DNA from: a virus
Reading direction: 5' to 3' (one strand)
Length of the DNA stretch: 64,000 nucleotides
Virus record (IMG/VR): IMGVR_UViG_3300038417_000475
Coordinates: 21,152-85,151 of that record
Shown here: in pieces, positions 1 through 64,000 of the stretch
Numbering within the stretch: the first letter of the stretch is position 1
Layout: every line of letters begins with the position of its first letter
Program-made: the position numbers and the translations under genes
Notes under the pieces: generated by a model
Database searches by the model: none
What the model saw: only the letters and a program-made list of their open reading frames with translations
Told to the model about the DNA's origin: nothing

Positions 1-9
1 ATCTATGTA

Positions 10-228
10 GTGGCCGACAGGGAGCAAACCTGCACTCACTGTCAGGGAACGATTGAACCTGCGTGCTCAGAGGAAACTCTGCCAGAAGATGCACGCCTGT
101 GTAGGGCAGGGTACGTCTGGACAAGGCCAGAAGATCAGAAGGTGATGGATCAGTGTCCTGACTGCCAGTTCTTCCCTGAGAACTGTGCGGAGAGCAAACA
201 GACACCCTGCCAGTATTGGGCAACGTAA
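10..228 (+). CDS. Small Cys-rich protein, possibly 5'-truncated
   Basis: A 72-residue protein with four CxxC-like or Cys pairs (CTHC near the start, CPDC in the middle, two more Cys near the end), so probably a zinc-binding mini-protein. The start used is GTG, but the frame stays open to the first base of the window, so the true start may lie outside. It overlaps the longest frame of the next gene but not the preferred Ku start. No family recognised. Confidence 0.5.
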   Translation: MADREQTCTHCQGTIEPACSEETLPEDARLCRAGYVWTRPEDQKVMDQCPDCQFFPENCAESKQTPCQYWAT

Positions 229-284
229 GCAACCTCATGTCGAGTGACAGAGGAATAGATAGAGAAGGAGCAGGAGTTGAGAGA

Positions 285-1190
285 ATGAAAGCATGGCGAA
301 ACACGGCAATCGTTATGGGAGTTATGACCATCCCTGTGAAGCTGTACTCTGCTACAAGCGATCACGATATGGAGCGGCATAATCTCCACGCCAAAGACGG
401 CGGAAGGGCAAAGCAGGGAAGCAAATTCTGTAGCAAGTGCAAGGCCGATTTAGATGATACGAACACGGTGAAGGGCTACGAGGTCGGCAAGGATAGAGAT
501 ATCATCCTGACTCCGCAGGAGCTTGCCACCATCAGCCTCAAGTCGGCCAAGGCAGTTGAGATCGTGGAGTTTACCGCCAGTGACAAGGTTGACCCACGGA
601 TGCCTGAGAATCACTACTTCGTTGCACCAGAGGACATGGGGAAGAAGGGCTTCTCCATCCTGCTGGAGACGATGCAGGACACGGGGCTGTTTGCCATCGG
701 CAGGGTAGTCTTCAGTGAGACCAAGGAGACCCTTGTCCTGATGCGACCCTTCGGCCACGTCCTGATGCTGCACACGCTGGCATGGGCTGATGAGCTGAGG
801 GATGCCTCAGAGCTTACCGATACCACCGTGGCAATCTCCGACAAAGAGCGTGAGCTTGGCAAGATGCTGGTGGAAGTTATGGTCGGCGATGGTGACATTA
901 GCAAGTTCCACGACCAGTATCAGGAACAGCTCAGGGCTTTGATCGAGACGAAGGGGTTGGGCGGTGTCATCGAAGTCCAGCCAGAACGTACTGAGGAACA
1001 GGTGGCGGCTGTGGATGCAGCGGAGCAGCTCCTGGCGAGCATTGTGGCGGTACAGAAGAGTCAGAAGAGCAAGGGCACAGTTCTCCGGGCTGGCGAAGGG
1101 GAAGTCCCCACGGAGTTGGAGCCTGAGTTGTCGCCCAAGCCGAAGAAAACGGCCAAGGCGAAACGCTCTGCCAAAACAGTAGCAGCTTAG
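285..1190 (+). CDS. ku: Ku protein, bacterial NHEJ type
   Basis: Bacterial-type Ku, which binds double-strand DNA ends as a homodimer and recruits the ligase for non-homologous end joining. From ATG 285 the N-terminus (WRNTAIVMGVMTIPVKLYSA) matches the family opening of a short basic start followed by G-x-x-x-I-P-V-K-L-Y. A CSKC pair lies in the linker after it. About 301 residues is typical length. The C-terminus is rich in Lys and Pro (PKPKKTAKAKR), like the DNA-binding tails of many bacterial Ku proteins. An in-frame start at 216 would add 23 residues unlike the family, so 285 is preferred. A LigD-type ligase follows 330 bp downstream, completing the two-component system. Ku is known from a few phages but is uncommon. 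Confidence 0.93.
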   Translation: MKAWRNTAIVMGVMTIPVKLYSATSDHDMERHNLHAKDGGRAKQGSKFCSKCKADLDDTNTVKGYEVGKDRDIILTPQELATISLKSAKAVEIVEFTASDKVDPRMPENHYFVAPEDMGKKGFSILLETMQDTGLFAIGRVVFSETKETLVLMRPFGHVLMLHTLAWADELRDASELTDTTVAISDKERELGKMLVEVMVGDGDISKFHDQYQEQLRALIETKGLGGVIEVQPERTEEQVAAVDAAEQLLASIVAVQKSQKSKGTVLRAGEGEVPTELEPELSPKPKKTAKAKRSAKTVAA

Positions 1191-1350
1191 TGAGACTAGA
1201 CTGCGTTCGGATTGAGCCTAGCCCTTTGCGCTAGGATTGAGCCTGACCCTCTAGCCTCTCACGTCAGGGCGAGTCCGTAGACACCGTGTCATTGACACAG
1301 ATGCCAGCGGAACGCCCTGCGGTGAGCGACTAGCTCGAAAGGGGGTCTAT
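1191..1350 (+). other. Noncoding gap between ku and the ligase unit
   Basis: A 160-bp spacer without a convincing gene. It contains the 10-bp phrase GGATTGAGCC twice (near 1209 and 1232) and a small perfect hairpin GTGTC-ATT-GACAC at about 1287-1299. A purine-rich RBS (AAAGGGGG) precedes the ATG at 1351. It is probably a structured leader; no known riboswitch class was recognised. Confidence 0.35.
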
Positions 1351-1524
1351 ATGGAAATACCTGTCGTAGTGCAGGCTTCCAGTCTCGCCTATCCTCTGGA
1401 AGAGGAAGACTTCTTTGCGGAAGAGCGACTCCGCAAGGAGATGGGAAATCAGGAAGCCCGCCATCTGGATGATGGCGATGAGTGGCCTTGCCAGCATCTT
1501 TCTACCAATGGGGGTGGGCTATGA
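1351..1524 (+). CDS. Small acidic protein upstream of the ligase
   Basis: A 57-residue frame from ATG 1351, preceded by a clear AAAGGGGG ribosome site, ending in TGA at 1522-1524. It is acidic (LEEEDFFAEER) with a single Cys. Its stop overlaps the ATG of the ligase at 1521 as ATGA, so it is probably translationally coupled to the ligase. No family recognised. Confidence 0.6.
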   Translation: MEIPVVVQASSLAYPLEEEDFFAEERLRKEMGNQEARHLDDGDEWPCQHLSTNGGGL

Positions 1525-2423
1525 ATCTACCGATGAAGTGCCAGAAGCAGAAGAAACCCTTCAGCTCCAGCCGACATCTCTTTGAGCCAAAGGTGGACGG
1601 TTGGCGGTTGAGGATGGTCACCAAGACAGAGTATGGTCAGGTCGAGCTGGATGGAGAGGTGGCTGTCCTGGATGCCCAGGGCGTGCCCCGCCTTCACCTT
1701 GTCCAGCAAAGAGGACAGGACGATCCCCTGTTTCTCAAGACAGCCATGCGGGATTACCCCGCCCTGTTCTTTGGGTTCGATATCCTTCAGTGTGGGGGCA
1801 GGGGTGATCTACACCTGACTCCCCTCAAGACTCGAAAACGGATACTGACGGATATTTGGCCTGCTCTGAGGAAGAACGGCGTTCATCTCTACAGCAAGAA
1901 CGGGCATGATATAACAGGCCGCTTCCCTGAGCTGGGCGATCCCCGGAATTGCAAGCTCCTGTCCTGGGTTGAGGGAGATGGGGAAGCACTTTTCGAGAAA
2001 CTCTGTCTTGCTGGTTGGGAAGGCGTGGTGGGCAAAGAGCTGGAGTCGCCATACCTCTACGACAGCAGGACGAAGCTCTGGATCGCCTCCAAGAGGCCGA
2101 AGATCGAGGGGGATTTCGTCATCTGCGGTGCTACCCTGGGCAAGGGAAACCGTGAGGGCTTGGTCGGCTCCCTGATACTCGGAGAGCCAACGTCTAGGGG
2201 ACTGATCTACATGGGAGAGGCCGGCACAGGACTCGGCTTCGCCGATCTGCGAAGGTTGACCGAGAAGCTGTCCCGCAAGGATGCCTGTCCCTTTACTGAC
2301 AGGCCGAAGATCGACGGATTCTGGTTCTGGTCTGCGCCCACAGTCAAGGTGGAGATCGCCTATGTCGAGCGCACCAAGGATAACAAGCTGCGGGAGCCGG
2401 TGATAAAGCGCCCGCCGATGTGA
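1521..2423 (+). CDS. ATP-dependent DNA ligase, LigD ligase-domain type
   Basis: ATP-dependent DNA ligase that would seal ends held by Ku. Nucleotidyltransferase motifs are visible in order: motif I KVDGWR (adenylated Lys), motif III ELDGEV, IIIa FGFDIL, motif IV EGVVGKE, and motif V with Lys in WIASKRPK. An OB-fold-like C-terminal part follows (VGSLILGE onwards). About 300 residues fits a stand-alone LigD ligase domain with no primase or phosphoesterase domain. ATG 1521 is chosen because it overlaps the stop of the preceding small gene; an in-frame ATG at 1482 would extend through that gene. Confidence 0.92.
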   Translation: MNLPMKCQKQKKPFSSSRHLFEPKVDGWRLRMVTKTEYGQVELDGEVAVLDAQGVPRLHLVQQRGQDDPLFLKTAMRDYPALFFGFDILQCGGRGDLHLTPLKTRKRILTDIWPALRKNGVHLYSKNGHDITGRFPELGDPRNCKLLSWVEGDGEALFEKLCLAGWEGVVGKELESPYLYDSRTKLWIASKRPKIEGDFVICGATLGKGNREGLVGSLILGEPTSRGLIYMGEAGTGLGFADLRRLTEKLSRKDACPFTDRPKIDGFWFWSAPTVKVEIAYVERTKDNKLREPVIKRPPM

Positions 2424-2462
2424 AACGCTCTGAAAGTGGAGATGAAACGAAGGGGGTGAAGT

Positions 2463-2723
2463 ATGACACTGGTACAACTGCTGGACAAAGCCAACGAAGG
2501 GTATGATGACCATTTCCTGTCCGAGTTCTACAACAGGAAGACCGGCAAATTCAAGCCGAGGGCCAAGGGGGATGGGCTGGCCCGCTTCATCGTTCTGGAG
2601 ATCATGCAGACCTTTGACGAGAAGGCTAAGGATGCGGACCAGCTACAGGAAGCACTCAAGCTGATGGAGAACGCCAGGGATGATGTCCAGAGGGTAATTC
2701 AGGCCCTGGAACAATATACGTGA
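2463..2723 (+). CDS. Hypothetical protein, 86 aa
   Basis: A soluble, mostly helical 86-residue protein after an AGGGGGTG ribosome site. The middle (FKPRAKGDGLARFIVLEI) is followed by a charged helix and then a C-terminal helix. It is co-oriented with the Ku-ligase unit, 39 bp after the ligase. No family recognised. Confidence 0.65.
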   Translation: MTLVQLLDKANEGYDDHFLSEFYNRKTGKFKPRAKGDGLARFIVLEIMQTFDEKAKDADQLQEALKLMENARDDVQRVIQALEQYT

Positions 2724-2735
2724 AGGGGTGACGTG

Positions 2736-2882
2736 ATGATTTATCATTATGAGCACCGCTATCCAAAAGAGATGAAGATGGTGCCTGGTTCAAAGAACAG
2801 AGTACAAGTGAATATCAAAGGGGAGAAGCGTGAGCAGTGCCTGCATTGCGGTAGCTTAAGATCATGTGAACATGATCTATGA
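2736..2882 (+). CDS. 48-aa zinc-ribbon-like mini-protein
   Basis: A short frame from ATG 2736 to TGA 2882. The N-terminus is basic and aromatic (MIYHYEHRYPKEMK); the C-terminus carries CLHC and C-x-x-H, a plausible zinc knuckle. An AGGGGTGACGTG ribosome site lies just upstream. It is one of many Cys-rich mini-proteins in this window. Confidence 0.55.
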   Translation: MIYHYEHRYPKEMKMVPGSKNRVQVNIKGEKREQCLHCGSLRSCEHDL

Positions 2883-2893
2883 GGGGTGAGTAC

Positions 2894-2989
2894 ATGATGG
2901 AATTATTTTGTGACGGATGTGGAGAGAAAATTGAGCAGGGGCAGGCGGTTGCCCGACATCTGGCCATATTCCGGCGCGCTTCAGTGTAG
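2894..2989 (+). CDS. 31-aa Cys-pair fragment
   Basis: A very short frame after a GAGGGGTGAG ribosome site. It starts MMELFCDGCGEKIEQG, the first half of a treble-clef or zinc ribbon, but the second Cys pair is missing before the stop. It may be a decayed or truncated zinc-ribbon gene. Confidence 0.35.
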   Translation: MMELFCDGCGEKIEQGQAVARHLAIFRRASV

Positions 2990-3003
2990 TCCCCCCCTCG
3001 TCA

Positions 3004-3054
3004 AATTATGTCAACTTTGTCTCAGCGATCAGTAATATAGGGAGATTTTCCTCT
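3004..3054 (+). promoter_or_regulatory. Copy 1 of a duplicated 50-bp upstream element
   Basis: Near-identical to 5264-5313: AATTATGTCAAC, CTCAGCGATYAGTAATATAG and TTTTCCTCT occur in the same order and spacing. TAATAT could serve as a -10. The element lies upstream of the sliding-clamp gene, with a third partial copy (AGCAGTAATATCGCAG) at about 3068. It is most likely a phage promoter or operator. Confidence 0.55.
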
Positions 3055-3123
3055 CCAGTATATGACTAGCAGTAATATCGCAGAGGTGAGCAGGGCTGGT
3101 ATAAAGCCTTCACCCCTTCGGAA

Positions 3124-3203
3124 AGCCCCATCCAGAGAAAATCCTCGTCTCAGCTGGCCTCCACTCGACCATCTGAAATAACCGAGGTCTCGTGGATGGG
3201 GCT
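3124..3203 (+). other. Structured leader of the clamp gene
   Basis: An 11-bp perfect inverted repeat, AGCCCCATCCA (3124-3134) and TGGATGGGGCT (3193-3203), encloses a second stem, CCTCG (3143-3147) with CGAGG (3183-3187). The element sits in the untranslated stretch upstream of the sliding-clamp RBS (AAAGGAGC). It could be a regulatory leader RNA or a small RNA; no known class recognised. Confidence 0.45.
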
Positions 3204-3266
3204 AACTGGGTTGTAAGGGTCTTCAGATAACAGAATCAAAATTTTGGAAAGGAGCGTGAAAGACAG

Positions 3267-4514
3267 ATGAAGGCAACCCTGAAAACTGCTGACCTGTTGG
3301 GCGTGCTCAACAGAGTCAAGCCCTGCTTAGGGAAACGGGAACCCTATGCAGCGTACCACCTGGCCACCGCTGACGGTGTAGTGCTGGTCATCGGCAACGG
3401 CGGCGATTCTGCCCTGATGGGTAAGATCAAGGCAACCATAACCAGCAAGGGTGAGACCACCCTGCCTCCGGGAGCAGTGGAGTTCCTGAAGGCACAAGCC
3501 TCTGCCACTGTGACCGTCTCCACCGTACACAAGACGGAAGAGAAGAAGGTCATGGGCCAGGGGCATTGGGAGAATGGTCACTACGTGCAGGGAGAAGAGG
3601 CGCTTCAGACAGTCCACACCTGGAAAGTGAATCTGGAAGCCGGCAACTCCCGCATCTCCTACCCTGCGGCAGATCCCAAGGATATCCCGGAGCTGCCCAT
3701 GCCCCTCAAGACGCTGCCCAAGCTGGAGCAGCCTCTAGTGCTGAAGGACTTCGGCGCTGCGCTCTCTGAGGTGTCCTATGCCGTAGCAGCCAAGAATGAC
3801 TCACGGCCTATCCTGACCTGCGTTGCTATGGCGCCTGATGCCAAGGGTGTGGCTCTGATAGCCAGCGATGGATTCCGTCTGGCCAAGACATCCATCAAGG
3901 GCAGTGTTCCCTCTACCTTTGCCGTCGACGGCGACCTGTTAGCTATCTTGCAGAAGTTCGGGAAGACCAAGTTCTCCTGCAAGAAGGTCCAGATAGCTAA
4001 AGAGAGGGTACAGTGGGTGCTCGTCTTCGAGAGCGACGGCCTGACGGTAATGACCTGCAATGCCGGCGACTTCCCTAAGTGGGAGAAGTTCATCCCCGAG
4101 CATACCCGCAGGGCGCTCCGGGTGGACAACCTTGAGTTCAAGGATGCCATCAGGACAGCGATATCGGCTGTCGGCTCGCAGGGCACTATCCGCCTGATCG
4201 GAAAGGGCAAGACACTGAGAGTGATCGGCCTCTCCGACCAGACACAGGCAGAGGTCAAGATCCCGTCCAAGGGACGGATACAGCAGGCTTATCAGGCCAA
4301 CCATCTGCTGGCTGTTCTCAGCAGAGTGGGAGAGAGGGTGGATATCCTCCATGACACGGAAGCCAAGGATGGGAAGCCGACTCCTGCCATTGTGCGGAGC
4401 AACGGCAGCACCCACCTGATGTGTGCCCGTGAGGTTGCGGAATGGACCAAGGCTGACGTCAAGGCAGAGGTTCAGGCTCCAGAGGTCGAGGATCTGGAAG
4501 AAGTTCCAGCCTAA
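3267..4514 (+). CDS. dnaN: DNA polymerase III beta sliding clamp
   Basis: Beta clamp, the ring-shaped processivity factor of replicative polymerase and a landing pad for ligase and repair enzymes. It shows the three-domain clamp pattern, including the NDSRPILTCVAM stretch (about residue 175) equivalent to the conserved T/S-R-P-I-L segment, and strands typical of domains 2 and 3 (IASDGFRLA). At 415 residues it is longer than the usual 365-380; the excess is an insertion near residues 95-120 and an acidic C-terminal tail. Good RBS AAAGGAGC before the ATG. A phage-encoded clamp close to Ku and ligase suggests a self-supplied DNA maintenance module. Confidence 0.88.
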   Translation: MKATLKTADLLGVLNRVKPCLGKREPYAAYHLATADGVVLVIGNGGDSALMGKIKATITSKGETTLPPGAVEFLKAQASATVTVSTVHKTEEKKVMGQGHWENGHYVQGEEALQTVHTWKVNLEAGNSRISYPAADPKDIPELPMPLKTLPKLEQPLVLKDFGAALSEVSYAVAAKNDSRPILTCVAMAPDAKGVALIASDGFRLAKTSIKGSVPSTFAVDGDLLAILQKFGKTKFSCKKVQIAKERVQWVLVFESDGLTVMTCNAGDFPKWEKFIPEHTRRALRVDNLEFKDAIRTAISAVGSQGTIRLIGKGKTLRVIGLSDQTQAEVKIPSKGRIQQAYQANHLLAVLSRVGERVDILHDTEAKDGKPTPAIVRSNGSTHLMCAREVAEWTKADVKAEVQAPEVEDLEEVPA

Positions 4515-4552
4515 AGGTAGTTTAGTCAATAGGCTAAGGAAGGAGCATCATC

Positions 4553-4936
4553 ATGATAAAGTGGGACCCTGTTCTAGTGATAGACAGATGCAATGAGGCT
4601 GAGGCGATACTGGCCGAAGCCCTCCCCATCATCCAGAGAGCAGCCGCGAAACTTGAGGAAGTGGGGCAGATCCAGGGCATGCCTCAGTACATCACGCAGC
4701 CGGTGGCCAATGCCAGGGCTTCGGTCGAGAACTGCGGGCGCAGGACCAAGCAGGACATCGAGATGGTTCGGAGTCATGTGCCCAAGAAGGAACTGGAGCG
4801 ATGGCGCTTCAAGGGCAAGGCGACGAGTCTCGGCCTTAAGGTCGTGCCCGGCACCAAACCGTACCAATACCACCCTCCCCGGGATACCACACCAGGATTC
4901 GACGGAACACGGCAAACGTCCCTGGTCGGGCGATGA
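4553..4936 (+). CDS. Hypothetical protein, 127 aa
   Basis: A mainly helical N-terminal 90 residues followed by a Pro/Gly-rich basic tail (KPYQYHPPRDTTPGF). It follows an AAGGAGC ribosome site, and its stop overlaps the next ATG as ATGA. No family recognised. Confidence 0.65.
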   Translation: MIKWDPVLVIDRCNEAEAILAEALPIIQRAAAKLEEVGQIQGMPQYITQPVANARASVENCGRRTKQDIEMVRSHVPKKELERWRFKGKATSLGLKVVPGTKPYQYHPPRDTTPGFDGTRQTSLVGR

Positions 4937-5253
4937 CCGCCCCGGTAGCGGAGATCAAGAACCTCAAAGCGTTTCCGAAGTTGCTCCATATGACCCATGG
5001 AGAGGACGGCGAGCGTGAGTGGTGGGACTGGCATAAGGACAGCAAAAAGGTAGTCATACAGCGCCGCATCAAGACCCCGAAGACCACTTGGACAGTGTAC
5101 TTTCTCAATGGGGGAGAGATCGGCTGTCTATATGAAGACGATACGATGAAGAGGTCTGTCGGCGGTGAAGTTGAGACGTGTGTCTCTGCGTTGGCAGAGC
5201 TTGGCTTCAAGGTCGTTTTCCCTCAATCCCTGTTTGACAACGACAGGGACTGA
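4933..5253 (+). CDS. Hypothetical protein, 106 aa
   Basis: A soluble alpha/beta-looking protein with WWDWHKDSKKVVIQRR and a strand-rich centre. It starts at ATG 4933 overlapping the previous stop. The duplicated regulatory element at 5264 starts just after its stop, so it ends the clamp transcription unit. Confidence 0.65.
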   Translation: MTAPVAEIKNLKAFPKLLHMTHGEDGEREWWDWHKDSKKVVIQRRIKTPKTTWTVYFLNGGEIGCLYEDDTMKRSVGGEVETCVSALAELGFKVVFPQSLFDNDRD

Positions 5254-5263
5254 AACACGGTTG

Positions 5264-5313
5264 AATTATGTCAACCTAGGCTCAGCGATTAGTAATATAG
5301 AGGGTTTTCCTCT
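5264..5313 (+). promoter_or_regulatory. Copy 2 of the duplicated 50-bp upstream element
   Basis: Matches 3004-3054 over AATTATGTCAAC, CTCAGCGATTAGTAATATAG and TTTTCCTCT. It ends right at the ribosome site of the P-loop ATPase gene, so here the element abuts the coding region with no leader. Confidence 0.55.
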
Positions 5314-5328
5314 GTGGAAAGGAGCTTA

Positions 5329-6168
5329 GTGAGTCCAGAGTTTGTAAAGAAACTCGCTCAGTGGCGCAACCGGCACAAAGAGAGATGGGCCAAGGCTCTG
5401 CTTTCTTCTCCGATTCAGACCACCATGAGAAGGATAGTCCGCCCCGAAGGCGTACTCCTCATCATGGGCAGCCGGAGATCGGGGAAGACCGGCCTGGCCA
5501 TGGAGATCATGGACGATTTCCACGACCGCAAGAATATCCCTGGTGCGGTGTGCTATCCGCAGGAGCATAAGAAGCTGAAGAAGCTCCTGCCCCGGTGGGT
5601 CAAGGTGGTAACAAGGCTCAAAGACCTGCCTCCCAACTCGATCTGCGTTGTGGACGAGGCCTCACAGGTAGCCCATGCCAGACGGACTTCCAGCGGAGCT
5701 GCGGTTGATCTGGATGCGCTGGTGGCGATCTCCGAGCAGAAGCACCAGTTGATCATCTTCATCACCCACCATTCCAGGAAGTTCGACATCAACGATGTCC
5801 ACGGTTCCGACATGATCATCTGGAAGATGCCAACGCTGGCCGATACCATGTGGGAGAGGGAAGAGCTACAGATGTATGTGCTGCGGGCCTGGGAATTTTT
5901 CGAGGCTCTGCCGCATGCCAGAGAGTCAGGGAAGTTCAGCCTGCAACAGCTTAAGGCCTGCTACGTCATGAACCTCAAGCGGATGGAGTTCTACACCTTC
6001 AAGAACGGACTCCCGAAGTGGTGGACGAATGAGCTGAGCACGGTCTTCAAGCTGTTCGAGGATCTGGACCCGAACGGAAAGGGGGCGGTCAAGGCCAAGG
6101 AAGTTGAAGCGAAGGTAGTCAAGCGGAAGAAGAAATCAAGGAAGAAGGAGGCCAAGAAGAAGCGATGA
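5329..6168 (+). CDS. P-loop ATPase, Zot or FtsK/HerA-like
   Basis: A NTPase with Walker A GSRRSGKTG (about residues 47-55) and Walker B ICVVDEAS (about 105-112), then a sensor-like IFITHHSRK. The 279-residue single-domain layout resembles Zot-type or A32-like viral ATPases that drive DNA packaging or virion extrusion; a regulatory ATPase is an alternative. The C-terminus is extremely basic (KRKKKSRKKEAKKKR). GTG 5329 is chosen because AAGGAG lies just before it; an upstream GTG at 5314 would place the RBS inside the gene. It overlaps the next gene by 4 bp. Confidence 0.6.
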   Translation: MSPEFVKKLAQWRNRHKERWAKALLSSPIQTTMRRIVRPEGVLLIMGSRRSGKTGLAMEIMDDFHDRKNIPGAVCYPQEHKKLKKLLPRWVKVVTRLKDLPPNSICVVDEASQVAHARRTSSGAAVDLDALVAISEQKHQLIIFITHHSRKFDINDVHGSDMIIWKMPTLADTMWEREELQMYVLRAWEFFEALPHARESGKFSLQQLKACYVMNLKRMEFYTFKNGLPKWWTNELSTVFKLFEDLDPNGKGAVKAKEVEAKVVKRKKKSRKKEAKKKR

Positions 6169-7145
6169 CCAAAGAAGAAGTAATGCAAAGCATCGGGAGA
6201 GTCGCCGACCTGAAGCCCCGGGTAGTGGACTCGGCCACTCCGAGGGTTGTCATGATCGGAACGGAGCAGCTTGCCATCAAGCCGTCCTCCGGCTCGAAGT
6301 CAATCCCGCTCTCAAATGCGGGCTCTGATAGCCTGATGCACCTCGTGGGGATGTCCAACAAGATGCGCAAGGATCTCAGTGGTGGGACATTCCTCAAGGC
6401 AGCCAGTGAGCTGCTCGCCGCCCAGGGCCAGTTTGTTGTCCTGACAAAGGATGACATAGGCCATGATTTTGTGGGCGGGAAACACTACCACGCAGTTGAC
6501 CCGGAGAGGGCGCTGCGCACTATGGAAAGCCTGGAGATCACGAATTACCACCGTTGCTATCCGCTGGCAGAGAAACGGGCAGTGGTGATCGAAGCTGTCG
6601 GGCCGAGGATAGAGAGCGTGGTGGTCGGAGACAGGGTTCAGGCTGGCGTTCAAGTCTCTTTCAGCCCCTTTGGGGTTATTGCGCCGGCTGTCTCGTCCTT
6701 CAGCCTGCGGCTGGTCTGCACCAACGGTGCCGCAATCCAGGAAATTGAAGACACGTTCAAGGATACCGGCGGCAGCCGCGATGCGAACGGGTTTTGGGAC
6801 TGGTTCAGGAAGAACGTCAAGACGGCCTATAATGAGATCGGCCCTATGACGGAAAGATTCAAGGGGATGCGAGATCACCGGATTACTCCGAAGGACAGGG
6901 CCGGTGCCATCGAGGGGATCATCCGGCAGGGACACCTTGAGGAACTGTCTGAGGCTATCCACGCCCGGGCTCTGCAGGAGCCGCCCCACAATGCCTGGGA
7001 TCTGTTGAATCTGGTCACCTGGGCTGGCACCCATGCTTCAGGGGGTGACTATCAGCTGGTCCGCAGGGCGAACAAGGCAGCGACAACGTTCTCCACAAAC
7101 GTCAGTGTTCACAGGGTCTGCCCTCTGTGCAACTCACAGAACTAG
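6165..7145 (+). CDS. DUF932-like phage/plasmid protein
   Basis: A 326-residue protein. The region around residues 145-190 (VSFSPFGVIAPAVSSFSLRL then VCTNGA) resembles the DUF932 core, where a conserved strand set is followed by R-L-x-C-x-N-G. DUF932 proteins are common on phages and plasmids; their function is unsettled. The C-terminus has a CPLC pair. It is coupled by ATGA to the P-loop ATPase, suggesting a joint role. Confidence 0.5.
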   Translation: MTKEEVMQSIGRVADLKPRVVDSATPRVVMIGTEQLAIKPSSGSKSIPLSNAGSDSLMHLVGMSNKMRKDLSGGTFLKAASELLAAQGQFVVLTKDDIGHDFVGGKHYHAVDPERALRTMESLEITNYHRCYPLAEKRAVVIEAVGPRIESVVVGDRVQAGVQVSFSPFGVIAPAVSSFSLRLVCTNGAAIQEIEDTFKDTGGSRDANGFWDWFRKNVKTAYNEIGPMTERFKGMRDHRITPKDRAGAIEGIIRQGHLEELSEAIHARALQEPPHNAWDLLNLVTWAGTHASGGDYQLVRRANKAATTFSTNVSVHRVCPLCNSQN

Positions 7146-7383
7146 CTCATACAGTCTGGGCCATTCAGAGAATGACTCAGACGTATGGCCTGGTCGCCAG
7201 GGCCGAGTGCGGTAGACCGATATTCGCGCGTGGGCATGACCGTCCGGCCCTGACGCCTGGTCGCTGGCTGTGTGTGCGAGGTGTAAGAAGATGAGTCTCC
7301 TTACGGAACAGCTTGACTCCTTCAGGGCTTAAAGCTCTGACAAAGCATAGGCCTTGGTCACAGCCAGCCGAAAGAGAGGACGA
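7146..7383 (+). other. Highly structured 238-bp noncoding region
   Basis: No gene seen. Several inverted repeats are present: CAGGGCCG (7198-7205) with CGGCCCTG (7245-7252), CCTGG-TCG-CCAGG around 7190, and the long-range 10-bp pair GCTGGCTGTG (7263-7272) with CACAGCCAGC (7359-7368). The last pair closes a roughly 105-nt element right before the RBS of the next gene. It looks like a leader RNA or a noncoding RNA; no class recognised. Confidence 0.5.
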
Positions 7384-7605
7384 ATGATCATCAGAATAGG
7401 TAAGTTCTTCCTGACTTGTCATCTCTGGTGGAGTGCCTGGTGTCTAGGAGGGGCAATCTATTCACTCGTGGTGAGAGACCACGTATGGGTAGGCATCTTT
7501 GGGGGGATGGGGCTCTACTTTGCCATTGTGAATTTGTTAAAGGTAGGCTCAAAACGAGGAGGAAAGAAGGATGAGGAGAAAGAAAGAGATCAAAGAGGCC
7601 CTTAA
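7384..7605 (+). CDS. Small two-helix membrane protein
   Basis: 73 residues with two hydrophobic segments (about 8-29 and 36-54), then a Lys/Arg/Glu-rich cytoplasmic tail. ATG 7384 follows GAGAGGACGA. Two TM helices and a charged tail fit a holin-like or small accessory membrane protein, but there is no endolysin next to it. Confidence 0.65.
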   Translation: MIIRIGKFFLTCHLWWSAWCLGGAIYSLVVRDHVWVGIFGGMGLYFAIVNLLKVGSKRGGKKDEEKERDQRGP

Positions 7606-8029
7606 GCAGATAGCTGCGCTGGATGATGAGTGCCCGGAGAAAGCAAGGCATCAAGAGGGCCGGCTGTGCTTTGAACCCGGTCATGCTCAGAATAACAAAT
7701 GGAGAGCTGTACTGCTATGGGTGCTTGGTAATCATCCGGCACCGTGGGGCGGTGGCGATGATCCAAACCCGCTGGCCACTCCGGGTGAGACTTACACCAG
7801 GTGGGATATCTCCCGCTTGGGAGCCGGCCTGGCACACGTCAGGTATGAGACCAACGACGATAACGATGACGGTGTCCCGGATCCAGGCCTGACCGTTTGG
7901 GAGCAGAATCTTACTCTGAAGACAGCCCTGGAGCTCTGTGGCCACAAGTCCCACACTGGCGCCTATGGGCAGCCGGTGGATGTCTATATCGATGGAGAGA
8001 AGCTCCTTACCTTCTCGTCAGGTGAGTAG
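7571..8029 (+). CDS. Hypothetical protein, 152 aa
   Basis: The second half (RWDISRLGAGLAHVRY and the later GQPVDVYIDGEKLLTF) looks like a genuine folded domain. The first half is less convincing: a different frame from 7623 has a CYGC pair, so a frame change inside the gene is possible. It overlaps the upstream membrane protein by 35 bp. Confidence 0.5.
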   Translation: MRRKKEIKEALKQIAALDDECPEKARHQEGRLCFEPGHAQNNKWRAVLLWVLGNHPAPWGGGDDPNPLATPGETYTRWDISRLGAGLAHVRYETNDDNDDGVPDPGLTVWEQNLTLKTALELCGHKSHTGAYGQPVDVYIDGEKLLTFSSGE

Positions 8030-8030
8030 G

Positions 8031-8291
8031 ATGCGCCGCAAGCTCTACTTCACCCAGGTATTGGATGTGCAGACCGCTTGGGGACCAGCCCGCCATCTTG
8101 TGGTCGGGCGTTATGACGGCAAGCCCGGTATCTCCTGGGATGTTCTACAGGCTTTGAAGAATGAAATGCTTGGGCCTGATGCCTGCGCCGTGGAGTTTTT
8201 TCCTCCAGCGCATAAGGTCGTCGATGAAGTGAATAGACGGCACTTGTGGGAAGTGCCCAAGGATTTGGAGCTTCCCATGAGTCCGAGATAA
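8031..8291 (+). CDS. DUF7694-like protein
   Basis: 86 residues from ATG 8031. The body (DGKPGISWDVLQALKNEMLG, then VEFFPP and NRRHLWEVP) resembles a small domain common in phages and known as DUF7694, with its invariant Ile-Ser-Trp and Arg-His-Leu-Trp. Function unknown. Confidence 0.6.
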   Translation: MRRKLYFTQVLDVQTAWGPARHLVVGRYDGKPGISWDVLQALKNEMLGPDACAVEFFPPAHKVVDEVNRRHLWEVPKDLELPMSPR

Positions 8292-8301
8292 GGAGGAGCA
8301 T

Positions 8302-8958
8302 TTGCCGAAGGATTTGACGGAGAGAGCAACAGAAGCTACAGAGGCGGCCAAGGAGCAATTCTGGGCGTTGATCGCTCGAGGTTTCCGGAAGCCAAGACGG
8401 GAGACGTTGATCCTCTCTCAGCTATCAGGTTCGATGACGGTCTCGGATGCCGTCCGCGAATGGGTGCTGAACAACGTACCCGGGGCCAGCATCCAGCCGG
8501 CGCATCCGGAGTCCGAACCCATCCGCTGCCCGCAGTGCAGGGCTGACAAACAAGGTATGAAGAAAGAACCGCAGGTCATGACGTTCATCTACAAGGATTA
8601 CCCGCAGAACAGCTTTGTGGCTCTGCTGGTCAGCCAGGGGCCCAAGAATTTTACTCTCAGGCTCAAGAGCATGTCTGAAGGTGGAGGCTGGCGGGAGGGT
8701 ACCTGGCAAACCGAGAAAGTGAAATACATCCTCATCACCGGCGATCGCCAGGATCTCGTCGACATGGTGAAAAAGGCCAGGGCCGACCATGAGGCAGCCC
8801 ATGAGAAACGCAGCAGGGACAGGCAAGAGGCGATACACGATTTTGAGTGCCAGTGGGACAAGGACCATCCCTACCCGCCATCCCTGGATATCCCGGGCCT
8901 TATCGCTCCCTATCTCCTAGTCCCTGGAAAGGCGGTGAATCATGATGGAAAAGCCTAA
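8302..8958 (+). CDS. Hypothetical protein with a CPQC knuckle
   Basis: A 218-residue soluble protein starting with TTG at 8302 behind AAGGAGGA. It has a helical N-terminus, CPQC near residue 75, a strand-rich middle and a long basic helix (KKARADHEAAHEKRSRDRQ) near 155-175. It overlaps the next gene by 17 bp. No family recognised. Confidence 0.6.
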   Translation: MPKDLTERATEATEAAKEQFWALIARGFRKPRRETLILSQLSGSMTVSDAVREWVLNNVPGASIQPAHPESEPIRCPQCRADKQGMKKEPQVMTFIYKDYPQNSFVALLVSQGPKNFTLRLKSMSEGGGWREGTWQTEKVKYILITGDRQDLVDMVKKARADHEAAHEKRSRDRQEAIHDFECQWDKDHPYPPSLDIPGLIAPYLLVPGKAVNHDGKA

Positions 8959-9307
8959 GGAAGAGAGATTCATCATCCACATGGTTATCATGAAAGAGCC
9001 CACGGTGCAGGTGCACAGCCACGGCATGGAGAAGGTCGGCCAGCCCAATTTCGTTATCATCGTCCCCTCTGTCATGGGCCGGTCGGCGGCTGAGATGCTG
9101 GGCGAACTCTGCCTTCAGGTGCTCGATAAGGGTGAGAGGTTTGAAATTAATCAGGTCTGCGACCATCCCTACTGGGGCTATTGGACCTTCGATGAAGCCG
9201 ACCCGGAGCTGGTGAAGGCGGAAGGCGGGCACAAGCTCTGGAAGATTGTTCCTCTCCCCATCCCTGAGTGTGCTTGCCCCGAATGTCTACGGAAGAGGAG
9301 GAACTGA
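8942..9307 (+). CDS. Hypothetical protein with C-terminal CACPEC
   Basis: A 121-residue alpha/beta protein ending in CACPECLRKRRN, a basic zinc-binding tail. ATG 8945 is an equal start candidate. The stop overlaps the next ATG (TGATG). It is probably cytoplasmic; no family recognised. Confidence 0.6.
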   Translation: MMEKPKEERFIIHMVIMKEPTVQVHSHGMEKVGQPNFVIIVPSVMGRSAAEMLGELCLQVLDKGERFEINQVCDHPYWGYWTFDEADPELVKAEGGHKLWKIVPLPIPECACPECLRKRRN

Positions 9308-9615
9308 TGGCCACAGAGATTCGCAGTAATGGCAGTCATTGGGCTGGAGAGGCCCCAGATACCATTGAGCAACTATTAGAGTGCCTCAGCAACCATGCCC
9401 TTGATAGGGTATTTGAGCAATGCGGCAATTTCTACGAGGTAGAGGGCGGCGGAAGTGTCCGATTCTTTGGCAACTTCCGGGATGTCTCCCATGTCTTCAA
9501 CATAACATCGGATGATCCAGAGGTTACGAGGAAACTCATCAAGGCTATTGACCTCAACAGACAACGACCGGACTATAAGAGCCAACCAAAACCGAAGGCT
9601 GGCAAGGTACCATGA
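9307..9615 (+). CDS. Hypothetical protein, 102 aa
   Basis: ATG 9307 overlaps the upstream stop. A central FFGNFRDVSHVFNI strand-helix and a basic Pro/Lys tail. Soluble; no family recognised. It is coupled by ATGA to the next gene. Confidence 0.6.
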   Translation: MATEIRSNGSHWAGEAPDTIEQLLECLSNHALDRVFEQCGNFYEVEGGGSVRFFGNFRDVSHVFNITSDDPEVTRKLIKAIDLNRQRPDYKSQPKPKAGKVP

Positions 9616-9914
9616 AGACTGCTCTCGACATTCCGGTTATTCTCGTGATGCTCCTGCTGCATTTGATAACCAATGGGATGGAGATTCTAGAGACAAGGCT
9701 GAATAACCTCAGCTCGCGCCTGGCGCTCTGGCGGCTGAAAGCCAATGACGCACTCGCAGACCTTGCCCTGGACCAGCACAAAGAGGATGTGGAGTACTGC
9801 AAATTTCTCCTGGAACACCGGAGAGAGAAGAAATTTCAGTGGGTGAATCTCTTAATACTTCTGGCAGGCCAACAGGCTGCCGGAGAGAAGGAGGCTACAG
9901 ATGGCTTTGAGTGA
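9612..9914 (+). CDS. Small membrane-anchored coiled-coil protein
   Basis: The N-terminus is a hydrophobic segment (IPVILVMLLLHLI), then about 70 residues of charged heptad-like helix (LETRLNNLSSRLALWRLKAN), and a second weak hydrophobic stretch near the end. The layout recalls spanin or bitopic lysis accessory proteins, but that is only a guess. Confidence 0.55.
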   Translation: MKTALDIPVILVMLLLHLITNGMEILETRLNNLSSRLALWRLKANDALADLALDQHKEDVEYCKFLLEHRREKKFQWVNLLILLAGQQAAGEKEATDGFE

Positions 9915-10095
9915 AGAAACCAAAGCAGGACTGACGAAGCTATTCACTGGCTTCGGTGAGAACATGGGAAAGGGGCTCTGGACCTCTCTCACGTATCTCC
10001 CCAAGACCAAGACAGTGTACCTTCAGACTGCCCCGGGCGGGAAGACGGACTCCGTCGAGGTTATCGAGAGTGAGCCTCAATCGGGTGGCCACTGA
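9901..10095 (+). CDS. Hypothetical protein, 64 aa
   Basis: A short soluble protein whose ATG overlaps the previous gene by 14 bp, with GAGAAGGAGG as RBS. The stop overlaps the next ATG as TGATG. No recognisable motif. Confidence 0.55.
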   Translation: MALSEETKAGLTKLFTGFGENMGKGLWTSLTYLPKTKTVYLQTAPGGKTDSVEVIESEPQSGGH

Positions 10096-10262
10096 TGCCA
10101 AACAAGGGAAGTTGGCATAAAGGCAAATGTCAGAAATGTAGGGTGTCTTATAACTGGACAGGCGGGCCCAGGTTGAAAGACGCCAGGTGCCCCAAGTGCG
10201 GTGGCAGCCTGTCATGGGTGTCATGGGATGAAGGTGGCCGTTGGGAAGTGCTCCATGCTTAG
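10095..10262 (+). CDS. 55-aa zinc-ribbon protein
   Basis: Two Cys pairs, CQKC (residues 12-15) and CPKCGG (32-37), spaced as in a zinc ribbon, with several Trp residues. ATG 10095 overlaps the preceding stop (TGATG). A typical phage zinc-ribbon mini-protein; role unknown. Confidence 0.65.
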   Translation: MPNKGSWHKGKCQKCRVSYNWTGGPRLKDARCPKCGGSLSWVSWDEGGRWEVLHA

Positions 10263-10275
10263 AAAGTGAGGAACA

Positions 10276-11349
10276 ATGCACAGATGGACGGATGAAGAGC
10301 GGGATATCGTCCGCCAGCGTTATGACGGAACAAGGGCATCGGCAGAGGCAATCGCCCGGGAACTGGGCGGCCTGACATTCCTCCAGGTCAGAGGGCAGGT
10401 CCAAAAACTGAAACTCGGCCATCCTTCTGAGAAGTGGAGCCCTGAGGATCTGGCGTTCCTACGTAAGAACTATGGGCTAGTTCCCGACGAGGTGATAGAG
10501 AAGAAGCTCAAGAGGACGCATAATTCCATCATCCTGACAGTCAAGCGGCGTTTGCAGATCAACCGCAAGTCGAACTTCTACACCGCCAGGGAGCTCGCCA
10601 AAATCCTCGGCATATCCTGCTCGAAGACCATTACGGAAACCTGGATGCCGCGCAAGTGGATCCGGGGAATAAAATCCCCTGTCCGCTGCGGCCCCAATAT
10701 CATGTGGAGTTTCAAGGAAGAGGAGATCACCCGCTGCCTCAGAGCGCGGCCCTACCTGGTAGAGATCTCAGATATCCAGGAAGAGCATCTCTTCCGCTCG
10801 GTTGTCCAGGAGGAATGGGATAGAGACCCCTGGTATGGTCTTGAAGAGGCGGGGTATCTCCTGGATGTCGGCGACAATGCTGTAGTCAAGTATATCAGGC
10901 GGGGAGATCTGCCGGCAACGAAGAAGACCGGCGGCCCGTGGCAGGGCGTGTGGATTGTCCGGAGAAGCGCAATAGAGGAGTTTCTGAAGAACGACCGGAG
11001 ATTCAAGGTCCATATGCAGAAGCTGGAAATGAGCCGGAAGGTCTTGAGGTTCGAAAGGGGAGAGGCCTGGATGCTCGGCAAACTCTGGCTCATCCTCTGT
11101 CCCGGCTGCCGGCGCCATGTCGAGGTCCTGGCCCCGAAGCAACTGGATTACAAAGAGATCGTGCCGAAATTTGTCGAGGCTTTCGTCAAAGGTGGCTGCC
11201 ACCATGACGAGAGGGCATCATTGATAGACTGGAAATCTGGAGAGCCCAATGGAAAGGCCAAACTTCTCACAAAGCTGATAGATGAGCACCCTACATGGTC
11301 CGCTTCTCAGATAGTCAAAGAGGCAGAGAGAATTGGAGGTCAAATATGA
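10276..11349 (+). CDS. Multi-HTH DNA-binding protein
   Basis: 357 residues. Residues about 1-45 and 52-95 are tandem SANT/GcrA-like helical modules (WTDEERDIVRQRY and WSPEDLAFLRKNY). Residues about 97-150 and 192-245 resemble MerR/excisionase-type helices (ARELAKILGI; LEEAGYLLDV to GVWIVRRSAIEEFL). A CPGC-R-R-H pair follows. The tail HPTWSASQIVKEAERI recurs in the small protein at 57195. It probably recognises a specific extended DNA site. It is coupled to the next gene by ATGA. Confidence 0.65.
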   Translation: MHRWTDEERDIVRQRYDGTRASAEAIARELGGLTFLQVRGQVQKLKLGHPSEKWSPEDLAFLRKNYGLVPDEVIEKKLKRTHNSIILTVKRRLQINRKSNFYTARELAKILGISCSKTITETWMPRKWIRGIKSPVRCGPNIMWSFKEEEITRCLRARPYLVEISDIQEEHLFRSVVQEEWDRDPWYGLEEAGYLLDVGDNAVVKYIRRGDLPATKKTGGPWQGVWIVRRSAIEEFLKNDRRFKVHMQKLEMSRKVLRFERGEAWMLGKLWLILCPGCRRHVEVLAPKQLDYKEIVPKFVEAFVKGGCHHDERASLIDWKSGEPNGKAKLLTKLIDEHPTWSASQIVKEAERIGGQI

Positions 11350-12023
11350 GCTATCGTGTATTTTTCTCTATGTCGTCAGGCCTTAAAGAGCCTATTACCG
11401 TACCAAAGGGAACACTGAAAGAAATCCTTGATCGGGTTACACTGACTGAGGAGACATTGGGGTTTGAGGCTGAGCAATACCGAGACAACCCTAAGCACTG
11501 GAAAGGTACTACACCAAAAGAGGGTATATCCGACAAAGTGTTCTGTGAGGTTGCCGAGGAACATAATCGTTTCGTCAGATGGCTCCATCAGAGGCTCGCG
11601 GAATGTTCCAAAACTCCGCCTGCTGATGGCGAGGTTATTACTCCTGAGGATGCGGCTTCATTCTGGCATGGCCTTACCATCATTGAGGTCCCAGCCTATA
11701 GGTGGACGGGTGATTATTACCGCGCCAGGATGGATGCCATTTATCAAGCAATGAGAGGGCATGAAAGCGAGGGCATTATCTTCGAGAGTAAGCGGCTGAC
11801 TCCAAGGCAAGCAGCCGACGTGATCAATCTTTTCAGCCCATTTCTCGACCTGACTGATTTACGTCTGGATGTACCGAAGGGTTGCGATCAACTAGCCTCA
11901 TCATCCGATGGTGGCTATGTGTGGTGTGAGAAATGTGGAGCTGTCACTCCTGAATATGCTGAGGCTTGCCGGAAGAAAGGTTGCCCTGCGAAGGAGGAAG
12001 AGGATGCCAACGGCAATTTGTAA
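11346..12023 (+). CDS. Hypothetical protein with C-terminal zinc ribbon
   Basis: A 225-residue protein from ATG 11346, overlapping the upstream stop. It is helical throughout, then ends in CEKC...C..KGCPAKEEE, a zinc-ribbon-like module. The next gene starts inside its last codons. No family recognised. Confidence 0.6.
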   Translation: MSYRVFFSMSSGLKEPITVPKGTLKEILDRVTLTEETLGFEAEQYRDNPKHWKGTTPKEGISDKVFCEVAEEHNRFVRWLHQRLAECSKTPPADGEVITPEDAASFWHGLTIIEVPAYRWTGDYYRARMDAIYQAMRGHESEGIIFESKRLTPRQAADVINLFSPFLDLTDLRLDVPKGCDQLASSSDGGYVWCEKCGAVTPEYAEACRKKGCPAKEEEDANGNL

Positions 12024-12321
12024 GAAGTGTCAGAAGACAACGAACTGGAGAAACCGGCGCGGGGTGAGACTCTCCGATATCCGGTGTGAGTGCGGTGGGG
12101 AGCTAACCAGGCGCGGCACGTCTGGTGTAAGAGCCCGAATTGCATACATCCTGAACAGAAGAGGGACTGCCGGCAGTGCCCTGAACATCAAGACCGCTAT
12201 GAGGCATACTGATGTCAAGAACGTCAAGAACGTATACAAATGCCGACAAGAACGTACACCGGCAAAGCCTGGGCTTCGAGATACCGGAAACTCCCAAGAA
12301 GGCAGATCTCAAACCGGCTGA
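12004..12321 (+). CDS. Zinc-ribbon protein with an apparent frame change
   Basis: From ATG 12004 the protein begins with CKKC and CECGG, a convincing zinc ribbon, but after about residue 32 becomes Arg-rich and unconvincing and runs 110 bp into the next gene. In the -1 frame the same stretch reads WCKSPNC then DCRQCPEH and stops at TGA 12210-12212, overlapping the next ATG in the coupling pattern used throughout this region. The real product is probably a four-pair zinc protein joined by a -1 shift near 12085, or the gene is damaged. Confidence 0.45.
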   Translation: MPTAICKKCQKTTNWRNRRGVRLSDIRCECGGELTRRGTSGVRARIAYILNRRGTAGSALNIKTAMRHTDVKNVKNVYKCRQERTPAKPGLRDTGNSQEGRSQTG

Positions 12322-12598
12322 AGACCTGGCGGGTGTTTTCTGCGATCCGATAATAGTCATGCCCAACGGATGGGGCAACGATCTGCCCCCCGAGATCAAG
12401 AAGCAGGTGACCATGCAGCGGTTGCTCCGCCTGGCGCGAAGTGCAGAGCATCCTGAGGAGCTGGAACTGGCCACCGATGCCGAAATAGCCTGCTACATGT
12501 TTACAGTGACTATGGACCATCCGGTGCATAACGAATGGGTACAGATCTATATGTTCGTCATGACCCGCTTCATGGGGAGAAGTTCCCGGAAGACATGA
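12212..12598 (+). CDS. Hypothetical protein, 128 aa
   Basis: The N-terminus is basic and disordered; the rest is helical (LLRLARSAEHPEELELATDA). It starts at ATG 12212, overlapping a TGA in the alternative frame upstream; its stop overlaps the next ATG. No family recognised. Confidence 0.6.
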   Translation: MSRTSRTYTNADKNVHRQSLGFEIPETPKKADLKPAEDLAGVFCDPIIVMPNGWGNDLPPEIKKQVTMQRLLRLARSAEHPEELELATDAEIACYMFTVTMDHPVHNEWVQIYMFVMTRFMGRSSRKT

Positions 12599-12774
12599 AG
12601 GTGACCGAGCTCTCGCAGTATGAGGAAAGCATGCTGCGCGACCTCCAGCGGTGGATAGTCCAGCAGCAGTTAAAGCATCGCGCTGAGGCGCGGCGGGCTG
12701 AGAAGGTGAAGAAAGTGAGAGAGGTGCCGAAGGTGAAAGAGGCGCAAACAGCTATAGCATTTGATTTCAAGTAG
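12595..12774 (+). CDS. Basic coiled-coil mini-protein
   Basis: 59 residues from ATG 12595, overlapping the previous stop. An amphipathic helix (LQRWIVQQQLKHRAEARRAE) is followed by a Lys/Val-rich tail. It may bind nucleic acid; no family recognised. Confidence 0.55.
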   Translation: MKVTELSQYEESMLRDLQRWIVQQQLKHRAEARRAEKVKKVREVPKVKEAQTAIAFDFK

Positions 12775-12786
12775 GAGGAGGAACTG

Positions 12787-13098
12787 ATGCCGAAGAGTGA
12801 TCTATATGAGGGTAGCCAGCAGACTATTGTCTTGAAGAATGGGCGACCATTGCCCATAGAGCCAAGCCGCAAGCTCGCAAGCAAATCAACAGAGTTCAGT
12901 TGGTCTTATGGTGGAAGTGGCCCGGCGCAGCTCGCCCTGGCCCTGCTCTACGATGTCACCGGCGATGAAAAACTGTCCCTGGATCTCTTCCAGGACTTCA
13001 AGTGGACCGTCGTGGCCGGGTGGGGTGAGACCTGGGTCATCACCGCTGACGGAATCCGGAAGTGGATCGCAGCTAAGAAGGCCGGACAGAGTGAATAA
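12787..13098 (+). CDS. DUF6166-family protein
   Basis: 103 residues matching the DUF6166 pattern: S-x-x-F-x-W-x-Y-G-G-S-G-P-A-Q-L-A-L-A (about 40-57), then GDEKLSLDLFQDFKW and a final Trp-rich strand. The family is widespread in phages and plasmids, function unknown. RBS AGGAGGA is strong. Confidence 0.75.
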   Translation: MPKSDLYEGSQQTIVLKNGRPLPIEPSRKLASKSTEFSWSYGGSGPAQLALALLYDVTGDEKLSLDLFQDFKWTVVAGWGETWVITADGIRKWIAAKKAGQSE

Positions 13099-13216
13099 CC
13101 AATGTAAAGCTATGGTTAAAAGGGGCTATGGGGGAGTCTGGGGGAAGTGCAAGCGTGCCGCTGTGCCAGGTCAAAGGTTCTGTCAGCAACACATGAAGAA
13201 GCACAAAGGGGGTTGA
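13091..13216 (+). CDS. 41-aa Cys/His mini-protein
   Basis: GTG start at 13091, overlapping the preceding stop. Pattern C-x(13)-GKCKR-x(9)-C-x-x-H, a compact zinc-binding layout, like the longer protein at 55312. The next ATG follows its TGA directly. Confidence 0.5.
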   Translation: MNNQCKAMVKRGYGGVWGKCKRAAVPGQRFCQQHMKKHKGG

Positions 13217-13420
13217 ATGGACGAGAACGAGAAAAAATTACAAGAGCTGCAGGAGTACCGGGATGCCATGATAAAAGAAGGCTATTTCAAAACTGCTGAG
13301 GCATTGATCATGTTTAAGCTGGAGTGCCGCAAGGTGGAAACTCTCATGGAGATCTCGAAGAGCCTGACCAGCATAGAGAACTGCCTATGGCGAGAGTATA
13401 GCGAGAAAAAGGTTCACTGA
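13217..13420 (+). CDS. Helical hypothetical protein, 67 aa
   Basis: Two charged helices (KLQELQEYRDAMIKEG and LECRKVETLMEISK) suggest a small coiled-coil protein. ATG right after the preceding stop with AAAGGGGG as RBS. No family recognised. Confidence 0.6.
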   Translation: MDENEKKLQELQEYRDAMIKEGYFKTAEALIMFKLECRKVETLMEISKSLTSIENCLWREYSEKKVH

Positions 13421-13429
13421 AAGGAGCTT

Positions 13430-13582
13430 ATGTCTGAAATCGAACAGGTTCCCGAAAATGTGAGTGCGGTTATCCATTACGCTACCCGATCTGGCGCATC
13501 GGATATCTGCGGCCAGGTCAGAGGTACGTCTGCACTCAGTGTGCAGCGAAGAAATACAGAGTCACTGAGGCGATTACTCTGA
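13430..13582 (+). CDS. Upstream frame of a possibly split zinc-ribbon gene
   Basis: ATG 13430 follows AAAGGAGC and opens with MSEIEQVPE. From about 13452 the coding signal appears to move to the -1 frame, which reads KCECGY...YVCTQC and joins in frame to the protein starting at ATG 13582. The frame listed here is low in family-like features after residue 9 and ends at 13582 (TGATG). Confidence 0.35.
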   Translation: MSEIEQVPENVSAVIHYATRSGASDICGQVRGTSALSVQRRNTESLRRLL

Positions 13583-13929
13583 TGGCAGCCAACTTGGGCC
13601 TCCAGAAGTGCTTCACTCACTTTGGCAGCCCTCAGTGGATTCCGCCGCAGTCTCCCGGAGAAGCGATTATCTGTAACCGTTGTCCGATGGCGGATGCCTG
13701 CCAGTCGATGACCGGAGACGGTGAAAAGTTGGCCGCCACCTTTAAGGACTGCCTGACTCGCATCGGCCCGATGGATACTCACGAGATAGAGATGGCCTAT
13801 GCCGCCTGGTGCAGGTACAACAGGCTGGAGCCTGGCGACTGGCTACACCTGGCCAAGTGGTTGGAATCCGGCCACCCGAAAGCGGATTACGCCCTGCAGA
13901 AGCTGGGCTTGAAGAAAGGGGGTGATTAA
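13582..13929 (+). CDS. Cys-rich protein, probably extending upstream
   Basis: A 115-residue frame from ATG 13582 with CNRCPMADAC, reminiscent of a 4-Cys cluster. Its open frame continues upstream to about 13440 without an ATG and adds a zinc ribbon (CEC...CTQC). A functional product therefore probably starts at ATG 13430 and changes frame near 13452, or the gene carries a one-base lesion. Helical C-terminus with Trp residues. Confidence 0.55.
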   Translation: MAANLGLQKCFTHFGSPQWIPPQSPGEAIICNRCPMADACQSMTGDGEKLAATFKDCLTRIGPMDTHEIEMAYAAWCRYNRLEPGDWLHLAKWLESGHPKADYALQKLGLKKGGD

Positions 13930-13931
13930 GA

Positions 13932-14411
13932 GTGAACAAGATACCCAAAGCTATAGAGACAGTGTTCCTGTTAAATGAGACCCATGATCTCATTGTCCGC
14001 GCGAGAGATCTGGGCCTCGGCATACCGTCGGAACAAGCGGATATTCTGCGTGCCGTCTCCCTTATAGAGAGCACCGAGAAGCATGCGACTCCCAGCAAGC
14101 TGGCCAGGATGATGACGAGGGCGCCGCATACCATGTCCGGGATGCTCAACCGCATGGAGGACAATGGCCTCGTCAAGAGGAAGAGGCGTGCTGACCCGAG
14201 AAAGAACATCATCTGGATCGAGCTGACCCCGAAAGGTCAGGAGGCCCTTAAAACGGCAGAGAATCAGCTGATTGCCGAAACGATCTTCAGCAGCATCGGA
14301 AGCGGCGAGCGGATGGAGCTGGTGCGGATACTGGAGAAGCTCCGGAATAAGGCGCTTCACAAGATCAAGGACCTCCAGCCTCTGCCATATGCCCTGAAAG
14401 GGAAGACATAG
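13932..14411 (+). CDS. MarR-like winged-helix regulator
   Basis: 159 residues from GTG 13932. The winged helix is clear: TPSKLARMMTRAPHTMSGML, then the MarR-type turn VKRKRRADPRKNIIWIELT and PKGQEAL. MarR proteins act as dimeric repressors, often ligand- or redox-responsive. A minus-strand promoter and a structured RNA lie just past its stop. Confidence 0.8.
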   Translation: MNKIPKAIETVFLLNETHDLIVRARDLGLGIPSEQADILRAVSLIESTEKHATPSKLARMMTRAPHTMSGMLNRMEDNGLVKRKRRADPRKNIIWIELTPKGQEALKTAENQLIAETIFSSIGSGERMELVRILEKLRNKALHKIKDLQPLPYALKGKT

Positions 14412-14416
14412 AGGTT

Positions 14417-14480
14417 GGAGCCCCGCCCAGCAGGTTACCGGGGGGAAGGCCTGTGGGCTTGTGGCCCAGGGCGGGGCTCC
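14417..14480 (-). ncRNA. Putative small structured RNA
   Basis: A perfect 12-bp closing stem (GGAGCCCCGCCC at 14417-14428 with GGGCGGGGCTCC at 14469-14480) encloses two smaller hairpins (CAGG/CCTG and GGGC/GCCC), giving a three-way junction. On the minus strand a TTGACA-19-TATTAT promoter points at it, and its predicted start falls on base 14480, the first base of the stem. No T-run follows on either strand. Confidence 0.5.
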
Positions 14481-14486
14481 TCCCCG

Positions 14487-14517
14487 ATAATATCAGCGGG
14501 ATGTCAGTGAATGTCAA
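14487..14517 (-). promoter_or_regulatory. Minus-strand promoter for the small RNA
   Basis: TTGACA (14512-14517) and TATTAT (14487-14492) with a 19-bp spacer. Predicted transcription start about 14480. Confidence 0.5.
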
Positions 14518-14551
14518 TAGGCTAAGCTGAATTGCAAAGGTGAAATATGAC

Positions 14552-14575
14552 ACCAGGCGTTGGCCTGGTTTTTTT
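14552..14575 (+). terminator. Rho-independent terminator
   Basis: A 7-bp perfect stem ACCAGGC-GTTG-GCCTGGT followed by a run of seven T. It ends the plus-strand unit containing the MarR-like gene. Confidence 0.85.
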
Positions 14576-14598
14576 GTATAATTTGGGAGAGGTGATTT

Positions 14599-14805
14599 AT
14601 GAAAATTGAAGAGAGAGCCGAGAGGTTAAAGAGATCTGCCGACCGCATGGAGAAGATGGCCAGGGAGGGATTTGACCAGTCGGGGAACGGCAAGCAGCCC
14701 AACATCCCCCGCAAGATCATCCGGAAGGAAGCTGCCATCCTGCTAAAGAGGACCATGGAGCTTTTCCTGGCCCTTTATGGTGAAGAGGTTGACTACAAGG
14801 ATTGA
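14599..14805 (+). CDS. Helical hypothetical protein, 68 aa
   Basis: A charged amphipathic N-terminal helix (IEERAERLKRSADRMEKMAR) and a second helix. RBS GAGAGGTGA. Its TGA is one base before the next ATG. No family recognised. Confidence 0.6.
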   Translation: MKIEERAERLKRSADRMEKMAREGFDQSGNGKQPNIPRKIIRKEAAILLKRTMELFLALYGEEVDYKD

Positions 14806-14806
14806 G

Positions 14807-15010
14807 ATGCCGTACAGAAAAGGCGGCTGGACACCTGAAGAGAAGGCCGAGGCGATTGGTAATGTACTAAAGGAAGCTGGCATTACCCTCCACCAGCCGA
14901 AGCAATGCCGATACTGCAATTTCTACAAGCGCAACACAAGATGGTGTAAGTCTCTTCATCGTACAGTCAGGCTAAGCGATGGCTGTCTAAATTGGGAGTT
15001 GAGAAAATGA
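14807..15010 (+). CDS. Cys-rich protein, 67 aa
   Basis: C-x-x-C (CRYC) followed by C-x-K-S-L-H and a Cys near the C-terminus, the pattern of small phage zinc-binding proteins. A Trp-containing N-terminal helix (GWTPEEKAEAIGNVL). It overlaps the next gene by 4 bp. Confidence 0.6.
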   Translation: MPYRKGGWTPEEKAEAIGNVLKEAGITLHQPKQCRYCNFYKRNTRWCKSLHRTVRLSDGCLNWELRK

Positions 15011-15402
15011 CTACGCGGGATGATTGGGAGTCTGCTGCCGGCAGAAAATGCGCCAAGTGCGGTCGGGAGGCTTACCGCCTGGTGAAAGGTATCTGTCTGC
15101 CCTGCTCCGGAGAGGAAGCCGATGAGGTCCAGCTCCTACGGGCAGTCGTTGAACTAGGTAAAGAGCTATCCGATGAGGATATGAAAATTGTATGGGAGTG
15201 GAACAAGGAACATCAGGTCTTCCTGGAAAGTCTTCAGGAGATCGCTCGAGCGCAGCACCTTACGTTTAATCCCAAGCTACATCTCAAAGAGTGGATAATC
15301 AGGCGGGTGGCTGCCGGCAATTTCTGTTTCACCCCGGGGCGGGCGTGCCCATGTCCACAACCGTCCGCTGTTCGCTGCCCTCTTCTTGTCCCGGGCAAGT
15401 GA
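15007..15402 (+). CDS. Zinc-ribbon and helical protein at a convergent boundary
   Basis: The N-terminus has CAKC...CLPC, a zinc ribbon, followed by a long helical middle. The last 25 residues (CFTPGRACPCPQP) look artificial and overlap by 74 bp the opposing gene ending at 15329. The functional protein may effectively end near 15330. It closes the left plus-strand block. Confidence 0.55.
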   Translation: MTTRDDWESAAGRKCAKCGREAYRLVKGICLPCSGEEADEVQLLRAVVELGKELSDEDMKIVWEWNKEHQVFLESLQEIARAQHLTFNPKLHLKEWIIRRVAAGNFCFTPGRACPCPQPSAVRCPLLVPGK

Positions 15403-15817
15403 TAATCAGGACTTGCTCTTCCCTGTCTATTTCCAGCTTGCAGACTTGCCCATCATATTTGGCCGTGGGTACCTGCTCCAGCTTCTCGCTCTCGACAAAA
15501 GGGAATCCTTCCTCTGTCGTCACGTCAATCAGATCAAGCCCAACATCGCCAGGGATATTGGACTCAAAGCGTCCCTGTACCACCATCTCTTTGATCGGGC
15601 CGCAGGGTTTGCAACCCTCACCGACAAAAAGCCGTATCGCCTTCTTCGCCATCGCTTCCTCCTGATAGACTGCCGGGACGCAGTTCGTCATTCTATCAAC
15701 TAATTCCCCCCGTGTCATACCCTTATGGACCCCGCAGCGGACTGATGCTGCCGCGATTGCTCTCTGTTGCCATGTTTGAGGATAACTCGAAGGGGTGGCC
15801 CTCACAATCATCGTCAT
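15329..15817 (-). CDS. Glutaredoxin-like domain fused to a Cys-motif module
   Basis: 162 residues. Residues about 1-53 end in CGVHKGMTRGELVDRMTNC, a near copy of the C-terminus of the protein at 16028. Residues about 56-145 read AIRLFVGEGCKPCGPIKEM, a thioredoxin/glutaredoxin-like fold with CxxC, followed by its strands. An internal ATG at the domain border would allow a separate Grx-like product. Last gene of the long minus-strand block. Confidence 0.6.
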   Translation of the reverse strand: MTMIVRATPSSYPQTWQQRAIAAASVRCGVHKGMTRGELVDRMTNCVPAVYQEEAMAKKAIRLFVGEGCKPCGPIKEMVVQGRFESNIPGDVGLDLIDVTTEEGFPFVESEKLEQVPTAKYDGQVCKLEIDREEQVLIITCPGQEEGSEQRTVVDMGTPAPG

Positions 15818-16011
15818 TTCGTTATCTCCAAAGCTATCGTCTTATGAGGTAGGCAGAAGGTCGCTGAGGTTATCTGTGCACCCCGAGGAATCTTCTGACA
15901 GCCAAGAGTGTCTACCGTGGCAGTAGTCCCATCCGAGTGTTCTATAACAATTTGCTTTACCGGGCTTAAACGAATCGGGCGGGGATTTCTCCTCGCCCGA
16001 TGTTCGCCCAT
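15814..16011 (-). CDS. Hypothetical protein, 65 aa
   Basis: A small basic, strand-rich protein (QIVIEHSDGTTATVDTLG), coupled by ATGA to the glutaredoxin-like gene. No family recognised. Confidence 0.55.
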   Translation of the reverse strand: MGEHRARRNPRPIRLSPVKQIVIEHSDGTTATVDTLGCQKIPRGAQITSATFCLPHKTIALEITK

Positions 16012-16027
16012 TTTATTCCAGCCTCAG

Positions 16028-16270
16028 CTAGAACTTGCCGGGTACGCAGTCGGTCATCGCGGTGACCAGAGCGCCTCTGGACATACCCTTATGGATGCCG
16101 CACGCCTTAGCCGCGTCCTTCACTTTCTTTTGCTGTGAAGTCATAGGATAAGGCGCCGGATAGGAAGCCAGCACAAACCCCTCATGGTGCACCGTGGTGA
16201 TGCTCTCCAGTCTATGGGACTTGGGCCGTCTTTTCAGGTATCCGAAGGACTTCAGGTTCTTTAGGATCAT
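16028..16270 (-). CDS. 80-aa protein with C-terminal Cys motif
   Basis: Ends in CGIHKGMSRGALVTAMTDC plus four residues. The same motif opens the protein at 15329-15817, so the two are partial paralogs. Basic N-terminus. The promoter at 16355-16384 lies just upstream. Confidence 0.6.
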   Translation of the reverse strand: MILKNLKSFGYLKRRPKSHRLESITTVHHEGFVLASYPAPYPMTSQQKKVKDAAKACGIHKGMSRGALVTAMTDCVPGKF

Positions 16271-16285
16271 TTCGGTACCTCCCTT

Positions 16286-16624
16286 CTATTCCCCTTTGCC
16301 CGGGGGTTCGGGGTTGGCCTCTTGTCCTCTAACGACTGCCGTTCGACCGCTTTCATTATCAGACAACGTTTGTCCGTTTGTCAATAGGGCCTGATTGATA
16401 TAGAACGCCGCATGTTCGCGGCATGATTTGTGGCGGCATAAGAGGAACATGGCATCATCAGTGGTCTTCTTGATAACCAGGTACCCCATGTAATGGCCTT
16501 TGGGACACGTGAGCCTGACGGGAGTGCCCAGGGGCGAAAGAGCTTCGAGAATCTCTTCATCAAGCTCTTGTAACGGTGGGTTGCTATTCGGGTTACTGCC
16601 GGCAATGGTTTTATGCTGCTGCAT
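16286..16624 (-). CDS. Hypothetical protein with a zinc-ribbon-like core
   Basis: A 112-residue protein with CPKGHYMGYLVI, then LLCRHKSC (residues about 40-68), a likely zinc-binding C..H..C..C set. The C-terminal third is polar and disordered, and its coding sequence contains a promoter for the next genes. It overlaps the upstream gene by 14 bp. Confidence 0.6.
   Translation of the reverse strand: MQQHKTIAGSNPNSNPPLQELDEEILEALSPLGTPVRLTCPKGHYMGYLVIKKTTDDAMFLLCRHKSCREHAAFYINQALLTNGQTLSDNESGRTAVVRGQEANPEPPGKGE
16355..16384 (-). promoter_or_regulatory. Minus-strand promoter inside a coding region
   Basis: TTGACA (16379-16384), 18-bp spacer, GATAAT (16355-16360). The start of its transcript precedes the genes at 16270 and below. 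Confidence 0.6.
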
Positions 16625-16871
16625 TTGCTTTCTGTTTCTCCTTCCAAGCCTGGGCGCACTCCTTCATTTTTGGAGCCGCAGCGCCAAACGGCTGCCCTTT
16701 CAGACCCTTCGTCTTCATGCACTCGCCGATGAAAATATTGTATCCGCTGCGGGTCCTCTTCTTCCTAATTCCACAGACGGTGATCCCCTCGGGGTCTTCG
16801 CACTCCGGGATCTCGTCAACCACTGCGATAGTCCCGACATCGCTGAGGACGCTACGTAGAGCTTCCTTCAA
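16611..16871 (-). CDS. Hypothetical protein, start uncertain
   Basis: 86 residues from TTG 16871. The open frame continues upstream in register and adds KKKCVPCLGAT, a convincing Cys pair, but no ATG, GTG or TTG is available there before a stop. The real start may be an unusual codon, or a frame change from the preceding gene may be involved. Further Cys residues and a Lys/Ala-rich tail. Confidence 0.5.
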   Translation of the reverse strand: MKEALRSVLSDVGTIAVVDEIPECEDPEGITVCGIRKKRTRSGYNIFIGECMKTKGLKGQPFGAAAPKMKECAQAWKEKQKANAAA

Positions 16872-16906
16872 CGTAGCCCCGAGGCAGGGAACGCATTTCT
16901 TCTTGG

Positions 16907-17242
16907 CTATGTCGCACCGCCTTCAGCCACAGCCACCGGCTGCGCGATATCGCAGGTACCGCACTCCTCTTTTTTCTGGATCTCACAATCGATCGATACC
17001 AGTTTCTCCCGGAGCTCCGGAGGCGCTTTCTCCTTCACCTCATCCATGGCACCTGCCAGATTCCCAATCGTATCGTCATCAGTCATCAGGGCAGTACTCA
17101 TTACCTGCACCAGCTCAGGTTTCCCGCCCTCCGTGAGCGCCCTCCTGTACTTGCCAACCCCTATGGCCACCCTGCAGGGACGGCAATCTTTCCCCTCACC
17201 CTTTACCCACTTCTTCATCGGCTCGAGCTCGCGACAACCCAT
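16907..17242 (-). CDS. Cys-rich hypothetical protein, 111 aa
   Basis: N-terminal CREL...CRPC and C-terminal CEIQKKEECGTC flank a helical centre, so metal binding is plausible. Starts at the last base of the previous stop (TAATG). No family recognised. Confidence 0.6.
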   Translation of the reverse strand: MGCRELEPMKKWVKGEGKDCRPCRVAIGVGKYRRALTEGGKPELVQVMSTALMTDDDTIGNLAGAMDEVKEKAPPELREKLVSIDCEIQKKEECGTCDIAQPVAVAEGGAT

Positions 17243-17532
17243 TACACAACTCCCTTCCGGACTTTACTCAATTCGGCAGACAACTCCCTCCAATGCTGGT
17301 CCTCTTCCCCTGCTATGTGCTCCCACAATTCGGCCGTTCTGACATATCCCTTTACCCGGGCGCTTTTAGCTCTCTCGCGATATACTCTAGCGGCCAGGGT
17401 TTCCTCTTTCATACTCGTGAGAATACATTCCTCCAGTTGCAGGTCGACTTTATGGCCCTGCCGGTCAACCATGAGCTTACCAGACGGGTGACTAGGAGTG
17501 ATCTCACCTTTCCTTATCCTATAGATCTGCAT
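17242..17532 (-). CDS. Helical hypothetical protein, 96 aa
   Basis: From ATG 17532 behind AAGGAGG. A short strand-rich head (QIYRIRKGEI), then two long helices (LTSMKEETLAARVYRERAK and WEHIAGEEDQHWRELS) with Glu/His spacing that recalls half of a ferritin-like bundle. That resemblance is only suggestive. Confidence 0.6.
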   Translation of the reverse strand: MQIYRIRKGEITPSHPSGKLMVDRQGHKVDLQLEECILTSMKEETLAARVYRERAKSARVKGYVRTAELWEHIAGEEDQHWRELSAELSKVRKGVV

Positions 17533-17533
17533 A

Positions 17534-18196
17534 CTAACCTCCTTCATAGGGAGTGAACTTGAACCACGGAATTATGATCTCGACGGGCTTACCGTTTATA
17601 GGAGGCTTCCCGCTAACTAACCACAGCTGAAAGTAGGCTAGCAATGGCTTCTGGGGAACGTAGATCAAAGGCTGCTTCGGAGCGTAAGTCCAGCTAGCAC
17701 ACTGCTTTCCCTTGCTGTCGTAGATGGCGAACATGACCTTCGTCTTTGTCCGGAACAGCTTGTGCACCGTCGGACCGGCTGGAATGCCTTTGAACAAATG
17801 GTCAACAAGGTTATAACCGTCCATCTCAGGAAACACAGTGAACTTCCCTGGTGGGCAGTTCGGATCCCTCCACCTTGTTATCTCTATGTCACACTCCTCA
17901 GTCTGCTTCTTCGTGGCAGGGGTATCATGCGGAAAAATGAATAGGCCAAAACACACTCCTGGGTCGAGAGCATTGATATCACTCTGAACATGCCACTCCG
18001 ATGTTCCACTTCCATAGAGTATTTGGGTTCTGGCCTCTGCACAAGGCCATTGATCACCTACATGGGTAATATTCAGGTGCAATGCCCCCTTGTCATCTAC
18101 AGTGACATTGCCAGGGCTCCACTTGTTTGGGCCAGGTGCGCCATCATAATCCCTTACATCCAGAGTAAGACCCATATAATTCACAGTGTTTCCCAT
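17534..18196 (-). CDS. GH16-like beta-jelly-roll glycoside hydrolase
   Basis: A 220-residue beta-rich protein with ECDIEITRW at about residue 100, matching the GH16 catalytic signature E-x-D-x-x-E, here E-C-D-I-E with nucleophile and acid/base Glu, in the form typical of bacterial GH16 relatives. Aromatic strands follow. No signal peptide is visible. GH16 enzymes cleave beta-glucans, agars and similar polymers; on a virion it could degrade capsule or biofilm. It lies directly downstream of the tRNA on the same promoter. Confidence 0.7.
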   Translation of the reverse strand: MGNTVNYMGLTLDVRDYDGAPGPNKWSPGNVTVDDKGALHLNITHVGDQWPCAEARTQILYGSGTSEWHVQSDINALDPGVCFGLFIFPHDTPATKKQTEECDIEITRWRDPNCPPGKFTVFPEMDGYNLVDHLFKGIPAGPTVHKLFRTKTKVMFAIYDSKGKQCASWTYAPKQPLIYVPQKPLLAYFQLWLVSGKPPINGKPVEIIIPWFKFTPYEGG

Positions 18197-18219
18197 CTCT
18201 TCCTCCGTCCGAATTATTA

Positions 18220-18297
18220 TGGTGGCGGGGGTTGGATTTGAACCAACGACCTCCGGGTTATGGGCCCGACGAGCTGACCTGGCTGCTCTACCCCGCT
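18220..18297 (-). tRNA. Initiator-type tRNA-Met(CAU)
   Basis: A complete cloverleaf with encoded CCA. Initiator hallmarks: a mismatched first pair (A1 against C72), A11:U24 in the D stem, and three consecutive G:C pairs in the anticodon stem around CAU. Loop base 33 reads C rather than the nearly universal U. T arm GTTGG-TTCAAAT-CCAAC. Length 78 with CCA. The promoter at 18304-18333 would transcribe it together with the GH16 gene. Confidence 0.9.
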
Positions 18298-18303
18298 GTG
18301 CTC

Positions 18304-18333
18304 AGATTAGTGTAACGCTCCTCACGTTGTCAA
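18304..18333 (-). promoter_or_regulatory. Promoter of the tRNA/GH16 unit
   Basis: TTGACA (18328-18333), 18-bp spacer beginning ACG, TAATCT (18304-18309). One of five minus-strand promoters sharing TTGACAACG or a close variant. Confidence 0.65.
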
Positions 18334-18458
18334 TGTGCATCTCGCCAAACGCTCTAAAACGGCCTTTGCTCGGTTGCCGTGACTGTTTCCACCCACCCCA
18401 CGCTCAGACTGTTGCGTTTTTTGGCAGTCTGGCGCATATGGAAATCCTCTTATGGGAA

Positions 18459-18773
18459 TCATTCCTCTTGTGAGCCTTCCGCCAATTTTGGAAACTCCCA
18501 CCGGGACACCGGCTCGGGCTGAAACGCTACCGCCAGCTCCCTGGCTATCTCTTGTGTGGTAGGAGTGATCGAGTAGACAGCCTGAGGGGAGTAGAATTGC
18601 GTTGTCATCTCAGCCGGATTTCCGAATCCGACAGGGCATTTCTTGGGGATATCGAGCCGCAGAAAGGATACACCACCGATCTGTTGCTCGGTCATCAGTC
18701 CTGCCATGCGCCGGTGGCCGAAAAGCTCCAGAATACACCACTCCTTGAATGTCCCATCAGATGATTCAGCCAT
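18459..18773 (-). CDS. Conserved phage/plasmid hypothetical
   Basis: 104 residues from ATG 18773 behind AAGGAGG. The pattern EWCILELFGHRRMAGLMTEQ, then LLR-L-D-I-P, T-Q-F-Y and Y-S-I-T-P resembles a small family seen repeatedly in phages and plasmids (often W-x-x-L-E-L-x-G-H-x-x-x-A-G). Function unknown. Confidence 0.65.
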   Translation of the reverse strand: MAESSDGTFKEWCILELFGHRRMAGLMTEQQIGGVSFLRLDIPKKCPVGFGNPAEMTTQFYSPQAVYSITPTTQEIARELAVAFQPEPVSRWEFPKLAEGSQEE

Positions 18774-18951
18774 GTTCCTCCTTGAAGTACTCCTCCAGGA
18801 TGGCATAAAGTTCCCTGGCCACCTTCTCCGCCTCCTCGGGATTCTTGCCCACCCATTTCATAATGACGGAGCTGGGATCCAGAATCCGGAATTTGCCCAG
18901 ATGGGGTTTGAGCTTTTCCAGTGCCTTCGAATAAAGTTCAGCGATACTCAC
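18766..18951 (-). CDS. Small helical protein, 61 aa
   Basis: Two amphipathic helices (IAELYSKALEKLKPHL and PEEAEKVARELYAILEEY). The stop overlaps the next start by 8 bp. It is wedged between a glycosyltransferase and a conserved hypothetical. No family recognised. Confidence 0.6.
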   Translation of the reverse strand: MSIAELYSKALEKLKPHLGKFRILDPSSVIMKWVGKNPEEAEKVARELYAILEEYFKEEHG

Positions 18952-19892
18952 CGCATCCTCACCTCCTCCATGATATCACGGTGTTTCCTGTAATTCGGAT
19001 CCCTGGCCAGCCATGCCGGCAGATAAAAGCCCATCCGCTCAAAAGTAAGGCCCCAGCAGTTCCAGGCGCTCCATATCTCGGTGGCCTTTTTCAAGCCCGC
19101 TGCGGCTATCTTATACCTCTCTCCCTGATGCTTCAGGTAGTAACGCACCTTGTTCAAGAGATCCTGTTTTCCGGAGAAAACAACCATCTCCTTCTCCGGC
19201 TCGAAGAATTCCCTTGCCTCGGTTTCCTGAATGTCCATCATCATGGCCCCGCAGGAGGTTATCTCGAAAAGATGGCGCCCATTGAAATTAAGGCTGATTT
19301 TGCTCCTGTTGAGAACATCATTCATCCGCCAGGGCTCGAGCTGGCCCGGAATATGTACGTTGATTCCGCTGTCCGCCAAAAAACGTATGTACTCCTTCCA
19401 CAGCGATTGATCTTCTCCGATAAAAGTTACGTCGAAATCACGCTCGATTGATCTGTCGTAATACGTGGAGGGGTCCACAGCATTGTAGGTCAGCAGCACG
19501 TTGGCGATATCGCGGGAAGAGCGGTAGGCTGTCAGGTCCGTTATCCCACAGTAGGTGGCATAGTCCGCTCCCATGAACAGGGAGAGATTGGTGACAACCA
19601 TCAGCACAGGGATATTATGACGTGTGCGGGCCAGGATATCACTCGGCGGGGTCAGCCCGTTGGGTGGTATAAAGATAATGAGGTCCGGATGGAAAAGCCG
19701 GCACTCTTCCACCAGGATCTGCTCCGCCCTATGCTGCTTGAATATCTCATCAGTAATAACAGACTTGTCATCCCCCAGCATGTTGCTGGCTCTCACCACG
19801 CCGACAAGCTCCTCGTTTTTTCCCCTGAGGAACAGAACGCGCAGTTTCCTGAAGGAGTCCTCTGTGATCTCCGGTCTGCGTATCGTGGACAA
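18948..19892 (-). CDS. CgeB-like glycosyltransferase
   Basis: A 314-residue GT-B-like protein of the CgeB / group 1-like family. Typical features are FDVTFIGE (about residue 150), a following SKISLNFNGRHLFEITSCGAMM-type acceptor segment with the conserved R-x-F-E-x-x-x-C-G, and an EKEMVVF strand before a C-terminal helix. It would transfer a sugar to a surface polymer, a virion protein or DNA; the substrate cannot be read from sequence. No signal peptide. Confidence 0.75.
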   Translation of the reverse strand: MSTIRRPEITEDSFRKLRVLFLRGKNEELVGVVRASNMLGDDKSVITDEIFKQHRAEQILVEECRLFHPDLIIFIPPNGLTPPSDILARTRHNIPVLMVVTNLSLFMGADYATYCGITDLTAYRSSRDIANVLLTYNAVDPSTYYDRSIERDFDVTFIGEDQSLWKEYIRFLADSGINVHIPGQLEPWRMNDVLNRSKISLNFNGRHLFEITSCGAMMMDIQETEAREFFEPEKEMVVFSGKQDLLNKVRYYLKHQGERYKIAAAGLKKATEIWSAWNCWGLTFERMGFYLPAWLARDPNYRKHRDIMEEVRMR

Positions 19893-19932
19893 GCACCCCC
19901 CTTGCCGATATTATACAGCAGGGGGGCAAGCT

Positions 19933-22575
19933 CTAGATGACGGCTGCAGCCAGGAGCTTGGCTGCATTACCCCCAAGAGCCGAGACCGGCTTCCGGCCAA
20001 GGATAAGACCGGCCGAGACATAATCCAGAGCAGGAGAGCCTGACGGAGTCAGTACAAAGTAAGCGTTTTTCTTGGCTCTCCAGCTTACAGGGTGAGTCGC
20101 TATTCCGAACGTGTCATTTCCTGATACAGTAACGGAGAGACCAGTAGGATTTCCGTCAGTGTACAAGGTAAGAGTCCAGGACTTTCCTACTCCCGGAGCC
20201 GTCTTGCACTTCAAGCAGATGGTGTTAGGATAGCAGTCATAAGGAGTTATGCAGACTTCATTCCCCGGTATGGAAGCATCTACCCAGCTTATGTTGCAGG
20301 CATTGACTTCTATCTCCGCTCTAGTGGGGATGGTATTAAATCCCGGCATCCCCCTGGTCAGGAGGTAGACCTCGTAGTCCATTCCGATGAAGCAGAAGCC
20401 AAAGTAAGGCCAACCTGGGGGGCTTCCTCCCGACGCAGTCGCTTCCCACCAGAACTGGTCACCAGGTACAAAGTCAATTACCGTGGTGTCGTCGTAGTAG
20501 ACGTCGTTATGGCCTTGGGCGACAGGGACACCGTGGAAGGTGACACTGGTACTGACTCCGTTCTTCATCAGGGTAAGGTCGGTAGTATCACTTCCTCCAC
20601 CAGTCCAACCTGTCATGGCAGCGAAGTACTTCATCTGGCCAGTATGGACCATCGTGGTCTTGGATTGTTCCAGTGTTCCACCGCTGCCTCCAAGCAGTCC
20701 ACTGTAGCTTGGAGGGAAAGCCTGAAGATATCCTTGGGACATGGGGAAGTAGCCATCTGTCAGAGGCGTGAAGTCAGCTGACCAAGAGAATTGCCCATTC
20801 TGTGCACAGGGGACGTACCAGGAGAGTATGTCTCCTTTTTGTATTTCGCAAAGGGTGGCCAGATCTTCATGGTATTTTTCGTTAGCGTAGAAGTCGAGGT
20901 GTAGAAGGTCTACAGTCTGGATAACATGGTTTACATCCAAATAGCTGCGTCGGAGGGTGTAGGTGACAGGCGTACTAATCATCACCGGGTCATCTGTTAG
21001 CTGAAGCCGGACATTCTGGAGCTGGCCAGAGATGGTGATGATGCCAGAAGGAGGAACTGAATCTTCAACCCAGATAGAGCCCTGGAACTGCCCTATGTTC
21101 TGGTTCCCGCCAATGCTTGCTCCAGTGAACCAGCCAAGCAGGGAGAATGTAGTGAGCCCAAGAGTATGGACGCTGACCTCCGCTCCATACCCGTAGTGGC
21201 CATTGCTGCCCAGAGCGTAAGCCCGGTAGTAATAGATGGTAGCTGGAGTCAGGCCACTCAGTCCCGTAGAAAAAGGTCCTGTCCCAAAGCTTCCTCCGCT
21301 AGAGCACCAGTTAGGATATCCGGAAAGACTTGGGGCTACATCTCCCGGGTCACCGTGAGGTGATGTATCCCAGACAAAGCACTCATTGGTGATGACAGTG
21401 TCATTGATAGCGGTTACATTCCCATTCAGGGTGGCTACTGTTTTGCCTACGGAAGTTGCTGGCTGAGTTGTCACCGTAGGCACTCCGCTGAGAATAGTGA
21501 ATCCGCCCAACAGCGTGCCGGTGCCATAGGAGTTGGTGACAGAGATATCCCGAGCGCCAACAGCAGCCCCATTCGCAATAGTGATATTCGCTGTGATCTG
21601 GTTGTCGTTATCTACGGTGAAGCTGTTGACGGTGATGCCAGCTCCGTAGCTCACTACCGTGGCTCCGGTGAAGTTGGAGCCGGCTATGACATCGCTGGCG
21701 ATGGTAGCTCCCTGGTGGCCTGAGTTGGGAGTAGCTGATGTGGGCAGCGGGGCAGCAGTGAGCACAGTGAAGCCATCAGTTAGAGTTCCTGTACCATCCG
21801 GCGAGGTGACAGAGACATCTCTCGCTCCCAGGACCGCTCCAGAAGCTATAGCGATATCTACCGTGATATGAGAATCATCCACCACATCGAGGCCGCTTAC
21901 TGTTATCCCGGCACCGAAGCTCACAGAAGTGGCTCCAGTGAAGTGAGCTCCACCAATAGCCACCCCAAGGATAGTAGCCCCCTGAATACCGGTGTTCGGA
22001 GTGACTGAGAGCACAGAAGGAGCCGGCGGAACGGGCAGGCTGTAATCTATCATGAGAGAAACCCCGCTCATCGCAGCATAGTTCATCCAGTTCGATCTCT
22101 CATTGTGGTCATCCACAAACATCTCAACATTGTCTATCGAAAAGGCGTTGACGAGCTCCTGGATGATGGCGGTTACATCGAAGGGGTTATCGCCGTTTAT
22201 CCAGGTATGGCTTACCACATTTACTAAGGCCAGGGTTACCAGTCCTGTATCAACCACTGTCCCCCCAGGGACAAGGCCTCTCCTGGCCATATAGTCAGCA
22301 AGGTCAGCTATTAGGCCAGGTGAAGCGACTAGCTGGGCCTTAATATAGTTGGTTGGGGTAGCGTTACTATATCCACAGGTGACAGTTAAGATTGCGCTGT
22401 TGATGGTCGACCCTAGTGGAATGGTAACACCGAGAGGGTGATGAGAGCCGAAACCAAATCTGTCTACTCCATAATATGCTATGCTTCCTACAGCAAGGCC
22501 ATAGCCGGAGTTTTGCCATGGACCACCATAGTCTACGTCGTAGAGTTGGTCAGCGGCTATAGTGATAACTGGCAT
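19933..22575 (-). CDS. Large beta-domain surface protein with IPT/TIG repeats
   Basis: 880 residues. An N-terminal beta-rich domain (about 1-185), two IPT/TIG repeats at about 190-275 and 278-362 (each V/P-S-x-T-P-N-x-G-x-Q-G-A-T to GTGTL..GFT-V/I-L), then an Fn3-like domain (about 365-460, LNGNVTAIN to TPATIYYYRAYALG) and two further beta domains. No signal peptide, fitting a virion-attached fibre or adhesin exposed after assembly. Ser, Thr and Gly are abundant. Strong RBS AAAGAGGA. No lytic enzyme motif seen. Confidence 0.7.
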   Translation of the reverse strand: MPVITIAADQLYDVDYGGPWQNSGYGLAVGSIAYYGVDRFGFGSHHPLGVTIPLGSTINSAILTVTCGYSNATPTNYIKAQLVASPGLIADLADYMARRGLVPGGTVVDTGLVTLALVNVVSHTWINGDNPFDVTAIIQELVNAFSIDNVEMFVDDHNERSNWMNYAAMSGVSLMIDYSLPVPPAPSVLSVTPNTGIQGATILGVAIGGAHFTGATSVSFGAGITVSGLDVVDDSHITVDIAIASGAVLGARDVSVTSPDGTGTLTDGFTVLTAAPLPTSATPNSGHQGATIASDVIAGSNFTGATVVSYGAGITVNSFTVDNDNQITANITIANGAAVGARDISVTNSYGTGTLLGGFTILSGVPTVTTQPATSVGKTVATLNGNVTAINDTVITNECFVWDTSPHGDPGDVAPSLSGYPNWCSSGGSFGTGPFSTGLSGLTPATIYYYRAYALGSNGHYGYGAEVSVHTLGLTTFSLLGWFTGASIGGNQNIGQFQGSIWVEDSVPPSGIITISGQLQNVRLQLTDDPVMISTPVTYTLRRSYLDVNHVIQTVDLLHLDFYANEKYHEDLATLCEIQKGDILSWYVPCAQNGQFSWSADFTPLTDGYFPMSQGYLQAFPPSYSGLLGGSGGTLEQSKTTMVHTGQMKYFAAMTGWTGGGSDTTDLTLMKNGVSTSVTFHGVPVAQGHNDVYYDDTTVIDFVPGDQFWWEATASGGSPPGWPYFGFCFIGMDYEVYLLTRGMPGFNTIPTRAEIEVNACNISWVDASIPGNEVCITPYDCYPNTICLKCKTAPGVGKSWTLTLYTDGNPTGLSVTVSGNDTFGIATHPVSWRAKKNAYFVLTPSGSPALDYVSAGLILGRKPVSALGGNAAKLLAAAVI

Positions 22576-22616
22576 GTTTCCTCTTTAAGACTGGATGACC
22601 CCGGGGTGGTCGACAT

Positions 22617-23543
22617 CTAGACCTTCAGATAGATCCGGATACCAACCTCTACGTCGTGGAGCTCCAGGCCGGCTACGCCAGTGATGATGGCATTAAGCCA
22701 CTGGAACTGGTAGGTATCTGCGGCAGTGATGTTGCCGGGATCGAAGCCAACTCTGACGTCGCCTGGTCCCGGGCTTGCTACGTCTGTCCAGAGCTGAGCA
22801 TCGGCCCAGTTGATGCAGGTAATGTAGCTCCCGCCGCCTTTGCGGACCTGAATGTACTGACCTCCGCTAAGCTCGTTGATATTGGCCCCATCGAGGTTGA
22901 GGCGCATCCCGAACTTGAACAGAGGAATACATTGGACCACTGTGAAGCCGGCTGGGAAGGCTCCAGCTGGTAAGACCACAGCGGGCAAGGCCAAAGACGC
23001 AGGAGTGGTGTCCGGCAGGGTGATCTTGGCAACGGGTGTAGCATTCCAGAACTCCAGGAAGCCCAGAGCATGATTGATTGTAGGTATGGCTCCAATCAGA
23101 GTCGCCAACTCTGCAAGACCGTACCCCGGGTCAGTGAGCAGCGATCCGATTGCTGAGATCAATGTGGCCAAGTCTGTGCTGGGATTCCCCAGCTTGGCCA
23201 CTATGCTTGTTAGATGATCGGAACTAGGGTCACCAATGGCCGCGAACATCTTCTTGAGGTAATTGCCTGGGCTGAAAGCAAGGTCAAAGGTGTCTCCGTT
23301 AGCCGGCGCAGATGTCCACCGATCTAAGGCCGCAAACGTCATAGCCTTAGTAGCTCCGGTGTAAGTATCTACTTGATGGGATTGCCCGGCTAGTGCTCCG
23401 CTGGTAAATATGAGCAAACTACCATCATAGAAGTCATTGACCGCTGAGGGTAAGTTGGTAACAAACCCTGATACAGATGGAGCAGCATCATTCACTGCTC
23501 CGGGAATTACAAGGAGAGGAGTTACGCTCGAACCGCCAGCCAT
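22617..23543 (-). CDS. Putative structural protein, 308 aa
   Basis: A hydrophobic, Gly/Ala/Thr-rich beta protein with a helical insert around residues 100-165 (repeated L-x-x-x-I-x-x-L-x-x-P). C-terminal strands (VEVGIRIYL). Directly coupled to the upstream gene (start shares base 23543 with its stop). Virion role inferred from position only. Confidence 0.55.
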   Translation of the reverse strand: MAGGSSVTPLLVIPGAVNDAAPSVSGFVTNLPSAVNDFYDGSLLIFTSGALAGQSHQVDTYTGATKAMTFAALDRWTSAPANGDTFDLAFSPGNYLKKMFAAIGDPSSDHLTSIVAKLGNPSTDLATLISAIGSLLTDPGYGLAELATLIGAIPTINHALGFLEFWNATPVAKITLPDTTPASLALPAVVLPAGAFPAGFTVVQCIPLFKFGMRLNLDGANINELSGGQYIQVRKGGGSYITCINWADAQLWTDVASPGPGDVRVGFDPGNITAADTYQFQWLNAIITGVAGLELHDVEVGIRIYLKV

Positions 23544-24343
23544 TACGTTTGCTCCACGATGAAGGAGACTATTTGATTGGCCGCGTTACTCGAGAGCCAG
23601 ATACTGTTCGTATTAGCCACACCTAAGCTCAAATCCTCACGGGCTACCAGGGTCCGGCTCTTGGTGGGATCCAGGACCGATACCTTGTCGAAGGCCACAT
23701 AACACATGCCGGTGTTGTTGGGATGACCTTGCAACAGCACTTTATACCCGGTCGGTATGACAAATGCGGGCACGGGATAAGCAGTACTCGGGACGACGCA
23801 GGTGACTGTGAACGCCACTCCCGAGCTGGGGTTCGGTGGAGGAACCAGGCCACCGATCGCAGTCAGGATAAGGATTAAAGTCGCTTGTACAGCCTGAAGA
23901 GTTGCCTGGCTTGCCCTCGTGGACAGGGGAACATCCAACGCGAGGGCTATATTCGCATTGGCGATGACATAAGGAGTCCCCCGTTCTACCTGGACGCCAC
24001 CTGGCAAAGTCGGGAAAGTAATCGTGTCACTGGTATTGGAACTGATGAGGACAGGATACCTCTGGCCCCCAATGTCCATCTGGAGGTGAGCGCCGGGCCA
24101 GATATTAGCCCCCCAGTACTTGGAGCTATCCCTGAGAGTTGTGGGGCTTCCCCCTGTGGCTATGCCGAAATCCAGAGGCACGAGGCCGGTTATAGGCATG
24201 CCTAAGGAGGCAAAGATCTTAAGCAGGTCTGCACGCCCTCCAGTAGGGCCTCTCTCCGCAACTAGCTGCTTGATGGCCTCGACCAGCTCATGTAACTCAG
24301 TCCACGGAGCTTCCGGAAGTTTGTCTCTAAGCCCCAATACCAT
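23543..24343 (-). CDS. Putative structural protein, 266 aa
   Basis: An N-terminal helix (LHELVEAIKQLVAERG) then a beta-rich body, a short coiled linker near 150, and a second beta domain. Layout of a virion adaptor or fibre base. The helix-plus-beta architecture is shared loosely with the protein at 22617. No family recognised. Confidence 0.55.
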   Translation of the reverse strand: MVLGLRDKLPEAPWTELHELVEAIKQLVAERGPTGGRADLLKIFASLGMPITGLVPLDFGIATGGSPTTLRDSSKYWGANIWPGAHLQMDIGGQRYPVLISSNTSDTITFPTLPGGVQVERGTPYVIANANIALALDVPLSTRASQATLQAVQATLILILTAIGGLVPPPNPSSGVAFTVTCVVPSTAYPVPAFVIPTGYKVLLQGHPNNTGMCYVAFDKVSVLDPTKSRTLVAREDLSLGVANTNSIWLSSNAANQIVSFIVEQT

Positions 24344-24354
24344 ATCTCACCACC

Positions 24355-25296
24355 TTACGAGATGGGTAATGCAGTGATGCCGAAGTAGTTCAGGCCCATC
24401 AGTCCGGCCTTTCCGCTGCCGCAGACATCACAGGCATGAGCATTATCAGCAAAGCCCACCAGATGGTTGTCATCAATCACCAGCTGGCCAGGGCTAGGAG
24501 TATTCACCACTTGGATTCCCACCCCGTTGACCGGATCGGTGGTAGATACCTTATTGCTCAGGATCTTCCGGTATGGCCGGCTGGAGCTGTTCTGCACATC
24601 CTGGATTCCGATGGCGCCGGTCGGGACCTGAATAATATTCCTTCTGGTCACGCAGCCGCCCCCGTTGTTGCGGACAGCCACGGTCACGAAGTCATCAAAG
24701 CGGCAGTCCTCAACTATGGTCCAAGGAGCATCACTGCCCACTCCGCCGGCATAGACGCCATAGGTTGCTACCCCATTGCCGCCGAAGCAGCAATCGTGGA
24801 CATGAGACCTCCAGGTATTCAAGCCCCAAGCATCCTCAGCCACGCCGATACAGAGCTTCGCCGCCAGCTGATGGAAGCCTAAGCCCGCAATCTCCACTGA
24901 ATCGGCCTTGATGTTGATAAGCTCCATATTGTCGGATAAGCCACCCTTGATAGTCGGCTGCCCCCAAGTCAAGCCTGAGGACATGTTGCCCAGTATCTTC
25001 AGTCCCTTCTGGGTCACTACAAGAGTTCCAGCCTCAATGGTAGTCGCGTACTGAATTCCCACCAGGATGATGTCGTAGGGACTGGCCACGGCCAGGGCTT
25101 TGGTGATGGTGGCGAAGGCCTTGGACCAGGGGTAGCCTGCCCAGGAATCACTGCCGCCGGTCGCTCCATTCACACACCATATAGTGCCTGGCATGTTCAC
25201 TGCACCGAGTATCCCTCCAGGAGCTACAAGGGAGCCACTCGGCCCCAGGTTCATTGGGCCGTAAATTCTCTCTCCTGCAATACGTTCGCCTATCAT
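24355..25296 (-). CDS. Right-handed beta-helix protein
   Basis: 313 residues from ATG 25296 (RBS AAGGAGG); an upstream in-frame ATG at 25368 lies inside the preceding gene. A periodic strand pattern (WTIVEDCRFDDFV, KILSNKVSTT, LVIDDNHLVGF) typical of pectin-lyase-like beta helices, and an early W-x-D-A-F-x-T-I-type segment (WSKAFATITKAL). Such proteins are tail spikes, adhesins or polysaccharide-binding proteins. A CDVCG pair near the C-terminus is unusual. Confidence 0.7.
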   Translation of the reverse strand: MIGERIAGERIYGPMNLGPSGSLVAPGGILGAVNMPGTIWCVNGATGGSDSWAGYPWSKAFATITKALAVASPYDIILVGIQYATTIEAGTLVVTQKGLKILGNMSSGLTWGQPTIKGGLSDNMELINIKADSVEIAGLGFHQLAAKLCIGVAEDAWGLNTWRSHVHDCCFGGNGVATYGVYAGGVGSDAPWTIVEDCRFDDFVTVAVRNNGGGCVTRRNIIQVPTGAIGIQDVQNSSSRPYRKILSNKVSTTDPVNGVGIQVVNTPSPGQLVIDDNHLVGFADNAHACDVCGSGKAGLMGLNYFGITALPIS

Positions 25297-25307
25297 CAGT
25301 AGCCTCC

Positions 25308-25655
25308 TTAGAAGTACTCGTAGTCCACAACGGTCAGGCAGCCAGCGTCTGCTGAGTCTGCATAGCATTTCAGAGTTCCCAGAAACTCCTTCTCCCTCAG
25401 CTCATCTGCCTTGATCACCACCATTAAGCCTTTTGGCACAGAATACTGGGCCCTTATAAGGGTTTGGGATGAACCTGCCGGTGTGCCTATCGAGGGGTCA
25501 ATGGTGACATCATCCCGGAAGTAGATGATGTGGTCTGCACTTCCGCCTGAATTGTCAATAGTGATATCAGTCATCCTCAGCTTCCGCTCATAGGGAACTG
25601 TTGCCAGGGTGACAATGTTTCCGACTGCGAATGCTGCTGTTCTCGCTGTAGCCAT
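25308..25655 (-). CDS. Putative structural protein, 115 aa
   Basis: A single beta-sandwich-like domain, Thr/Ser/Ile-rich, with Cys near the end. Small soluble proteins of this kind decorate virions; assignment is by context only. Confidence 0.5.
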   Translation of the reverse strand: MATARTAAFAVGNIVTLATVPYERKLRMTDITIDNSGGSADHIIYFRDDVTIDPSIGTPAGSSQTLIRAQYSVPKGLMVVIKADELREKEFLGTLKCYADSADAGCLTVVDYEYF

Positions 25656-25705
25656 CTCTCATACCTCCAATGTGAAATTGTAGATCACGTCGCGGTAATC
25701 CAAAA

Positions 25706-26485
25706 TCAGAACGATTGCATCTCGGTGTACCACTCGATGAGAGTGGCTTTGTCCTGCATCTGTTCCCACCTGGAGTCGTCGATCACCTTCGCCCCGACAG
25801 GGACGGACGGGATCACGGCTCCCATTGGCGTCTGGGTCGGTGCCAGCGCCGCCGCCTGGGCCTGCATCGACTTGGCCAGCACTTCTCTGAGCGGGCACTT
25901 GTTGATATAGAAGTCGATGGTCACCTTTTCGAAGTCTACGCCATCGACAAAGGGAGCCAGCACGAAGGCCGTCTGGCTGTATATCGCGTACAACTTCCAC
26001 AGCGGGCTTCTGTCCGGGCTGTCATCAGGCCTCTTGGCACCGAGGTACCTGTAGTACTGGTTGGTGATATCCGGGAAGATGGAGTTCGAGCCCACAGTGT
26101 ACACATACTGGCTCTTGGGCACATAGAGCTGGACGAAATAGTTGCCCTTATGGAGGCCAATGGCTATCTCGTACAGGATGCCAGTCTGGGCCGGATAAGC
26201 CTGCAGGGTGCCGGAGATGCCCGGCGGGGAAGCCATATTGGGGACATTCTGGTTTGACAGGTCGAGGAGCTGGTAGTCTGACCCCGGGAGCTTCAGAGCC
26301 ACCGGGAACTTCACCAGGACCGGATCTGCCGCAACCTCGAAGGTGCGACCAGAGGCCCAGGCGAAGCCGGCCTGGTTGGGGAACAACGATGAGAATTTGA
26401 ACCAGGAGCCTTTCTTGGCGAGGACATCCTCAGGGCGTACAGAAATGTCTGCTTTGCCGAATAACTTGGCAAGTTCTATGATCAT
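25706..26485 (-). CDS. Candidate major structural protein, 259 aa
   Basis: A beta-rich protein (LLDLSNQNVP, YEIAIGLHKGNYFVQLYVPK, YRYLGAKRP) with a polar Ala/Gln-rich helix near residues 205-220. It is followed by two tandem small genes and another protein of similar size (27181). Pairs of this kind can be capsid proteins, but there is no motif to prove it. RBS of the GGAGGA type. Confidence 0.5.
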   Translation of the reverse strand: MIIELAKLFGKADISVRPEDVLAKKGSWFKFSSLFPNQAGFAWASGRTFEVAADPVLVKFPVALKLPGSDYQLLDLSNQNVPNMASPPGISGTLQAYPAQTGILYEIAIGLHKGNYFVQLYVPKSQYVYTVGSNSIFPDITNQYYRYLGAKRPDDSPDRSPLWKLYAIYSQTAFVLAPFVDGVDFEKVTIDFYINKCPLREVLAKSMQAQAAALAPTQTPMGAVIPSVPVGAKVIDDSRWEQMQDKATLIEWYTEMQSF

Positions 26486-26582
26486 TTGCGTTCCTCCGTT
26501 TTCTTCTCTCTTCTCCCGAGAGTACGCTATGATGGGCGCTGCCCCGGCTTACCAGGGCAGCGCATTATTCTGTTGTGAAGGT

Positions 26583-26849
26583 TTACTCTGCGTCGACCAG
26601 CATGGCAATGTAGACCACATCACCAGTAGTCGCTGGCTCCCAGTCACTCCAGCTGCCAGAATAGACATTCTTCTCTACAGTTACCGTCAACACATTCCCG
26701 GATATGGACCATGAGGTTGCTAGCAGAGTGGAGGTGGTAAATTTGTTACAGATAGCTACTAGTGCAGACTTGATGTGCACAAACTCGCCAAACTCCTGGA
26801 CGACCTGTCCCCCAGCAGTTAGAGCAGTAGCTACTTTCATCATAAGCAT
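26583..26849 (-). CDS. Small beta protein, copy B of a tandem pair
   Basis: 88 residues sharing with the upstream neighbour the order F-T/V-Q-E-F-G-E-F-V, S-A-L-V, A-x-S-W-x-I-x-x-N-x-L-x-V-T-V and an A-T-T-x-D-V segment, ending in Asp-Ala/Gly-Glu. A single beta domain; a likely duplicated virion component. Confidence 0.6.
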   Translation of the reverse strand: MLMMKVATALTAGGQVVQEFGEFVHIKSALVAICNKFTTSTLLATSWSISGNVLTVTVEKNVYSGSWSDWEPATTGDVVYIAMLVDAE

Positions 26850-26858
26850 AGTAGCCTC

Positions 26859-27158
26859 CTACTCCCCATCCACAGTCATAGTGCAAATACAGCCTTGCAC
26901 GTCGGACGTAGTTGCATTTACCCATGCTCCGGGACTTCCGATATTCTCCTTGTCCACGGTCACAACCAGGGTATTGTTGTTGGTAATAGCCCAAGAGCAT
27001 GCCACTTCATAGGAACTCTTGAAGGGATTGGCGATAGTCACCAACGCCGAAACGATGTTCACAAACTCGCCAAACTCTTGAGTAAAAGCTCCGCTACCGA
27101 GTCCAGTTTGCCCAGACGAAGAACCTAGAGTCACTGTCTTTTGTAACAGCATACTCAA
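26859..27158 (-). CDS. Small beta protein, copy A of a tandem pair
   Basis: 99 residues, paralogous to the gene at 26583 (shared QEFGEFV, SALV, TVDGE-like end). The extra N-terminal Gly/Ser-rich segment makes it slightly longer. Tandem duplication within the presumed structural cluster. Confidence 0.6.
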   Translation of the reverse strand: MSMLLQKTVTLGSSSGQTGLGSGAFTQEFGEFVNIVSALVTIANPFKSSYEVACSWAITNNNTLVVTVDKENIGSPGAWVNATTSDVQGCICTMTVDGE

Positions 27159-27180
27159 TACCTCCTTGCCCTAACCCAGG

Positions 27181-28032
27181 CTAGAGCGACTTATTCTGCG
27201 ACTGCGCGACTATGAGAGAGATCATCTCGAAGTCCGTGTCGTTGGTGGCCGTTGCCGGGCCATCAGGCATCACATCCACCAGCTGGGTCTTCAGAGGCGG
27301 GATGATGATGGGCTTCTCGAAGCGGGTGAACGAGACCTCCCTGCCGACGCCCCAGGTCTTCTTGTAGTTCCGGGAACAAGGCTGAGGAGGAGAAGCCGTG
27401 CCGCCCAGGGTGAACTGAATACCCTCGATCTTGGGGACCTGGATCTTCTCGATGGCTCCGAGATGGATCATGCCGGCATACTGCCACATGGTTTGCGACG
27501 GGATATAGCCGTTGGTTGGCTTGGTGCCACCAGTAAGACCAGTGGTCAACCAGTCAAACACACCCGCCGAAGTGCCACCATAAAGACCTAGAGAAGCTGT
27601 CTTCAGTGGGTTCAACAGCACCCCGCCGACATCCTTCGGCCTCATCGGCCAGATATCGAGCTGGGTGCCCTGGGCCAGGATGCCGCCGAATGAAGACTGG
27701 GTCTGCCACTTCACCGCTTCGATGGTCGCCAGGATGTTCAGGATCTCCTCGGCGATCATGATGGCAATGTCCTCCTGCTCCTTATTGCGGAAGATCATGT
27801 CCAGCTTGGAACAGACGGCGTTGACTTCATCAGGCGATAACCCCATCAGGGTGAGGGCGACTGCCGTTTTTCCGGAGTCGATCAGGGCGGCTGTCCAGTT
27901 AAAGGACCCGCCGTTCAGGAATGCCAGGGAGCCCAGCGGACTGTTGACTGTAGACCAGTCGAAAGGCTTGGGGCCCGGTGGCGCCTGCTGGATGAGATTG
28001 TTATTCTTGCAAAACGTGTAGATAAGTGCCAT
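27181..28032 (-). CDS. Candidate structural protein, 283 aa
   Basis: A helix (PDEVNAVCSKLDMIFRN) and helix-rich middle, flanked by aromatic beta segments and a C-terminal sheet (RFEKPIIIPPLKTQLVDVMP). Cytoplasmic, no TM. The strong RBS and position between duplicated small genes and amphipathic proteins suggest a virion component; an enzyme is not excluded. Confidence 0.5.
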   Translation of the reverse strand: MALIYTFCKNNNLIQQAPPGPKPFDWSTVNSPLGSLAFLNGGSFNWTAALIDSGKTAVALTLMGLSPDEVNAVCSKLDMIFRNKEQEDIAIMIAEEILNILATIEAVKWQTQSSFGGILAQGTQLDIWPMRPKDVGGVLLNPLKTASLGLYGGTSAGVFDWLTTGLTGGTKPTNGYIPSQTMWQYAGMIHLGAIEKIQVPKIEGIQFTLGGTASPPQPCSRNYKKTWGVGREVSFTRFEKPIIIPPLKTQLVDVMPDGPATATNDTDFEMISLIVAQSQNKSL

Positions 28033-28085
28033 TGTTCTGAAGTTCCTCCTTCTTCCTAATTTTCTGCGGCTCTGCCGCTTGTTAC

Positions 28086-28532
28086 CTAGAGACTGCCTCT
28101 TGCCCCCTGCATGGCCACAGACTGAGTGAGATGAGCCTGGGTGAAGGCACTCAGGCCGGGCACCGCAGTACGGAGACCTTCAGGCGCGGCGGCTATTAAC
28201 TCAGCAGGACTCTCTTTCACCTTGAGCCCATCTCCTATAGCCTTAGCTTTCTGTCCCGTCAGCTGATTCAGCTTCAGGTTGGCCGTGGATTCCCCCTTCG
28301 CGAGCAGAGAAGAAACCTTCGGCACTCCGGGGATATTCTCCTCAACCTTGGAGACGATAGGGGCTACCCTGGGCAAACGCAGGCCTGAAATACTTGCCGT
28401 ACCTCCCAGGTTAGGTACCTTGCCGGCGATCTTGGACATGATGCCCGATATACTGGGCGCTCCATTGGGCAGGATCGATTCAATCTTCTGCGGGATTACG
28501 ACGGGCTTTAGTAAAGCTGCTTGAACACCCAT
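28086..28532 (-). CDS. Amphipathic Pro/Ile/Val-rich protein with shared tail
   Basis: 148 residues. A succession of short I-P-x-x-P/I segments (VEENIPGVPKVSSLL) then a C-terminal tail EGLRTAVPGLSAFTQAHL followed by MQGARGSL, almost identical to the tail of the otherwise different protein at 31847. The tail may be a targeting or assembly signal. No TM helix, but the repeated amphipathic strands could lie on a membrane or particle. Confidence 0.6.
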   Translation of the reverse strand: MGVQAALLKPVVIPQKIESILPNGAPSISGIMSKIAGKVPNLGGTASISGLRLPRVAPIVSKVEENIPGVPKVSSLLAKGESTANLKLNQLTGQKAKAIGDGLKVKESPAELIAAAPEGLRTAVPGLSAFTQAHLTQSVAMQGARGSL

Positions 28533-28559
28533 GTGGATATGTCCTCCTTCTCAAAATAC

Positions 28560-28910
28560 TTAGGGCATCCATTTTTGGATATCGCCCTGGACTTTGCCGA
28601 TCGTCTCCTCAGCTGCGGTACTTACAGCATGACGGACGCCATCAACGCCATTCTTGGCATTACCGATGGCACCCTGCACCGCGTCTCTGGCTGTTGACAA
28701 GTCGGCGCCGGCCTGGCTCACCGCATCTGAGGCGGCTGACTTCGCTGAGCCGAGGACGCTTTCGGCAGTGCCTACCACAACATCTTTGGCCCCGTCAGCA
28801 ACACTGTCGACAGCACCGAGAAAGCCTTCGGCAACATCCTTCGCGCCTTCAGCAAGTCCGTCAGCAACCTTGAGAAGATCCGGTAATGTAGGTCCCTTTG
28901 CCATATCCAC
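28560..28910 (-). CDS. Apolipoprotein/LEA-like 11-mer helix protein
   Basis: 116 residues of continuous amphipathic helix with an 11-residue repeat (A-K-D-V-x-x-G-x-x-x-x: GAKDVAEGFLGAVDSVADG and relatives). The pattern is that of apolipoproteins, phasins and perilipins, which coat lipid surfaces. With the lipid-synthesis genes upstream this suggests a lipid- or membrane-coating role. Coiled-coil alternatives exist. Confidence 0.65.
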   Translation of the reverse strand: MDMAKGPTLPDLLKVADGLAEGAKDVAEGFLGAVDSVADGAKDVVVGTAESVLGSAKSAASDAVSQAGADLSTARDAVQGAIGNAKNGVDGVRHAVSTAAEETIGKVQGDIQKWMP

Positions 28911-28948
28911 ACCTCCTTCGGTGATATTTGGGGGAAGCAGCTAAAGCA

Positions 28949-28995
28949 AAAGGGTTGGGGACCCAACAGCTTTAGCTGTTCCCCAACCCTTTTTT
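28949..28995 (-). terminator. Strong hairpin upstream of the 28910 gene
   Basis: A 13-bp perfect stem (AAAGGGTTGGGGA and its complement) with an inner AACAGCTAAAGCTGTT palindrome. On the minus strand it is followed by CCCTTTTGCTTT, on the plus strand by six T. It sits between the promoter at 29020-29049 and the gene it would serve, so it may work as an attenuator as well as end the subtilase transcript. Confidence 0.7.
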
Positions 28996-29019
28996 ATTCG
29001 GTTATTGAATTACGGTATT

Positions 29020-29049
29020 AGACTATTAGAACGCTTCCTACGTTGTCAA
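29020..29049 (-). promoter_or_regulatory. Minus-strand promoter, TTGACAACG class
   Basis: TTGACA (29044-29049), spacer 18 bp starting ACGTAGG, TAGTCT (29020-29025). Reads into the hairpin at 28949-28995. Confidence 0.6.
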
Positions 29050-29069
29050 TAGGGTATGCTCAATTTACG

Positions 29070-31388
29070 TTACATTTGATTGTCGATATACGTTTTCAGA
29101 AGCGAATAATTTATAAGTCCCCAACCGTAATCATTGCTCTTGGCTGAGGCATAATCGCCATATATCGACATCGCAGCCTTGATATGCTCCGTGGTCAGGA
29201 CCTTCCCCTTTTTACGGGCATACTGGATCGCCAGGGCTGTCACGTATGCGGCATGGGGTGTGGCCATTGACGTGCCGGAAATCGCGGCAAGCTGCGGAGG
29301 TCCGTCTCCAAGCTGCATGGCTGCGATATATCCGTTGGAAGTCGAAAGGATATCCACACCCGGAGCCACCACGTCGGGCTTGATGAATCCGGCTTTCGTG
29401 GGGCCTCGAGAGGAGAAGCTGGCTATGTTTCCGTGGATATCCACAGCTCCGACAGTCAACGCATCCGGTGAACAGCCGGGGCCTCCTACAGTCATCTGGC
29501 CAGGGCCGCTGTTGCCGGCAGCGATACAACAGATGATCCCAAGTTGCGTCATGGCGGTGATGGCCTGGCATTCCGGGTCATTCAGGTAATCATCGGGTTC
29601 GTCCCCTCCCAAAGACATCGAGATGATATCGGCTTTCCAGTGCAGAGCGTTCATCAGGCCGGCCAGTATCCAGCTTGCCATCCCTACGCCGATCCCGCCG
29701 CCCAGGACTTTGAACGGACGAACCTCTGCTCCCGGAGCTCCGCCCTTGAGCAACGCTCCTCGCGCAGGCCCGGCGAGAACCTTAAAAGGCCTCCCGCCGA
29801 TGCAGGTGTTACACCAGGTATTGTGGATAAAAGCCATACCTTGTTTACCAGCAAGGTAATAAGGGCTTTCTGGGTCAAGGGTGAAATCATAGAGGAACCC
29901 CTTGAAGTCTATCTCCTCAACAGATTTGGGCAATAGGTAAGGGGCTGTTCTGTGAACTTCAGTGTAGAGAGGCCTTTTCAGCTTCAGGTAGGGAATCAAC
30001 GCCTCGGTCATCCGGGTAAATCCTGCATCTACAGCAGATACTTGGTAACAAACCTTCTTCCCTTTACCAGAAGGTTTCTGTTTTGTAAACCGTCCTCCAA
30101 AACCTAGAACACCGAACAGGCTAACGATTTGCTGTGCCAGTTGCCTTGAAGTAGTGCTAACCCTGCATCTAGCACGATCAGGGTCGAAATGACCATCACC
30201 ATCTATGATCCCGGCCAGCACTGCCAGGAGTACATTCGTGGGTTGTTTTAAGAGCCTCTCCGGTATGGTATTCTCTTTCCGTCTTAGACCTAGCGCAATG
30301 AACTCTCTTTTCAATCCTGATACCTCAATGCTTCTACTCTTCTTGCGTTTTTTGGGAGTCCAAGCACAATAATGATAGCCGAGCTGCTTCAGATATGTCT
30401 CAATAGCAGGCCCTTCGTCATGGTGTAGAGAAAGGTTCACGGCACTGTGATGGAAACAGCCCTCAGCTATGAACAGCCCTGCCAAGTAGGCCAGATCTGT
30501 ATTCACAGTCTGTACGAAAGGCAGATTGATGATCTGCTCATTCGTAGCCAGACCGTAATTTCTATGGGACTGAATCAGGTCAGAAGCTCTCACATCCCTG
30601 TATCTTTTGCACCGTGGCTCATAGATTTTGAATGGATGCCACGGAGTTGTCACAAATTCAGATGTCCCGGCTTTCACTTTTATCAATTTGCCGTCGAAAG
30701 GAATCTTGTGTACAGCCAAGACCCTTACAGGTTTTCTGAAGCCGATCGTCCATGTGGGATCTACGGGTATTTTGGTAAATCCCAGTTCACTCTGGACCTC
30801 TGGAACCTTCAAATTCTCATAGAGGTCTTGGAATCGCACAAGGCCACAGAACGTAGTATAGACAAAGGCTTCTCCCTCAATGCAACCATGGCCGACCTCA
30901 TCGAACATAAAAGGCTGGCCGGGTACCGATGATTTACCATGTCCGAAGTATCCCTGGACCGCGAAATCCAAGGCTGTACCGGTATCGAGCACTGCAACTT
31001 TTACACCTTTGCCGGTGATACCGTCCGCGGCAGCTACGTCCGCTCCCACCATCTGCCCGCTCACCGATGTCGGGATCCTCTCGTGCGAGGAGTCGGAGGC
31101 GGCATAAGCCATGGCTTTCGCCGGCCCCGTGATGGGGTTGGAGAGGAAGAGGTTGATGAACTTGGAAAACTTCTGATCTACCGGCATGGTGATGCGGATG
31201 GCCCGTATCTGCTCCGGTTTCACGTTGAGCACATAAGGCACAGCTTCTATCGCCGCTACCTGGTTAGGCTGGATATCCACCTTCACAAAATTGAAATCGA
31301 GAGGAGCAGGGAATATACCCATCTTGGTCAGAGAAATGTTGACCTCGGCAAGATGAATAGGGTCTACCTGGACAAGGTATTTAGCCAT
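29070..31388 (-). CDS. Subtilisin-like serine protease with intein
   Basis: A 772-residue precursor of an S8 subtilase. Catalytic Asp135 in VAVLDTG, His167 in EVGHG, Asn626 in AAGNSGPG (oxyanion hole) and Ser707 in GTSMATPH. An N-terminal inhibitor-like domain (about 1-70, strand-rich, VNISL, VPYVLNV) may be a propeptide. A 355-residue intein splits the His motif between Gly168 and Thr524. Excision would give a 417-residue protease with an intact GHGT motif. No signal peptide, so it may act inside the cell or on virion proteins (a maturation protease). Promoter not seen. Confidence 0.9.
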   Translation of the reverse strand: MAKYLVQVDPIHLAEVNISLTKMGIFPAPLDFNFVKVDIQPNQVAAIEAVPYVLNVKPEQIRAIRITMPVDQKFSKFINLFLSNPITGPAKAMAYAASDSSHERIPTSVSGQMVGADVAAADGITGKGVKVAVLDTGTALDFAVQGYFGHGKSSVPGQPFMFDEVGHGCIEGEAFVYTTFCGLVRFQDLYENLKVPEVQSELGFTKIPVDPTWTIGFRKPVRVLAVHKIPFDGKLIKVKAGTSEFVTTPWHPFKIYEPRCKRYRDVRASDLIQSHRNYGLATNEQIINLPFVQTVNTDLAYLAGLFIAEGCFHHSAVNLSLHHDEGPAIETYLKQLGYHYCAWTPKKRKKSRSIEVSGLKREFIALGLRRKENTIPERLLKQPTNVLLAVLAGIIDGDGHFDPDRARCRVSTTSRQLAQQIVSLFGVLGFGGRFTKQKPSGKGKKVCYQVSAVDAGFTRMTEALIPYLKLKRPLYTEVHRTAPYLLPKSVEEIDFKGFLYDFTLDPESPYYLAGKQGMAFIHNTWCNTCIGGRPFKVLAGPARGALLKGGAPGAEVRPFKVLGGGIGVGMASWILAGLMNALHWKADIISMSLGGDEPDDYLNDPECQAITAMTQLGIICCIAAGNSGPGQMTVGGPGCSPDALTVGAVDIHGNIASFSSRGPTKAGFIKPDVVAPGVDILSTSNGYIAAMQLGDGPPQLAAISGTSMATPHAAYVTALAIQYARKKGKVLTTEHIKAAMSIYGDYASAKSNDYGWGLINYSLLKTYIDNQM
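29820..30884 (-). other. LAGLIDADG intein in the subtilase active site
   Basis: Residues 169-523 of the protease precursor. N-terminal Cys169 (CIEGEAFVYT), block-B-like TTPWH around 246-251, two LAGLIDADG motifs (LAGLFIAEG at 302-310 and LAGIIDGDG at 391-399), C-terminal GMAFIHN ending in His-Asn523, and +1 Thr. All hallmarks needed for splicing and homing are visible. It is inserted between the Gly and Thr of the catalytic HGT. Confidence 0.9.
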
Positions 31389-31395
31389 CTCTACC

Positions 31396-31791
31396 TCACT
31401 CTGTAGGGATATTCAAAGCGCCCTCAATACGTCCCAACCTGGTCGAGATATCCTGCAGGGGCTCTGCCAGTTCCTTTTGAGTCACGCAATTCTCAAGGTG
31501 AGCGGTTATCCGTGTATCTGTCACCGCTAGCGCCCCCTTGATTTCGGCCAGGTCCTTTATCATCCGGCCGCCTATGTCCACTAAACTTTTGTCCACTTCC
31601 GCCTTGTGATTTTCATGCGCTCTCCACAGTTTATCGAGAGAATCACCCTGGTCCTTCTGTACCTTCCCCTGGGCTTTCTGCGTATCCGTAATCTCCTGAT
31701 ACCGTCTCCCGAATGTCCATGCCGTGGTCAGGGCACCGGCAGCAACTCCTCCTACGCTGGAGATCGTATACCACAATGCGTTTAAGTCCAT
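31396..31791 (-). CDS. Membrane-anchored coiled-coil protein, 131 aa
   Basis: One N-terminal TM segment (ALWYTISSVGGVAAGALTTA) followed by about 100 residues of heptad-rich coiled coil, including a Cys near 106. A single-pass layout like phage spanin or holin-related proteins, or a scaffold tethered to a membrane. No lysis enzyme nearby. Confidence 0.6.
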   Translation of the reverse strand: MDLNALWYTISSVGGVAAGALTTAWTFGRRYQEITDTQKAQGKVQKDQGDSLDKLWRAHENHKAEVDKSLVDIGGRMIKDLAEIKGALAVTDTRITAHLENCVTQKELAEPLQDISTRLGRIEGALNIPTE

Positions 31792-31846
31792 ATCTCATCA
31801 ACTTCACACCCACCCCCAGGCCTCACCCACAGGTTGACGGCCTCCT

Positions 31847-32239
31847 TTATAAGCTACCTCTTGCCCCTTGCATATCTACCGACTGAGTCAGATGCGTTGT
31901 GGTGAAGGCGCTCAAGCCCGGCACCGCAGTACGCAGACCTTCAGGCACCGACTCTATCAGCTCGGGCGCGGCCTCTGTTACCTCAGGGGTTTGTATCTCA
32001 GGGGCTGCCGCAGCAACATTTGCTCGTATTTCGGAAATATCATTGATCATGCCGGGAGTCGGCAACCGCTTTTTCGGCATCTTCCGGATATCGGTTATCA
32101 TGCTGGTCTTTCCAACGGTAGGCAGATCAGGAAGCTGACCGGCCACACGGAGCAGTAATGGGGACACCCGAGGAAGAGCAGTGCCCTGCTCAACTTTTGA
32201 AATCCGAGAGGCAAATGTCTTTAACGGATTCATCTTCAT
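31847..32239 (-). CDS. Pro/Ile-rich protein with the shared C-terminal tail
   Basis: 130 residues; the tail PEGLRTAVPGLSAFTTTHL followed by MQGARGSL is nearly identical to that of the protein at 28086. The body differs (RVAGQLPDLPTVGKT). The shared 35-residue ending on two dissimilar bodies is the notable feature. Confidence 0.6.
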   Translation of the reverse strand: MKMNPLKTFASRISKVEQGTALPRVSPLLLRVAGQLPDLPTVGKTSMITDIRKMPKKRLPTPGMINDISEIRANVAAAAPEIQTPEVTEAAPELIESVPEGLRTAVPGLSAFTTTHLTQSVDMQGARGSL

Positions 32240-32244
32240 CCCCC

Positions 32245-33237
32245 CTAGAGTTTAGGTATCCTGTCCAATATGGGAGCCACCTTATTGATCTCAGTTTCAA
32301 GTTTTGACACTCTCGCCTTCAGGTCACTCACCGTACTCTCATCAGCTGTCAATTTGTCCTGGAGCGTAGCAATATTCTGGTTCGCGGCAGCCAGGGCCGC
32401 GTTCGCTTTATCCGTAGAAGCCTGGTTGGCATCATCGATTCTCTTGTTCAGTGCTGCCGTAGTCAGGGGGAATTCGTTCTCGAGGTCACCGATTCTGCCA
32501 TCTGAGTTATTTATCTTGTCTGCCATCTTGGCATCAAGATCACTGATGTTCTGGTTGGCTGCCGCCAGAGCTGCATTGGCCTTGTCGGTGGCATCTGACT
32601 TGGCTTGGGCTAGTGCACTATCTGTATAATCTGTCCACAAGGGTCTTTCAGCTACAGAGGTGCTCTCAATCTGTGCTTTTATATTGGCCCAGTCATCTCC
32701 AGTCCTGTTCTTGATGTTGTCTAGCCTTGTCATAACCCCGTTAAGGTCATCTCGCGCACTATCTATCTGACCCTGCAGGGCATCTCTGGCTGTACCCATA
32801 TTCTGGTTGGCGGCAGCTAGCGCCTGATTGGACTTCAATGTGGCCCAATCCGAGGCAATGGACACTACGCCCTGGTAGTCATCTCCGACTCTGTTTTTGA
32901 GGTCGTTCAGTCTTTGGACCGCAGCGGCTGCTTTAGCCTGTGCATCAGCTATTTGAGCCCGCGAATCAGATGCCCATTGCAGTAACTGGTTAATTTTCGT
33001 GTCTACTGCACCGTTTAGATTATCGAAAGTGGTGTTGAGGTCATTCAGCTTGTTCGCCGCAGTAAGGAGCGCATCAGCCACGTCATACAGGGCTGTATCG
33101 ATGTCGTTGGCCGGGCCACCCAGAGAGGATATAACATTGGGCCAATGCCCGAGCTGTGCATAAATACTGTCTGCGACAGCCTTTACTTTTAGTCCAGCCT
33201 CCCCTATTTGGTCTTTGACATTGAGAATGTCTTGCAT
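32245..33237 (-). CDS. Long coiled-coil protein, 330 aa
   Basis: Almost all heptad helix. Internal repeats: ALAAANQN recurs four times, at about 60-70-residue spacing, with neighbouring DKANAALAAANQNI. Final segment (VSDLKARVSKLETEINKV) is a classic trimeric coil. It is probably a fibre or scaffold in the amphipathic gene cluster, comparable to phage tail-fibre or tape-like coiled coils, but lacks a recognisable tip domain. Confidence 0.65.
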   Translation of the reverse strand: MQDILNVKDQIGEAGLKVKAVADSIYAQLGHWPNVISSLGGPANDIDTALYDVADALLTAANKLNDLNTTFDNLNGAVDTKINQLLQWASDSRAQIADAQAKAAAAVQRLNDLKNRVGDDYQGVVSIASDWATLKSNQALAAANQNMGTARDALQGQIDSARDDLNGVMTRLDNIKNRTGDDWANIKAQIESTSVAERPLWTDYTDSALAQAKSDATDKANAALAAANQNISDLDAKMADKINNSDGRIGDLENEFPLTTAALNKRIDDANQASTDKANAALAAANQNIATLQDKLTADESTVSDLKARVSKLETEINKVAPILDRIPKL

Positions 33238-33699
33238 CTACTTCCTTCTGATCGTCTGCAATACCGCTATGGAACTCAAAGGGCTTTTCTTGTCCCACCC
33301 CATAAAGGTCTTGAATTCCTCAGGGGTGAACGAATCGTTGATCTTCCCCAGGTAGGTATCGCCAACCCTCTGGCCAATAATGGGGCCGACCACAGGCACG
33401 AATTCAAGCAGGTCAGCCAGGTCCCGGCCTATGGAGGCTTTGAGCGCGGCGCTGTGCCCCGGGGTCATCGAAGGGGCTTTGAGCTGGGGCAGACGCAGTT
33501 CGGGCAGAGTTACACTCCCGAATGGCGTCCCCATCTCGGCCTCCGGAAGATACGGCGCTTTGTCCATAACAGCGTTGATCGCCTTGATAGGCGGAGAGCT
33601 GTCAAGTTTCCGGGAGACCTTCAGCGCCGCCCTCCCTAAGGTGCTCTCAAACGGGAGTTTGCTCGGTATCGGAGGGGGTGGTATCCGTATCGCACCCAT
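33238..33699 (-). CDS. Amphipathic Pro-rich protein, 153 aa
   Basis: Starts GAIRIPPPPIPSKLPFES, then P/L-rich (LPELRLPQLKAPS) and a helix with IGRDLADLLEFVPVVGPIIG that may insert into membrane. Belongs by composition to the P-x-I/V amphipathic set (28086, 31847, 33709). No family recognised. Confidence 0.55.
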   Translation of the reverse strand: MGAIRIPPPPIPSKLPFESTLGRAALKVSRKLDSSPPIKAINAVMDKAPYLPEAEMGTPFGSVTLPELRLPQLKAPSMTPGHSAALKASIGRDLADLLEFVPVVGPIIGQRVGDTYLGKINDSFTPEEFKTFMGWDKKSPLSSIAVLQTIRRK

Positions 33700-33708
33700 T
33701 CTCCCCCC

Positions 33709-33858
33709 TTATTTGGGTATTACGTCCGAGATCCGGGGCAGGAATTTGGGAAGCACAGACTCAACAGACTGGAAAATCTTGGGAACGCCGGGGATAGCAG
33801 GGAGCTTCGTCATCATTCGGACCAGACCCGTGGGCATAGCAACTTGAGCAGACATAAC
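33709..33858 (-). CDS. 49-aa amphipathic protein
   Basis: From ATG 33858 with RBS GGGAGGTG. Composition of the neighbours: LPAIPGVPKIFQSVESVL. An in-frame start at 33903 would overlap the promoter at 33916-33945 more closely, so the shorter form is preferred. Role unknown. Confidence 0.5.
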   Translation of the reverse strand, partial: VMSAQVAMPTGLVRMMTKLPAIPGVPKIFQSVESVLPKFLPRISDVIPK

Positions 33859-33915
33859 AACACCTCCCGCACATTTTCTCCAAAAAGAGATGCCGAAACC
33901 CAAAAAGGTAATTCA

Positions 33916-33945
33916 AAACTAACGGAATCGGAGAAACGTTGTCAA
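33916..33945 (-). promoter_or_regulatory. Minus-strand promoter, TTGACAACG class
   Basis: TTGACA (33940-33945), 18-bp spacer, TAGTTT (33916-33921). It would drive the genes from 33858 down. Confidence 0.6.
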
Positions 33946-33955
33946 GAGGTTGTGC

Positions 33956-34255
33956 TTATTTTTGGTCTTTGCTGACTTCCCGCAGGAGTTCGATAATCTC
34001 AGGAGGAAGGTTCTCCGACAATTTCTTGGCGTCCGCCAGCATTTGACTGACCGCCCTTATTTTCTCTATCGGCATCGAGCTGATCAGCCTCACCAGCTCC
34101 AGGCCGTTGTCTAAAGACTTGGGGTCTCCGGAGGTCAGGGCCTTGGCTTTGTCCAGAATCTCGCCGATCTGTTTGAGCTTCCTCTGGTCTATCGCTGCCA
34201 GGTCATGGACCAGCTGCTGCGCCTTGCCAACTCCATCAAAAATCTTCGGCATCAT
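33956..34255 (-). CDS. Helical amphipathic protein, 99 aa
   Basis: Predicted all-helical (AQQLVHDLAAIDQRKLKQIG, IPIEKIRAVSQMLADAKKL). A soluble or surface-active bundle. It sits between the SDR gene and the amphipathic cluster. No family recognised. Confidence 0.55.
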   Translation of the reverse strand: MMPKIFDGVGKAQQLVHDLAAIDQRKLKQIGEILDKAKALTSGDPKSLDNGLELVRLISSMPIEKIRAVSQMLADAKKLSENLPPEIIELLREVSKDQK

Positions 34256-34265
34256 GGCAAACCTC

Positions 34266-35207
34266 CTACTCTATGACGCTCTGCGCTACGGAGCCCGTAA
34301 TGAATTTATGGTCGATCTCCGGGCAGGCCATCAGGTCACTCGGGAAATCATTGCCTTCCAGGTAGGGCAGGAACGGCTCTGCCAGCCTGTGGAATACAGC
34401 TTCGATCGCCGACTTCTTAAAATCCTCAGGGTGGACCTGGATATCGACATACATGGCCTCTCCCATCCAGTTGCAGACCTCCTGGATGGTGGGAGGCTTG
34501 GGGTTTGTCAGCCAGTATTTGCCGGCGAGCTGCTGTTTGACGATGTAATCCGCCACCGCGTCGACAGGGACCAGGTTGATATGCCCGTCCGGATTGCCTT
34601 TGACCCTGAACTGCGGTGTCAGAACAGGCAAACGCAACGTACCTTCGATGGCCCGCCTCACAATCTCAGCCCTTTCATGGACTGCGCAGATTCCCCGGGC
34701 AAACTGGTAGAGGGCGCCCATCGAAGGCTTGATGATATTCATGCAGGGGATGATCACCCCCGGCTTGAAGACAGCCTTGAAGAGCCAGGTCTGGGCATCG
34801 ACCGCCTTCTCCGCCGCTTTCTTGGAGATCTCGTAGGAATTGCGCCCTATGGTGTACGCCGTCCCAACGTAGAAAAGTTGCGATACGTTATAGCGTTTGC
34901 AGAAGTCGATTACATGAATAGTGCCATCGTAATTCGTCTTCCAGACCCGGTCTTCGTGCTTCGTTCCCAGGTTGATATCCGCCGCCAGGTGGTAAAGAGC
35001 GTCAAATCTGCGGACGTTAGCCTCGTCCTCTCTGACTCCCAGCAGATTCTCCACAATATCGCCATGGATGATATCCATATCCGGAAAGAGCTTCTTCGTT
35101 TTATCCACGTCGCGGGCTATGAGAGTCACGAGATCACCGCGCTCGATGAGTCGCGGTACCACTTCCTGCCCGAGCTGCCCCGATGCGCCTGTCACCAGAA
35201 TCTTCAT
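34266..35207 (-). CDS. Extended-SDR NAD(P)-dependent reductase/epimerase
   Basis: Rossmann motif TGASGQLGQEV (G-x-x-G-x-x-G, residues about 6-16), HLAAD with the extended-SDR NAG-like position, and the catalytic Y-x-x-x-K in NSYEISKKAAEK. About 313 residues; an ATG at 35210 is the alternative start, RBS GGAGG. Substrate cannot be told. Within this cluster a reduction or epimerisation of a lipid headgroup, sugar or polyketide product is plausible. Confidence 0.85.
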   Translation of the reverse strand: MKILVTGASGQLGQEVVPRLIERGDLVTLIARDVDKTKKLFPDMDIIHGDIVENLLGVREDEANVRRFDALYHLAADINLGTKHEDRVWKTNYDGTIHVIDFCKRYNVSQLFYVGTAYTIGRNSYEISKKAAEKAVDAQTWLFKAVFKPGVIIPCMNIIKPSMGALYQFARGICAVHERAEIVRRAIEGTLRLPVLTPQFRVKGNPDGHINLVPVDAVADYIVKQQLAGKYWLTNPKPPTIQEVCNWMGEAMYVDIQVHPEDFKKSAIEAVFHRLAEPFLPYLEGNDFPSDLMACPEIDHKFITGSVAQSVIE

Positions 35208-35228
35208 CATTACCTCCACAGTTCCTTA

Positions 35229-35670
35229 TTAAACCGCCAAGGCAAATTGCCGCCGTTGCTTTTGGCAGGCACGGCAAAATCTATAACCATGCCAGGCATA
35301 CGTATTTTCTTCATCAAAAGGATGCCCATGCTTACAAGCTGTTTTCTTGGCATTCAAGGCAGTCGGGCTAAGACCACGAAGAAGATTTATCTTAAGCGGA
35401 ACAGGCTCCAAATGCCCTGGATTCACGCATAAGGTATTTATGCAGCCTCTAGCCTTCACATGATCTAGCGTATAACTTTCAGGTATGGGCCCCACCATGA
35501 GTTCATAGGAAAAACGGTGTGCCAACACATGCTTGCCATTAACTTTAAACATCCCATACCTAAGCCCACCCCTACCACTACTAGTACCTGCCTGCCAGAG
35601 CCAGCAGGCATCAGGATCAGTATGAGGCCCGACTTTCTCCCAAAACCGCTCTTCAACTGTTTTTTTTCAT
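35229..35670 (-). pseudogene. HNH homing endonuclease split by a one-base insertion
   Basis: Starts ATG 35670 overlapping the previous stop, but an 8-A run (35660-35667) throws it out of frame after three codons. With seven A it would read MKKTVEERFWEKV and join the downstream frame, which is an HNH nuclease closely similar to the intact protein at 44630 (shared LAHRFSYEL, VGPIPE, LDHVKARGC and NPGHLEPV). Either a pseudogene, a phase-variable gene, or a sequence error. Confidence 0.8.
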
Positions 35671-35933
35671 CGTCGGTTATCACAGCCCTTATGGCTATAG
35701 TGGGCATCCTTCCCCTTTTTGCCCACCCTCATCAGTGTGCCACCTCCTCGCCCACAGTGCACGCAGACAATCGGCCCTCCGGGAGCTGGAGGCGGTAAGC
35801 CCGGGACAGCATCCAGGATAGGGATGTCCGAGACCAACTTCCCGGGCACCTTTGGGTATTGATCCATCAATTCCCGCAAGTGAACCAGAGACTGGGTGGC
35901 ACTCCCCACCAGCACAACTCGTTTCTCGTCCAT
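35667..35933 (-). CDS. Zinc-ribbon protein, 88 aa
   Basis: ATG 35933 lies two bases after the polyketide-synthase stop. C-terminal CVHCGRG...HKGC suggests a zinc-binding tail; the N-terminus is a short Rossmann-like strand and helix (EKRVVLVGSATQSLVHLREL). No family recognised. Confidence 0.55.
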   Translation of the reverse strand: MDEKRVVLVGSATQSLVHLRELMDQYPKVPGKLVSDIPILDAVPGLPPPAPGGPIVCVHCGRGGGTLMRVGKKGKDAHYSHKGCDNRR

Positions 35934-35934
35934 A

Positions 35935-37083
35935 TCAAGCCCAGTAGAGCAAAATTCCATACGTTTTGAAGCCGGCGCCCATTGTGAGCACCAGGCCCCA
36001 GTCGCCCGGCTGGGCCTGCTCTTTCGCCAGGCGCCCGATTGAAGCAATGGTAGCAGAACTCTGGTTACCCTGCTGCCTCAGGATTTGCCTCGAGTAAGCC
36101 AGCTTCTCCTCCGGGATCTTCAGGCGATCGCGGATATTGTCCAGGACTTTGACCCCGCCCGGGTGAATAATAAGGTGTTTGATGTCGCGCAGCGTCATCC
36201 CCGGGACCTGTTCCAGGATTCTGTTTACCACCCTCTCGACCAGCACAGGTGCCACCTTCGGCACATCCTTGTCCAGCTTCACCTTCAGCCGGCCGTCCAC
36301 CCAGTCAAAGCCAAGATAGTCAATATAGCGGCGGTCGAACTCTTCGGCAAAAGCCCAGATCCAGGGGTGCTTCGGGTTGTCATCCTGCCCGATCAAACAG
36401 GCACAGGCCCCGTCGCTGAAAATGGCATTGGCCACCGTATTCTCCAGGTCTTTCTCCGGAGCCGGGTAGAACGTGGCGGTGCAGATCTCCGCCGTTATTA
36501 CCAGCGCGGGGTAGCCCGTCTGCATGAAATGGTCATGGGCCCTGCGGATAGCCGGAGCTCCGCCAACGCACCCGCCTCCGATCATATCGGTATGCTCAAT
36601 ATCAGAGGGCAGCTTCAGCAGCATCGAATAAAAGTAACTCAGAGAGGGGCAGAGCAGCCGGGGTTGCGTTGTGGTAGCAAAGGTGATTGAGCCGATGTCC
36701 TTACGGATCTCTAAACCTTCGATGCACTGTAAGGCGGCTTCCAGCCCCAGGTTTACAGCACCCGCCTCATATTCCTGGCACATCTGCTCAAAGGTCATAT
36801 TACGCAGCTTGCTGGGATGAATCCAGCACGGCCGCCGGTCGATCCCGGAATTCTTGAAGATATTCCAGACCCGTTGAGACGTGTAGCCCAGGGCATCATA
36901 TGCTTCCTTCTGGGTCACAAATGTCTTGGGGACTGCGGTACCCAGTGAGATGATCTTGGCCCTCTTCGGCTTCCGATAATAGGCCGCCGAGCGTTGGGGG
37001 GCTGCCTCTTCCTGCCGTTTAATAGTTTCAGGAGTCCGGGTATCCGGAAAGCCGTTCAGGTCTGGTCTGGTTGCAATCATCAT
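35935..37083 (-). CDS. Type III polyketide synthase (chalcone-synthase-like)
   Basis: 382 residues, the usual size of a thiolase-fold type III PKS or related KAS III. Catalytic triad visible: Cys172 in GGGCVGG, His307 in IIHPGG, Asn340 in GNQSS; the C-terminal G-A-G-F loop follows. His-Pro-Gly-Gly is the chalcone-synthase form. Such enzymes condense an acyl-CoA with malonyl-CoA to give alkyl pyrones, resorcinols or similar. The 42-residue N-terminal extension is basic and probably disordered. Surrounded by prenyl-lipid genes. Confidence 0.9.
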   Translation of the reverse strand: MMIATRPDLNGFPDTRTPETIKRQEEAAPQRSAAYYRKPKRAKIISLGTAVPKTFVTQKEAYDALGYTSQRVWNIFKNSGIDRRPCWIHPSKLRNMTFEQMCQEYEAGAVNLGLEAALQCIEGLEIRKDIGSITFATTTQPRLLCPSLSYFYSMLLKLPSDIEHTDMIGGGCVGGAPAIRRAHDHFMQTGYPALVITAEICTATFYPAPEKDLENTVANAIFSDGACACLIGQDDNPKHPWIWAFAEEFDRRYIDYLGFDWVDGRLKVKLDKDVPKVAPVLVERVVNRILEQVPGMTLRDIKHLIIHPGGVKVLDNIRDRLKIPEEKLAYSRQILRQQGNQSSATIASIGRLAKEQAQPGDWGLVLTMGAGFKTYGILLYWA

Positions 37084-37298
37084 ACCCCCGGAGCTTTCGG
37101 CATCGGCTGGTCAAATGCGTGGGCATAATCTTCCAAAGCCACATAGTAATCCACTACACCCTTCCTGAATTCTGGGGTTTCTATAAGAAGCTCCATCAGT
37201 TTTCTGAAACCATCACGGCCTAATCCCCTGATTTCTTCCGGGCTCAGTATATAATCTGGATCCTTCTGGTACTTTTCAAAAATCTCTTCCGGCTTCAT
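37080..37298 (-). CDS. Hypothetical protein, 72 aa
   Basis: Helical, acidic (PEEIFEKYQKDPDYILSPEE), with an aromatic C-terminus. Its stop overlaps the PKS start (ATGA), so it is co-translated with the PKS. Possible carrier-like or regulatory partner, but it lacks the phosphopantetheine Ser motif of an ACP. Confidence 0.55.
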   Translation of the reverse strand: MKPEEIFEKYQKDPDYILSPEEIRGLGRDGFRKLMELLIETPEFRKGVVDYYVALEDYAHAFDQPMPKAPGV

Positions 37299-37309
37299 TT
37301 AGGCCTCCT

Positions 37310-38272
37310 TCATTTCGCCACCGCCTGGCTGATGACCAGTGCCAGCATCCACAGGAACATCACCCCCATTGCCGCCATAATCGCCTTGTTGTTGAATTTC
37401 AGCTCAGCCTGCTTGACGTCCGGCTTTGTTTCGCAGACCGCCAGGATGCAGTAGATAAACGGCGGCATGAGGGCCAGAGTAGAGAGCGTCAGCGGCGCTA
37501 GGTACCCGCCGATGACAAGGGCTATCTGGATGATGTACGCAAAGCCCAGCAGTGTACACGTAAAGAGCACCGGGTTGACTCCCGTCTTCCAGGCCAGGGC
37601 GCCCATGTTGCGGAGTCCGGAACTCCAGTTGACATCCGCATCGAACGCCTGGTCGATGAATTCCGCGCCAAACCCAAACGTCCAACCGAAAACTAGCCCT
37701 GCCATAAAAGCCGGGCCGAAATTGTGGAACACAAATGTGCTGGAGGCCGCAGCTCCAAGACAACATGCCAATGGCCCAAAGCCCAAACCCAACACAGTCT
37801 CGCAGGCATAATGTAATTTACCGAGGGAATAAAACGGAGAACAGAGAGCTGATAGCCCCCATGGCAGCCAAATCCAAGCTGAGGCATAGTGAGCAATGAT
37901 CGCAGCCACTACCGCAGACGCAGCCAACCAGCAGAGGGCATTGACAAGAACTTCAGTTGGCTTCATCAAGCCAGTCACAATGACCTGGTTGCCGCTGGTG
38001 TAGGACTTCGGCTTCGAGGTATCATCGCCGATATGGTCAATCCCTGTAGTATAGTCAAAGAATGTATTGAGTGAGTGTTCCCCAGCCATCAATAGACCAG
38101 AGCAGACGATTGCTAACGCAATCAGCCAGCCCGCAGCGCCGGTGAGAATGCAACCGAGGGCCACGGCACATCCGGCTGCTGGCAATGCAAAGGGTCTACT
38201 TAATATGACTATGTGGATTCTTGCTCTTTGTAGTAACGAAAGTCCTGATTTTGGCAGTAACTTTTGGCTCAT
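37310..38272 (-). CDS. UbiA-family prenyltransferase
   Basis: 320 residues, about eight to nine TM helices. First Asp motif NTFFDYTTGID (N-x-x-x-D-x-x-x-x-D, residues about 68-78) and second motif near residue 205 (EFIDQAFDADVNWSS). UbiA enzymes transfer prenyl chains to aromatic or other acceptors in the membrane. ATG 38272 gives the usual ILSRPFALP entry, though the first 26 residues overlap the Vsr-like gene by 77 bp. With the type III PKS it suggests prenylation of a polyketide-derived ring. Confidence 0.88.
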   Translation of the reverse strand: MSQKLLPKSGLSLLQRARIHIVILSRPFALPAAGCAVALGCILTGAAGWLIALAIVCSGLLMAGEHSLNTFFDYTTGIDHIGDDTSKPKSYTSGNQVIVTGLMKPTEVLVNALCWLAASAVVAAIIAHYASAWIWLPWGLSALCSPFYSLGKLHYACETVLGLGFGPLACCLGAAASSTFVFHNFGPAFMAGLVFGWTFGFGAEFIDQAFDADVNWSSGLRNMGALAWKTGVNPVLFTCTLLGFAYIIQIALVIGGYLAPLTLSTLALMPPFIYCILAVCETKPDVKQAELKFNNKAIMAAMGVMFLWMLALVISQAVAK

Positions 38273-38993
38273 CCTTCAGTTCCTCCTCCCAAATAACGAG
38301 GCATTTGATTCCAAGAGCATTATAAGCCATGATTCTACCGAGCTCTGTTCGTCTCCACTTTGGATTGTTCCCTTCGTGCCAATAGCGTCCGAAGGCTTCA
38401 ATCACCATTTTGCGGCCATTTTTATTGAAGAAATCAGGGATCATCCCATCAATAATAACCTTGCCATCACCAGTGTATTCCCATTCGCCTGGATAGTCCC
38501 TCTCCAGCAGTACCTCCAGGTTCTTCTCCAGCTTCGTTGGCTTAATCAATGCCCTATTTGATTCAGCCCTTAATTGTCGATATGCCCTAGAACTTGTCCA
38601 GCACTTCGAGGAACAATATTCACCTGTCCCCTTAGTAGTCATAGCTGACCTTGGAACTCTGAAATCCCTCCCACAATTCAGGCAAATGCGGGCTACCCTC
38701 CTATTTCTATGATCTGAGCATTTCCGGGAGCAGAATTTCCGGGTACGCCGCAACCCCGGTTCCTTCACTGGGAGGGTTTTGCCACATTTAGCACAAGAGA
38801 TGATTCTGGGTTCTTTCTTAACCCAATTCTTGCTGAAATTCTTCACAATGGTCTGATAATCTTGAGGAAGAGAGCCAAACCAAACTAGGCGGCAGGGATT
38901 CGAACAAAAGTTGTGCTCACGTACTAGCCAGGAAGCTTTCTGAAATTGCTTGCCACACGTAGTGCAGGTTACCTCACGCATTACAGTTGTCAT
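38196..38993 (-). CDS. Zinc-ribbon Vsr/EDxHD-like homing nuclease
   Basis: 265 residues. Three Cys-x-x-Cys/Cys modules in tandem (CTTC...FCSNPC, CAKC...FCSRKC, CLNC...YCSSKC) followed by a Vsr-like PD-(D/E)xK-type nuclease domain (PDFFNKNGRKMVIEAFGRYW then H, about 205-245). Zinc fingers would bind DNA, the nuclease cut it; such free-standing enzymes home into phage genes. It lies within the lipid gene set and its C-terminus overlaps the UbiA start, which suggests insertion at that spot. Confidence 0.75.
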   Translation of the reverse strand: MTTVMREVTCTTCGKQFQKASWLVREHNFCSNPCRLVWFGSLPQDYQTIVKNFSKNWVKKEPRIISCAKCGKTLPVKEPGLRRTRKFCSRKCSDHRNRRVARICLNCGRDFRVPRSAMTTKGTGEYCSSKCWTSSRAYRQLRAESNRALIKPTKLEKNLEVLLERDYPGEWEYTGDGKVIIDGMIPDFFNKNGRKMVIEAFGRYWHEGNNPKWRRTELGRIMAYNALGIKCLVIWEEELKDEPKVTAKIRTFVTTKSKNPHSHIK

Positions 38994-39640
38994 ATTAGCT
39001 TACATAGTGCCATTACCAAAGCACTCGCAAGGGGTATGGAGAAATTATCATCGATATATCTTGTAGTTTTCGTGAATCTTTCTGCAAGCACAGCAGTAAT
39101 GGCCCCGACAGCGCCAATCCAGTAGGGTTGGATGAAGTATGCGAGCAAGAGACAGGTTACCACCATACCCACGCTGCCCCACAATCCTTTGACTTCTCTC
39201 CCATAGACACGGCTACGGATGAGCCCCGTTATCGCATCCCCTCCCCCCATGAACGTCAGAGGAACTATTGCCAACCAGGGTTCGTGGTATATCCCCCAGA
39301 GAACGCCGATGAGAACAGCTCCGGTGGCTGGGAAATGTATTTCGGCTAGAGCATCTAATCTCCCGGAGCCACCCACACCACGGAAAAGACCAGGGCGGAA
39401 AACCCTGGCATAAAGTAACAGGATTGTGAATCCGGCTGTCAGAATAAATGGCCACCAGAAATTATGGAACAGGAAAGGCATCAGAAGAAATCCAAGACAA
39501 CCCCCCAGGTGACCTATTTTCCTGCTGATATACTGCGGCACTTTATAGTCATAGAAGAGATTGGCCAGATACAAGGACGTGAGAACTCCGAGGAGTATCA
39601 GGGCAACGTATGGCAATTCGTGTACGTAGCTCATTCTCAT
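38990..39640 (-). CDS. Phytol/dolichol kinase-like CDP-transferase-fold protein
   Basis: 216 residues, about seven TM helices, of the CTP-dependent polyprenol kinase group (VTE5/SEC59/phytol kinase). Features are RKIGHLGG near residue 40 and MGGGDAITGLIRSRVYGR then KGLWGSVGM (about 130-160), matching the family G-D-A-x-A/T..K..E/W-G-S. It would phosphorylate a prenol for activation. ATG 39640 overlaps the previous stop (ATGA). Downstream of the SCP2-like gene and upstream of UbiA. Confidence 0.75.
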   Translation of the reverse strand: MRMSYVHELPYVALILLGVLTSLYLANLFYDYKVPQYISRKIGHLGGCLGFLLMPFLFHNFWWPFILTAGFTILLLYARVFRPGLFRGVGGSGRLDALAEIHFPATGAVLIGVLWGIYHEPWLAIVPLTFMGGGDAITGLIRSRVYGREVKGLWGSVGMVVTCLLLAYFIQPYWIGAVGAITAVLAERFTKTTRYIDDNFSIPLASALVMALCKLI

Positions 39641-40035
39641 CTCCCTAAATGCAGCATCTTTTTGATTTCCTTGAGCCAGTCTTCTATAGCCTGCATCAGC
39701 TCTTCGGTATCGTAGAGTTCCTCCGTACCGCTGACCATGATAAGCCGGTGCGCCTTTGCCGCCCTCGGGGTTATCACACCGTCAACAAGGTCGAAGAACG
39801 TATCTTCGTGCATCAGGATCTTGTTCCGCACTTCACACGGTTCTTCGAGAAGGTGCAGCTTTCCCTCGTAGTATTTGAGGTAGAAAAGGCCTCCTTCTTC
39901 CCCCAGTACTTTGAGTTCAGCGGCCCGCCCCTCCGCGGACTTCAGCTTTTCTTTGATCTCTGCCGGCAGCCGCTGCATCAGGGAAGCCTGCCGTTTTTCC
40001 GCTCGCGCGAGTAGATCTGCAACAAGGCCAGCCAT
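39637..40035 (-). CDS. SCP2-like lipid-carrier candidate
   Basis: 132 residues with a strand, helix and terminal-helix order resembling sterol-carrier-protein 2: a body strand LHLLEE, then VDGVITPRAAKAHRLIMVSG, the usual position for the G-x-x-x-P-x-x-A-x-x-x-G/R segment, and a final helix. The match is weak, so a different lipid or peptide carrier is possible. Strong RBS AAGGAGG. First gene after the Mrp-like ATPase. Confidence 0.4.
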   Translation of the reverse strand: MAGLVADLLARAEKRQASLMQRLPAEIKEKLKSAEGRAAELKVLGEEGGLFYLKYYEGKLHLLEEPCEVRNKILMHEDTFFDLVDGVITPRAAKAHRLIMVSGTEELYDTEELMQAIEDWLKEIKKMLHLGR

Positions 40036-40045
40036 ATACCCTCCT

Positions 40046-41041
40046 TTAAGTGAGTTTGGCTATAACTCTCCCGCCCATTTTAGTTATTCCCCTCTTGACC
40101 CTCTGCCCCCTTGATTCTCTCCGGAGTGTAACCGGCTTGGCTGTCAAAATATCCTGCGCCAGTTTTGTAAAATACGGTTTCAATGCGTTCATGTCCGGGG
40201 TCTGGGGAATGGACATCAGAAACGGGATCCCGCAATCCCTGGCCTCTTTTCCCATAGCTAGCTTGGGGGAAAGCAGCTGGTGGCTCACCCTCCCGCAGCT
40301 CGGGCACAAATAGCCGTCCATCATCGAGAGAAGACCGATTATGGGCACTTCCTCGAGCCTCAAAAAGTCGACGGTTCTCCTCATGCCGAGTGCCGAGATT
40401 TCTGACGGTTGGGAGACTATAATCACACCTAGCAGTCCACTTAGGTGCTCAAAAAACGAGAAAACTTCGGATGCAGTTGATGGCGGCATATCCGCCAGAA
40501 GAATCTCCGTGTCATCGGGCCACTGCACCTGTTCCGATAAGAGTTGACGGATGATTGAAGCCCTGTTGGAAACATACGTTTGTTTCAGGTACCAGGCCTG
40601 ATGGTTATACACATCGGCTTCCTGAACGATCTCGAAGGAAGAATGTACGTCGGGATTCTTCTCGAGAAACTCTTTGCATTTCTGTACGATGTCCTGATTG
40701 GCCTTCAGCCAGTTCTGCACCTTCTCCATCACTTCATCGGGGATCTCAACGGTGCCCGTCTCACCCTTCCACATGACGGAATTAGCTTCGCCAAAATGAG
40801 CACAAATCGAGAACAGATAATATCCGTTGATTTCCGGAGGAATGAGCTTGCGTTGTTCCGTTGATGTTTTGATGCGTGGGGGTTCCGAGAGCCCCAACGC
40901 CTTGTGAAGTGTACTGCCGCTCAGGTCGATATCCAGAAATCCGACCCTGTGCCCCATATCGCGTAATGCCAGCCCCAGAAGTGCCGTAACGGTGCTTTTC
41001 CCGACCCCGCCCTTCTGGCTCCAGACCGCGATTTTTTTCAC
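40046..41041 (-). CDS. Mrp/ParA-type P-loop ATPase
   Basis: About 331 residues from GTG 41041. Deviant Walker A KGGVGKST (residues about 11-18), Walker B ILLADMPP and a C-terminal CPSC pair (CPSCGRVSHQLL) as in Mrp/NBP35-type Fe-S or regulatory ATPases. An insertion of about 90 helical residues follows the first domain. The promoter at 41049-41078 predicts transcription to begin at the GTG, so the mRNA would be leaderless. It may partition DNA, carry Fe-S, or switch on the lipid operon. Confidence 0.8.
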   Translation of the reverse strand: MKKIAVWSQKGGVGKSTVTALLGLALRDMGHRVGFLDIDLSGSTLHKALGLSEPPRIKTSTEQRKLIPPEINGYYLFSICAHFGEANSVMWKGETGTVEIPDEVMEKVQNWLKANQDIVQKCKEFLEKNPDVHSSFEIVQEADVYNHQAWYLKQTYVSNRASIIRQLLSEQVQWPDDTEILLADMPPSTASEVFSFFEHLSGLLGVIIVSQPSEISALGMRRTVDFLRLEEVPIIGLLSMMDGYLCPSCGRVSHQLLSPKLAMGKEARDCGIPFLMSIPQTPDMNALKPYFTKLAQDILTAKPVTLRRESRGQRVKRGITKMGGRVIAKLT

Positions 41042-41048
41042 GTTCTTG

Positions 41049-41078
41049 ATTATATGCGCACGTTTCTTACGTTGTAAA
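41049..41078 (-). promoter_or_regulatory. Promoter of the Mrp/lipid operon, leaderless
   Basis: TTTACA (41073-41078), 18-bp spacer starting ACG, TATAAT (41049-41054). Transcription would start at or one base before the GTG of the ATPase (41041). Confidence 0.75.
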
Positions 41079-41108
41079 TGCCCCAAACGCGCACTGCCTC
41101 GCGCTCTA

Positions 41109-41137
41109 TTTACAACGCAATGCGCACGTTTTATAAT
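41109..41137 (+). promoter_or_regulatory. Divergent plus-strand promoter, leaderless
   Basis: TTTACA (41109-41114), 17-bp spacer, TATAAT (41132-41137). The start would be 41144-41145, directly at the ATG of the next gene. The ACGTGCGCA/TGCGCACGT core is shared in mirror image with the opposite promoter. Confidence 0.75.
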
Positions 41138-41144
41138 CCGATTT

Positions 41145-41390
41145 ATGACAATAGAAAACACTACTGAAACCCAGCCTGAAACCCCGGCAGCAGATGTCCC
41201 ATCGGAAGTCTATCGTTTGACTGTGGAAATGCCCGAAAAGTACCGTAAAATTCTGAAGACTGCGGCGCAGCAGGCATTTCTCCTGAAGAAGATAGATGAG
41301 CCCTCGGTACACAACGTAATGAACCTCTTCATTAACCTGGGGCTTCAGTATCTGGTGGACGAAGGCCGCAGAGCACAAGGCTACAGATGA
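41145..41390 (+). CDS. 81-aa helical protein, leaderless
   Basis: From ATG 41145. A disordered acidic N-terminus (TETQPETPAADVPSEVY) and two helices (KYRKILKTAAQQAFLLKK; HNVMNLFINLGLQYLVDEG). The second half resembles a ribbon-helix-helix- or accessory-type DNA-binding fold but is not decisive. Coupled by ATGA to a winged-helix gene. Confidence 0.6.
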   Translation: MTIENTTETQPETPAADVPSEVYRLTVEMPEKYRKILKTAAQQAFLLKKIDEPSVHNVMNLFINLGLQYLVDEGRRAQGYR

Positions 41391-41650
41391 CCCACGAGCG
41401 TCTGGAAACGCTGCGTTACATTGGGCAATGGCGGGTAGTCACCGCAGATGGCGTCGCCTCCGCCCTGGGCATATCATATAACACAGCAGTCAGACGGCTG
41501 GAACGTATGAGGGATATGGGGCTGGTCAGATCGGACACCAACTTCGTCATGCAAAAGGAATTCGGCCCGGTGCATTTGGACTGGAGCCTCACCAGAAACG
41601 GAAGAAAGAGGCTCGAATATTTTGAACAACATCTTCGGGAGGTGGCATAA
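41387..41650 (+). CDS. Winged-helix regulator, 87 aa
   Basis: HTH pattern VTADGVASALGISYNTAVRRLERM followed by a wing (LVRSDT...VHLDWSLTRNGRKRLEYF). A small transcription factor; regulates the unit or the divergent lipid operon by position. ATGA overlaps on both sides. Confidence 0.75.
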   Translation: MTHERLETLRYIGQWRVVTADGVASALGISYNTAVRRLERMRDMGLVRSDTNFVMQKEFGPVHLDWSLTRNGRKRLEYFEQHLREVA

Positions 41651-43059
41651 TGGCCAACAAAAAAACAAGGAAAACAGCACATCGCAAATCCCAACGGAAA
41701 CCAGCTGCAACTGCCGGCGTCGACCTCGCAAATCCAACGGAAATAGAGACCGGCGGCAGTGAACATCCCCCGCTGCCGGGGAGACGCCCAAGTCTGGAGA
41801 TGGATTCAGGCTTGGACGGTGGGAGCGAGCCGCCACCTACCGAGACCGAGAAGCCCATGCCCAACGAGACCACTGCCTTTGAGAACCTGTTGCGCGACAT
41901 GGGGGTTTCTGACGAGTTTATCAAGCCCATAACGGTGTACTGCTCCCAGGAAAATCTCAAGGACCTGCCCAGGCTGTACGAGAATCTCTGGGATATGGGC
42001 ATCTCGAATGTTCACCTGCGCCGGCGCATCATCAACTTCTGGGCCAGGTCAATCGGAATCAAGGTCCCCAAAGAGCTGACTCAACAGTTTATAGTGCATG
42101 ATCAAAGTGCGCCGGAGGCTACTGTACGCAACAGCTCCGGAGGCCTGAGATGGATAGTTGAGGATGACGGTGCAGGCAATCCCAAGCTGCGCCCCAGCAG
42201 GCAAAACGAGGCAGGGATGACCCTCGCGGAGGCCAAGGCTGCCATCAGGGAAATGCGTGATCAGGGCGGCCAGGGCGCTGAGCCTATCGTGGAATTCAAT
42301 GCTGAGACACAACAGTACACACCCAATCCCAAGTCAGCCTGGGTTAAAGCTAATCCGGCAGCAGCCTGGGCAACTGCCCATGACTTCACTCGCCACATGC
42401 AGGAAGGGAATCCAGCGGACCCTGTTGATATTATGGCAGAACAGCTTAGTAGAGTGGAAACTATCAAACAGTCCCTCGGTCTCAAACCGGACGCAAAAAC
42501 TGGCACAGATGATGTCTTTGATGCCATCGCCAAGGTGGACGAAATCGCCAGGAATCGCAACCAGGGGGGAGGGCAGCCGGCATGGATGGCAGACCCTGTA
42601 ACCTTCGTGAATACAATCAGGAACATGAATCCGCAGCCAACGGGGCCGGATCCAGTGATAATGGCACAGATGGCTGAAATGAAGGAAGATGTCAAGGCGG
42701 CCAGGGCTGAGAACCAGGCCTTGAAAGACCAGATACAGAATGACAGAATGGAGGCCCTCAGGCAGCAGAACCAGGCTATCCTGACACAGCTTCAAGAAGT
42801 GCGAACGGAACTCGCCAGGCCCCGGGACGGAGTGACTGCCCTGGGCGTCATAGATAAAATGGGCGGGAAAGGCATAGAGGAGCTGTCCGGGTTGAGAAAG
42901 GATATCAAGAATCTCGCTGAGACGGCCATTACCAGCGGGGGCCCGACTCAGGATGCTCCTACCAGGGCGGCCCGGGTCGCCGGCATGAAAGAAGCCCTGG
43001 CTACTGCCGACCGTCTGGGACAACTGACAGATGATCTCGAACTTGCGCTGAAGGGGTGA
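41650..43059 (+). CDS. Long Gln/Ala-rich coiled-coil protein, 469 aa
   Basis: N-terminal basic and Pro-rich (about 1-75), a folded region about 75-170 with an H-x-x-L motif (FENLLRDMGVSDEFIKP), then a long coiled coil (about 330-460, MKEDVKAARAENQALKDQIQ). Possibly a scaffold or filament. Coupled to the winged-helix gene by one-base overlap. No family recognised. Confidence 0.6.
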   Translation: MANKKTRKTAHRKSQRKPAATAGVDLANPTEIETGGSEHPPLPGRRPSLEMDSGLDGGSEPPPTETEKPMPNETTAFENLLRDMGVSDEFIKPITVYCSQENLKDLPRLYENLWDMGISNVHLRRRIINFWARSIGIKVPKELTQQFIVHDQSAPEATVRNSSGGLRWIVEDDGAGNPKLRPSRQNEAGMTLAEAKAAIREMRDQGGQGAEPIVEFNAETQQYTPNPKSAWVKANPAAAWATAHDFTRHMQEGNPADPVDIMAEQLSRVETIKQSLGLKPDAKTGTDDVFDAIAKVDEIARNRNQGGGQPAWMADPVTFVNTIRNMNPQPTGPDPVIMAQMAEMKEDVKAARAENQALKDQIQNDRMEALRQQNQAILTQLQEVRTELARPRDGVTALGVIDKMGGKGIEELSGLRKDIKNLAETAITSGGPTQDAPTRAARVAGMKEALATADRLGQLTDDLELALKG

Positions 43060-43063
43060 TTAA

Positions 43064-43621
43064 ATGGAATTTCCTAGTCCGCCAAGAATAACACCGCCTG
43101 CCGTACCGGAACTTGGTAAGATCCTCAACAAGCCTCTTGAGGTTCTCGGTGCTGCCGTCTCGAGGATGGAGACGGACCTGACTCAGATAGCCACAGATCT
43201 TGAATCGATCGGCCAGCCTCTTATTAACCGTCAAGTGCCGACACCTGCGGCTCCCGCGACTCCGGAGAAAGGCACCGCATGCCTCCAGTGCACAGAGGAC
43301 CATCTCTCCACCATCGTCGGGGCTTTGAATGAGGCCATGCGTTTCGCCCGCGAGAGCGGTACGAAGAACCCGGAGGTGCAGAAACGCCTGGCGATCGCCA
43401 CAGACGAGCTGAACATTTGTGAAAGGATAGACCTGGCGCCCGATAAGACCGCTGCCCTGGGCCCGGAGGAGAAAGAGCTGGCCACCTGGGTATTGCCTCT
43501 CCTGCGGGACCTCCGGCATCATATCAAGGGGATCAAAGAGGTCGATGATCTGGAACAGGTCGCAGCGGGGGCCATCCAGGTGAGGACGGAATACTCTCAG
43601 CGATACAGCGTATTCAAGTGA
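43064..43621 (+). CDS. Helical hypothetical protein, 185 aa
   Basis: All-helical, including a Cys pair (CLQC near 76) and a central helix EKELATWVLPLLRDLRHHI. Short gap from the coiled-coil gene; ends 29 bp before a shared terminator. No family recognised. Confidence 0.6.
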   Translation: MEFPSPPRITPPAVPELGKILNKPLEVLGAAVSRMETDLTQIATDLESIGQPLINRQVPTPAAPATPEKGTACLQCTEDHLSTIVGALNEAMRFARESGTKNPEVQKRLAIATDELNICERIDLAPDKTAALGPEEKELATWVLPLLRDLRHHIKGIKEVDDLEQVAAGAIQVRTEYSQRYSVFK

Positions 43622-43649
43622 CACCAATGCCCATGTGTGGCTAAGGTTT

Positions 43650-43684
43650 GAGAAGGCCTGGCGGGGCGGCTGCCGGGCCTTCTC
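43650..43684. terminator. Bidirectional terminator between convergent genes
   Basis: Perfect 9-bp stem GAGAAGGCC/GGCCTTCTC with an inner GGC/GCC pair, between stops of opposing genes at 43621 and 43688. Confidence 0.75.
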
Positions 43685-43687
43685 CAA

Positions 43688-44122
43688 TTATATTAACGTA
43701 TCGTAGAGCGCCCGACATGCTTTCCCCTCACGGCAGAGGTCGCAGTTGTTCTTTTCCTCGCATGCTTTGATCCAGCGTTCCGCCAGAATACGGGAAGAGT
43801 GCGCCTTTTTAGCCTTAGTCTGCCGAGCAGCTGTGCCTCGTGGACCCGGAGCAGGCTCCGCGATAGCCTTTTGACTTTCCTGACGGCTCTGCAACCACTT
43901 GAAGACGTCAGGTTTGACTGAAATGGTTGTAACCTCGTCAGTCTTTAGAAGTTTGGCCATCAGCTCTGCCCTGTTGTTTACGTTATATTTCTTCATGGTT
44001 CTGCAGAAGTAAGCCCTGACAGTATTGGGGGTTAGATTCATTGCTACAGCTATGCTGTTTGTGTCCGTTGTGCCGGACATGAAAAGCTCCAGCATTTGCT
44101 GCAACCGTCCGCTTACGCTCAT
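43688..44122 (-). CDS. LuxR-type HTH regulator with zinc-binding C-terminus
   Basis: 144 residues. N-terminal LuxR/GerE-like HTH (LQQMLELFMSGTTDTNSIAV then NLTPNTVRAYFCRTMKKY, spaced like the GerE fold). A disordered basic linker follows, then C-x-x-C cluster at the end (CEEKNNCDLCREGKACRAL). It shows no sensor domain. ATGA overlap with the nuclease-like gene upstream. Confidence 0.7.
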   Translation of the reverse strand: MSVSGRLQQMLELFMSGTTDTNSIAVAMNLTPNTVRAYFCRTMKKYNVNNRAELMAKLLKTDEVTTISVKPDVFKWLQSRQESQKAIAEPAPGPRGTAARQTKAKKAHSSRILAERWIKACEEKNNCDLCREGKACRALYDTLI

Positions 44123-44643
44123 TGCAGTACAGGCACGCTCCCTGGCCGGCCAACCACGAGCTTCTCTTTCTCATCGAGTCCCTTCTTGGCCCGCTGCTTC
44201 TGGATGATCTTCAAGTGCTCACAGGTCAGAGTCCCGTTTCTGACAAGGGCTTTCGGGAGCTGCGGGCAGACCTGGCAGTTCTGAGAGTAGAAGTCGGTGT
44301 TCCTATATACCGCATCCTTGAAAAGGCACTTTATCCCCAGCACTCCTTCGACCTCCTTAGACCACTGATCAAGAGTCATGCAGATGATCCAGGTACCACG
44401 TTTGGCCTTATAAATCACATAATGCTTGGAATCCGGAGCTGCCTCCTGCAGGAGGCCCAGGTTGTCGGCGATAACCGTCCCACCTATCGTGCAGTTCTTG
44501 GTCTGGCAGACCGCCCCGGGCCAGGCGTCGTCGACAATACCTTTCGATGAACCAACCGTCTGCCAGGTCCTCTTGGCGCCGGGGATAAGGCGGACTATCT
44601 CTCGCTCGCCCCTCTTCCCCTTTTCTCTGCTATAGAGACCCAT
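44119..44643 (-). CDS. Holliday-junction resolvase/PD-(D/E)xK-like nuclease
   Basis: From ATG 44643. The GKRGEREIVRLI helix gives the first Glu; VDDAWPGAVCQTKN supplies D-x(n)-Q-x-K; YVIYKAKRGTWIICM is a core strand. Layout resembles Hjc-type or phage recombination nucleases. A C-terminal zinc-like segment (CQVCPQLP...CEHLK). An in-frame start at 44724 would lie inside the HNH gene, so the shorter start is used. Confidence 0.55.
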   Translation of the reverse strand: MGLYSREKGKRGEREIVRLIPGAKRTWQTVGSSKGIVDDAWPGAVCQTKNCTIGGTVIADNLGLLQEAAPDSKHYVIYKAKRGTWIICMTLDQWSKEVEGVLGIKCLFKDAVYRNTDFYSQNCQVCPQLPKALVRNGTLTCEHLKIIQKQRAKKGLDEKEKLVVGRPGSVPVLQ

Positions 44644-45130
44644 CAGACCTTGCCTTCTGACGTCGTGCTCTGTCTCTAATTCTACCGCAGGCACGGCATT
44701 GCCTTCGACTGCCGTACACACCAACCCCTATGTATGTATTCTCTGCATCGAAAGGATGACCTCTCAGGCAAGCCGCCTTTTGGGAGTTCAAAGCACTCAT
44801 ACCAACGCCACGAAGAATGTTGACTTTGTTTGTGACAGGTTCCAGATGCCCTGGATTCACGCATAAGGTGTTTGTGCAACCCCTTGCCTTTACATGGTCT
44901 AGGGTAAGACCTTCGGGGATAGGTCCAACTAGAAGCTCATAAGAAAAGCGATGGGCCAAGACTGTCTTGTGGTGATTAGCCGGGCCAATTCCAAATCGCC
45001 CATATCTCAAACCATGAACCGTAATTGTAGCTCCCTGCCACAGCCAGCAGGCATCCGGGTCAGTATGAGGCCCGACCTTCTCCCAAAACCGCTGCTCAGG
45101 AGTTTTCATCACCCATCGAGGCATTCTCAC
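44630..45130 (-). CDS. HNH homing endonuclease
   Basis: 166 residues, with an HNH-type ending: LAHRFSYELLVGPIPEGL and LDHVKARGC, followed by NTLCVNPGHLEPV (His and Asn of the HNH) and a CRACG pair. Closely related to the broken copy at 35229-35670. Ends 14 bp inside the resolvase-like gene, in line with homing. Confidence 0.8.
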   Translation of the reverse strand: MRMPRWVMKTPEQRFWEKVGPHTDPDACWLWQGATITVHGLRYGRFGIGPANHHKTVLAHRFSYELLVGPIPEGLTLDHVKARGCTNTLCVNPGHLEPVTNKVNILRGVGMSALNSQKAACLRGHPFDAENTYIGVGVYGSRRQCRACGRIRDRARRQKARSDGSL

Positions 45131-45156
45131 CTACGCTCCTTGATTTTGGATCTGGC

Positions 45157-45447
45157 TCATTCTCTCTGATATCTCATCCAGGTCGGTAGATACGGCCTGG
45201 GCTCTACGCGGGAGAACTCCTTCCTGCCTCTCAATTTCAGCTCTTCTCCTTCAGGAACACCTGTCGGGCAAAACCAGTCGACCCTGCCCTCAACTGGTCG
45301 GGTGCCCTTGACCCACATCCGGTACCAGGCCTCCATCAGCTCCCAGAACTGGAAGTGCCCTTCCGCCATGAGCTGCTGATAGGTGAACAGCCCCTGATGG
45401 CTGAGTTTGCGGGCCAGGAAATTTTCCGCCTGGTCAAGCCTGCTCAA
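45157..45447 (-). CDS. Hypothetical protein, 96 aa
   Basis: Aromatic and Trp-rich (WELMEAWYRMWVKGTRP) with a small CxxG. Its ATG overlaps the preceding stop. No family recognised. Confidence 0.55.
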   Translation of the reverse strand: MSRLDQAENFLARKLSHQGLFTYQQLMAEGHFQFWELMEAWYRMWVKGTRPVEGRVDWFCPTGVPEGEELKLRGRKEFSRVEPRPYLPTWMRYQRE

Positions 45448-45818
45448 AATGGTGGCTCGTCCTCTCCGGCCTGGGCTTTAACGACCCCGACAACCACTCC
45501 GCCGTTCTTCTCCGCCAGCTCGATCAGCGCCCTGGTTCTCTCGTCGATCTTGGTCACCACCAGGAGGTCTTCGCCTTCCTGCGCAATCAAGACCGCCGAC
45601 TGGTCCAGGATCTGCCTGGCGGCAGTAAGCCGGCGGTGGCAGTTCTCCAGATAGTTGCAGACAATCTGCTGGTTCCGCTTCTTCTCCGGATCTTTCTCTG
45701 ACTCCGTGGAGAATTTGGCCTTCCCCACCCTGTTGCCGTAGCCGAACTCGGATGCCTTGACGGTGGCAGCCAGGGTCCTCATCTCCTCTTCGATCTGCTT
45801 CAGATATTGCTCGAACAT
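45444..45818 (-). CDS. Helical protein, 124 aa
   Basis: From ATG 45818 with RBS GGAGG. Coiled-coil start (MFEQYLKQIEEEMRTLAAT) and a central basic linker; final hydrophobic strand VVVGVV. No family recognised. Confidence 0.6.
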   Translation of the reverse strand: MFEQYLKQIEEEMRTLAATVKASEFGYGNRVGKAKFSTESEKDPEKKRNQQIVCNYLENCHRRLTAARQILDQSAVLIAQEGEDLLVVTKIDERTRALIELAEKNGGVVVGVVKAQAGEDEPPF

Positions 45819-45826
45819 CGGGCCTC

Positions 45827-46030
45827 CTATTCTGGCACTGTTATCAGAAACCACCGGGTAGACTGCTTGTGGCAGCAGTCGCAGTAAGGGTAGAGTATGG
45901 GCGTCTTCTCATCACTCACCGGCTCAACCTTTCGATTCACAAAATGACCTAAGATACCAAACAACCCGGGGTCACACTCCGGACACACCCTGAAGAGAAT
46001 CCGGGGAAATGACTTCTTCTTAGCTACCAT
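45827..46030 (-). CDS. Zinc-binding mini-protein, 67 aa
   Basis: CPEC near 16-19 and YCDCCHKQ near 49-56 give a four-Cys zinc pattern. Preceded by a structured leader (46072-46170). No family recognised. Confidence 0.6.
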   Translation of the reverse strand: MVAKKKSFPRILFRVCPECDPGLFGILGHFVNRKVEPVSDEKTPILYPYCDCCHKQSTRWFLITVPE

Positions 46031-46071
46031 CGCTATATACCGCTACTTATCGCTTACTTTCCGCTACATGC

Positions 46072-46170
46072 AAGTGGGGCAATAAGACTACTACCTCGGC
46101 GCAGCACGTCGCTGAGATGCGGACCCTTAGTGCTGTTCCTGGTCAGATCCATCATCCTATTGCCCCACTT
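46072..46170. other. Long-range stem element
   Basis: A 13-bp perfect inverted repeat AAGTGGGGCAATA (46072-46084) with TATTGCCCCACTT (46158-46170) encloses a further CAGCAC/GTGCTG pair. The right arm lies in the last codons of the 46343 gene; on the minus strand it forms a leader for the 46030 gene. Upstream 46030-46070 is a degenerate 10-bp tandem series with CGCTA in each unit. Confidence 0.45.
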
Positions 46171-46343
46171 TGGCATGCCCTGAGGTGCCTGTAGAAGTTA
46201 GCCGCCCCTGTTATCTTTCGGCTGTATGTCCTGCGTTCAGCAAATCCCCCTTTTCGAGTATAGAAACAGGGGAACTTTCTCCCGCAAGGGCAGATATAGT
46301 CTCCTGAAACGATATCCACCTTGAACTTGATGTCAGCTACCAT
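46152..46343 (-). CDS. Zinc-finger-like protein, 63 aa
   Basis: CPCG then FYRHLRAC, resembling a C2HC finger. No family recognised. Its C-terminal codons take part in the long stem described for 46072-46170. Confidence 0.6.
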   Translation of the reverse strand: MVADIKFKVDIVSGDYICPCGRKFPCFYTRKGGFAERRTYSRKITGAANFYRHLRACQSGAIG

Positions 46344-46359
46344 CCAATCACGCTCAAGG

Positions 46360-46803
46360 CTAAAACAACTCCTTCTGTACTACCTGTTCTTGCCACCAGT
46401 TGTAGAAATCCAAAGGGTCGTTATGAAACCGGCGCCGCATCTCATTGATATAGGCCACCCGTCTCTCGGGTGAAAAACTGGCAGCCTTATGCAACACCTC
46501 GCTGCTGATTATCCTCAATCCCTCCCGGTACAGTATCGGCCAGCCGGTGTTATCGTGCAGAATCCTGTCACGGTAGCAAGCCAGGCAAACGCCCCCCTTC
46601 GCCGCTTTATCACAGGAAGAGTAAAGCTCCAGGACACATGCTCGAGGATTAGCCAGCAGTATTTCACCCTCTGCCTGGCCCAGCTCTGCCCAGAGCTTCG
46701 CATCTTTCGCCAGCAACTTCTCCCGGAGATCTCCCGCCATCGGCTTGGAAAGGAGTTCAGCGGCCTTGAAAATCTTCTGGTGCAGCTCTATTACTTTGCT
46801 CAA
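46360..46803 (-). CDS. Helical protein with a C-x(n)-CLAC cluster, 147 aa
   Basis: Long helical N-terminus (LSKPMAGDLREKLLAKDAKL), SCDKAAKGGVCLAC cluster near residues 63-76 (possible zinc or Fe-S ligands), then basic C-terminus. Overlaps the helicase gene by 4 bp (ATGA-type). No family recognised. Confidence 0.6.
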   Translation of the reverse strand: MSKVIELHQKIFKAAELLSKPMAGDLREKLLAKDAKLWAELGQAEGEILLANPRACVLELYSSCDKAAKGGVCLACYRDRILHDNTGWPILYREGLRIISSEVLHKAASFSPERRVAYINEMRRRFHNDPLDFYNWWQEQVVQKELF

Positions 46804-48380
46804 TTATTCCTCCCGTTGGTCTTGGGAAACGGATAGAACTTCAGGTCCATCGGGGAGCAGATGTGCAGCACACTCCTGGCCCTGCTTGCTTCCACATAGG
46901 CCAGGAGGTGTTCCGGCTCCGGGTTATGGCCGAAGCCCGCCCACACCCTGATGGTCATGTCGGGCACAACAAACACCACTTCTTTCTCTCTGCCCTTGGA
47001 TCCATGGCCGGTAGTAACAATAACCTTCGGGCCCTGCTCGAAAGGCTCGGCGCCATAGTTCTTATAGACCTTGGCCAGATAGTTGATCTCACCGGGCTCA
47101 ATCTCCATCTTCAATACGTCATAGGGTTCAGCTCTGAATATATCCGGGTGGAAGCCCATCTCCATCATGGGAGCCTGCCCCCATTCGCCTTCCACGAGCT
47201 TGTTTACATGAGTCTTGGTTCCCCGCCTGATAAAGGGGTTTTTGGAGACCTTCATGAACTGAACTATGTGGCGCAACTCCGAGGTCGATACCTTTTCGCC
47301 TGCCCTCACCTTCAGCATGGCATAGTAGGCGCTGGCCTTGTTGGTACCCAGGGGGCCTCTCTCTCCTCTTTCTGCTGTGAAGGGTATCCCCCGCGTAAAC
47401 AGACTTAGGCCGATCTCCTTACAGAGATACCGGGTCCGGGCCAGGATAAAGGTCTCCTGCCGCCCGTCTACCCGGGCAAAAGAATCACTGCCCACTATCC
47501 CATCGGAATCAACCGCCTGCAGGAAGTCGGGTACCTGGAGATGGGCACGGCGCAGGATCTCAAGGGTATAGTCCTTTATCCGGAGCCCATGCCGATGGGT
47601 CAGCTTGAGATTTACCTGCTCGTCTGCCGGGAAATCATTGAAGAGCTCTGGCCGGCAGCCAGCAAAACTGTAGATTGCCTGGTTGGGGTCTCCCGCCACA
47701 TAGACCTGTTGTGCTCCTGACATCCAGAGTTTAGCCACCTCCCAGAGGAGCGGGCTACAGTCCTGTGCCTCGTCCAGGACCATAACCTTGATCGGCGGGA
47801 TAAGGTGCTTCTCCAGCACACCATACAAGAAATCGTCGAAGTCCCACAGGTGGTTCTCTGCTTTGTACCTGCTCCTTCGATCGATATAGGTCTCCAGTCC
47901 GCGCCTGGACCAGTCCGCCGGCAGCCCCTCAACATTGGTCTCCAGGAAATGATTATAAGCATCAGGGAAGGGCTGCATTGTGCTCTGCATGTAGCCGACG
48001 AAGAATTCATAGTACTCCGCCAGCGTCTTCAACATCTGTTCGTGATACCGGGACTCCATGGACTCCCGCGTATCCACGGAGAATTTGTAGCCATAAGGCT
48101 TCCCGAACTCCTGTAGCTTCCTGTCGGTGAAAACCTGGTTTCGATGAAGCCCCAGGAGACGAAAGGCTATCGAGTGCTCCGTGGAGAAGTAGGTGAAAGG
48201 CCCGGATATCTCCAGCTTCCCCCGGATCCTGCCGGCAGCTTCTCCCGCGGCCGCCTTAGTGAAAGTGGTAAACATAACGGCTTCCGGAGCCACCCCCTGA
48301 GCCACATGGTCTGCCACCCAGTTGATCAGCTGGGTCGTCTTGCCGGTACCCGGTGGGCCCCAAACCTTGATCTTTGCCAT
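46800..48380 (-). CDS. UvrD/Rep-like superfamily-1 DNA helicase
   Basis: 526 residues from ATG 48380 behind AGGGGGCGGG. Motif I GPPGTGKTT, Ia FTTFTKAAA, motif II VLDEAQDC, motif III GDPNQAIYSF, motif IV-like region, motif V TGHGSKGREKEVVF and a C-terminal motif VI (VEASRARS). All SF1A UvrD-like. Smaller than UvrD (about 700) because insertions 1B and 2B are reduced. Likely works in repair or replication with the clamp and ligase. Iterons lie directly upstream. Confidence 0.9.
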   Translation of the reverse strand: MAKIKVWGPPGTGKTTQLINWVADHVAQGVAPEAVMFTTFTKAAAGEAAGRIRGKLEISGPFTYFSTEHSIAFRLLGLHRNQVFTDRKLQEFGKPYGYKFSVDTRESMESRYHEQMLKTLAEYYEFFVGYMQSTMQPFPDAYNHFLETNVEGLPADWSRRGLETYIDRRSRYKAENHLWDFDDFLYGVLEKHLIPPIKVMVLDEAQDCSPLLWEVAKLWMSGAQQVYVAGDPNQAIYSFAGCRPELFNDFPADEQVNLKLTHRHGLRIKDYTLEILRRAHLQVPDFLQAVDSDGIVGSDSFARVDGRQETFILARTRYLCKEIGLSLFTRGIPFTAERGERGPLGTNKASAYYAMLKVRAGEKVSTSELRHIVQFMKVSKNPFIRRGTKTHVNKLVEGEWGQAPMMEMGFHPDIFRAEPYDVLKMEIEPGEINYLAKVYKNYGAEPFEQGPKVIVTTGHGSKGREKEVVFVVPDMTIRVWAGFGHNPEPEHLLAYVEASRARSVLHICSPMDLKFYPFPKTNGRNN

Positions 48381-48460
48381 CCCGCCCCCTTTTTTAAGTT
48401 GTGGCAATTTTACTATATACGCGCGAGAATATTTTTCGGTACAATATCCAAAATCTGGCG

Positions 48461-48680
48461 TACCACATTTACCACACCTGTGTTTGTTTACGCATGGTAG
48501 GTGCGAAAATATCTACCACACTTTGAGCGTGGATTTGTGGTAGCATGTGGTAGTGTGGTTGCTTACCTTTACACAAAGTACCACAGTTACTCATTGCATT
48601 TTTGGGCTGTGGTAAATGTGGTAGCAAAAATCCGCCTACGCGTATATAGGGAATTTTGGTGGATTGTGGTAGATGTGGTA
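48461..48680. repeat. TGTGGTA iteron cluster (candidate origin or operator)
   Basis: Nine perfect copies of the heptamer TGTGGTA, in both orientations, plus one variant. Tandem pairs with 9-bp period are at 48461/48470 (reverse), 48608/48617 and 48665/48674; others are at 48514 (reverse), 48536, 48546 and 48579 (reverse), with TGTGGTT at 48554. Flanking CGCGTATATAG motifs appear in opposite orientation (48412 and 48640). Located between a DnaB-N protein and a helicase gene. Confidence 0.7.
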
Positions 48681-48701
48681 AGAAATTTCCAGTCTGGTAC
48701 A

Positions 48702-49727
48702 TCAGTCCTCCAGCCATGAAATATCTTCATCTGTGGAGAATAGTGGGATTGGCAACCCCCACAACCTGAATGATTCCGTGCCTACCCTTATCGACTCGCT
48801 CCTCTCAGCCCCATGCTTCTTGAGCCCTTCCCAGAGCTCTCCCCTGGTCATAATCATCTTGTACTGGTCTGTGAGGTAGCGGTGGAGCTTGCTGGACTGG
48901 AACCAGCGATATCCCCGCTTTTCCACATAGCCCCGGACCAGGTCATCCGGAGACTCTGCCTCCTTAGCTGCGGCAAACCACTCCTTCACAGCAGTGAGTA
49001 TCTGATCTTCCTTCTTCGTATCGGGAGGTGTAGCGGTCTGCTTTGCATTTGCTATCAGGTTAGAGATGAAGAGGTCGAATCCTGGGGGCAGGTCCGGGAC
49101 AAAATGTAGGGACTCTCGTATCCTTCTCTTGAACTCCCTTTTGTTGTCCAGATGCTCGGTTTTGAATTGAATATCTGCCTCCCTCCCCATGCCGGACGCA
49201 TGGATAGTGTAGAGGGGTGGCTCGGTGAGACTGATGATAGGATTAGTGAAGGTCACCACCCGGGACGGGATCTCATGGCGGGCTTGGACACTGGAGACAA
49301 GCAGGCTGATCCTATCGAGCAGGGGAGCCAAGGTAGAGCCAGGGTCATAGATTTTGGGGAAGATGTCCGTCAGGGCGCTGATTACCTGCCGGCGCAGCGA
49401 GAGGTCAAGGATTGTCTCGGCATGTGTCCTGGCATGGACAGAACTCAAGGTATTGGCCATAATGTGGGAAAGGTAAGAGATCTGCACCCCGTCCGATACC
49501 TCTTTGGCCAGGGTGATCTGAGTTATCTCCTCTCCCCTGTACCTCAAGCGTAAACTCGCTTCGAAGAGTGAGCGGCACCTATCATCATGGAAGTCCTCCA
49601 TGCGAAGGATTTTGGAGACCTCATCAACGGTGTCAGGATCCATCATGAAAGCCCCGATGACCGACATCTCAGCCAGCTCGTCGTAGGGAACAGGATGGGG
49701 CCCGCTGCCATTGGACTTCCGAGCCAT
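48702..49727 (-). CDS. DnaB-N-terminal-like replication protein, no ATPase
   Basis: 341 residues. The N-terminal about 120 residues are DnaB-N-like (AEMSVIGAFMMDPDTVDEV then FHDDRCRSLFEASLRL and a TLAKEVSD-type helix), the helicase region that binds primase. No Walker A or RecA-like domain follows; instead there is a different C-terminal domain (WFQSSKLHRYLTDQYKMIM, WH-like). It resembles accessory/loader or primase-binding proteins and could recognise the iterons just downstream of it. Confidence 0.7.
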   Translation of the reverse strand: MARKSNGSGPHPVPYDELAEMSVIGAFMMDPDTVDEVSKILRMEDFHDDRCRSLFEASLRLRYRGEEITQITLAKEVSDGVQISYLSHIMANTLSSVHARTHAETILDLSLRRQVISALTDIFPKIYDPGSTLAPLLDRISLLVSSVQARHEIPSRVVTFTNPIISLTEPPLYTIHASGMGREADIQFKTEHLDNKREFKRRIRESLHFVPDLPPGFDLFISNLIANAKQTATPPDTKKEDQILTAVKEWFAAAKEAESPDDLVRGYVEKRGYRWFQSSKLHRYLTDQYKMIMTRGELWEGLKKHGAERSESIRVGTESFRLWGLPIPLFSTDEDISWLED

Positions 49728-49731
49728 TACA

Positions 49732-51225
49732 TTACTCTTCTAGGAATTTCAACGCCTCGGCCTCAACCGAGCTTTTGGCAATGTGGTCTCGCATTTTGGC
49801 GATATCGCCCTTGTTCCATTGACCTGCCTTGCCGGTTACCTCCTGGAAGAGTTTCTTGATATCTGAGTCGTTTTTACCTATATTTCGCAACGCTACCACA
49901 ATCTCTCGCTTTTCCTCAGGACTAGCTGGGGTGGTGTTTATCTGGCCAGCAGTGCCGGGTTGAAGCGCCCCATCTACCTGGGACGCCGGCGCAGTCTCTG
50001 GGGGCTTCTTCTTTTCCTCAGCCCGCCTCTTCCCCTCATCTTCAATGGCATGCTTGAGGAGTATGGTCTGGGAGAGGTCCATCTGTTTGTAGTCAGTGTG
50101 ACCGAAGAGCTGCATCATCTTGGGGAGAACGAAGGCCTCCCAACTCCCCTCGCCGAGCAGATCCTTGGCCAGCATAAAGAGGTCGATCTCCTTCAGGGGT
50201 TCACCTACTGCCCCAGCCTGTTGCCTCTTGGCAGCCTCCTCGAGTGCTGTGGCAGCCGGCCCAGGGGGATGTTGGTCTGTCGACGCAGCTCCGCCCGGTA
50301 GCCGTTTCTTCTCATCCCTTCTTGTCCTCTTGGGAGCGGTTGTTGGTGTTTTCTTCCCTTCGCTGCTTGTTGCCCCTGTTTTCGTATCCTGGAACTCTTC
50401 AACAGGCGGCTCGTCTTCATCACCGAAGCTGCCCCGAAGATCGCCGGGTACCTCTTCCTTAACAGCTTCTTCCGCTGTCTGAGCTACAGGTTGCTCAAGC
50501 AGGAATTGCCTGCTGGGGTTAGCGATTATGCGCAGCAAATCACCCAGCTTGAGTTCATTCTTCAGATGCATGATCCAGACGGTCTTTCTCTTCTGCCCGG
50601 GCGGGTTCACTTCCTGGGGCCCTATTGCTAATGTAAAAGGAATCATGGCGATCTGGCGAACGCCGGTTACCCGCTCGGCCATAATCCTCACCATAGCGAT
50701 TTGAGACTGGATGTTTATGCGTGAATGGTAGGATGTCGTCGCGACTTCATAAACGCCCAGGCCGGGCACCTCGGGCAGCATAAATTGGAGCCGCATGATA
50801 GGCCGGCACCTCTTTTTCAAGAACTGTTCGCATCTCTCCGGATTGCAGGTAAGCCCGTCTTTCCATACCCAATGGCCTTCAACGGTATTCCGGTCTGCCA
50901 TAGCGCCTGTGTCCACATCTACCTTCTGCTTGGCAATTATCCCGTCTCCGAAGCAGGTCAGCCCATAGGTCAGCCCGTAGCACCTGTAATACTGGCTCAG
51001 CCACTCAAGATCATTGTTGCTGGGGAACATAATGGGGTAGATCGCGGTGGGCTTTTCCCCATAGACCTTCCGGACTGCTTCTGGGCAGACGAGGTAATCG
51101 ACGGCTTTGGGAATGGTCGCGGTGGGATCATCTGGGAGACGGGGATTCTGGACTCTGATACCGAGGCGGATTCTATCGATGCGCTCAAGACGGACAAGGT
51201 TAGAGAAACCATCAATAGGTGACAT
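49732..51225 (-). CDS. RDF-like / phage hydrolase-metal-binding family protein
   Basis: 497 residues. The N-terminal 250 residues follow a conserved phage pattern: a DGFSNLVRLERIDRIRLGI start, PKAVDYLVCPE, WLSQYYRCYGL, then a Cys-rich segment (CNPERCEQFLKKRC) and LPGLGVYEV...INIQSQI. Members are annotated as recombination directionality factor-like. A long disordered Pro/Glu/Gln-rich linker and a C-terminal domain follow. An integrase is encoded in the window, so an RDF role is plausible; a DNA-annealing role is an alternative. Confidence 0.5.
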   Translation of the reverse strand: MSPIDGFSNLVRLERIDRIRLGIRVQNPRLPDDPTATIPKAVDYLVCPEAVRKVYGEKPTAIYPIMFPSNNDLEWLSQYYRCYGLTYGLTCFGDGIIAKQKVDVDTGAMADRNTVEGHWVWKDGLTCNPERCEQFLKKRCRPIMRLQFMLPEVPGLGVYEVATTSYHSRINIQSQIAMVRIMAERVTGVRQIAMIPFTLAIGPQEVNPPGQKRKTVWIMHLKNELKLGDLLRIIANPSRQFLLEQPVAQTAEEAVKEEVPGDLRGSFGDEDEPPVEEFQDTKTGATSSEGKKTPTTAPKRTRRDEKKRLPGGAASTDQHPPGPAATALEEAAKRQQAGAVGEPLKEIDLFMLAKDLLGEGSWEAFVLPKMMQLFGHTDYKQMDLSQTILLKHAIEDEGKRRAEEKKKPPETAPASQVDGALQPGTAGQINTTPASPEEKREIVVALRNIGKNDSDIKKLFQEVTGKAGQWNKGDIAKMRDHIAKSSVEAEALKFLEE

Positions 51226-51255
51226 AGGACCTTCCCCCCTTATTGAAGATTTGGA

Positions 51256-51504
51256 TTATGAAGTTGGAGCTTCAACAGGCTCCGCTTGCGCCGGCTCCCA
51301 GCCCTCACCCTCCGACAGTTTAAGGGCGGCGATGGTGAGCTCGAGGCTTTCGATGGCCTTCTCTTTGGTTGTGCCCGGTTTAATCATAATGGCGGCAAGC
51401 GGACCAACGACGAGATTTAGTTCACCATGGAAACCCTGGGCGATGAGCTGTCTGGGGAAATAGCCGGTTCCTGCGATTTTGTTGACGGTGATTTTGAACA
51501 GCAC
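51256..51504 (-). CDS. 82-aa protein, leaderless
   Basis: GTG 51504, one or two bases after the predicted transcription start of the promoter at 51513-51543. Strand-helix-strand head (KITVNKIAGTGYFPRQLIA) and Glu-rich tail. First gene of the right minus-strand unit. No family recognised. Confidence 0.55.
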   Translation of the reverse strand: MLFKITVNKIAGTGYFPRQLIAQGFHGELNLVVGPLAAIMIKPGTTKEKAIESLELTIAALKLSEGEGWEPAQAEPVEAPTS

Positions 51505-51512
51505 AAGTCGCT

Positions 51513-51543
51513 ATTATACCACCCCATCATTTGGTGCTGTCAA
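51513..51543 (-). promoter_or_regulatory. Promoter of the right minus-strand unit
   Basis: TTGACA (51538-51543), 19-bp spacer, TATAAT (51513-51518). Predicted start about 51506, next to the GTG at 51504. Confidence 0.75.
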
Positions 51544-51565
51544 TAGATATCGTATCAAAAGGCTA

Positions 51566-51595
51566 TTGACAAACTATGATAATTATGCCTACAAT
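51566..51595 (+). promoter_or_regulatory. Promoter of the pentamer-leader transcript
   Basis: TTGACA (51566-51571), 18-bp spacer, TACAAT (51590-51595). Predicted start about 51602, so the mRNA leader to the ATG at 51710 contains the first pentamer block. CAATAG/CTATTG inverted copies flank the -35. Confidence 0.7.
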
Positions 51596-51605
51596 AGCAA
51601 AGTTT

Positions 51606-51690
51606 TGGGTCGGGTGGGGTATGGCTAGGTGCGGTGTGGGCGGCTGGGCATGGTTTGGTTTGGCATGGTGAGGTAAGGTAAGGAATTTCA
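51606..51690 (+). repeat. Pentamer block in a 5' leader
   Basis: About fifteen consecutive degenerate pentamers of the form NGGYN, ending AGGTAAGGTAAGGAATTTC, in the leader of the gene at 51710. The 5-nt phase holds with two slips. Same design as the array at 52291-52870. Confidence 0.8.
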
Positions 51691-51709
51691 CAATAAAGGG
51701 GGGTTAAAC

Positions 51710-52285
51710 ATGGAATTGAAGTTGACACTCAAGGGTCTGGCGCCGGGGCTTTTAATGAATAGTCCAACGGCAATGGTTCCGACGCCCACTTCTGCAAAAG
51801 GGAAACCCAAGCTGTCAGGTCCGGAGGATCAAGCTAAGGAAAGACTGTACATCATGCCTGACAAAAAAACGCTCTATGTTCCTGCAGCGGCGGTCAGGGC
51901 AAGTATTCTGGCAGCGGGCAGGGGCTATACTGTGAAGGGGCCGTCAGGCCGGCGCGGATCTGCGGGGGTTACACTGGCCGCCTCGATTCTCCTTGGAGAG
52001 CCGAATTTCCCTCTCCTGAACGAGAAAGGCAAGCCTCTGACGATAAAGGATTACACGGTGGATGCCCGAAGAGTGGTGGTTCAACGGTCCGGAATTATTA
52101 GAGGAAGGCCGTTGATATTTCCCTGGATGCTAGAGTGCGTGTTTCCTTATTTCGCCAATCTTGAGCAGGAGACCATAGAGGCTATGGTCAAGGATGCTGG
52201 CTCTATCGCCGGGCTTTTGGATTTCCGCCCGCAAAAATCCGGTTGGTTCGGACGTTTTGAACTTGTCGAGATGAAGATTGAATGA
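51710..52285 (+). CDS. Conserved hypothetical protein, 191 aa
   Basis: A beta-rich protein (LKLTLKGLAPGLLMNSPTAM, ERLYIMPDKKTLYVPAAAVR, RRVVVQRSGIIRGRPLIF) of a type seen in other phage- and plasmid-like elements; the run of Y-V-P-A-x-A-x-R-x-S and R-R-V-V-V-Q is characteristic. Weak resemblance to RAMP-type RNA-binding folds. Flanked on both sides by the NGGYN pentamer repeats, so it could bind them. Confidence 0.6.
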   Translation: MELKLTLKGLAPGLLMNSPTAMVPTPTSAKGKPKLSGPEDQAKERLYIMPDKKTLYVPAAAVRASILAAGRGYTVKGPSGRRGSAGVTLAASILLGEPNFPLLNEKGKPLTIKDYTVDARRVVVQRSGIIRGRPLIFPWMLECVFPYFANLEQETIEAMVKDAGSIAGLLDFRPQKSGWFGRFELVEMKIE

Positions 52286-52290
52286 TATCC

Positions 52291-52870
52291 AGGCGAGGTT
52301 GGGTGCGGTAAGGTGAGGCGCGGTAAGGCAAGGTGAGGATTTCATTGATCTTCGGTGGGGTGAGGTCTGGTGAGGCTAGGTTAGGTGCGGCGAGCTGTGG
52401 CGTGGTAAGGTTTGGTGAGGAATTTCATTGACCCAGAGTTGCGGTGAGGCCTGGTAGGGTGTGGCCCGGTAGAGCTCGGTACGGTGTGGTGGGGTAAGGT
52501 GAGGAATTCATTCTGGTATAGGTGAAGGCTAGGTACGGTCGCGTTGGGTGTGGGGTTAGGTAAGGAATCTTGAGACTTCGGTGTGGTTCGGTGAGGCCAG
52601 GCATGGCGAAGTTTGGTTGGGTCAGGTAAGGTGAGGATTTCATTGACCTGTGGTCGGGTCTGGCCTGGTCAGGTGATGTCGGGCCTGGTGGGGTCAGGCA
52701 AGGTCTGGTGAGGATTTGCTGAATGATAGGCTCGGTCGGGTTTGGCAGGGCTAGATGAGGTGAGGTCGGGTCAGGTCCGGTACGGTGAGGTTTGGTAAGG
52801 GATTTCATCATGATTTCATTCTGGTGGCACGGTGGGGCCGGGCGAGGTTGGGTGCGGTAAGGTAAGGTCT
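52291..52870 (+). repeat. Array of NGGYN pentamers in about eight blocks
   Basis: A 580-bp noncoding array between the 51710 and 52888 genes. Degenerate pentamers with GG in fixed phase run for 8-14 units, then a linker of the type AGGAATTTCATTGA. Linkers begin at about 52336, 52418, 52502, 52563, 52634, 52711 and 52798, giving spacings of 61-87 bp. The first and last block share a 23-bp direct repeat (52292-52314 and 52841-52863). The + strand is strongly G-rich and T-rich. Confidence 0.85.
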
Positions 52871-52887
52871 AATTTAAGGGGGTGTTT

Positions 52888-53577
52888 ATGCAGCAGATGG
52901 TATCGGTGGCCAGGCTAGTCGAAGATTTCGACATTTATCCGCGAACGCAGGTCGATGATTACAATGTGGCTGCCATCGCGGAGGCGCTCAGGGCGGGGAA
53001 CCAGGTGCCCCCTCTGAAAGTCGGGCAGGTCGCCGGGCACAAGACAAGAACGTTTCTCATTGTGGATGGTGTCCACCGGAGCCGGGCATACCGCAGAGTT
53101 TTCGGAGATAATGTCAAGGTTCCAGTGGTCACCCAGGTCTATAAGGACAAGAATCAGATGATACTCGAAGCGGCTGAGGCCAACTCTCACCATGGCAGGA
53201 TCCTCACCATGCAGGACAAGACCAAGTGTGTCATCATGCTGGAGAAAGCCAAATACCCGATCGCCCAGATTTCGAAGGCCCTGGGCTTAACGGCAGAGAA
53301 AATCGCTTTATTAAAGGCGGAGAGAACAGCCACCCGGGGCGGGCAATCCGTGGCGTTGAAACTGTCCACAAGCCACTTGGCCGGCATGGACCTGACGAAG
53401 GAACAGATGAGATATCAGGAGGCAGCCGGAGGCCTCCACCAGAGCTTCTATGTCAACCAGGTCATTTCAATGTTGGAGGCGGATGCGGTCGATTGGGATA
53501 ATGAAAAGCTGGTGGCTCTTCTGGGCAAGCTCGCACAGCTGCTCAGCGAGAAAGAGAAGCTGTTATCACCAGCATGA
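52888..53577 (+). CDS. ParB-like nuclease-domain protein
   Basis: 229 residues from ATG 52888 (RBS AAGGGGG). ParB-N pattern: VEDFDIYPRTQVDDYNVAAI, then VDGVHRSRAYR (G-x-H-R motif) and a helix-turn-helix near residues 120-145 (QISKALGLTAEKIALLKAE). Could bind a centromere-like array or regulate; the pentamer array lies immediately upstream. No ParA next to it; the Mrp-like ATPase at 40-41 kb is the nearest candidate. Confidence 0.75.
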   Translation: MQQMVSVARLVEDFDIYPRTQVDDYNVAAIAEALRAGNQVPPLKVGQVAGHKTRTFLIVDGVHRSRAYRRVFGDNVKVPVVTQVYKDKNQMILEAAEANSHHGRILTMQDKTKCVIMLEKAKYPIAQISKALGLTAEKIALLKAERTATRGGQSVALKLSTSHLAGMDLTKEQMRYQEAAGGLHQSFYVNQVISMLEADAVDWDNEKLVALLGKLAQLLSEKEKLLSPA

Positions 53578-53587
53578 GGAGAAGAAT

Positions 53588-53788
53588 ATGACGAACTGGA
53601 TTCTCGGGCTGCTGGGTCTGCATACTTGTAGGCAGTGTGCCCGATATCACCTGCTCAATACTGTCTCCTGGCCGGCCCAGCAAGGTATTGTCTACGGCAC
53701 ACGGCCAGTGGATGTCACAGCCCTTACCTGCGACGGGAAGATCGTCGACCCCTCGACAGTGAAACGCTGCCGGAGCTTCAAGAAATGA
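53588..53788 (+). CDS. Cys-rich protein, 66 aa
   Basis: From ATG 53588 (RBS GAGGAG). Short N-terminal hydrophobic start, CRQC near 14-17 and later CDG and a final Cys, consistent with metal binding. Stop overlaps the next ATG. Confidence 0.55.
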   Translation: MTNWILGLLGLHTCRQCARYHLLNTVSWPAQQGIVYGTRPVDVTALTCDGKIVDPSTVKRCRSFKK

Positions 53789-53895
53789 CGGGGAACGACA
53801 AGATGAAACGCTTTCTGCTGGCCGCCATCGTGGTAGTAACGACATTGGCAGCCACCTTCGGGATTCTGGTTCTCTTCTGGCGGCTTGTGCCATGA
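53785..53895 (+). CDS. 36-aa single-pass membrane protein
   Basis: MTGNDKMKRFLLA then a single TM helix (IVVVTTLAATFGILVLFW). ATG 53785 overlaps the preceding stop. Followed by a second small TM protein, so the pair may form a membrane complex such as a holin or exclusion factor. Confidence 0.5.
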   Translation: MTGNDKMKRFLLAAIVVVTTLAATFGILVLFWRLVP

Positions 53896-54035
53896 TGAAG
53901 AAGCAGTTGAAGCTCTCCGACAACGCCAAGCACTGGGCCAAGGCCACCCTGCTGGCTCTTCTCGCCATGGCCCTCATCTTCGTTATCTTTAGCATCATCT
54001 ACTTCTTTGCTCCAGGCCAATCTTCCCCCGGATGA
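53892..54035 (+). CDS. 47-aa single-pass membrane protein
   Basis: Basic N-terminus (MMKKQLKLSDNAKHWAK) then a TM helix (ATLLALLAMALIFVIFSII). ATG 53892 overlaps the previous stop. Located immediately before the integrase gene. Confidence 0.5.
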   Translation: MMKKQLKLSDNAKHWAKATLLALLAMALIFVIFSIIYFFAPGQSSPG

Positions 54036-54050
54036 AAGGATAACATTATC

Positions 54051-54944
54051 ATGAATGACTATCTCCAGAAGCTCTACGACCACTATGAGAGCCGGCTGGC
54101 CTCCAAGGGCTACAATCGAACCCAATACCTGAAATGGGTGCAAGCCTTCCTGGAGTACTGCGAGGGCAGTGACTTCAAAACCGAAGCTAATTTCCAGGAT
54201 GAGGATGCGGTCCGCGCGAAGATTCAGGCCTATTTCATCAAGCTCAAGAGGGGCTACGGTGATGGCTCCCTGGGAACGATCTGGTCCATCCTGCGGGCCT
54301 TCTTCAACCGCAATCACCTCGAATGGCCTTTCGGCAAAGGGGAAGCCCCCTCACAGGCTGAAGACAAGAAACAGCACCCTGCCCTCGACCCTGGCCTGGT
54401 GAATGAGATCATCCTGGCAGTCAGACAAAAGGGCAGCCCGGAAGAGCAGGCTTTTCTGGCCTTGAGCTCTACCTATGGACTCCGCCGCGGAGAGCTTCTG
54501 GCCCTCACTCCTGAGGAATTCAAAATCAAGGACCGTACTATATATGTAGCGACCCTGAAACATGGGCGCGCCCGCAGCCATCTCATTCCTGAAGAGATAG
54601 TGCCCTATCTGGAGGGATATGACTTCAGCCGGAAGATCTCCCGGAGCAGCCTGGCTATCCTGTGGTACAAGATCGAAGACAAGGCGGGGCTGGTCCATTA
54701 TCCGAGGGTGGGCTTCCACAGCATCCGGCGCACGCTGAATACTTGTCTGGAGCAGCATTTCGGTGAGGTTCAAATAAAGACCTTCCTGCGGCATAAGGGC
54801 GGCAGTGACATGACCATGGCGTACACAGCCACCAAGTTCATTACCCGGGAAGGCTCTACCAACAAGCTGGCTGCCGTCTTGAGCGACCTGGACAAGCGGG
54901 TATTTGAAGTCCATCCGTTCCTGCCGGCATGGAGGGAGACATGA
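54051..54944 (+). CDS. int: Tyrosine recombinase (integrase)
   Basis: 297 residues. Core-binding N-terminal helical domain (about 1-95), catalytic domain with Arg in STYGLRRGEL, Lys in LKHGRAR, H-x-x-R in FHSIRRTL, His in FLRHKGG and Tyr in MAYTATKF. It would catalyse site-specific integration or resolution of circular DNA. No attachment site could be identified. Confidence 0.9.
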   Translation: MNDYLQKLYDHYESRLASKGYNRTQYLKWVQAFLEYCEGSDFKTEANFQDEDAVRAKIQAYFIKLKRGYGDGSLGTIWSILRAFFNRNHLEWPFGKGEAPSQAEDKKQHPALDPGLVNEIILAVRQKGSPEEQAFLALSSTYGLRRGELLALTPEEFKIKDRTIYVATLKHGRARSHLIPEEIVPYLEGYDFSRKISRSSLAILWYKIEDKAGLVHYPRVGFHSIRRTLNTCLEQHFGEVQIKTFLRHKGGSDMTMAYTATKFITREGSTNKLAAVLSDLDKRVFEVHPFLPAWRET

Positions 54945-55315
54945 ATAGACAACCTCGAGTACAAGCCATCGAGCTCACAGTTAGGAGCACTGACGCTGAT
55001 GGTGTAAGGATCTGGATATACCTCCCGGTTAGCTTCCAGCGGCACGAGAATATCCTCGCCCCTCAGCAGACTGGTCCCACTAGGAAGCTAGGTGGTTCGG
55101 GGAATGATATTGAAAGCACCTTCCTGTATAACTTTCCCGACCTGATTGCCCTCAAGGATTTCCTTGACCTTCTAAAGACACTCTTCGACCTTGTAGTAGT
55201 GGGATATGACGAGCGGCAACTTGAGGTCTACTTCAGGCGTTCTGTTCTTCACAAAGCCATAGAAGCCGGGTTGGGTGATGACCTCAGACTGGCAAAGCCG
55301 GAGAACGCCCAATGA
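54941..55315 (+). CDS. Hypothetical protein, 124 aa
   Basis: From ATG 54941 overlapping the integrase stop. Strand-rich start and helical C-terminus (LKDFLDLLKTLFDLVV). Co-translated with the integrase; no family recognised. Confidence 0.6.
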   Translation: MNRQPRVQAIELTVRSTDADGVRIWIYLPVSFQRHENILAPQQTGPTRKLGGSGNDIESTFLYNFPDLIALKDFLDLLKTLFDLVVVGYDERQLEVYFRRSVLHKAIEAGLGDDLRLAKPENAQ

Positions 55316-55503
55316 GCATCAACAAGCAAGTGTTATGCCAGCCCATGGGTCTGCGCGGCTGCCACGCCACCACGACCAGGCATGGCAAAAAGAGGTTCTG
55401 CGCCCAGAAAGCGGTAATTGAAGTAGACGGATACGGCTACTGCTGGTATCACAACCCGAAGGGCCCGCACCGTTTTGGTCAGGGTTATCGACCTGTCAGA
55501 TAG
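55312..55503 (+). CDS. Cys/His-rich mini-protein, 63 aa
   Basis: C-x(7)-C, then F-C-A-x-K, and YCWYHNPKGPHRFG, giving a C..C..C..C-x-x-H arrangement as in the 13091 mini-protein. Likely zinc-binding. No family recognised. Confidence 0.6.
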   Translation: MSINKQVLCQPMGLRGCHATTTRHGKKRFCAQKAVIEVDGYGYCWYHNPKGPHRFGQGYRPVR

Positions 55504-55510
55504 GAGGCTC

Positions 55511-55774
55511 ATGATCTTAATATCAGGGCACAATTTAACGTTTCTCAAGACGAAGAAATCCGACCTGGCTTCTGAAGATGACCTAACTGGATTCCTGCCT
55601 ATTGAGGCTCTGAACAAAGGCTGGTCTCTAGAATGGCGGCTGCCGCCAGACAAGCCAGATCCTGTTTATCTTCTTGACCATGATAGGCAATGCCTGTATG
55701 AGTGGCGTTATATCCCATCCCTGGGGGAAGTCAATGAGAAGTGCCGAGAGCTGATGGAGGTGACCCATGGATGA
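55511..55774 (+). CDS. Hypothetical protein, 87 aa
   Basis: Starts at ATG 55511 (RBS GGAGGC). Aromatic strand-rich segment (SLEWRLPPDKPDPVYLLDHD). The next ATG overlaps its end by 8 bp. No family recognised. Confidence 0.55.
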   Translation: MILISGHNLTFLKTKKSDLASEDDLTGFLPIEALNKGWSLEWRLPPDKPDPVYLLDHDRQCLYEWRYIPSLGEVNEKCRELMEVTHG

Positions 55775-55937
55775 GAGCCTGCGGCAAAAGCTGCCGGAGC
55801 TGCAAAAGAAGCTGGATGATGCGGAGACTGAGCTTCATGATGCACTGGTCAAGTTATATCCTGAGGGCGCTGTGTTGCAGGTCAGACTCTCTTCGCGAAA
55901 GGCATCAAGCCGCCTTTTACAGGCGGGGAGCCCATGA
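55767..55937 (+). CDS. 56-aa coiled-coil mini-protein
   Basis: Heptad start (LRQKLPELQKKLDDAETELH), then EGAVLQVRLSSRKASSRLL. From ATG 55767. No family recognised. Confidence 0.5.
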   Translation: MDESLRQKLPELQKKLDDAETELHDALVKLYPEGAVLQVRLSSRKASSRLLQAGSP

Positions 55938-55963
55938 TATTCGGGGGCAAGGATGGATCTATA

Positions 55964-56286
55964 TGAAGCTATTTGGGAGAAAGAAAACGCCCGTAGACTT
56001 ACTGGTCAATCAACTTAGCGAGGAAGAGAAAGCCTTTTTACTCTCGCACAAAGAGTTAGATAGAGGAGTGGACGACTCTCTATTCACTGATGAAGAAAAG
56101 AAGATGCTAGACCTGAACCTTTCCGAACAGGCTGGCAATATATTTGTCGACCTCAGCCCGGCACTCCTGGCAGCCCAGGCCTTGAGTCACCTCCTGCTCC
56201 GTAAACAGGAGCTTGCCGCATTTGGGACATCTCATACCACCTTGGGCCTCCGAATCTCTACGATTCCGAGGGCACGGAGATGGTGA
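55964..56286 (+). CDS. Helical protein, 107 aa
   Basis: The first 50 residues look genuine (KLFGRKKTPVDLLVNQLSEE). The rest runs over a convincing zinc-ribbon ORF on the opposite strand (56107-56235), so its C-terminal half is doubtful. Confidence 0.45.
56107..56235 (-). CDS. 42-aa zinc-ribbon ORF opposite to its neighbours
   Basis: Reads MRCPKCGKLLFTEQEV then CQECRAEVDKYI, two Cys pairs with ribbon-like spacing, and AAGGTGG just before the ATG. It is the only minus-strand candidate in the 51.6-64 kb block. It may be an inverted fragment or an antisense gene. Confidence 0.5.
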   Translation of the reverse strand: MRCPKCGKLLFTEQEVTQGLGCQECRAEVDKYIASLFGKVQV

Positions 56287-56293
56287 AGAAGGA

Positions 56294-56803
56294 ATGATTA
56301 ACCTGACTCGATGGCTCTGCCAGCTACACCATACCGTGATAGCTTTCGTGTGGGACACGGAGACCACAACGGAGAAGGAGGTGATAGCCAAGGGCGAGAA
56401 TGAATTCAAGAGCAATGCCATTCAACGGCGCTGTGGCATCTGCGAGGGTGTGATTCATGTCGAGACCATAACAACGAAGTACAGCACCGTCAACGAAGCC
56501 ATGCCCGAAATAATCAAGCTCCGGATATCGAACGTCAAGGCAATGATATCGCTTTGCACTGAAAAGAGTGCCGAACCTATCCGGGTGAGGATAACCAAGA
56601 CCGTGAGGCCGGACCTGCCTGATGTTTTCGCGGATAAGCATGTAGCCAACCCGGGTGAAGAGTATGAGGCGGAGTCCAATCGGAACGGTGCGGTGAGTAT
56701 CATCTTTCCGGATGGCTCCAGGCTGGGGGTCAAGCCCGGGGAGTTTGAATTCATCGAGGCACCCGACTGGCTGCGGAAACTCCACTCAGCAAGGTGGAAT
56801 TAA
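56294..56803 (+). CDS. Hypothetical protein, 169 aa
   Basis: ATG 56294 follows GAAGAAGGA. Starts INLTRWLCQLHHTVI, a phrase mimicked by the 59101 mini-protein (INITQWLC). A CGIC pair at about 45, strand-rich end. No family recognised. Confidence 0.55.
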   Translation: MINLTRWLCQLHHTVIAFVWDTETTTEKEVIAKGENEFKSNAIQRRCGICEGVIHVETITTKYSTVNEAMPEIIKLRISNVKAMISLCTEKSAEPIRVRITKTVRPDLPDVFADKHVANPGEEYEAESNRNGAVSIIFPDGSRLGVKPGEFEFIEAPDWLRKLHSARWN

Positions 56804-56818
56804 GTAAAGGAGGGTATT

Positions 56819-57079
56819 ATGCACTGCTGGTTCTGTGACTACAAGCCACCCAGAAAGGCCCCGAGGGGTGTTATCTTTAAGCATATGTGGGGCGAACACC
56901 ACGACGAGATGATCAAGAAAACAAGGAGTATGAGGCGACCGGAAGAGCCAGCCACCTTGCCCAAGGAACAACCTCGCCACAAGGGCTTTGAGTGGTTTTT
57001 GTTCAGGCGAACCGGGGAGCAGACTCCTGGCGGGCACATTTCTGACTTTACCCTTTTTGGCTTTTCTGTCCACTGGTAG
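56819..57079 (+). CDS. C2H2-like zinc protein, 86 aa
   Basis: CWFC at residues 3-6 followed by H-x(4)-H-H (HMWGEHH), the C2H2-finger spacing found in phage mini-proteins. Basic middle, aromatic C-terminus. No family recognised. Confidence 0.6.
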   Translation: MHCWFCDYKPPRKAPRGVIFKHMWGEHHDEMIKKTRSMRRPEEPATLPKEQPRHKGFEWFLFRRTGEQTPGGHISDFTLFGFSVHW

Positions 57080-57194
57080 GAGCATCAATGAATACACCGA
57101 AGGCCCCCAACAGAGGACATCCTGGATAACCAGAGCGGCCTATTTCTGGAAGTATTTCGTCGATCAGAAAGCCCCGCAAACATGAGGAGGTGGC

Positions 57195-57359
57195 ATGAAA
57201 AAGCAGAGAGAGATGATGCCTGTACTGGAGGACTTGCTTAACCTTCACCCTACATGGTCTGCGTCGCAGATAGCGGCGGAGGCCTCCCGGGTTATTGCGG
57301 AGCCAGCGTCGCGGAAGAAACCAGCACGACTGAGCCGCCTGAAGAGAAAGTATGGCTGA
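57195..57359 (+). CDS. 54-aa protein with the HPTWSASQI motif
   Basis: Contains LHPTWSASQIAAEASRV, the same sequence pattern as the tail of the multi-HTH protein at 10276 (HPTWSASQIVKEA). Basic C-terminus suggests nucleic-acid binding; probably a stand-alone copy of that small helical domain. Confidence 0.55.
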   Translation: MKKQREMMPVLEDLLNLHPTWSASQIAAEASRVIAEPASRKKPARLSRLKRKYG

Positions 57360-57705
57360 CTGCAAACTCCTGGGCTGTATGTTGGACGGAGGGACCTGCT
57401 CTGGTGATTCGAAAACTTGCCGGCAGCAGAATAAGTTAGCGTTGAAACAAACCCCCGCCAGCTCTTACCGGAAGAGAACGACGAGGCGCAAAGTAGCGAC
57501 TAGAGAGGAACTGACTGATATCGCCCGTGATATCCACGGCCAGGTCTTCCAGAGGGGTTCAGATGTCATGGTAGCCTTTGGGTACTCACCGAGATCGGCC
57601 ATGATGGATACGAACCTCGAGCTCTGGGGACTTGTGGAGTACACCGAGGGGGAGGGCTATCGCATAAATGGGTTTCCGTCTGGAAAGGATTGGGGAGAAA
57701 AATGA
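57352..57705 (+). CDS. Hypothetical protein, 117 aa
   Basis: A Cys-rich start (CKLLGCMLDGGTC...C) and a winged-helix-like body (VATREELTDIARDIHGQV). Overlaps the next gene by 4 bp (ATGA). No family recognised. Confidence 0.55.
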   Translation: MADCKLLGCMLDGGTCSGDSKTCRQQNKLALKQTPASSYRKRTTRRKVATREELTDIARDIHGQVFQRGSDVMVAFGYSPRSAMMDTNLELWGLVEYTEGEGYRINGFPSGKDWGEK

Positions 57706-58091
57706 GGGCTTTATCCTTCTCGAGACCCTGGGACATGGTGATTCTGCACCCTCCGTTCAAGAATGTCGAGAATCGGAAATGGCCGACGAAGTACAGGGGC
57801 CGTATCCATGTCCACCGGGCGAAGTCTTGGGACCAGCGCGGATTTGAATGGCTGTGGAAATACCGCCAGGCTCTCCATATTGACGAGTCTGTGTTCCCGG
57901 AGATGCTTTTACTGAAAGTCCCTGTTTGCCAGGGTGAGCTTGTTGGTGAAGTTGACATAGTGGACTGCATATCCGAGAGCAGCAGCCCCTGGTTCTTCGG
58001 TCCTTATGGCCTGGTTCTCTCCGATCCGTTTGCCTATGAAAAGGTGATCCCCTACAGGGGGGCCTTGGGGTTGTTTGAGGTCCATCTATGA
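57702..58091 (+). CDS. ASCH-domain protein
   Basis: From ATG 57702. RALSFSRPWDMVILH and then VENRKWPTKYRGRIHVHRAK match the ASCH fold, a predicted RNA- or nucleotide-base-binding domain common in phages. Ends with a strand-rich segment GLFEVHL. Confidence 0.8.
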   Translation: MRALSFSRPWDMVILHPPFKNVENRKWPTKYRGRIHVHRAKSWDQRGFEWLWKYRQALHIDESVFPEMLLLKVPVCQGELVGEVDIVDCISESSSPWFFGPYGLVLSDPFAYEKVIPYRGALGLFEVHL

Positions 58092-58417
58092 AGTGCGACT
58101 GGTGTGAAACAGAGCACCCTCCTGAATTTCGTGGTCAGAGCAGGGATGAAGCCCAGTTCCTCGAGAGGATAAAGGAATTTGGGCTAGTGCACGTTTATAT
58201 ATCAAAGACCACGGGGCGCTGTCATTGCGGGGAAGAACTTGAGATCTACATTCTGCCTATCGCAGGCCCGGCTCACCCCCGGACGCCAGTGGTTGGCCAT
58301 AAGGGCCAGGGGTGTATTGGTCCCTGGACTCATAATGTTGGTCTTATGAAGGGGCATGGTCTGGAAGCTAAACCCTTGCCTTGTGAAGATGCTTATTGTA
58401 ATCAGGTGTGGAGCTGA
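58088..58417 (+). CDS. Cys-rich protein, 109 aa
   Basis: CDWC at residues 3-6, CHCG at about 43-46, and a C-terminal C..C. Probably zinc-binding. Coupled to the ASCH gene by ATGA. Confidence 0.55.
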   Translation: MKCDWCETEHPPEFRGQSRDEAQFLERIKEFGLVHVYISKTTGRCHCGEELEIYILPIAGPAHPRTPVVGHKGQGCIGPWTHNVGLMKGHGLEAKPLPCEDAYCNQVWS

Positions 58418-58426
58418 GGAGGTAAT

Positions 58427-58873
58427 GTGATCACGCTGAAACCTGTCGATCGAGATAACTGGAGTGAGTGCATACGCTTAAAGGTGAATGACTACCAACG
58501 CCCGTTTCTGTCATCGAACCTCTATTCGCTGGCCCAAGCCAAGGTAGAGCCCTGGTGGAGGCCTATGTGTATCTATATTGAGGAGGGGAAAGCAGGGCCA
58601 CTGATGGTGGGATTTCTCATGTGGGGATTTGATGAGGCTGATTACAAATTGTGGTGGAACAGGTGGATGATAGACGTGAGGTTTCAGGGGAAAGGGTATG
58701 GCAGGTTGGCTGGAGAGGCATTGATAAACCTGCTGGGAAGAACTGCCGATATCTACGGCGCATGCCACCTTGGTAACCCGATCGCCAAGAAGATGCTGAC
58801 TGGTCTTGGTTTCGTCCCCACTGGCCGGATGATTGACGAGAATGAAGAAGAGCTTGTGTTGAAAAGACTTTAG
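58427..58873 (+). CDS. GNAT acetyltransferase
   Basis: 148 residues. Acetyl-CoA-binding motif A in MIDVRFQGKGYGRLAGEAL (R-x-x-G-x-G-R/K), followed by a GNAT-type core strand/helix and N-P-I-A-K-K-M-L-x-x-L-G-F, the usual motif B. Likely acetylates an amine or a small protein; substrate unknown. GTG start. Confidence 0.85.
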   Translation: MITLKPVDRDNWSECIRLKVNDYQRPFLSSNLYSLAQAKVEPWWRPMCIYIEEGKAGPLMVGFLMWGFDEADYKLWWNRWMIDVRFQGKGYGRLAGEALINLLGRTADIYGACHLGNPIAKKMLTGLGFVPTGRMIDENEEELVLKRL

Positions 58874-58876
58874 ACT

Positions 58877-59116
58877 ATGGCTTATACCACAGTTTTCCCC
58901 ATCGACCCAGATATCCAGGAAGCAGCCGAGATCTTCGATCGCTGCTGTCTTGAAAATGGGCCCAAGAATTACCTTAAAGAGTGCCCTCTGGCCAAGCAGT
59001 GTCAGAAGTGGTGGGATAAATTGCAAGAAGAGAGGGTCACTAATTTCAAGAAGGAGGATCTGGACGATATCGCCCGGCGCTTCCAGGAAGCAAGAGAAGA
59101 ATGGCTATCAACATAA
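58877..59116 (+). CDS. Helical protein with a Cys cluster, 79 aa
   Basis: Cys-Cys pair, then CPLAKQCQKWW (metal-ligand-like), then a helical C-terminus. The next mini-ORF overlaps its end. No family recognised. Confidence 0.55.
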   Translation: MAYTTVFPIDPDIQEAAEIFDRCCLENGPKNYLKECPLAKQCQKWWDKLQEERVTNFKKEDLDDIARRFQEAREEWLST

Positions 59117-59178
59117 CGCAGTGGCTCTGCCCGCAGCGAACAAGCAAATCTGACTGCCATGAGAATGTTACAGAATAG
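59101..59178 (+). CDS. 25-aa mini-ORF related to the 56294 start
   Basis: Reads INITQWLCPQRTSKSDCHEN, similar to the N-terminus of the protein at 56294. May be a truncated paralog. Too short to be sure it is expressed. Confidence 0.3.
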   Translation: MAINITQWLCPQRTSKSDCHENVTE

Positions 59179-59192
59179 GAATTGAGGTGACT

Positions 59193-59387
59193 ATGTGGCG
59201 TGTTCGTCTTTGGTTTTTCCATTTCTGCTTCAAGGATATCGTCAGGTGCAGGGAGTGCTCCCGATGCCGTGATACCCCTGAGAACAAGGTCTTTCCTATT
59301 GCTCAACATACGATATGCGAACATTATGGGTGCATCGTCGACAGTGATGCGTTGAAATGGTGTATCGGTTTCAAAGGGAAGGCTTGA
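59193..59387 (+). CDS. Cys-rich protein, 64 aa
   Basis: ATG 59193 (RBS GAGGTG). FHFCFKDIVRCRECSRC plus later Cys-His pairs suggests metal binding. Stop overlaps the next ATG (TGATG). Confidence 0.55.
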   Translation: MWRVRLWFFHFCFKDIVRCRECSRCRDTPENKVFPIAQHTICEHYGCIVDSDALKWCIGFKGKA

Positions 59388-60205
59388 TGAATTGGCCCCC
59401 GACTGCCCTGGATATCAAGGGAGCTTTGGCAAGGCATCATACCAAGGATGTGTTCGTCGATGAGTGCAAGAATGGCCCCACTTGGTCAAGCACTGGCCTG
59501 GCGCTGCTCGATGCTTGGGCCTTGCTCCGCACATGGTCACCTTTGACCGCCATCGGGTATGAAGTTAAGGTAAGCCGGGCGGATTTTGAGAAAGACCAAA
59601 AATGGCCTCAGTATTTGCCTTTATGCCATGCGTTCTATTTCGTCAGCCCACCAAGCATTATCAAATCAGTAGACCTGCCGAAGGGAATCGGATTGAAATA
59701 TATCACCAAATCGGGCACGATCCACACCAAGTTGAGAGCGGAAAGGCATGAGCCAGATGCAGAAAAATTCACGCTCTTACTTTGCTATGTAGTCATGTGC
59801 CGCACTCAGATAGTCAAAGATACCATGAAGGCTCCTACACCAGATAGGCTGACCCTAATCAGAACGTGGGTTGAAGACGCTGACCGTCGCAAGGAACTAG
59901 CTCCAGTTGTCTCTAAGCACCTACAAGAGCGGTTTGCGGAGATGCAGAAAGAAGTTTTGGAAGCCAGGAATATGAAGAGCCAGGCACAGCGATTTGCTGA
60001 AGAACTGGCGATGCTGGGTATCACCTGGAATCCGAATGACAATACGTGGTCACATAATAGCGAGGTATCGCAGCAGATCAGACAGTTGAGAGCGGACACT
60101 ATGGACATTTGGGACTTGCAGGGTATAGCAAGCCTTGGGAGGCACATGGCTGAATTTGCAACCAGGATGATCGAACTGAGGGAGAAACTCAAATCTGAGG
60201 TATAG
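59387..60205 (+). CDS. MmcB-like PD-(D/E)xK protein
   Basis: 272 residues. The N-terminal third matches the MmcB/DUF2161-type fold: DIKGALARHHTKDVFVDECK, then YEVKVSRADFEKDQKWPQYL and FYFVSPPS. The family is linked to DNA repair. The C-terminal half is helical and specific to this element. Confidence 0.75.
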   Translation: MNWPPTALDIKGALARHHTKDVFVDECKNGPTWSSTGLALLDAWALLRTWSPLTAIGYEVKVSRADFEKDQKWPQYLPLCHAFYFVSPPSIIKSVDLPKGIGLKYITKSGTIHTKLRAERHEPDAEKFTLLLCYVVMCRTQIVKDTMKAPTPDRLTLIRTWVEDADRRKELAPVVSKHLQERFAEMQKEVLEARNMKSQAQRFAEELAMLGITWNPNDNTWSHNSEVSQQIRQLRADTMDIWDLQGIASLGRHMAEFATRMIELREKLKSEV

Positions 60206-60215
60206 AGGGAGAATT

Positions 60216-60422
60216 ATGCCAATTATTCAATGCGCATGCGGGAAAAAGGATTGTGATACAGCTATCAAAATCGGCGATACTTCAGACAAATCGCATCCCT
60301 CGATCTGGCTGAGAGACAAAACTGGGCAAGAAACCCTGATGTATCTGGATGCAAATGCTGTAACCCAGTGCATCAGAGAATTCACTCGTATGCTGAAGGA
60401 GATGACGATTCCGGATGAGTAA
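60216..60422 (+). CDS. Hypothetical protein, 68 aa
   Basis: CACGKKDC near the start, then a strand-rich body and terminal helix. Overlaps the next gene by 8 bp. No family recognised. Confidence 0.55.
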   Translation: MPIIQCACGKKDCDTAIKIGDTSDKSHPSIWLRDKTGQETLMYLDANAVTQCIREFTRMLKEMTIPDE

Positions 60423-60675
60423 AGTCAGCTGTAGCAAATGCGGCCGGGAGCTGGGGCAGGATAGCTGGAATCCGCAGCTCTTTCTCCTCTTCTGTGAGGA
60501 TCCGTCCTGTATCCTCTTCAAAAGACCGCAGGCAAAGAGGTATAAGGACCGCAGCGGAAACCCTAGCGACCCGCCAAAGGCAAGCCAGTGGCTTCTCAGT
60601 TCAGGCGTGAGTCTGGTGGAACGGAACAATAAGTATGTCTGGATCCCTACCCGTTTTCTAAGGCGTACAGAATGA
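60415..60675 (+). CDS. Zinc-ribbon protein, 86 aa
   Basis: CSKCGRE at 6-12 and CEDPSC near 30 give a zinc-ribbon pattern, followed by a basic helix. No family recognised. Confidence 0.6.
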   Translation: MSKVSCSKCGRELGQDSWNPQLFLLFCEDPSCILFKRPQAKRYKDRSGNPSDPPKASQWLLSSGVSLVERNNKYVWIPTRFLRRTE

Positions 60676-61328
60676 CTGTGGCCATCATTGAAGGCGTTCT
60701 CTGCCCGGTCTGTCAGAAGGAAACCTTCCAGCTTTTCGATCGGGAAGCACGCCTGTCTCCAGAGACGACTGTGAGGCTGAAGTGTTGCCGGCGCTGCGCC
60801 AACCGGATCGATTTCGAGAACGAAGAGGAGATCAGGCAAAAGGTGCTCGAAGGTATGACCAAAGCCGAGAGGCGGCTGGCCCGGAAGGAAGATTCCTACA
60901 GGTGGGCGGAGTCTCTTTATGGGAAAAGTGTTGTGGTTTATTATGATGCCAGCGACGGACGGGGTGGCTGGGAGAAGACCGGATGCCAGGTGAAAGGTCG
61001 CGCTTTCCGTGTGTCCAACGTCTGCGGTGGCTGGGGATGCGTGTCGGTGCTTCTGGATGAGAATGAATGGTCGCGGCTCAGCGTTTACCGCCAGGACATA
61101 TGGGGGATACACGGAAAGAAAGTAGTGGATGTGGCGATCATCGACGGGGTGCGATGGGCGCTGGATCTTCACCCATATATGGATGTGAAGCGGGATACCC
61201 GGTGGGAAATCCCTCAGAATGTCCATTTCTACGTGTCCTGGGGAGAGCGTGGCCGCTTCCAGGTTGAAGCGCAGGAAGGGCCGGCGATGCTGCCACCAAA
61301 GGGGTGGCTGGTCCCTGAATTGAGGTAA
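60672..61328 (+). CDS. Hypothetical protein with zinc ribbon, 218 aa
   Basis: CPVCQKETF and CCRRC form an N-terminal zinc ribbon, followed by a basic helix (KVLEGMTKAERRLARKE) and two beta-rich domains. Stop just before the DUF5131-like gene. No family recognised. Confidence 0.6.
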   Translation: MTVAIIEGVLCPVCQKETFQLFDREARLSPETTVRLKCCRRCANRIDFENEEEIRQKVLEGMTKAERRLARKEDSYRWAESLYGKSVVVYYDASDGRGGWEKTGCQVKGRAFRVSNVCGGWGCVSVLLDENEWSRLSVYRQDIWGIHGKKVVDVAIIDGVRWALDLHPYMDVKRDTRWEIPQNVHFYVSWGERGRFQVEAQEGPAMLPPKGWLVPELR

Positions 61329-61330
61329 AG

Positions 61331-62077
61331 ATGAATGACACCAATATCGAATATGCAGAGAAGACGCTCAATCCCCTAACGGGTTGTCTCCGGCGCTGTC
61401 CATACTGCTACGGCTGGAAGCTGGCGAATGGCCGGCTGAAAAAGCTGTACCTGGCGAACAAAAGGGTCATCGCCGGGGATCCGGGCGACCCGTATGCCAT
61501 CCGCTGGTGGCCCGAAAGACTGGAGGAGATCAAGCATCTCAAGAAACCCACCAGGATCTTTCTCTGCAATATGTCGGACCTGTTCGGGCACGGTGTGCCT
61601 CCGGCGCACATTTTGACTATCCTGGATGTTGTAAGGGCTGCAAAACAACATACTTTCATCCTCTTGACTAAATGTGGCTATAACCTGGTGGAGTATTCCC
61701 CATTTCCGCCGAACTCCTGGGTCGGTATGACAGCCACCAACCGGAAGGAGTATTCCAATGCCATTCACTACTTGAATTTTGTCCAAGCCGGGGTTAAATT
61801 CATCAGCTTCGAGCCCCTCTTGGAGGAAGTCGGAGTTCTTTCAGGTGACTTCCTGTCTCACAACATCCGGTGGGCAGTCATAGGCGCCCAGACCAACCCC
61901 ACAGTCCGTCCGAGCAACAAAGCCATGCAGGAGATCCTGGTGGCAGCCAAGAGAGCGGGGGCCGCTGTCTTCTGTAAGGACAACCTAGCCCGGAAAGCCA
62001 GCGAAAGGGCAGCATTACCCATGTTATGCAGAGAGAGGCGGTGCAGTTTGATTCTAAGGCAGGAGTATCCGCTGTGA
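61331..62077 (+). CDS. DUF5131 (phage Gp37/Gp68) radical-SAM-like protein
   Basis: 248 residues. N-terminal NPLTGCLRRCPYCYG supplies the C-x3-C-x2-C Fe-S cluster, and IRWWPERLEE and LCNMSDLFG continue the pattern characteristic of phage Gp37/Gp68. The family resembles radical SAM enzymes; its reaction is not established. A second such enzyme is encoded at the window end. Confidence 0.85.
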   Translation: MNDTNIEYAEKTLNPLTGCLRRCPYCYGWKLANGRLKKLYLANKRVIAGDPGDPYAIRWWPERLEEIKHLKKPTRIFLCNMSDLFGHGVPPAHILTILDVVRAAKQHTFILLTKCGYNLVEYSPFPPNSWVGMTATNRKEYSNAIHYLNFVQAGVKFISFEPLLEEVGVLSGDFLSHNIRWAVIGAQTNPTVRPSNKAMQEILVAAKRAGAAVFCKDNLARKASERAALPMLCRERRCSLILRQEYPL

Positions 62078-62117
62078 TTGACCTTCGTGCTAAAATGAGG
62101 CAGCTTCTCAGAGAAGT

Positions 62118-62738
62118 ATGCCAGACCAGACGAAGTGCCCCAATTCACCCACTGGTGCGCATCACTTCATCTGTGACCCTAACCCGGGAGCCACCTCAAA
62201 AGGGGTCTGCAAATACTGTGATGCCCGAGACGAATTCCTTAATTCCTGGACTGTGCAGGCTGTGGCACTCCATGGAGAGGAGGAAGACATGGCATTGACT
62301 GCCGACCAGAAAGCGGAGAGACACCAGTTTTATGAAGAAAACAGAGAGCTGATTCTTGAGTGTTATCAGGAGGCCGGGGGCAGCATATCGCAGGCGGCGA
62401 AGCTCTGCACTCTGAGACTTGGCCAGCCCATGCCGCCTACCAGCCTGAATGACTTGATAAAGAAGAGATGGAAAATCCCCAAGCCCAGAAAGAAGAAAAG
62501 AGGCCGCAGAGTGGAGGTTGAGTCTACTACTGTTGAGGAACATGAGGAACACAGGGAGCAAGGGCTGGACCTGATATTCCCGTATCCAGAGAGAGAGGTG
62601 GCTCCGGTTCTCAGGGGCAAGGTTACAAGCATGCAGGCGATAGGTAAGAAGATCACAGCGACGCTCGAAGTGCCGGCGGGGGATATGGAGCAGCTCCACA
62701 TGGGCGGCATCATCTTCTTCTACGAGAAACAACCATAG
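62118..62738 (+). CDS. Zinc-ribbon plus HTH-like protein, 206 aa
   Basis: CPNSPTGAHHFIC and CKYC form a zinc knuckle, then a helical region with SQAAKLCTLRLGQPMPPTSL, reminiscent of an HTH, and a very basic segment (KIPKPRKKKRGRR). C-terminal strand-rich domain. Role probably DNA binding. Confidence 0.55.
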   Translation: MPDQTKCPNSPTGAHHFICDPNPGATSKGVCKYCDARDEFLNSWTVQAVALHGEEEDMALTADQKAERHQFYEENRELILECYQEAGGSISQAAKLCTLRLGQPMPPTSLNDLIKKRWKIPKPRKKKRGRRVEVESTTVEEHEEHREQGLDLIFPYPEREVAPVLRGKVTSMQAIGKKITATLEVPAGDMEQLHMGGIIFFYEKQP

Positions 62739-63430
62739 ATACTAAACAGTGTAGCAAATGTGGGAAGAGAAAAACGACCTCTGATTTCCACAGGAAATCT
62801 AAGGCAAGTGATGGATTTCAAAGTCGGTGTAAAGCCTGTATACATTTAGATTCTGCTGCTTATTATGCTAGGAATAAAAATCGACAAAAGGTAGCATCAC
62901 ACGAATGGTATGTTGAGCACACTGAATATTGGAAAGCTCAGGTGGCCGCTTGGCAAAAGGCTCATCGGGGTCTGGTTAACTCATCTTCTAATCGACGGAG
63001 GAAACTCTGGCGCAAAGAGCATCCCGATGAGGTAAAAAGACAAGACCATGACCGTTATCAAAGAAATTCTGAAAAGCAAAGGCGTTGGAGCCGGATATGG
63101 TATAGAACTCACCCGGAAATGGTCAAGAGACAGCGCGAGAAATGGTATGCCAATCACCAAGATGAGTGCAGAGACAGGAATGCCCGAAGACGTGCCGAGA
63201 AGAAGGCTGTTACTGTTGAGGTGTTTACCAGAGCAGAGATTTTTGAACGTGACAAAGGGAGATGTCACCTTTGCGGGAGGAAGGTAAAGCCTAACAACTG
63301 GCATCTCGACCACCTTCTCCCACTATCAAAGGATGGTAAACACAGCAAAGACAATGTAGCGGTTAGTTGTTCCCAATGCAATCTAAAGAAGCATAATATG
63401 GGTCAATCTCAATTAAGGTTAATCGGATGA
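62735..63430 (+). CDS. HNH endonuclease, start uncertain
   Basis: About 230 residues. N-terminal zinc ribbon CSKCGKRK...CKAC, then a repetitive basic region (two or three Y-x-x-H/N-x-E or W-x-K/R-x-H-P units), then a C-terminal HNH core CHLC...WHLDHLLPLSKDGKH and CSQCNLKKHN. No ATG is available near 62735: the frame opens with ATA overlapping the previous stop, in the position of a typical ATGA junction. An ATG at 62942 would lose the ribbon. Confidence 0.75.
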   Translation: MDTKQCSKCGKRKTTSDFHRKSKASDGFQSRCKACIHLDSAAYYARNKNRQKVASHEWYVEHTEYWKAQVAAWQKAHRGLVNSSSNRRRKLWRKEHPDEVKRQDHDRYQRNSEKQRRWSRIWYRTHPEMVKRQREKWYANHQDECRDRNARRRAEKKAVTVEVFTRAEIFERDKGRCHLCGRKVKPNNWHLDHLLPLSKDGKHSKDNVAVSCSQCNLKKHNMGQSQLRLIG

Positions 63431-64000
63431 ATGAGGGTCACATTCGGGTATTCCCAAGAAGGACCCGCCTCACACCTATAGATGAATGGGCATTTATTGG
63501 TGAGCCTCCCTTGTTTCGTCCTCCATTTGATCAAGCTGTTGACATCTCCGTGAGTGCAGTATTTACTTGGGATATTGAAGTGGCGAAATGGTTGAAGGAT
63601 GCGTGGGGCCAGTACTACCCCAAGGTCCGTATCGGGGGCCCCGCGATATCGGGGCCTGATGGTGACTTCACCCCTGGCCTTTATGTCAAGCGGGGTATCA
63701 ACTTCACCAGCCGGGGCTGCAATAACCGCTGCCCCTGGTGCCTTGTCCCGAAGATGGAGGGGAAGATCAGGCTCCTCAAAATTCAGCCGGGCAATGTCAT
63801 CCAGGATAACAATTTCCTTCAGACCGGGAGGGACCACATGGCCCGGGTGTTTGAGATGCTCAGGCATGAGCGGTACCCTGCCAGGTTTGCCGGCGGGCTG
63901 GATCCCGAGTTGGTCGATGATTGGGTCGCCGAGGAGCTGCGGTCGCTGCGGATAGACGAGGTATTTCTCTCCGCGGATTCCTACGCCGGGCTTCAAGGGC
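63427..64000 (+). CDS. Radical SAM protein, cut by window end
   Basis: From ATG 63427, overlapping the HNH stop, open to the last base, at least 191 residues. CNNRCPWCLV gives the C-x3-C-x2-C Fe-S motif, preceded by a Rossmann-like segment (VRIGGPAISG) similar to B12-binding-type radical SAM proteins, and followed by SAM-domain strands (RYPARFAGGLDPELV). Substrate unknown. Confidence 0.8.
   Translation, partial: MNEGHIRVFPRRTRLTPIDEWAFIGEPPLFRPPFDQAVDISVSAVFTWDIEVAKWLKDAWGQYYPKVRIGGPAISGPDGDFTPGLYVKRGINFTSRGCNNRCPWCLVPKMEGKIRLLKIQPGNVIQDNNFLQTGRDHMARVFEMLRHERYPARFAGGLDPELVDDWVAEELRSLRIDEVFLSADSYAGLQG

Follow-up and report, generated by a model that had tools for sequence, protein, structure and literature searches.

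Does an element classed as viral carry a working initiator tRNA, and what do two unusual bases in that tRNA signify? The window analysed here, a 64,000-nucleotide stretch (positions 21,152 to 85,151) of the IMG/VR virus record IMGVR_UViG_3300038417_000475, contains a single tRNA gene, which ARAGORN places on the minus strand at 18220-18297 and identifies as tRNA-Met(cat); no other tRNA was found in the whole record of 85,151 bases. The gene matches the Rfam tRNA family RF00005 with 57.4 bits (E 9.4e-10), the match ending at position 18223.

The 78-nt tRNA-fMet(CAU) gene reads AGCGGGG UA GAGC AGCCAGGUCA GCUC G UCGGG CCCAUAA CCCGG AGGUC GUUGG UUCAAAU CCAAC CCCCGCC ACCA, and the cloverleaf is its predicted minimum-energy fold. 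The 5' acceptor strand AGCGGGG (18291..18297, minus strand) places A1 (18297) opposite C72 (18224), so that the 1:72 position holds an A1:C72 mismatch and no Watson-Crick pair, followed by the pairs G2:C71, C3:G70 and G4:C69; A73 and an encoded 3' CCA (18220..18222, minus strand) complete the acceptor end. The R11:Y24 pair of bacterial initiators is present as A11:U24. In the anticodon arm, UCGGG-CCCAUAA-CCCGG (18253..18269, minus strand), three consecutive G:C pairs are formed by G29-31 and C39-41, a U:G pair is found at 27:43, and the loop consists of C32, C33, the CAU anticodon, A37 and A38. The combination of CAU and A73 is likewise that of a bacterial initiator tRNA-fMet, in which U33 is usual but not defining. 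The original prediction had listed the unpaired 1-72, A11:U24, the three G:C pairs and CAU as initiator features and had singled out C33 and the A1:C72 mismatch, and all of these are present in the sequence. The determinants of formylation listed in an earlier work (PMC9976931) are those found in this tRNA, and its CCA is encoded, a feature shared by the majority of initiator genes in bacteria (PMC5143459).

The window tRNA is identical to the E. coli initiator metZ at 68/78 positions (87%), as compared to 47/80 (59%) for each of the elongators metU and metT and 49/79 (62%) for ileX (Ile2). Since metZ is far closer than metT, metU or ileX, an elongator Met or Ile2 identity is ruled out (a score as elongator Met or Ile would, according to the original prediction, have refuted it) and the assignment as a bacterial-type initiator stands. 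An archaeal initiator is also ruled out, since archaeal initiators have an A1:U72 pair where this tRNA has A1:C72; set against the archaeal reading are also the DnaB-like, DnaN-like and UvrD genes and the GGAGG-type ribosome sites on the element.

It had been considered from the outset that C33 might be a sequencing error. A second record, IMGVR_UViG_3300018015_000425, carries the same 78 bases, is identical to the window across 12,694 bases and matches it at 99.99% over an overlapping stretch of 12,660 bases; it is the same element in another assembly. Since both assemblies agree on the base, an assembly error is an unlikely source of C33, provided that the two do not share reads.

The tRNA lies between two genes of the same strand, 161 nt downstream of an ORF of 115 aa (18459..18806, minus strand; PHROG 29525, function unknown) and ahead of an ORF of 220 aa (17534..18196, minus strand; no family match) whose ATG, preceded by GGAGG, is 23 nt past the tRNA CCA. 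A promoter scan near the tRNA gave matches at about the chance level and none above it. Genes matched on the element encode a tyrosine integrase (54051..54944, plus strand), ParA- and ParB-like proteins, Ku and a ligase, a sliding-clamp-like protein, the UvrD helicase and a DnaB N-terminal domain, and RusA-like and HNH matches are also found on the IMG/VR record. No terminase, portal or capsid gene could be recognised on the 85,151-base record, and the terms virus and virus-encoded therefore rest on the IMG/VR call; for two candidate structural proteins, structures predicted from single sequences had a mean pLDDT of 33 and 29, too low to be informative. The element may be a plasmid, a phage-plasmid or a phage fragment. 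The integrase and the ParA/ParB-like genes on the record suggest a phage-plasmid or plasmid-like element. Related viral contigs, sought for identification of the host, returned the same element only or none, no diverged relatives of the element have been found so far, and tblastn in cultured phages yielded distant helicase, Ku and DUF5131 matches spread over many hosts, with no match for the other queries.

Several other genes of the element deserve mention. At 216-2423 (plus strand) a Ku-like protein, which resembles the Ku of some mycobacteriophages, is followed by an ATP-dependent DNA ligase, the two forming a non-homologous end-joining pair. Close to the catalytic His motif (GHG / T), a subtilase (S8) at 29070-31388 (minus strand) is interrupted by a long segment that matches LAGLIDADG homing endonucleases and, with Cys first and HN last before Thr, is an apparent intein. 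A second protein apparently split by an intein-like insert (CAVPGTLTPTHRGV... to ...GGLSHN/C, judged by eye) is encoded on another contig (L397:9764-11245, plus strand). The window at 35935-37083 (minus strand) also encodes a type III polyketide synthase or chalcone-synthase-like protein (Pfam PF00195, PF02797) on this viral-classed contig.

C33 had been described as a feature that is otherwise shown by some eukaryotic initiators, and this turned out to be wrong, as it is found in bacterial and archaeal genomes as well as in viral tRNAs. The exact anticodon arm CGGGCCCATAACCCG is present in ARAGORN-confirmed tRNAs of Weissella, Leuconostocaceae, Fructilactobacillus, Erysipelotrichaceae, Phycisphaerales, Patescibacteria, Thermoplasmata and Pacearchaeota. 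Weissella confusa has C33 in both of its matched initiator copies, and the sole matched initiator copy of a Phycisphaerales chromosome has C33; C33 is therefore compatible with bacterial initiation. It is rare in most bacteria: in samples drawn by phylum from Planctomycetota, Actinomycetota, the one to which a Deltaproteobacteria genome (G010) belongs, Bacillota, Bacteroidota and Pseudomonadota, one further genome among roughly 388 matched, chosen centres excluded, carries it. In the sampled genomes of Pseudomonas and Cupriavidus, position 33 is U.

On viral contigs, a pattern accepting C or T at position 33 yielded 13 C33 and 89 U33 initiators confirmed by ARAGORN (13/102, unbiased at position 33), and C33 makes up 8-13% of the initiator tRNAs there, these viral counts being sequences and not independent events, from contigs of which some may hold host DNA. 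Comparison of C33 in viruses and in cells gives a Fisher p of about 8e-9, an approximate value as the cell patterns were slightly different. With positions 32, 33, 37 and 38 left free, the pattern yielded 96 distinct viral initiators. The loop of 22 of these differs from CUCAUAA, through 9, 8, 6 and 15 changes at 32, 33, 37 and 38, respectively. Applied to the genomes of 64 Pseudomonadota and 52 Actinomycetota, the same free pattern returned CUCAUAA only (0/116 depart, p 6e-9). About a fifth of the viral initiators thus leave a loop that is invariant in the bacterial genomes of the two sampled phyla, and 32 and 38 change as a pair, from C/A to U/C: of the 9 initiators with U32, 8 have C38 (p 3e-9). 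This covariation suggests that the geometry of the viral loops is preserved and that they stay functional and are not decaying. Initiator-like viral tRNAs in which U32 and C38 have changed jointly (UUCAUAC and variants) are seen, for example, on L514, L521, L533 and L556; the sampled bacterial genomes yielded no such loops. Two viral contigs (L003 and L016) have in common a tRNA-Met-like gene of about 90 nt in total, in which the loop is CCCAUAA and the variable region is long.

The acceptor end varies too. A1:C72 is present in 8 of the 96 viral initiators and in none of 48 cell sequences (p 0.052), and 20 of the 55 distinct viral initiators beginning with A have it. C33 and A1:C72 occur together in several viral contigs (L020, L037, L059, L115 and L501).

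The gene probably encodes a working bacterial-type initiator that is carried to keep initiation supplied and in which C33 and A1:C72 are compatible variants recurrent in viruses. The sequences show the gene, its intact identity elements, C33 in both matched W. confusa copies and the recurrence of each variant in phages, from which the expression, charging, formylation and benefit of the tRNA are to be distinguished as what we infer. Through CAU and A73 it would be aminoacylated with methionine by the host, the unpaired 1:72 together with G2:C71, C3:G70 and G4:C69 would permit formylation, and A11:U24 with the three G:C pairs would bring it into the P site of the ribosome. By carrying an initiator tRNA, the mobile element would keep translation initiation supplied during infection, although a single initiator gene would add little if host initiators are abundant. 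According to the original prediction, an initiator of its own could favour the mRNAs of the virus. It had further supposed that many of these mRNAs are leaderless or use weak starts, a view that finds no support here. In a mechanically defined set of 74 non-overlapping ORFs, some of them false, a Shine-Dalgarno core precedes the first start in 28, a larger share than the 14% seen for internal starts (p about 3e-7); in 42 of the 74 it precedes some start within the first 30 codons.

It is quite possible, though we hold it short of probable, that the viral tRNA redundantly duplicates a host gene and is under relaxed constraint, with C33 as a near-neutral substitution. The variation of the T-loop in 8 of the 96 viral initiators and the Watson-Crick 1:72 pair in 17 of them, as compared to 0/48 cell sequences, are in line with this, and because the 1:72 mismatch is lost in those 17, relaxed constraint accounts for some of what is observed. 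However, the copy in the window is structurally perfect, and the 32/38 combination is kept among the loop changes of viral initiators.

A more tentative proposal is that of a putative nuclease evasion, in which C33 and other loop changes would make the tRNAs hard to cleave for the host anticodon nucleases that attack tRNA-fMet (VapC-type, at A38/C39), so that phage initiation would outlast the host initiators. The departures of the viral loops from CUCAUAA, with none in the Pseudomonadota and Actinomycetota genomes, speak for it, as does the larger number of changes in the anticodon loop than in the T-loop of the same 96 tRNAs (22 vs 8, McNemar p 0.004), although T54-A58 probably tolerate less change than 32 and 38 and the T-loop is therefore no neutral control. 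VapC toxins of enteric bacteria cleave tRNA-fMet between 38 and 39 (PMC4105405), and position 38, beside this reported cut, is the most changed. Evasion through the anticodon loop has been proposed for other phage tRNAs; however, tRNA-fMet tends to be avoided by phages of hosts with VapC-LT2 (PMC10264068). As far as the sequences go, the viral loop excess with 38 the most changed fits this proposal but also relaxed constraint. We consider it doubtful, and a shade more so than the proposal itself, that phage initiator loops at 32, 33, 37 and 38 were altered by selection against host toxins that cut tRNA-fMet, with C33 as one variant. The loop pattern nevertheless offers a concrete way to test whether the nuclease-evasion hypothesis extends to the tRNA with which every protein begins; C33, one of the loop variants, is already used by some bacteria.

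It seems unlikely that C33 is not a viral change and was inherited from a C33-using host lineage, for example Phycisphaerales or Patescibacteria. Such lineages exist, but A1:C72 is absent from the sampled cell initiators (0/48, and 0/58 of the C33 cell tRNAs), and of the cell tRNAs retrieved, the nearest (L415) has U33 and U1:U72. Finally, tRNA genes are used by many integrases and the element encodes one, but a remnant of an integration site in place of an expressed gene is made highly improbable by the full length of the tRNA, by the integrase about 36 kb off, which means that the tRNA is not at the usual place of an attachment site, and by the finding of no second partial copy in the record.

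Among the closest known systems is the bacterial initiator tRNA-fMet of E. coli (metZWV), with which the window tRNA shares, besides the 87% identity, every initiator identity element, the encoded CCA and the UUCAAAU T-loop; it differs in having C33 for U33, A1:C72 for C1:A72 and one additional base in the D-loop. Metazoan cytosolic initiator tRNAs have C33 as well (PMC9023262) but are unformylated and lack the bacterial 1:72 mismatch and the R11:Y24 pair (PMC9976931). The phage tRNAs described by van den Berg et al. 2023 (PMC10264068) resemble it in a loop change adjoining the anticodon; in contrast to it, they are mainly elongators, tRNA-fMet tending to be avoided where VapC-LT2 is present. 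Phage tRNA-fMet genes have been named for phiLM21-like prophages (PMC12429752). Among cultured phages, initiators with A1:C72 are carried by the Mycobacterium phages MoMoMixon (Bxz1 group) and Myrna and by Escherichia phage phAPEC8; those of MoMoMixon and Myrna, however, have U33 and lie amid other phage tRNA genes. Initiators with C33 are carried by Pseudomonas phage phPA-G (a Detrevirus) and Janthinobacterium phage Donnerlittchen, both with the CCCAUAA anticodon loop of the window tRNA, whereas their 1:72 positions are C1:U72 and U1:A72, respectively, and the D-arm differs. Since C33 and A1:C72 recur in viral contigs and each is known in cultured phages, the window tRNA, judged by its sequence, is a further example of the already known phage-type initiators.

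Follow-up and report, generated by a model that had tools for sequence, protein, structure and literature searches.

The closest described systems are tailless viruses with an internal membrane. Viruses of the PRD1, PM2, P23-77 and SH1 type have genes for several small minor proteins and for spikes close to those of the shell, together with a P-loop ATPase, and have no tailed-type terminase or portal; some internal-membrane tailless viruses also encode amphipathic or extended proteins that link membrane and capsid. According to a review, phages have no lipid-biosynthesis machinery of their own, and membrane-containing phages are described as drawing their lipids from the host (PMC6356626). The genome studied here, IMGVR_UViG_3300038417_000475, is like PRD1, PM2, P23-77 and SH1 in having candidate minor-protein and spike-like genes near shell-candidate genes and a P-loop ATPase, and, like them, it has no match to a tailed-type terminase or portal. 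It differs from them in that no capsid or ATPase sequence match is found, in that lipid-synthesis genes are present, and in its size: 85 kb, compared with 10–31 kb for the records compared, would be unusual for a tailless membrane phage, known examples of which have genomes of 10–30 kb.

The record is a complete circular bacterial-virus-like genome of 85 kb. Its 127-bp identical ends, and an independent contig bridging both ends, close it into a circle of ~85,024 bp. The window is the 64,000-nucleotide stretch of this record that we analysed; coordinates refer to it, on the minus strand unless stated, and genes are named by their lowest coordinate. Pfam searches across the whole record gave 0 matches to the TerL families PF03237 and PF04466, and 0 matches to PF04860 (portal) and PF05065 (HK97 capsid), for which extreme divergence is possible; a further TerL family, PF03354, has 0 matches in a second record. 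Terminase, portal, HK97 capsid and other tailed-phage head families likewise found no match with Pfam and PHROG, and the ORFs scanned hit no head or tail PHROG except for weak tape-measure matches of the helix 28560. These absent matches are informative because the genome closes into a circle. TerL is normally easy to detect. A conventional tail or scaffold, which the original prediction set against a lipid role, is less likely, since the closed circle holds no tailed-phage head matches. Phage-type genes are present and include Ku-like, DnaB, RusA, endonuclease VII and integrase genes. Many replication genes resemble their tailed-phage counterparts.

The genes just upstream of the cluster were described as lipid genes, which holds for 35935 and 34266, probably for 37310, and by eye only for 38990. 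Judged by its sequence, 35935 (35935–37083) is a genuine type III polyketide synthase that belongs clearly to the chalcone-synthase superfamily. Specifically, it scores above the cut-offs of PF00195/PF02797 (Chal_sti_synt; 62.9 bits for the N and 56.2 bits for the C domain, cut-off 27), and its Cys-His-Asn triad is read directly in GGGCVGG, IIHPGG and GNQSSA. Its likeness to the bacterial enzymes PKS11 (PDB, 5e-27) and DpgA (NCBIfam, 7.6e-45, below the equivalog cut-off) is one of superfamily membership, and it differs from them in its phage-like genome and its UbiA-like and SDR neighbours. A tblastn search of 50,697 phage records with 35935 returned only two partial matches, both at E 4e-3. 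The probable UbiA-type prenyltransferase 37310 (37310–38272) has six TM segments above threshold and Asp-rich motifs, NTFFDYTTGID and DQAFDAD, read by eye. It likely works like a UbiA prenyltransferase, though the family cut-off is not reached: PRK12884 (NCBIfam) matches over residues 25–310, nearly full length, with an E of 7.7e-4 that is below cut-off, and PF01040 (UbiA) gave no match.

The extended SDR/3-beta-HSD-like reductase 34266 (34266–35219) matches PF01073 and PF01370 above cut-off and is HpnA/OleD-like by NCBIfam, with scores below the cut-offs. The 216-aa hydrophobic protein 38990 (38990–39640) has two segments above the TM threshold and is dolichol-kinase-like by eye only; Pfam and NCBIfam gave no match, and a PDB search gave nothing meaningful. 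At the head of the operon, a 132-aa protein (39637–40035) bears a weak resemblance to SCP2 lipid-transfer proteins (PF02036, E 0.013, below cut-off), and 40046 (40046–41041, probable start GTG 41041) encodes a ParA/Mrp-family ATPase (PF10609, 2.8e-40; NCBIfam MrpORP, 1.2e-37, below cut-off; PHROG ParA-like partition protein, 3.3e-17).

Five promoters have one sequence (TTKACAACGT) in common: one drives the lipid operon, one each half of the cluster, and two drive further units, one of them a tRNA unit. The window holds four matches to this family, against 0 expected in shuffles, and one further copy lies in L001. The copy TTTACAACGT-N14-TATAAT (41049–41078) is 5′ of the ParA/lipid operon. The cluster consists of two transcription units, each behind a promoter copy: 33709-29070, preceded by TTGACAACGT-N14-TAGTTT (33916–33945), and 28560-26583, preceded by TTGACAACGT-N14-TAGTCT (29020–29049). 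The second unit has a strong leader stem-loop between promoter and 28560 (28948–28993; MFE −30.8 kcal/mol, z −4.8, 0/200 shuffles) and is closed by another strong stem-loop (26534–26566; MFE −28.1 kcal/mol for a 71-nt stretch, z −4.4). Because the promoter also serves the tRNA unit and another unit, co-regulation is weak evidence of joint function. The cluster's position beside the lipid operon, under the same promoter type, fits a lipid-containing particle without proving one.

Six proteins of the cluster had been described as rich in amphipathic helices or in Pro/Ile/Val segments. All six ORFs are confirmed on the minus strand, most are preceded by Shine-Dalgarno-like sequences, and some starts were corrected. 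The predicted 11-residue repeat of 28560 (28560–28904, most likely start ATG 28904) is borne out: this net-negative 114-aa helix has nine gap-free amphipathic units with one hydrophobic face and an Ala/Val core, and its whole-protein hydrophobic moment at 98 degrees (11/3) is 0.285, a periodicity that 0 of 1000 shuffles reach. By a HeliQuest-type lipid-binding criterion, an 18-residue window with D above 0.68, none of its 92 windows qualifies; some windows of 33956, 28086, 31847 and 33238 exceed this value, mainly through charge. The gap-free units and single hydrophobic face recall apolipoprotein, perilipin and LEA helices, from which 28560 differs in being acidic, in its Ala/Val core and in having no match to PF01442 (apolipoprotein A1/A4/E) or to other 11-residue-repeat families. 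Its hydrophobic columns are a, d, e and h, also the core pattern of hendecad coiled coils such as tape-measure segments and the ZorA tail; it differs from these in being only ~114 aa long, stand-alone and beside shell-candidate genes. Weak matches connect it to tape-measure proteins in PHROG and to ZorA and tape-measure chains in the PDB (E 0.1–0.4). The idea that 28560 and 32245 are conventional tape measures was rejected, the matches being weak and of low complexity and the proteins short.

The 99-aa protein 33956 (33956–34255) is strongly amphipathic and helical, with an apparent internal repeat. The mean 18-residue moment z is 4.8 for 28560, 4.6 for 33956, 3.8 for 28086, 2.0 for 33709, 1.6 for 31847 and 0.4 for 33238. 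On a different scale, and leaving out windows that a proline breaks, 33956 ranks 2nd among 95 ORFs, 28560 5th, 33238 8th, 31847 29th and 28086 81st. The amphipathic claim therefore stands for 28560 and 33956; for 28086, 31847 and 33238 it lacks robustness, because their ranking shifts with scale and with removal of these windows.

Proteins 28086, 31847, 33238 and 33709 are better termed proline-punctuated than amphipathic. They contain 4.7, 4.6, 4.6 and 12.5 [ILV]P dipeptides per 100 aa, respectively, against 1.34 genome-wide, in agreement with the predicted Pro/Ile/Val richness, and their hydrophobic-Pro dipeptides reach 3.5–9 times the genome average. When each protein is compared with shuffles of its own composition, 33709 has a clear [ILV]P excess (p 0.0005), 28086 (p 0.017) and 31847 (p 0.047) have a weak one, and 33238 has none (p 0.12). 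The 148-aa 28086 (28086–28532) and 130-aa 31847 (31847–32239) are paralogues, 43–48% identical over the aligned part, that have a near-identical 32-residue C-terminus in common and flank the subtilase 29070 on either side. The 153-aa 33238 (33238–33699) is proline-rich with a hydrophobic middle, LLEFVPVVGPIIG. The 48-aa peptide 33709 (33709–33855) most likely starts at ATG 33855, after the GGGAGGTG ribosome site, because the annotated TTG falls between promoter and ribosome site. As predicted, TM helices are lacking: no 19-residue segment of the listed proteins is at TM hydropathy, the maximum for 33709 being 1.08 in a separate scan.

Two neighbours absent from the original list, 31396 and 32245, also stand high in the moment ranking (3rd and 7th of 95). 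The 131-aa 31396 (31396–31791) has a mildly hydrophobic N-terminus followed by amphipathic helices, with no TM segment above threshold, while the 330-aa 32245 (32245–33237) is an Ala-rich coiled coil with three KANAALAAANQNI-like repeats that scores 21.2 bits against PF01442, where the cut-off is 90. Between the paralogues lies 29070 (29070–31388), a subtilase (S8) with a LAGLIDADG intein (PF00082, 7.8e-37; PF14528; PF05204; TIGR01445 weak). The intein interrupts the catalytic-His motif between GHG and T, a junction read directly.

Downstream, two orphans are candidate major virion proteins: the 283-aa 27181 (27181–28032), which has no family match and the fewest rare codons of 86 genes, and the 259-aa 25706 (25706–26485), which has the highest GC3 among the genes tabulated. 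In an exploratory comparison, the codon use of both fits high expression. The 99-aa 26859 (26859–27158) and 88-aa 26583 (26583–26849) are orphan paralogues, 51% identical. Single-sequence AlphaFold2 models of 27181 (pLDDT 33) and 25706 (pLDDT 29) are unusable. With hhalign and shuffled Smith-Waterman, no significant match emerged to the capsids and ATPases of P23-77, IN93, SH1, HHIV-2, PRD1 and PM2, and against the double jelly-roll capsids PRD1 P3 and PM2 P2 (Varidnaviria) the window proteins do not rise above noise. Halopanivirales of the P23-77/SH1 type have two single jelly-roll capsid proteins; a 26-residue stretch that 25706 shares with VP17 was discarded as noise (z only 1.3). Far from the cluster, 5314 (5314–6168, plus strand) encodes a P-loop ATPase with GSRRSGKT, a candidate packaging ATPase; its PF13173 (AAA_14) match (2.7e-4) is below cut-off. 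It is the top window protein against the Thermus-phage (P23-77/IN93) packaging-ATPase profile (probability 43%), with the match limited to the 25-residue P-loop.

Searches of 50,697 phage records brought up no relatives, and neither did searches of 2.9 million IMG/VR contigs at close range. Among viral contigs, 27181, 5314, 25706 and the 28086/31847 and 26859/26583 pairs hit one near-identical record only, and 35935, 46800 and 37310 gave no match. Genome contigs yielded no homologue, and tblastn against phages and plasmids returned no hit with 31847, with either shell candidate or with the ATPase as query.

We tentatively assign the cluster to a non-tailed, most likely lipid-carrying virion, for which it would encode minor structural proteins and assembly proteins. 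In such a particle, 27181 and/or 25706 would be the main shell proteins; the shared C-terminus would dock 28086 and 31847 to a common partner, and their proline-punctuated N-terminal parts may run along the surface, as do the extended tape-measure/linker proteins of internal-membrane phages. Proteins 28560 and 33956 could either cover the membrane in helical layers or assemble into helical bundles, and once its intein has spliced, subtilase 29070 may mature the assembly. A special isoprenoid or polyketide lipid, destined for the particle or for the membrane of the infected cell, would come from the polyketide synthase, the UbiA-like enzyme and the reductase. Against this reading, no jelly-roll capsid or A32/FtsK-type ATPase is demonstrable by sequence comparison, and the promoter also occurs outside the cluster. 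The lipid-containing virion or compartment of the original prediction keeps part of its footing, in the shared promoter and the lack of matches to tailed-phage head genes, and loses part to 28560, which is net negative, stays below D 0.68 and has the hendecad pattern.

That pattern, with columns exactly a, d, e and h, an Ala/Val core and a lipid-binding score below threshold, would equally suit a soluble coiled-coil or helical-bundle scaffold with linker proteins and no lipid contact. The lipid genes would then be separate metabolic cargo that changes the lipids of the host's membrane or surface, as a defence against superinfection, for instance. We consider this account somewhat doubtful: the weak ZorA and tape-measure matches of 28560, the plain coiled coil 32245, and the ParA/Mrp and endonuclease-like genes among the lipid genes agree with it, but the lipid operon and cluster have their promoter type in common and none of the proline-punctuated proteins is a coiled coil. 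It appears unlikely that this is a tailed phage with a terminase, portal, capsid and tail so diverged that profile searches miss them, in which the cluster would supply the scaffold, proteins inside the virion or the shaft of the tail. Phages of this size are mostly tailed, many replication genes look tailed-phage-like, and 19933 and 24355 could be tail fibres; however, no TerL profile matches in a complete circle, and only the 330-aa 32245 comes near a long tape-measure-like gene. More improbable is a plasmid or phage-plasmid whose cluster proteins would cover a polyketide-isoprenoid lipid body inside the cell, or stabilise cells, in a phasin- or LEA-like way, with ParA for maintenance. The ParA/Mrp ATPase, the lipid enzymes, the lack of a recognisable capsid and the resemblance of the 11-residue repeat to LEA and lipid-body proteins would suit it, but Pfam scans of unannotated ORFs (part of the ORFs) found no relaxase or conjugation gene, IMG/VR classes the record as viral, and the phage-type genes and downstream spike-like genes point the same way.

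The most far-reaching reading would be a large 85-kb circular non-tailed bacterial virus of an undescribed lineage that encodes a lipid pathway itself, with type III polyketide synthase, UbiA-like prenyltransferase and reductase, and has a lipid layer, in the virion or in an intracellular compartment, organised by the orphan proline-punctuated and 11-residue-repeat proteins; we hold this rather improbable. If true, a virus making both a dedicated lipid and its organising proteins would change the view of how virion membranes are selected and extend the non-tailed phages by a lineage with a large genome. The cautious result is still useful: the closed genome of 85 kb, its undescribed structural module and its defined set of promoters are clearly suited to structure prediction from deep alignments.

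An archaeal host, considered on account of the UbiA-like and Mrp-like genes and an A1 initiator tRNA, was rejected because the promoters are sigma70-like and the DnaN, DnaB and Ku genes bacterial. Adjacent to the cluster, 19933 (PF09099, 4.9e-4, below cut-off) and 24355 (DUF1565) are spike- or fibre-like.

The source record (IMG/VR virus, 85,151 bases) has 127 identical bases at its two ends (L001:1–127, L001 being the left part of the record, at its start), and in an independent, near-identical contig, IMGVR_UViG_3300018015_000425 (L015:1–3586), window positions 60415–64000 continue straight into the record start. The identical ends and the bridging contig establish that the genome is a closed circle of ~85,024 bp, and gene absence is therefore informative. 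PHROG scans of ORFs of ~70 aa and up (one scan comprising the best 25 families listed, with unannotated ORFs then rescanned), selected Pfam families across the whole record, and Pfam scans of the unannotated ORFs detected no terminase, portal, or HK97 capsid; for tail families, the only signals were weak PHROG tape-measure matches of the helical protein 28560. The genome carries a phage-like, bacterial replication and repair set, including a Ku-like protein, ATP-dependent ligase, DnaN-like clamp, DnaB N-terminal domain, UvrD-like helicase, RusA-like resolvase, and integrase. The Ku homologue and the ATP-dependent DNA ligase that follows it (216–2423, plus strand) form a phage-borne end-joining pair. 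Collection scans, which detect close relatives only, returned one near-identical record.

The cluster and the lipid genes share a promoter type. The motif TTKACAACGT-N14-TANNNT occurs four times in the window (none expected) and once in L001, in all five cases on the coding strand ahead of genes; it is sigma70-like, with an extended −35 element (TTGACAACGT) and a fixed spacing of 18 nt from TTGACA to the −10 element. Specifically, minus-strand copies precede genes 28560–26583 (29020–29049), genes 33709–29070 (33916–33945), and the ParA/lipid operon (41049–41078), while the two other copies (18304–18333, minus strand; L001:6232–6261, plus strand) lie one ahead of an initiator-type tRNA unit and one ahead of a unit with a papain-like peptidase. 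Because strong stem-loops lie in the 28560 leader and after 26583, genes 28560, 28086, 27181, 26859, and 26583 probably form a single unit. The GTG start of the ParA/Mrp gene (41041) apparently lies ~7 nt past the TATAAT −10 box, and its transcript is possibly leaderless. The virus-encoded initiator-type tRNA-Met (18220–18297, minus strand) features a run of three G:C pairs next to its anticodon loop, an A1×C72 mismatch, and an encoded CCA.

In the lipid operon, the Cys-His-Asn motifs of 35935, a type III polyketide synthase, are intact, and 34266 is an extended SDR. The UbiA-like assignment of 37310 derives from motifs and a weak, nearly full-length NCBIfam match, with no match to Pfam UbiA, and 38990 was labelled dolichol-kinase-like by eye alone. 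Among 50,697 phage records, tblastn found two partial matches to the polyketide synthase (E 4e-3) and none to the UbiA-like protein.

The original prediction of amphipathic proteins holds for 28560 and for 33956, which ranks second of 95 ORFs in amphipathicity. Protein 28560 comprises nine gap-free, in-register 11-residue units, and its 98° moment was equalled by none of 1000 shuffles. Columns 0, 4, 7, and 8 are mainly Ala/Val/Leu/Ile and the others mainly Gly/Asp/Ser/Lys, a pattern that, read from sequence, is that of an 11/3 amphipathic helix. In a hendecad coiled coil, these hydrophobic columns would occupy positions a, d, e, and h; together with a lipid-binding score that stays below threshold in every window of 28560, this leaves the sequence compatible with a helix bundle as well as a lipid surface.

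The predicted lack of standard transmembrane helices was borne out, with no segment over threshold in any of the six proteins named (28560, 28086, 31847, 33238, 33709, and 33956). Short segments with Ile/Leu/Val-Pro ends are enriched 3.5- to 9-fold over the genome average in 28086, 31847, 33238, and 33709 (the last probably only 48 aa, starting at ATG 33855), as the described Pro/Ile/Val enrichment implies, but in 33238 the excess does not rise above the level given by its own composition. Furthermore, 28086 and 31847 are paralogues, a relationship overlooked originally. From PEGLRTAVPGLSAFT to QGARGSL, 29 of 32 residues are identical, while the last 102 bases share 79% DNA identity; this C-terminal peptide therefore looks conserved by selection. 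Its conservation suggests one docking partner for both proteins, whose proline-punctuated bodies have diverged.

Between 28086 and 31847 lies a subtilase (29070–31388, minus strand), in which an intein with a LAGLIDADG domain is inserted exactly in the catalytic-His motif (GHG|T). Because the intein splits this motif, the subtilase should be active only after splicing, and it may serve a maturation step. The insertion represents a possible splice-dependent protease switch. A Cys-rich protein (CGKCRWW...GWC; L001:9764–11245, plus strand) is likewise split by a probable LAGLIDADG intein.

In internal-membrane phages, the shell is tied to the membrane by extended proteins. The proline-punctuated proteins would be suited to such a tie. 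In the favoured reading, the cluster would contribute minor structural proteins and assembly factors to a non-tailed virion. Candidate shell proteins are 27181, with the fewest rare codons, and 25706, with the highest GC3 among those shown, by exploratory criteria of our own choosing; AlphaFold, run without relatives, gave no usable model for either. Comparison with the capsids and ATPases of P23-77, IN93, SH1, HHIV-2, PRD1, and PM2 yielded no significant match. The proposed lipid-containing virion or virus-made lipid compartment is coherent and somewhat strengthened by the closed genome, lack of tailed-phage genes, and promoter sharing, but falls short of demonstration. The lipid operon, whose promoter is of the type found at the cluster, could then provide a special lipid; if true, this would be new, because phages have been reviewed as being without inherent lipid-biosynthesis machinery (PMC6356626).

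Elsewhere in the window, two minus-strand proteins (15329–15817 and 16028–16270) have in common a paralogous stretch of ~49 residues (CG[IV]HKGM[ST]RG.LV...M..CVP, 45% identical), and a small rubrerythrin/ferritin-like protein was assigned by eye to 17242–17547 (minus strand) from a Pfam Rubrerythrin match among the unannotated ORFs.

Follow-up and report, generated by a model that had tools for sequence, protein, structure and literature searches.

Results

Gene context of the TGTGGTA array

The window analysed here, a single stretch of 64,000 nucleotides, corresponds to positions 21152-85151 of an 85,151-bp IMG/VR virus record, which is linear and may be a fragment. Within it, a non-coding gap separates two genes on the minus strand and holds an array of the heptamer TGTGGTA. 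The features of this locus, by window position, are as follows.

46800-48407, minus strand: SF1 (UvrD-like) DNA helicase (PF00580 at 1.6e-25; PHROG 1967)
48408-48701, no strand: non-coding gap of 294 bp between the DnaB_N gene and the SF1 helicase gene, proposed origin
48413-48423, minus strand: second CGCGTATATAG copy, inverted, located immediately upstream of the helicase gene
48461-48680, both strands in the order ---++-++++: iteron array, ten perfect TGTGGTA sites in 220 bp
48461 (-), 48470 (-), 48514 (-), 48536 (+), 48546 (+), 48579 (-), 48608 (+), 48617 (+), 48665 (+), 48674 (+): the perfect TGTGGTA sites
48461-48476, minus strand: left iteron pair TGTGGTAAATGTGGTA, 16 bp, a perfect (100%) inverted copy of 48608-48623
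48608-48623, plus strand: right iteron pair TGTGGTAAATGTGGTA, partner of the inverted repeat at 48461-48476
48635-48653, plus strand: companion element CCTACGCGTATATAGGGAA, of the form CCTACGCGTA-N3..5-TATAGGGAA
48665-48680, plus strand: outer iteron pair TGTGGTAGATGTGGTA, separated by 22 bp from the DnaB_N stop codon
48702-49727, minus strand: proposed initiator of 341 aa, with DnaB_N at residues 14-107, an AEP-primase-like C-terminal region and a predicted winged helix at its end
49732-51225, minus strand: Gp3-like (recombination directionality factor-like) protein (PF18897, 1.2e-34), encoded on the strand of the initiator gene and upstream of it

The helicase gene probably starts at an ATG at 48380. 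The first-pass annotation of this DNA had placed the repeats between DnaB-N and helicase genes, and the profile matches bear this out (PF00772 at 2.8e-18 and PF00580 at 1.6e-25). No hallmark structural genes were recognised in the scanned parts of the record, and no annotated phage sharing the gap DNA was found. Searches of IMG/VR for relatives using the DnaB_N or the helicase protein alone also found none.

Several other features of the window deserve mention. A Ku gene (PF02735) followed by one for an ATP-dependent DNA ligase (216-2423) constitutes a non-homologous end-joining pair in a virus-like element. The cluster at 34266-39640, which is unusual phage cargo, combines a polyketide-synthase/KAS III-like enzyme with UbiA-like membrane, epimerase-like and kinase/cytidylyltransferase-like proteins, the last three recognised by eye. 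Also by eye, a subtilisin-like protease (29070-31388) is apparently split by an intein; L004:9764-11245 encodes another intein-like protein, which matches LAGLIDADG weakly.

The array and the DNA of the gap

The array begins 22 bp past the stop codon of gene 48702-49727, directly downstream of it, and we infer that this gene encodes the initiator of an origin borne by the array. The array had previously been described as nine perfect heptamers and one variant; the count is in fact ten perfect sites, with three one-mismatch sites at 48400, 48554 and 48693. The description of heptamers in both orientations was correct, as was that of 9-bp pairs, the start spacings being 9, 9 and 9, plus one of 10.

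TGTGGTA occurs 19 times in the whole window against 4.1 expected, a count reached in 0 of 100 shuffles. Equal frequency of the word elsewhere had been named as evidence against an origin; the rest of the 85,151-bp record holds only twelve copies, all single and scattered. The array is the densest 7-mer cluster of the record. When the 294-bp gap was simulated 3000 times with a first-order model, TGTGGTA reached at most 3 copies and any 7-mer at most 4.

The gap is also distinct in its physical properties. Its GC content is 41%, compared with 54% for the record, and a duplex stability below that of the gap is found in only 0.3-1.1% of the record, depending on window size. As single-stranded DNA the gap folds into a far more structured form than its shuffles (z -5.4) because of its nested inverted repeats, and a strong single-strand fold is present in other TGTGGTA arrays as well. 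A structured RNA was considered and rejected, since no Rfam match was obtained across 46-54 kb and the inverted repeats explain the fold. No promoter was found in the gap by a search that covered the sigma-70 type.

A DnaA-dependent oriC was likewise rejected. DnaA boxes (TTWTNCACA) occur 4 times in the 64 kb, which is the chance expectation, and 0 times in the gap; DnaA domain IV (PF08299) had no match in G000, and across 22 array-bearing records it gave a single weak match that fell below the family cut-off. The sequence TACCACA is similar to part of the Thermotoga DnaA box, but a convincing DnaA domain IV was absent from the array-bearing records. The cumulative GC-skew minimum lies at 51,005, 2.3 kb from the array and at the same place as a change in gene direction; GC skew was dropped as proof of an origin because it is confounded by gene direction.

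In the same region, degenerate pentamer arrays (GGTNN/GGYNN, with GG every 5 bp) lie on the plus strand at 51600-51690, 52285-52505 and 52580-52875, and are unique in the 85-kb record. Several of these blocks end in GGTGAGGA(A)TTTCATT, and they are located upstream of a 191-aa gene (51710) and a ParB-like gene (52882). They are candidates for a centromere, a second origin element or a 5-nt-spaced RNA target of a ring protein, and probably also cause a local GC-skew peak.

The companion element

Motifs had been noted at both ends of the array. This was partly right: two copies of CGCGTATATAG exist as an inverted pair, at 48413-48423 (-) and 48639-48649 (+), but the right-hand copy lies inside the array. 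The pair flanks the 16-bp inverted repeat formed by 48461-48476 and 48608-48623. With up to 1 mismatch allowed, the window contains no copies beyond this pair, against 0.22 expected. A chance motif was therefore rejected, on the basis of this count and of the recurrence of the motif in gaps behind VapE genes, described below.

The right-hand copy is part of the companion element, and a near-copy of the window's CCTACGCGTATATAGGGAA, with the form CCTACGCGTA-ATA-TATAGGGAA, is carried by the VapE locus L239. All of IMG/VR was scanned with the pattern CCTACGCGTAN(0-5)TATAGGGAA, which returned two other contigs, L257 (the contig of L239) and L258 (a new, high-GC phage); as about two matches are roughly expected by chance, this count is uninformative and is not proof by itself. 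Weight lies instead in both matches falling in gaps that follow a VapE gene (PF05272, E about 1e-80) and have TGTTACA sites nearby, although L257 supplied the pattern and L258 is thus the sole independent match. The companion may be an unwinding element, or it may be part of a promoter, given that in both L257 and L258 the next gene (a VRR-NUC gene in L257) follows just downstream of it. It was absent from 398 scanned genomes of the phylum of the Ruminococcus host.

The proposed initiator protein

DnaB_N is the sole domain matched in the 341-aa protein, which lacks an AAA+ or SF3 helicase domain and contains no P-loop. Identification as a replicative DnaB helicase was rejected, as only the N-terminal domain of DnaB is present, with neither a RecA-type ATPase domain nor a P-loop. 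The region from residue ~165 to the end aligns with the C-terminal region of AEP primases from L107, ct3Et533 (L157), DSL-LC04 (L158) and L235-L237, and less well with that of Pan1 (L159). The protein is not itself an AEP (TOTE-type) phage primase, because the AEP catalytic domain is missing and the C-terminal region alone is held in common. By alignment, then, it is a chimera of DnaB_N and an AEP primase C-terminal region.

In these phages the AEP primase gene is followed by a gene for a helicase of the window's kind (PHROG_1967); the window record itself showed no AEP primase. The presence of an AEP primase with the same helicase in these phages suggests that the same module occurs here, with DnaB_N replacing the AEP domain. 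In L157-L159 and L235-L237, primase, shared C-terminal region and adjacent helicase occur with no TGTGGTA array alongside; the array is thus not a fixed partner of the C-terminal domain.

The C-terminal part of the 341-aa protein was modelled as helix-strand-helix-helix-strand-strand, with a pLDDT of about 70-79 in this part and 63 for the model, and is predicted to be a winged helix. Structural matches, which fell among those of other winged helices, included the pCW3 relaxosome accessory protein in complex with oriT DNA (Z 8.0), residues 439-556 of SCCmec Cch (Z 7.4, the third best), residues 451-563 of SaPIbov1 Rep (Z 6.8) and residues 618-718 of NrS-1 polymerase (Z 5.6). A Z score under 8 may arise from a commonly shared arrangement, and confidence in the models is low to medium. 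As the scores are middling and winged helices are common, these matches are support, not proof.

TGTGGTA arrays in other elements

Two DNA-pattern scans of IMG/VR turned up intergenic arrays with 5-12 TGTGGTA copies in mixed orientation in a diverse range of unrelated phages. The reversed word, scanned against IMG/VR as a control, gave mostly bare three-site matches, many of them in coding sequence. Scanning the 84,980 species genomes of GTDB yielded more arrays, mostly in Bacteroidota and also in Ruminococcus, Selenomonadales, Nostocales and other bins. Arrays from the first scan with regular 9- or 12-bp same-strand spacing were set aside as probable coding repeats. One Bacteroidetes MAG (JABDDT) has small clusters of palindromic type that seem to be a separate repeat of chromosomal origin. 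The three-site pattern was found at one or two places each in seven host genomes (2-9 Mb; backward control, 0), and among 395 Bacteroidota genomes it was present in 3, of which 2 were already known carriers. This rarity within genomes suggests that the arrays belong to particular elements and not to chromosomes at large. A search of a limited literature collection found neither the TGTGGTA class as a motif nor this initiator described.

The survey comprised 68 arrays in 34 DNA-independent groups, and an array was scored as adjacent if it lay within 450 bp of a gene 3' end. Arrays adjoin the 3' end of a replication primase/helicase gene in 12 of the 34 groups, compared with 5 of 142 other gaps at the same loci; the query set includes proteins first noticed beside arrays, and the families were assigned independently by Pfam and NCBIfam. 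The adjoining genes encode VapE (L034, L126, L134, L170 and L213), BT4734/PriCT_2 (the L226 group), D5/DUF5906 proteins of P4 type (L122 and L181, the latter with an NrS-1 HBD domain), Prim-Pol (L187, in which the array begins 8 bp past the primase stop codon) and a DUF927 protein with a Cch HTH domain (L202). No replication gene was recognised adjoining the array in the other 22 of 34 groups, and some arrays adjoin a terminase small subunit gene (the L123 group and L095) or an integrase gene (the L045 group). The word may not always have the same meaning across elements.

Three sets of loci illustrate this variety. In one Nostocales MAG, two near-identical ends of a 155-aa gene (L186:5483-5702 and L232:859-1108) are each followed, 15 bp downstream, by an 11-13-copy TGTGGTA array. 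Arrays at L123:2243-2327, L127 and L095:1757-1973 are positioned directly upstream of terminase small-subunit genes, and TGTGGTA may also mark packaging or early/late control regions. The 374-aa tyrosine integrase loci (L045, L162, L163, L167, L168, L169, L179, L184, L189, L199, L203, L204, L207, L223 and L231) are mostly from Bacteroidales; the word context in the L045 array is TGTGGTACA, and the arrays of this group are possibly integrase arm-type sites or an end-located origin.

VapE genes were also sampled without regard to TGTGGTA, using the Pfam model alone in 118 Bacteroidota genomes, to which a protein scan of IMG/VR added L238 and L239; profile scans for VapE in IMG/VR returned little. 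Behind the VapE gene were seven TGTTACA/TGTAACA sites in L239, eight GTGATAG/CTATCAC sites in L242 and seven TGTGGTA sites in L238, each without equal in 500 simulations. L240 has a borderline array, and L241, L243, L245 and L253 have no clear array behind the VapE gene; L244 (= L213) and L238 (on the contig of L134) are not independent of the loci above. The arrays in L239, L242 and L238 suggest that a heptamer array 3' of the gene is recurrent in the VapE class, and that the word varies, TGTGGTA being one among several.

Discussion

A probable iteron-type origin behind its proposed initiator gene

The data presented here suggest that the segment is probably an iteron-type replication origin, located directly 3' of its own initiator gene and bound by the 341-aa protein. 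The first-pass annotation had proposed an iteron origin or a strong operator; because the same word stands behind unrelated replication genes in many mobile elements, the array is most likely a replication start. The arrays of other heptamers behind VapE genes, the recurrence of the companion element in two VapE gaps and the low duplex stability of the gap also favour an origin.

Origins of comparable layout are known. According to Ubeda et al. (2007), as cited in PMC7581432, SaPI Rep binds iterons just downstream of its own gene by means of its C-terminal domain. The window is alike in having short iterons directly downstream of a proposed initiator gene, whose predicted C-terminal winged helix aligns with part of SaPIbov1 Rep and would bind them; it differs in iteron sequence and copy number, and SaPI Rep is an AAA+ helicase whereas the window has a DnaB_N protein with no P-loop and a separate SF1 helicase. 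In SCCmec, Cch2 uses its C-terminal domain to bind iterons that follow the helicase gene, and a primase acts at the same site (PMC7581432). The Cch/Cch2 system with CCPol-MP thus shares with the window iterons behind the gene, and the Cch C-terminus is a middling structural match to the predicted winged helix, but SCCmec has three AAGTG iterons, a hexameric helicase and an AEP-like or PolA-like primase partner, in place of ten TGTGGTA sites, DnaB_N and an SF1 helicase. The origin of pRN1 is directly 3' of orf904 and includes a large inverted-repeat stem-loop (PMC4234260). It resembles the window in this position and in the inverted repeat, and differs in that its stem-loop is without a recognised iteron array and its replication protein is a PrimPol-helicase. 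The modules of Pan1, DSL-LC04 and ct3Et533 are similar in helicase family and in the C-terminal region of the neighbouring protein, and differ in having an AEP domain instead of DnaB_N and no TGTGGTA array. By analogy, the window origin would work like those of SaPI and SCC elements; it is not filed as a member of the SaPI/Cch family because its initiator lacks their helicase domain.

A mechanism can be proposed on this basis, since SaPI and SCCmec initiators bind iterons downstream of their own genes and the pRN1 origin is likewise 3'. Copies of the 341-aa protein would bind the TGTGGTA sites, which are set out roughly as two inverted half-arrays, through the C-terminal winged helix. The nucleoprotein complex so assembled would open the low-stability DNA of the gap, and the SF1 helicase, encoded on the other side of the gap, would be loaded onto the opened DNA. 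Priming would follow helicase entry. In the least certain step, DnaB_N, standing in place of the AEP primase domain of the relatives, would recruit the host replication machinery (DnaG/DnaB). DnaB_N is the part of DnaB that contacts the DnaG primase, so its simplest role would be to recruit the host primase.

In those elements that have an AEP primase, the arrays might also act as priming sites. TGTGGTA is a possible priming site because GTGG, within it, is one of the most efficient primase start motifs of NrS-1 PrimPol (PMC8718748). GTGG is common to both systems, but the window has an array while NrS-1 has only two copies of an 8-nt site (PMC7102993). Elements with a Toprim-type primase (L213 and L170) carry TGTGGTA too, which argues against a priming site as the general meaning of the word. 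A broader proposal is more speculative, and we consider it doubtful at present: that TGTGGTA is an origin word shared by VapE, P4/D5, PrimPol, Cch-like and DnaB_N-chimera proteins, whose catalytic domains are non-homologous, and that the window protein is primase-less, with DnaB_N replacing AEP and borrowing host DnaG for the SF1 helicase.

Other functions of the array

It is unlikely, though the most credible of the other functions weighed here, that the array is an operator at which a phage repressor or activator controls the helicase operon through its promoter, with transcription running leftwards out of the gap. The array is upstream of the helicase gene on the same strand, with a CGCGTATATAG copy just upstream of the helicase start, and ribbon-helix-helix (RHH) regulators bind heptad arrays, the heptads of the omega repressor (WATCACW) being one base from TGTGGTA. 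On the other hand, the sigma-70-type search found no promoter in the gap, and what stays constant beside the arrays of different elements is a replication gene's 3' end, as in L187 with its 8-bp separation, whereas the downstream gene varies. The chances appear slim that the array serves in partition, as a centromere recognised by a protein of ParB or RHH type belonging to the ParA system of the element. Centromeres can be short-repeat arrays in both orientations, and the record encodes both ParA (40046-41161) and a ParB-like protein (52882-53577); however, these par genes are 4-7 kb off, the GGTNN repeats at 52.28-52.88 kb are directly before the ParB-like gene, and array-bearing relatives were recognised via replication genes and not par genes. 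Indeed, the pentamers at 51.60-51.69 and 52.28-52.88 kb could themselves compete for the role of origin or centromere.

Arrays directly upstream of terminase small-subunit genes (PF03592, PF20901) in L123/L124/L127 and L095 raise the idea of a pac site, bound by the small terminase subunit for packaging. For the window this is slightly less probable again, as no terminase was recognised in the scanned part of the record or next to the array, and the integrated elements L213 and L226 have intact arrays between replication genes. The intact and internal position of these same two arrays, which are not split between element ends, speaks also against an attP with arm-type sites for a tyrosine integrase. 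In fifteen loci of Bacteroidales type (the L045 group) the array does adjoin the 374-aa tyrosine integrase gene, and that of L179 lies between a tyrosine integrase and a host-like gene, but the window's own integrase (54051-54944) is 5.4 kb off, has 297 aa and begins at the core-binding domain, with no arm-binding domain. An attP is accordingly the least probable function of all.

Implications of a probable iteron origin

Few origins are known for phages and integrative elements, since protein annotation does not reveal them. A simple sequence rule, an array of one heptamer 3' of a replication gene, recurs in phages and integrated elements alike and ties an uncultivated element to testable biochemistry. 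The chimera of DnaB_N with a primase C-terminus suggests a route by which a module could lose its own primase and use that of the host. If TGTGGTA is truly a shared origin word, elements of different families could compete for or share origins; and should a single heptamer serve replication proteins that are not related, one could predict incompatibility and origin piracy from sequence.
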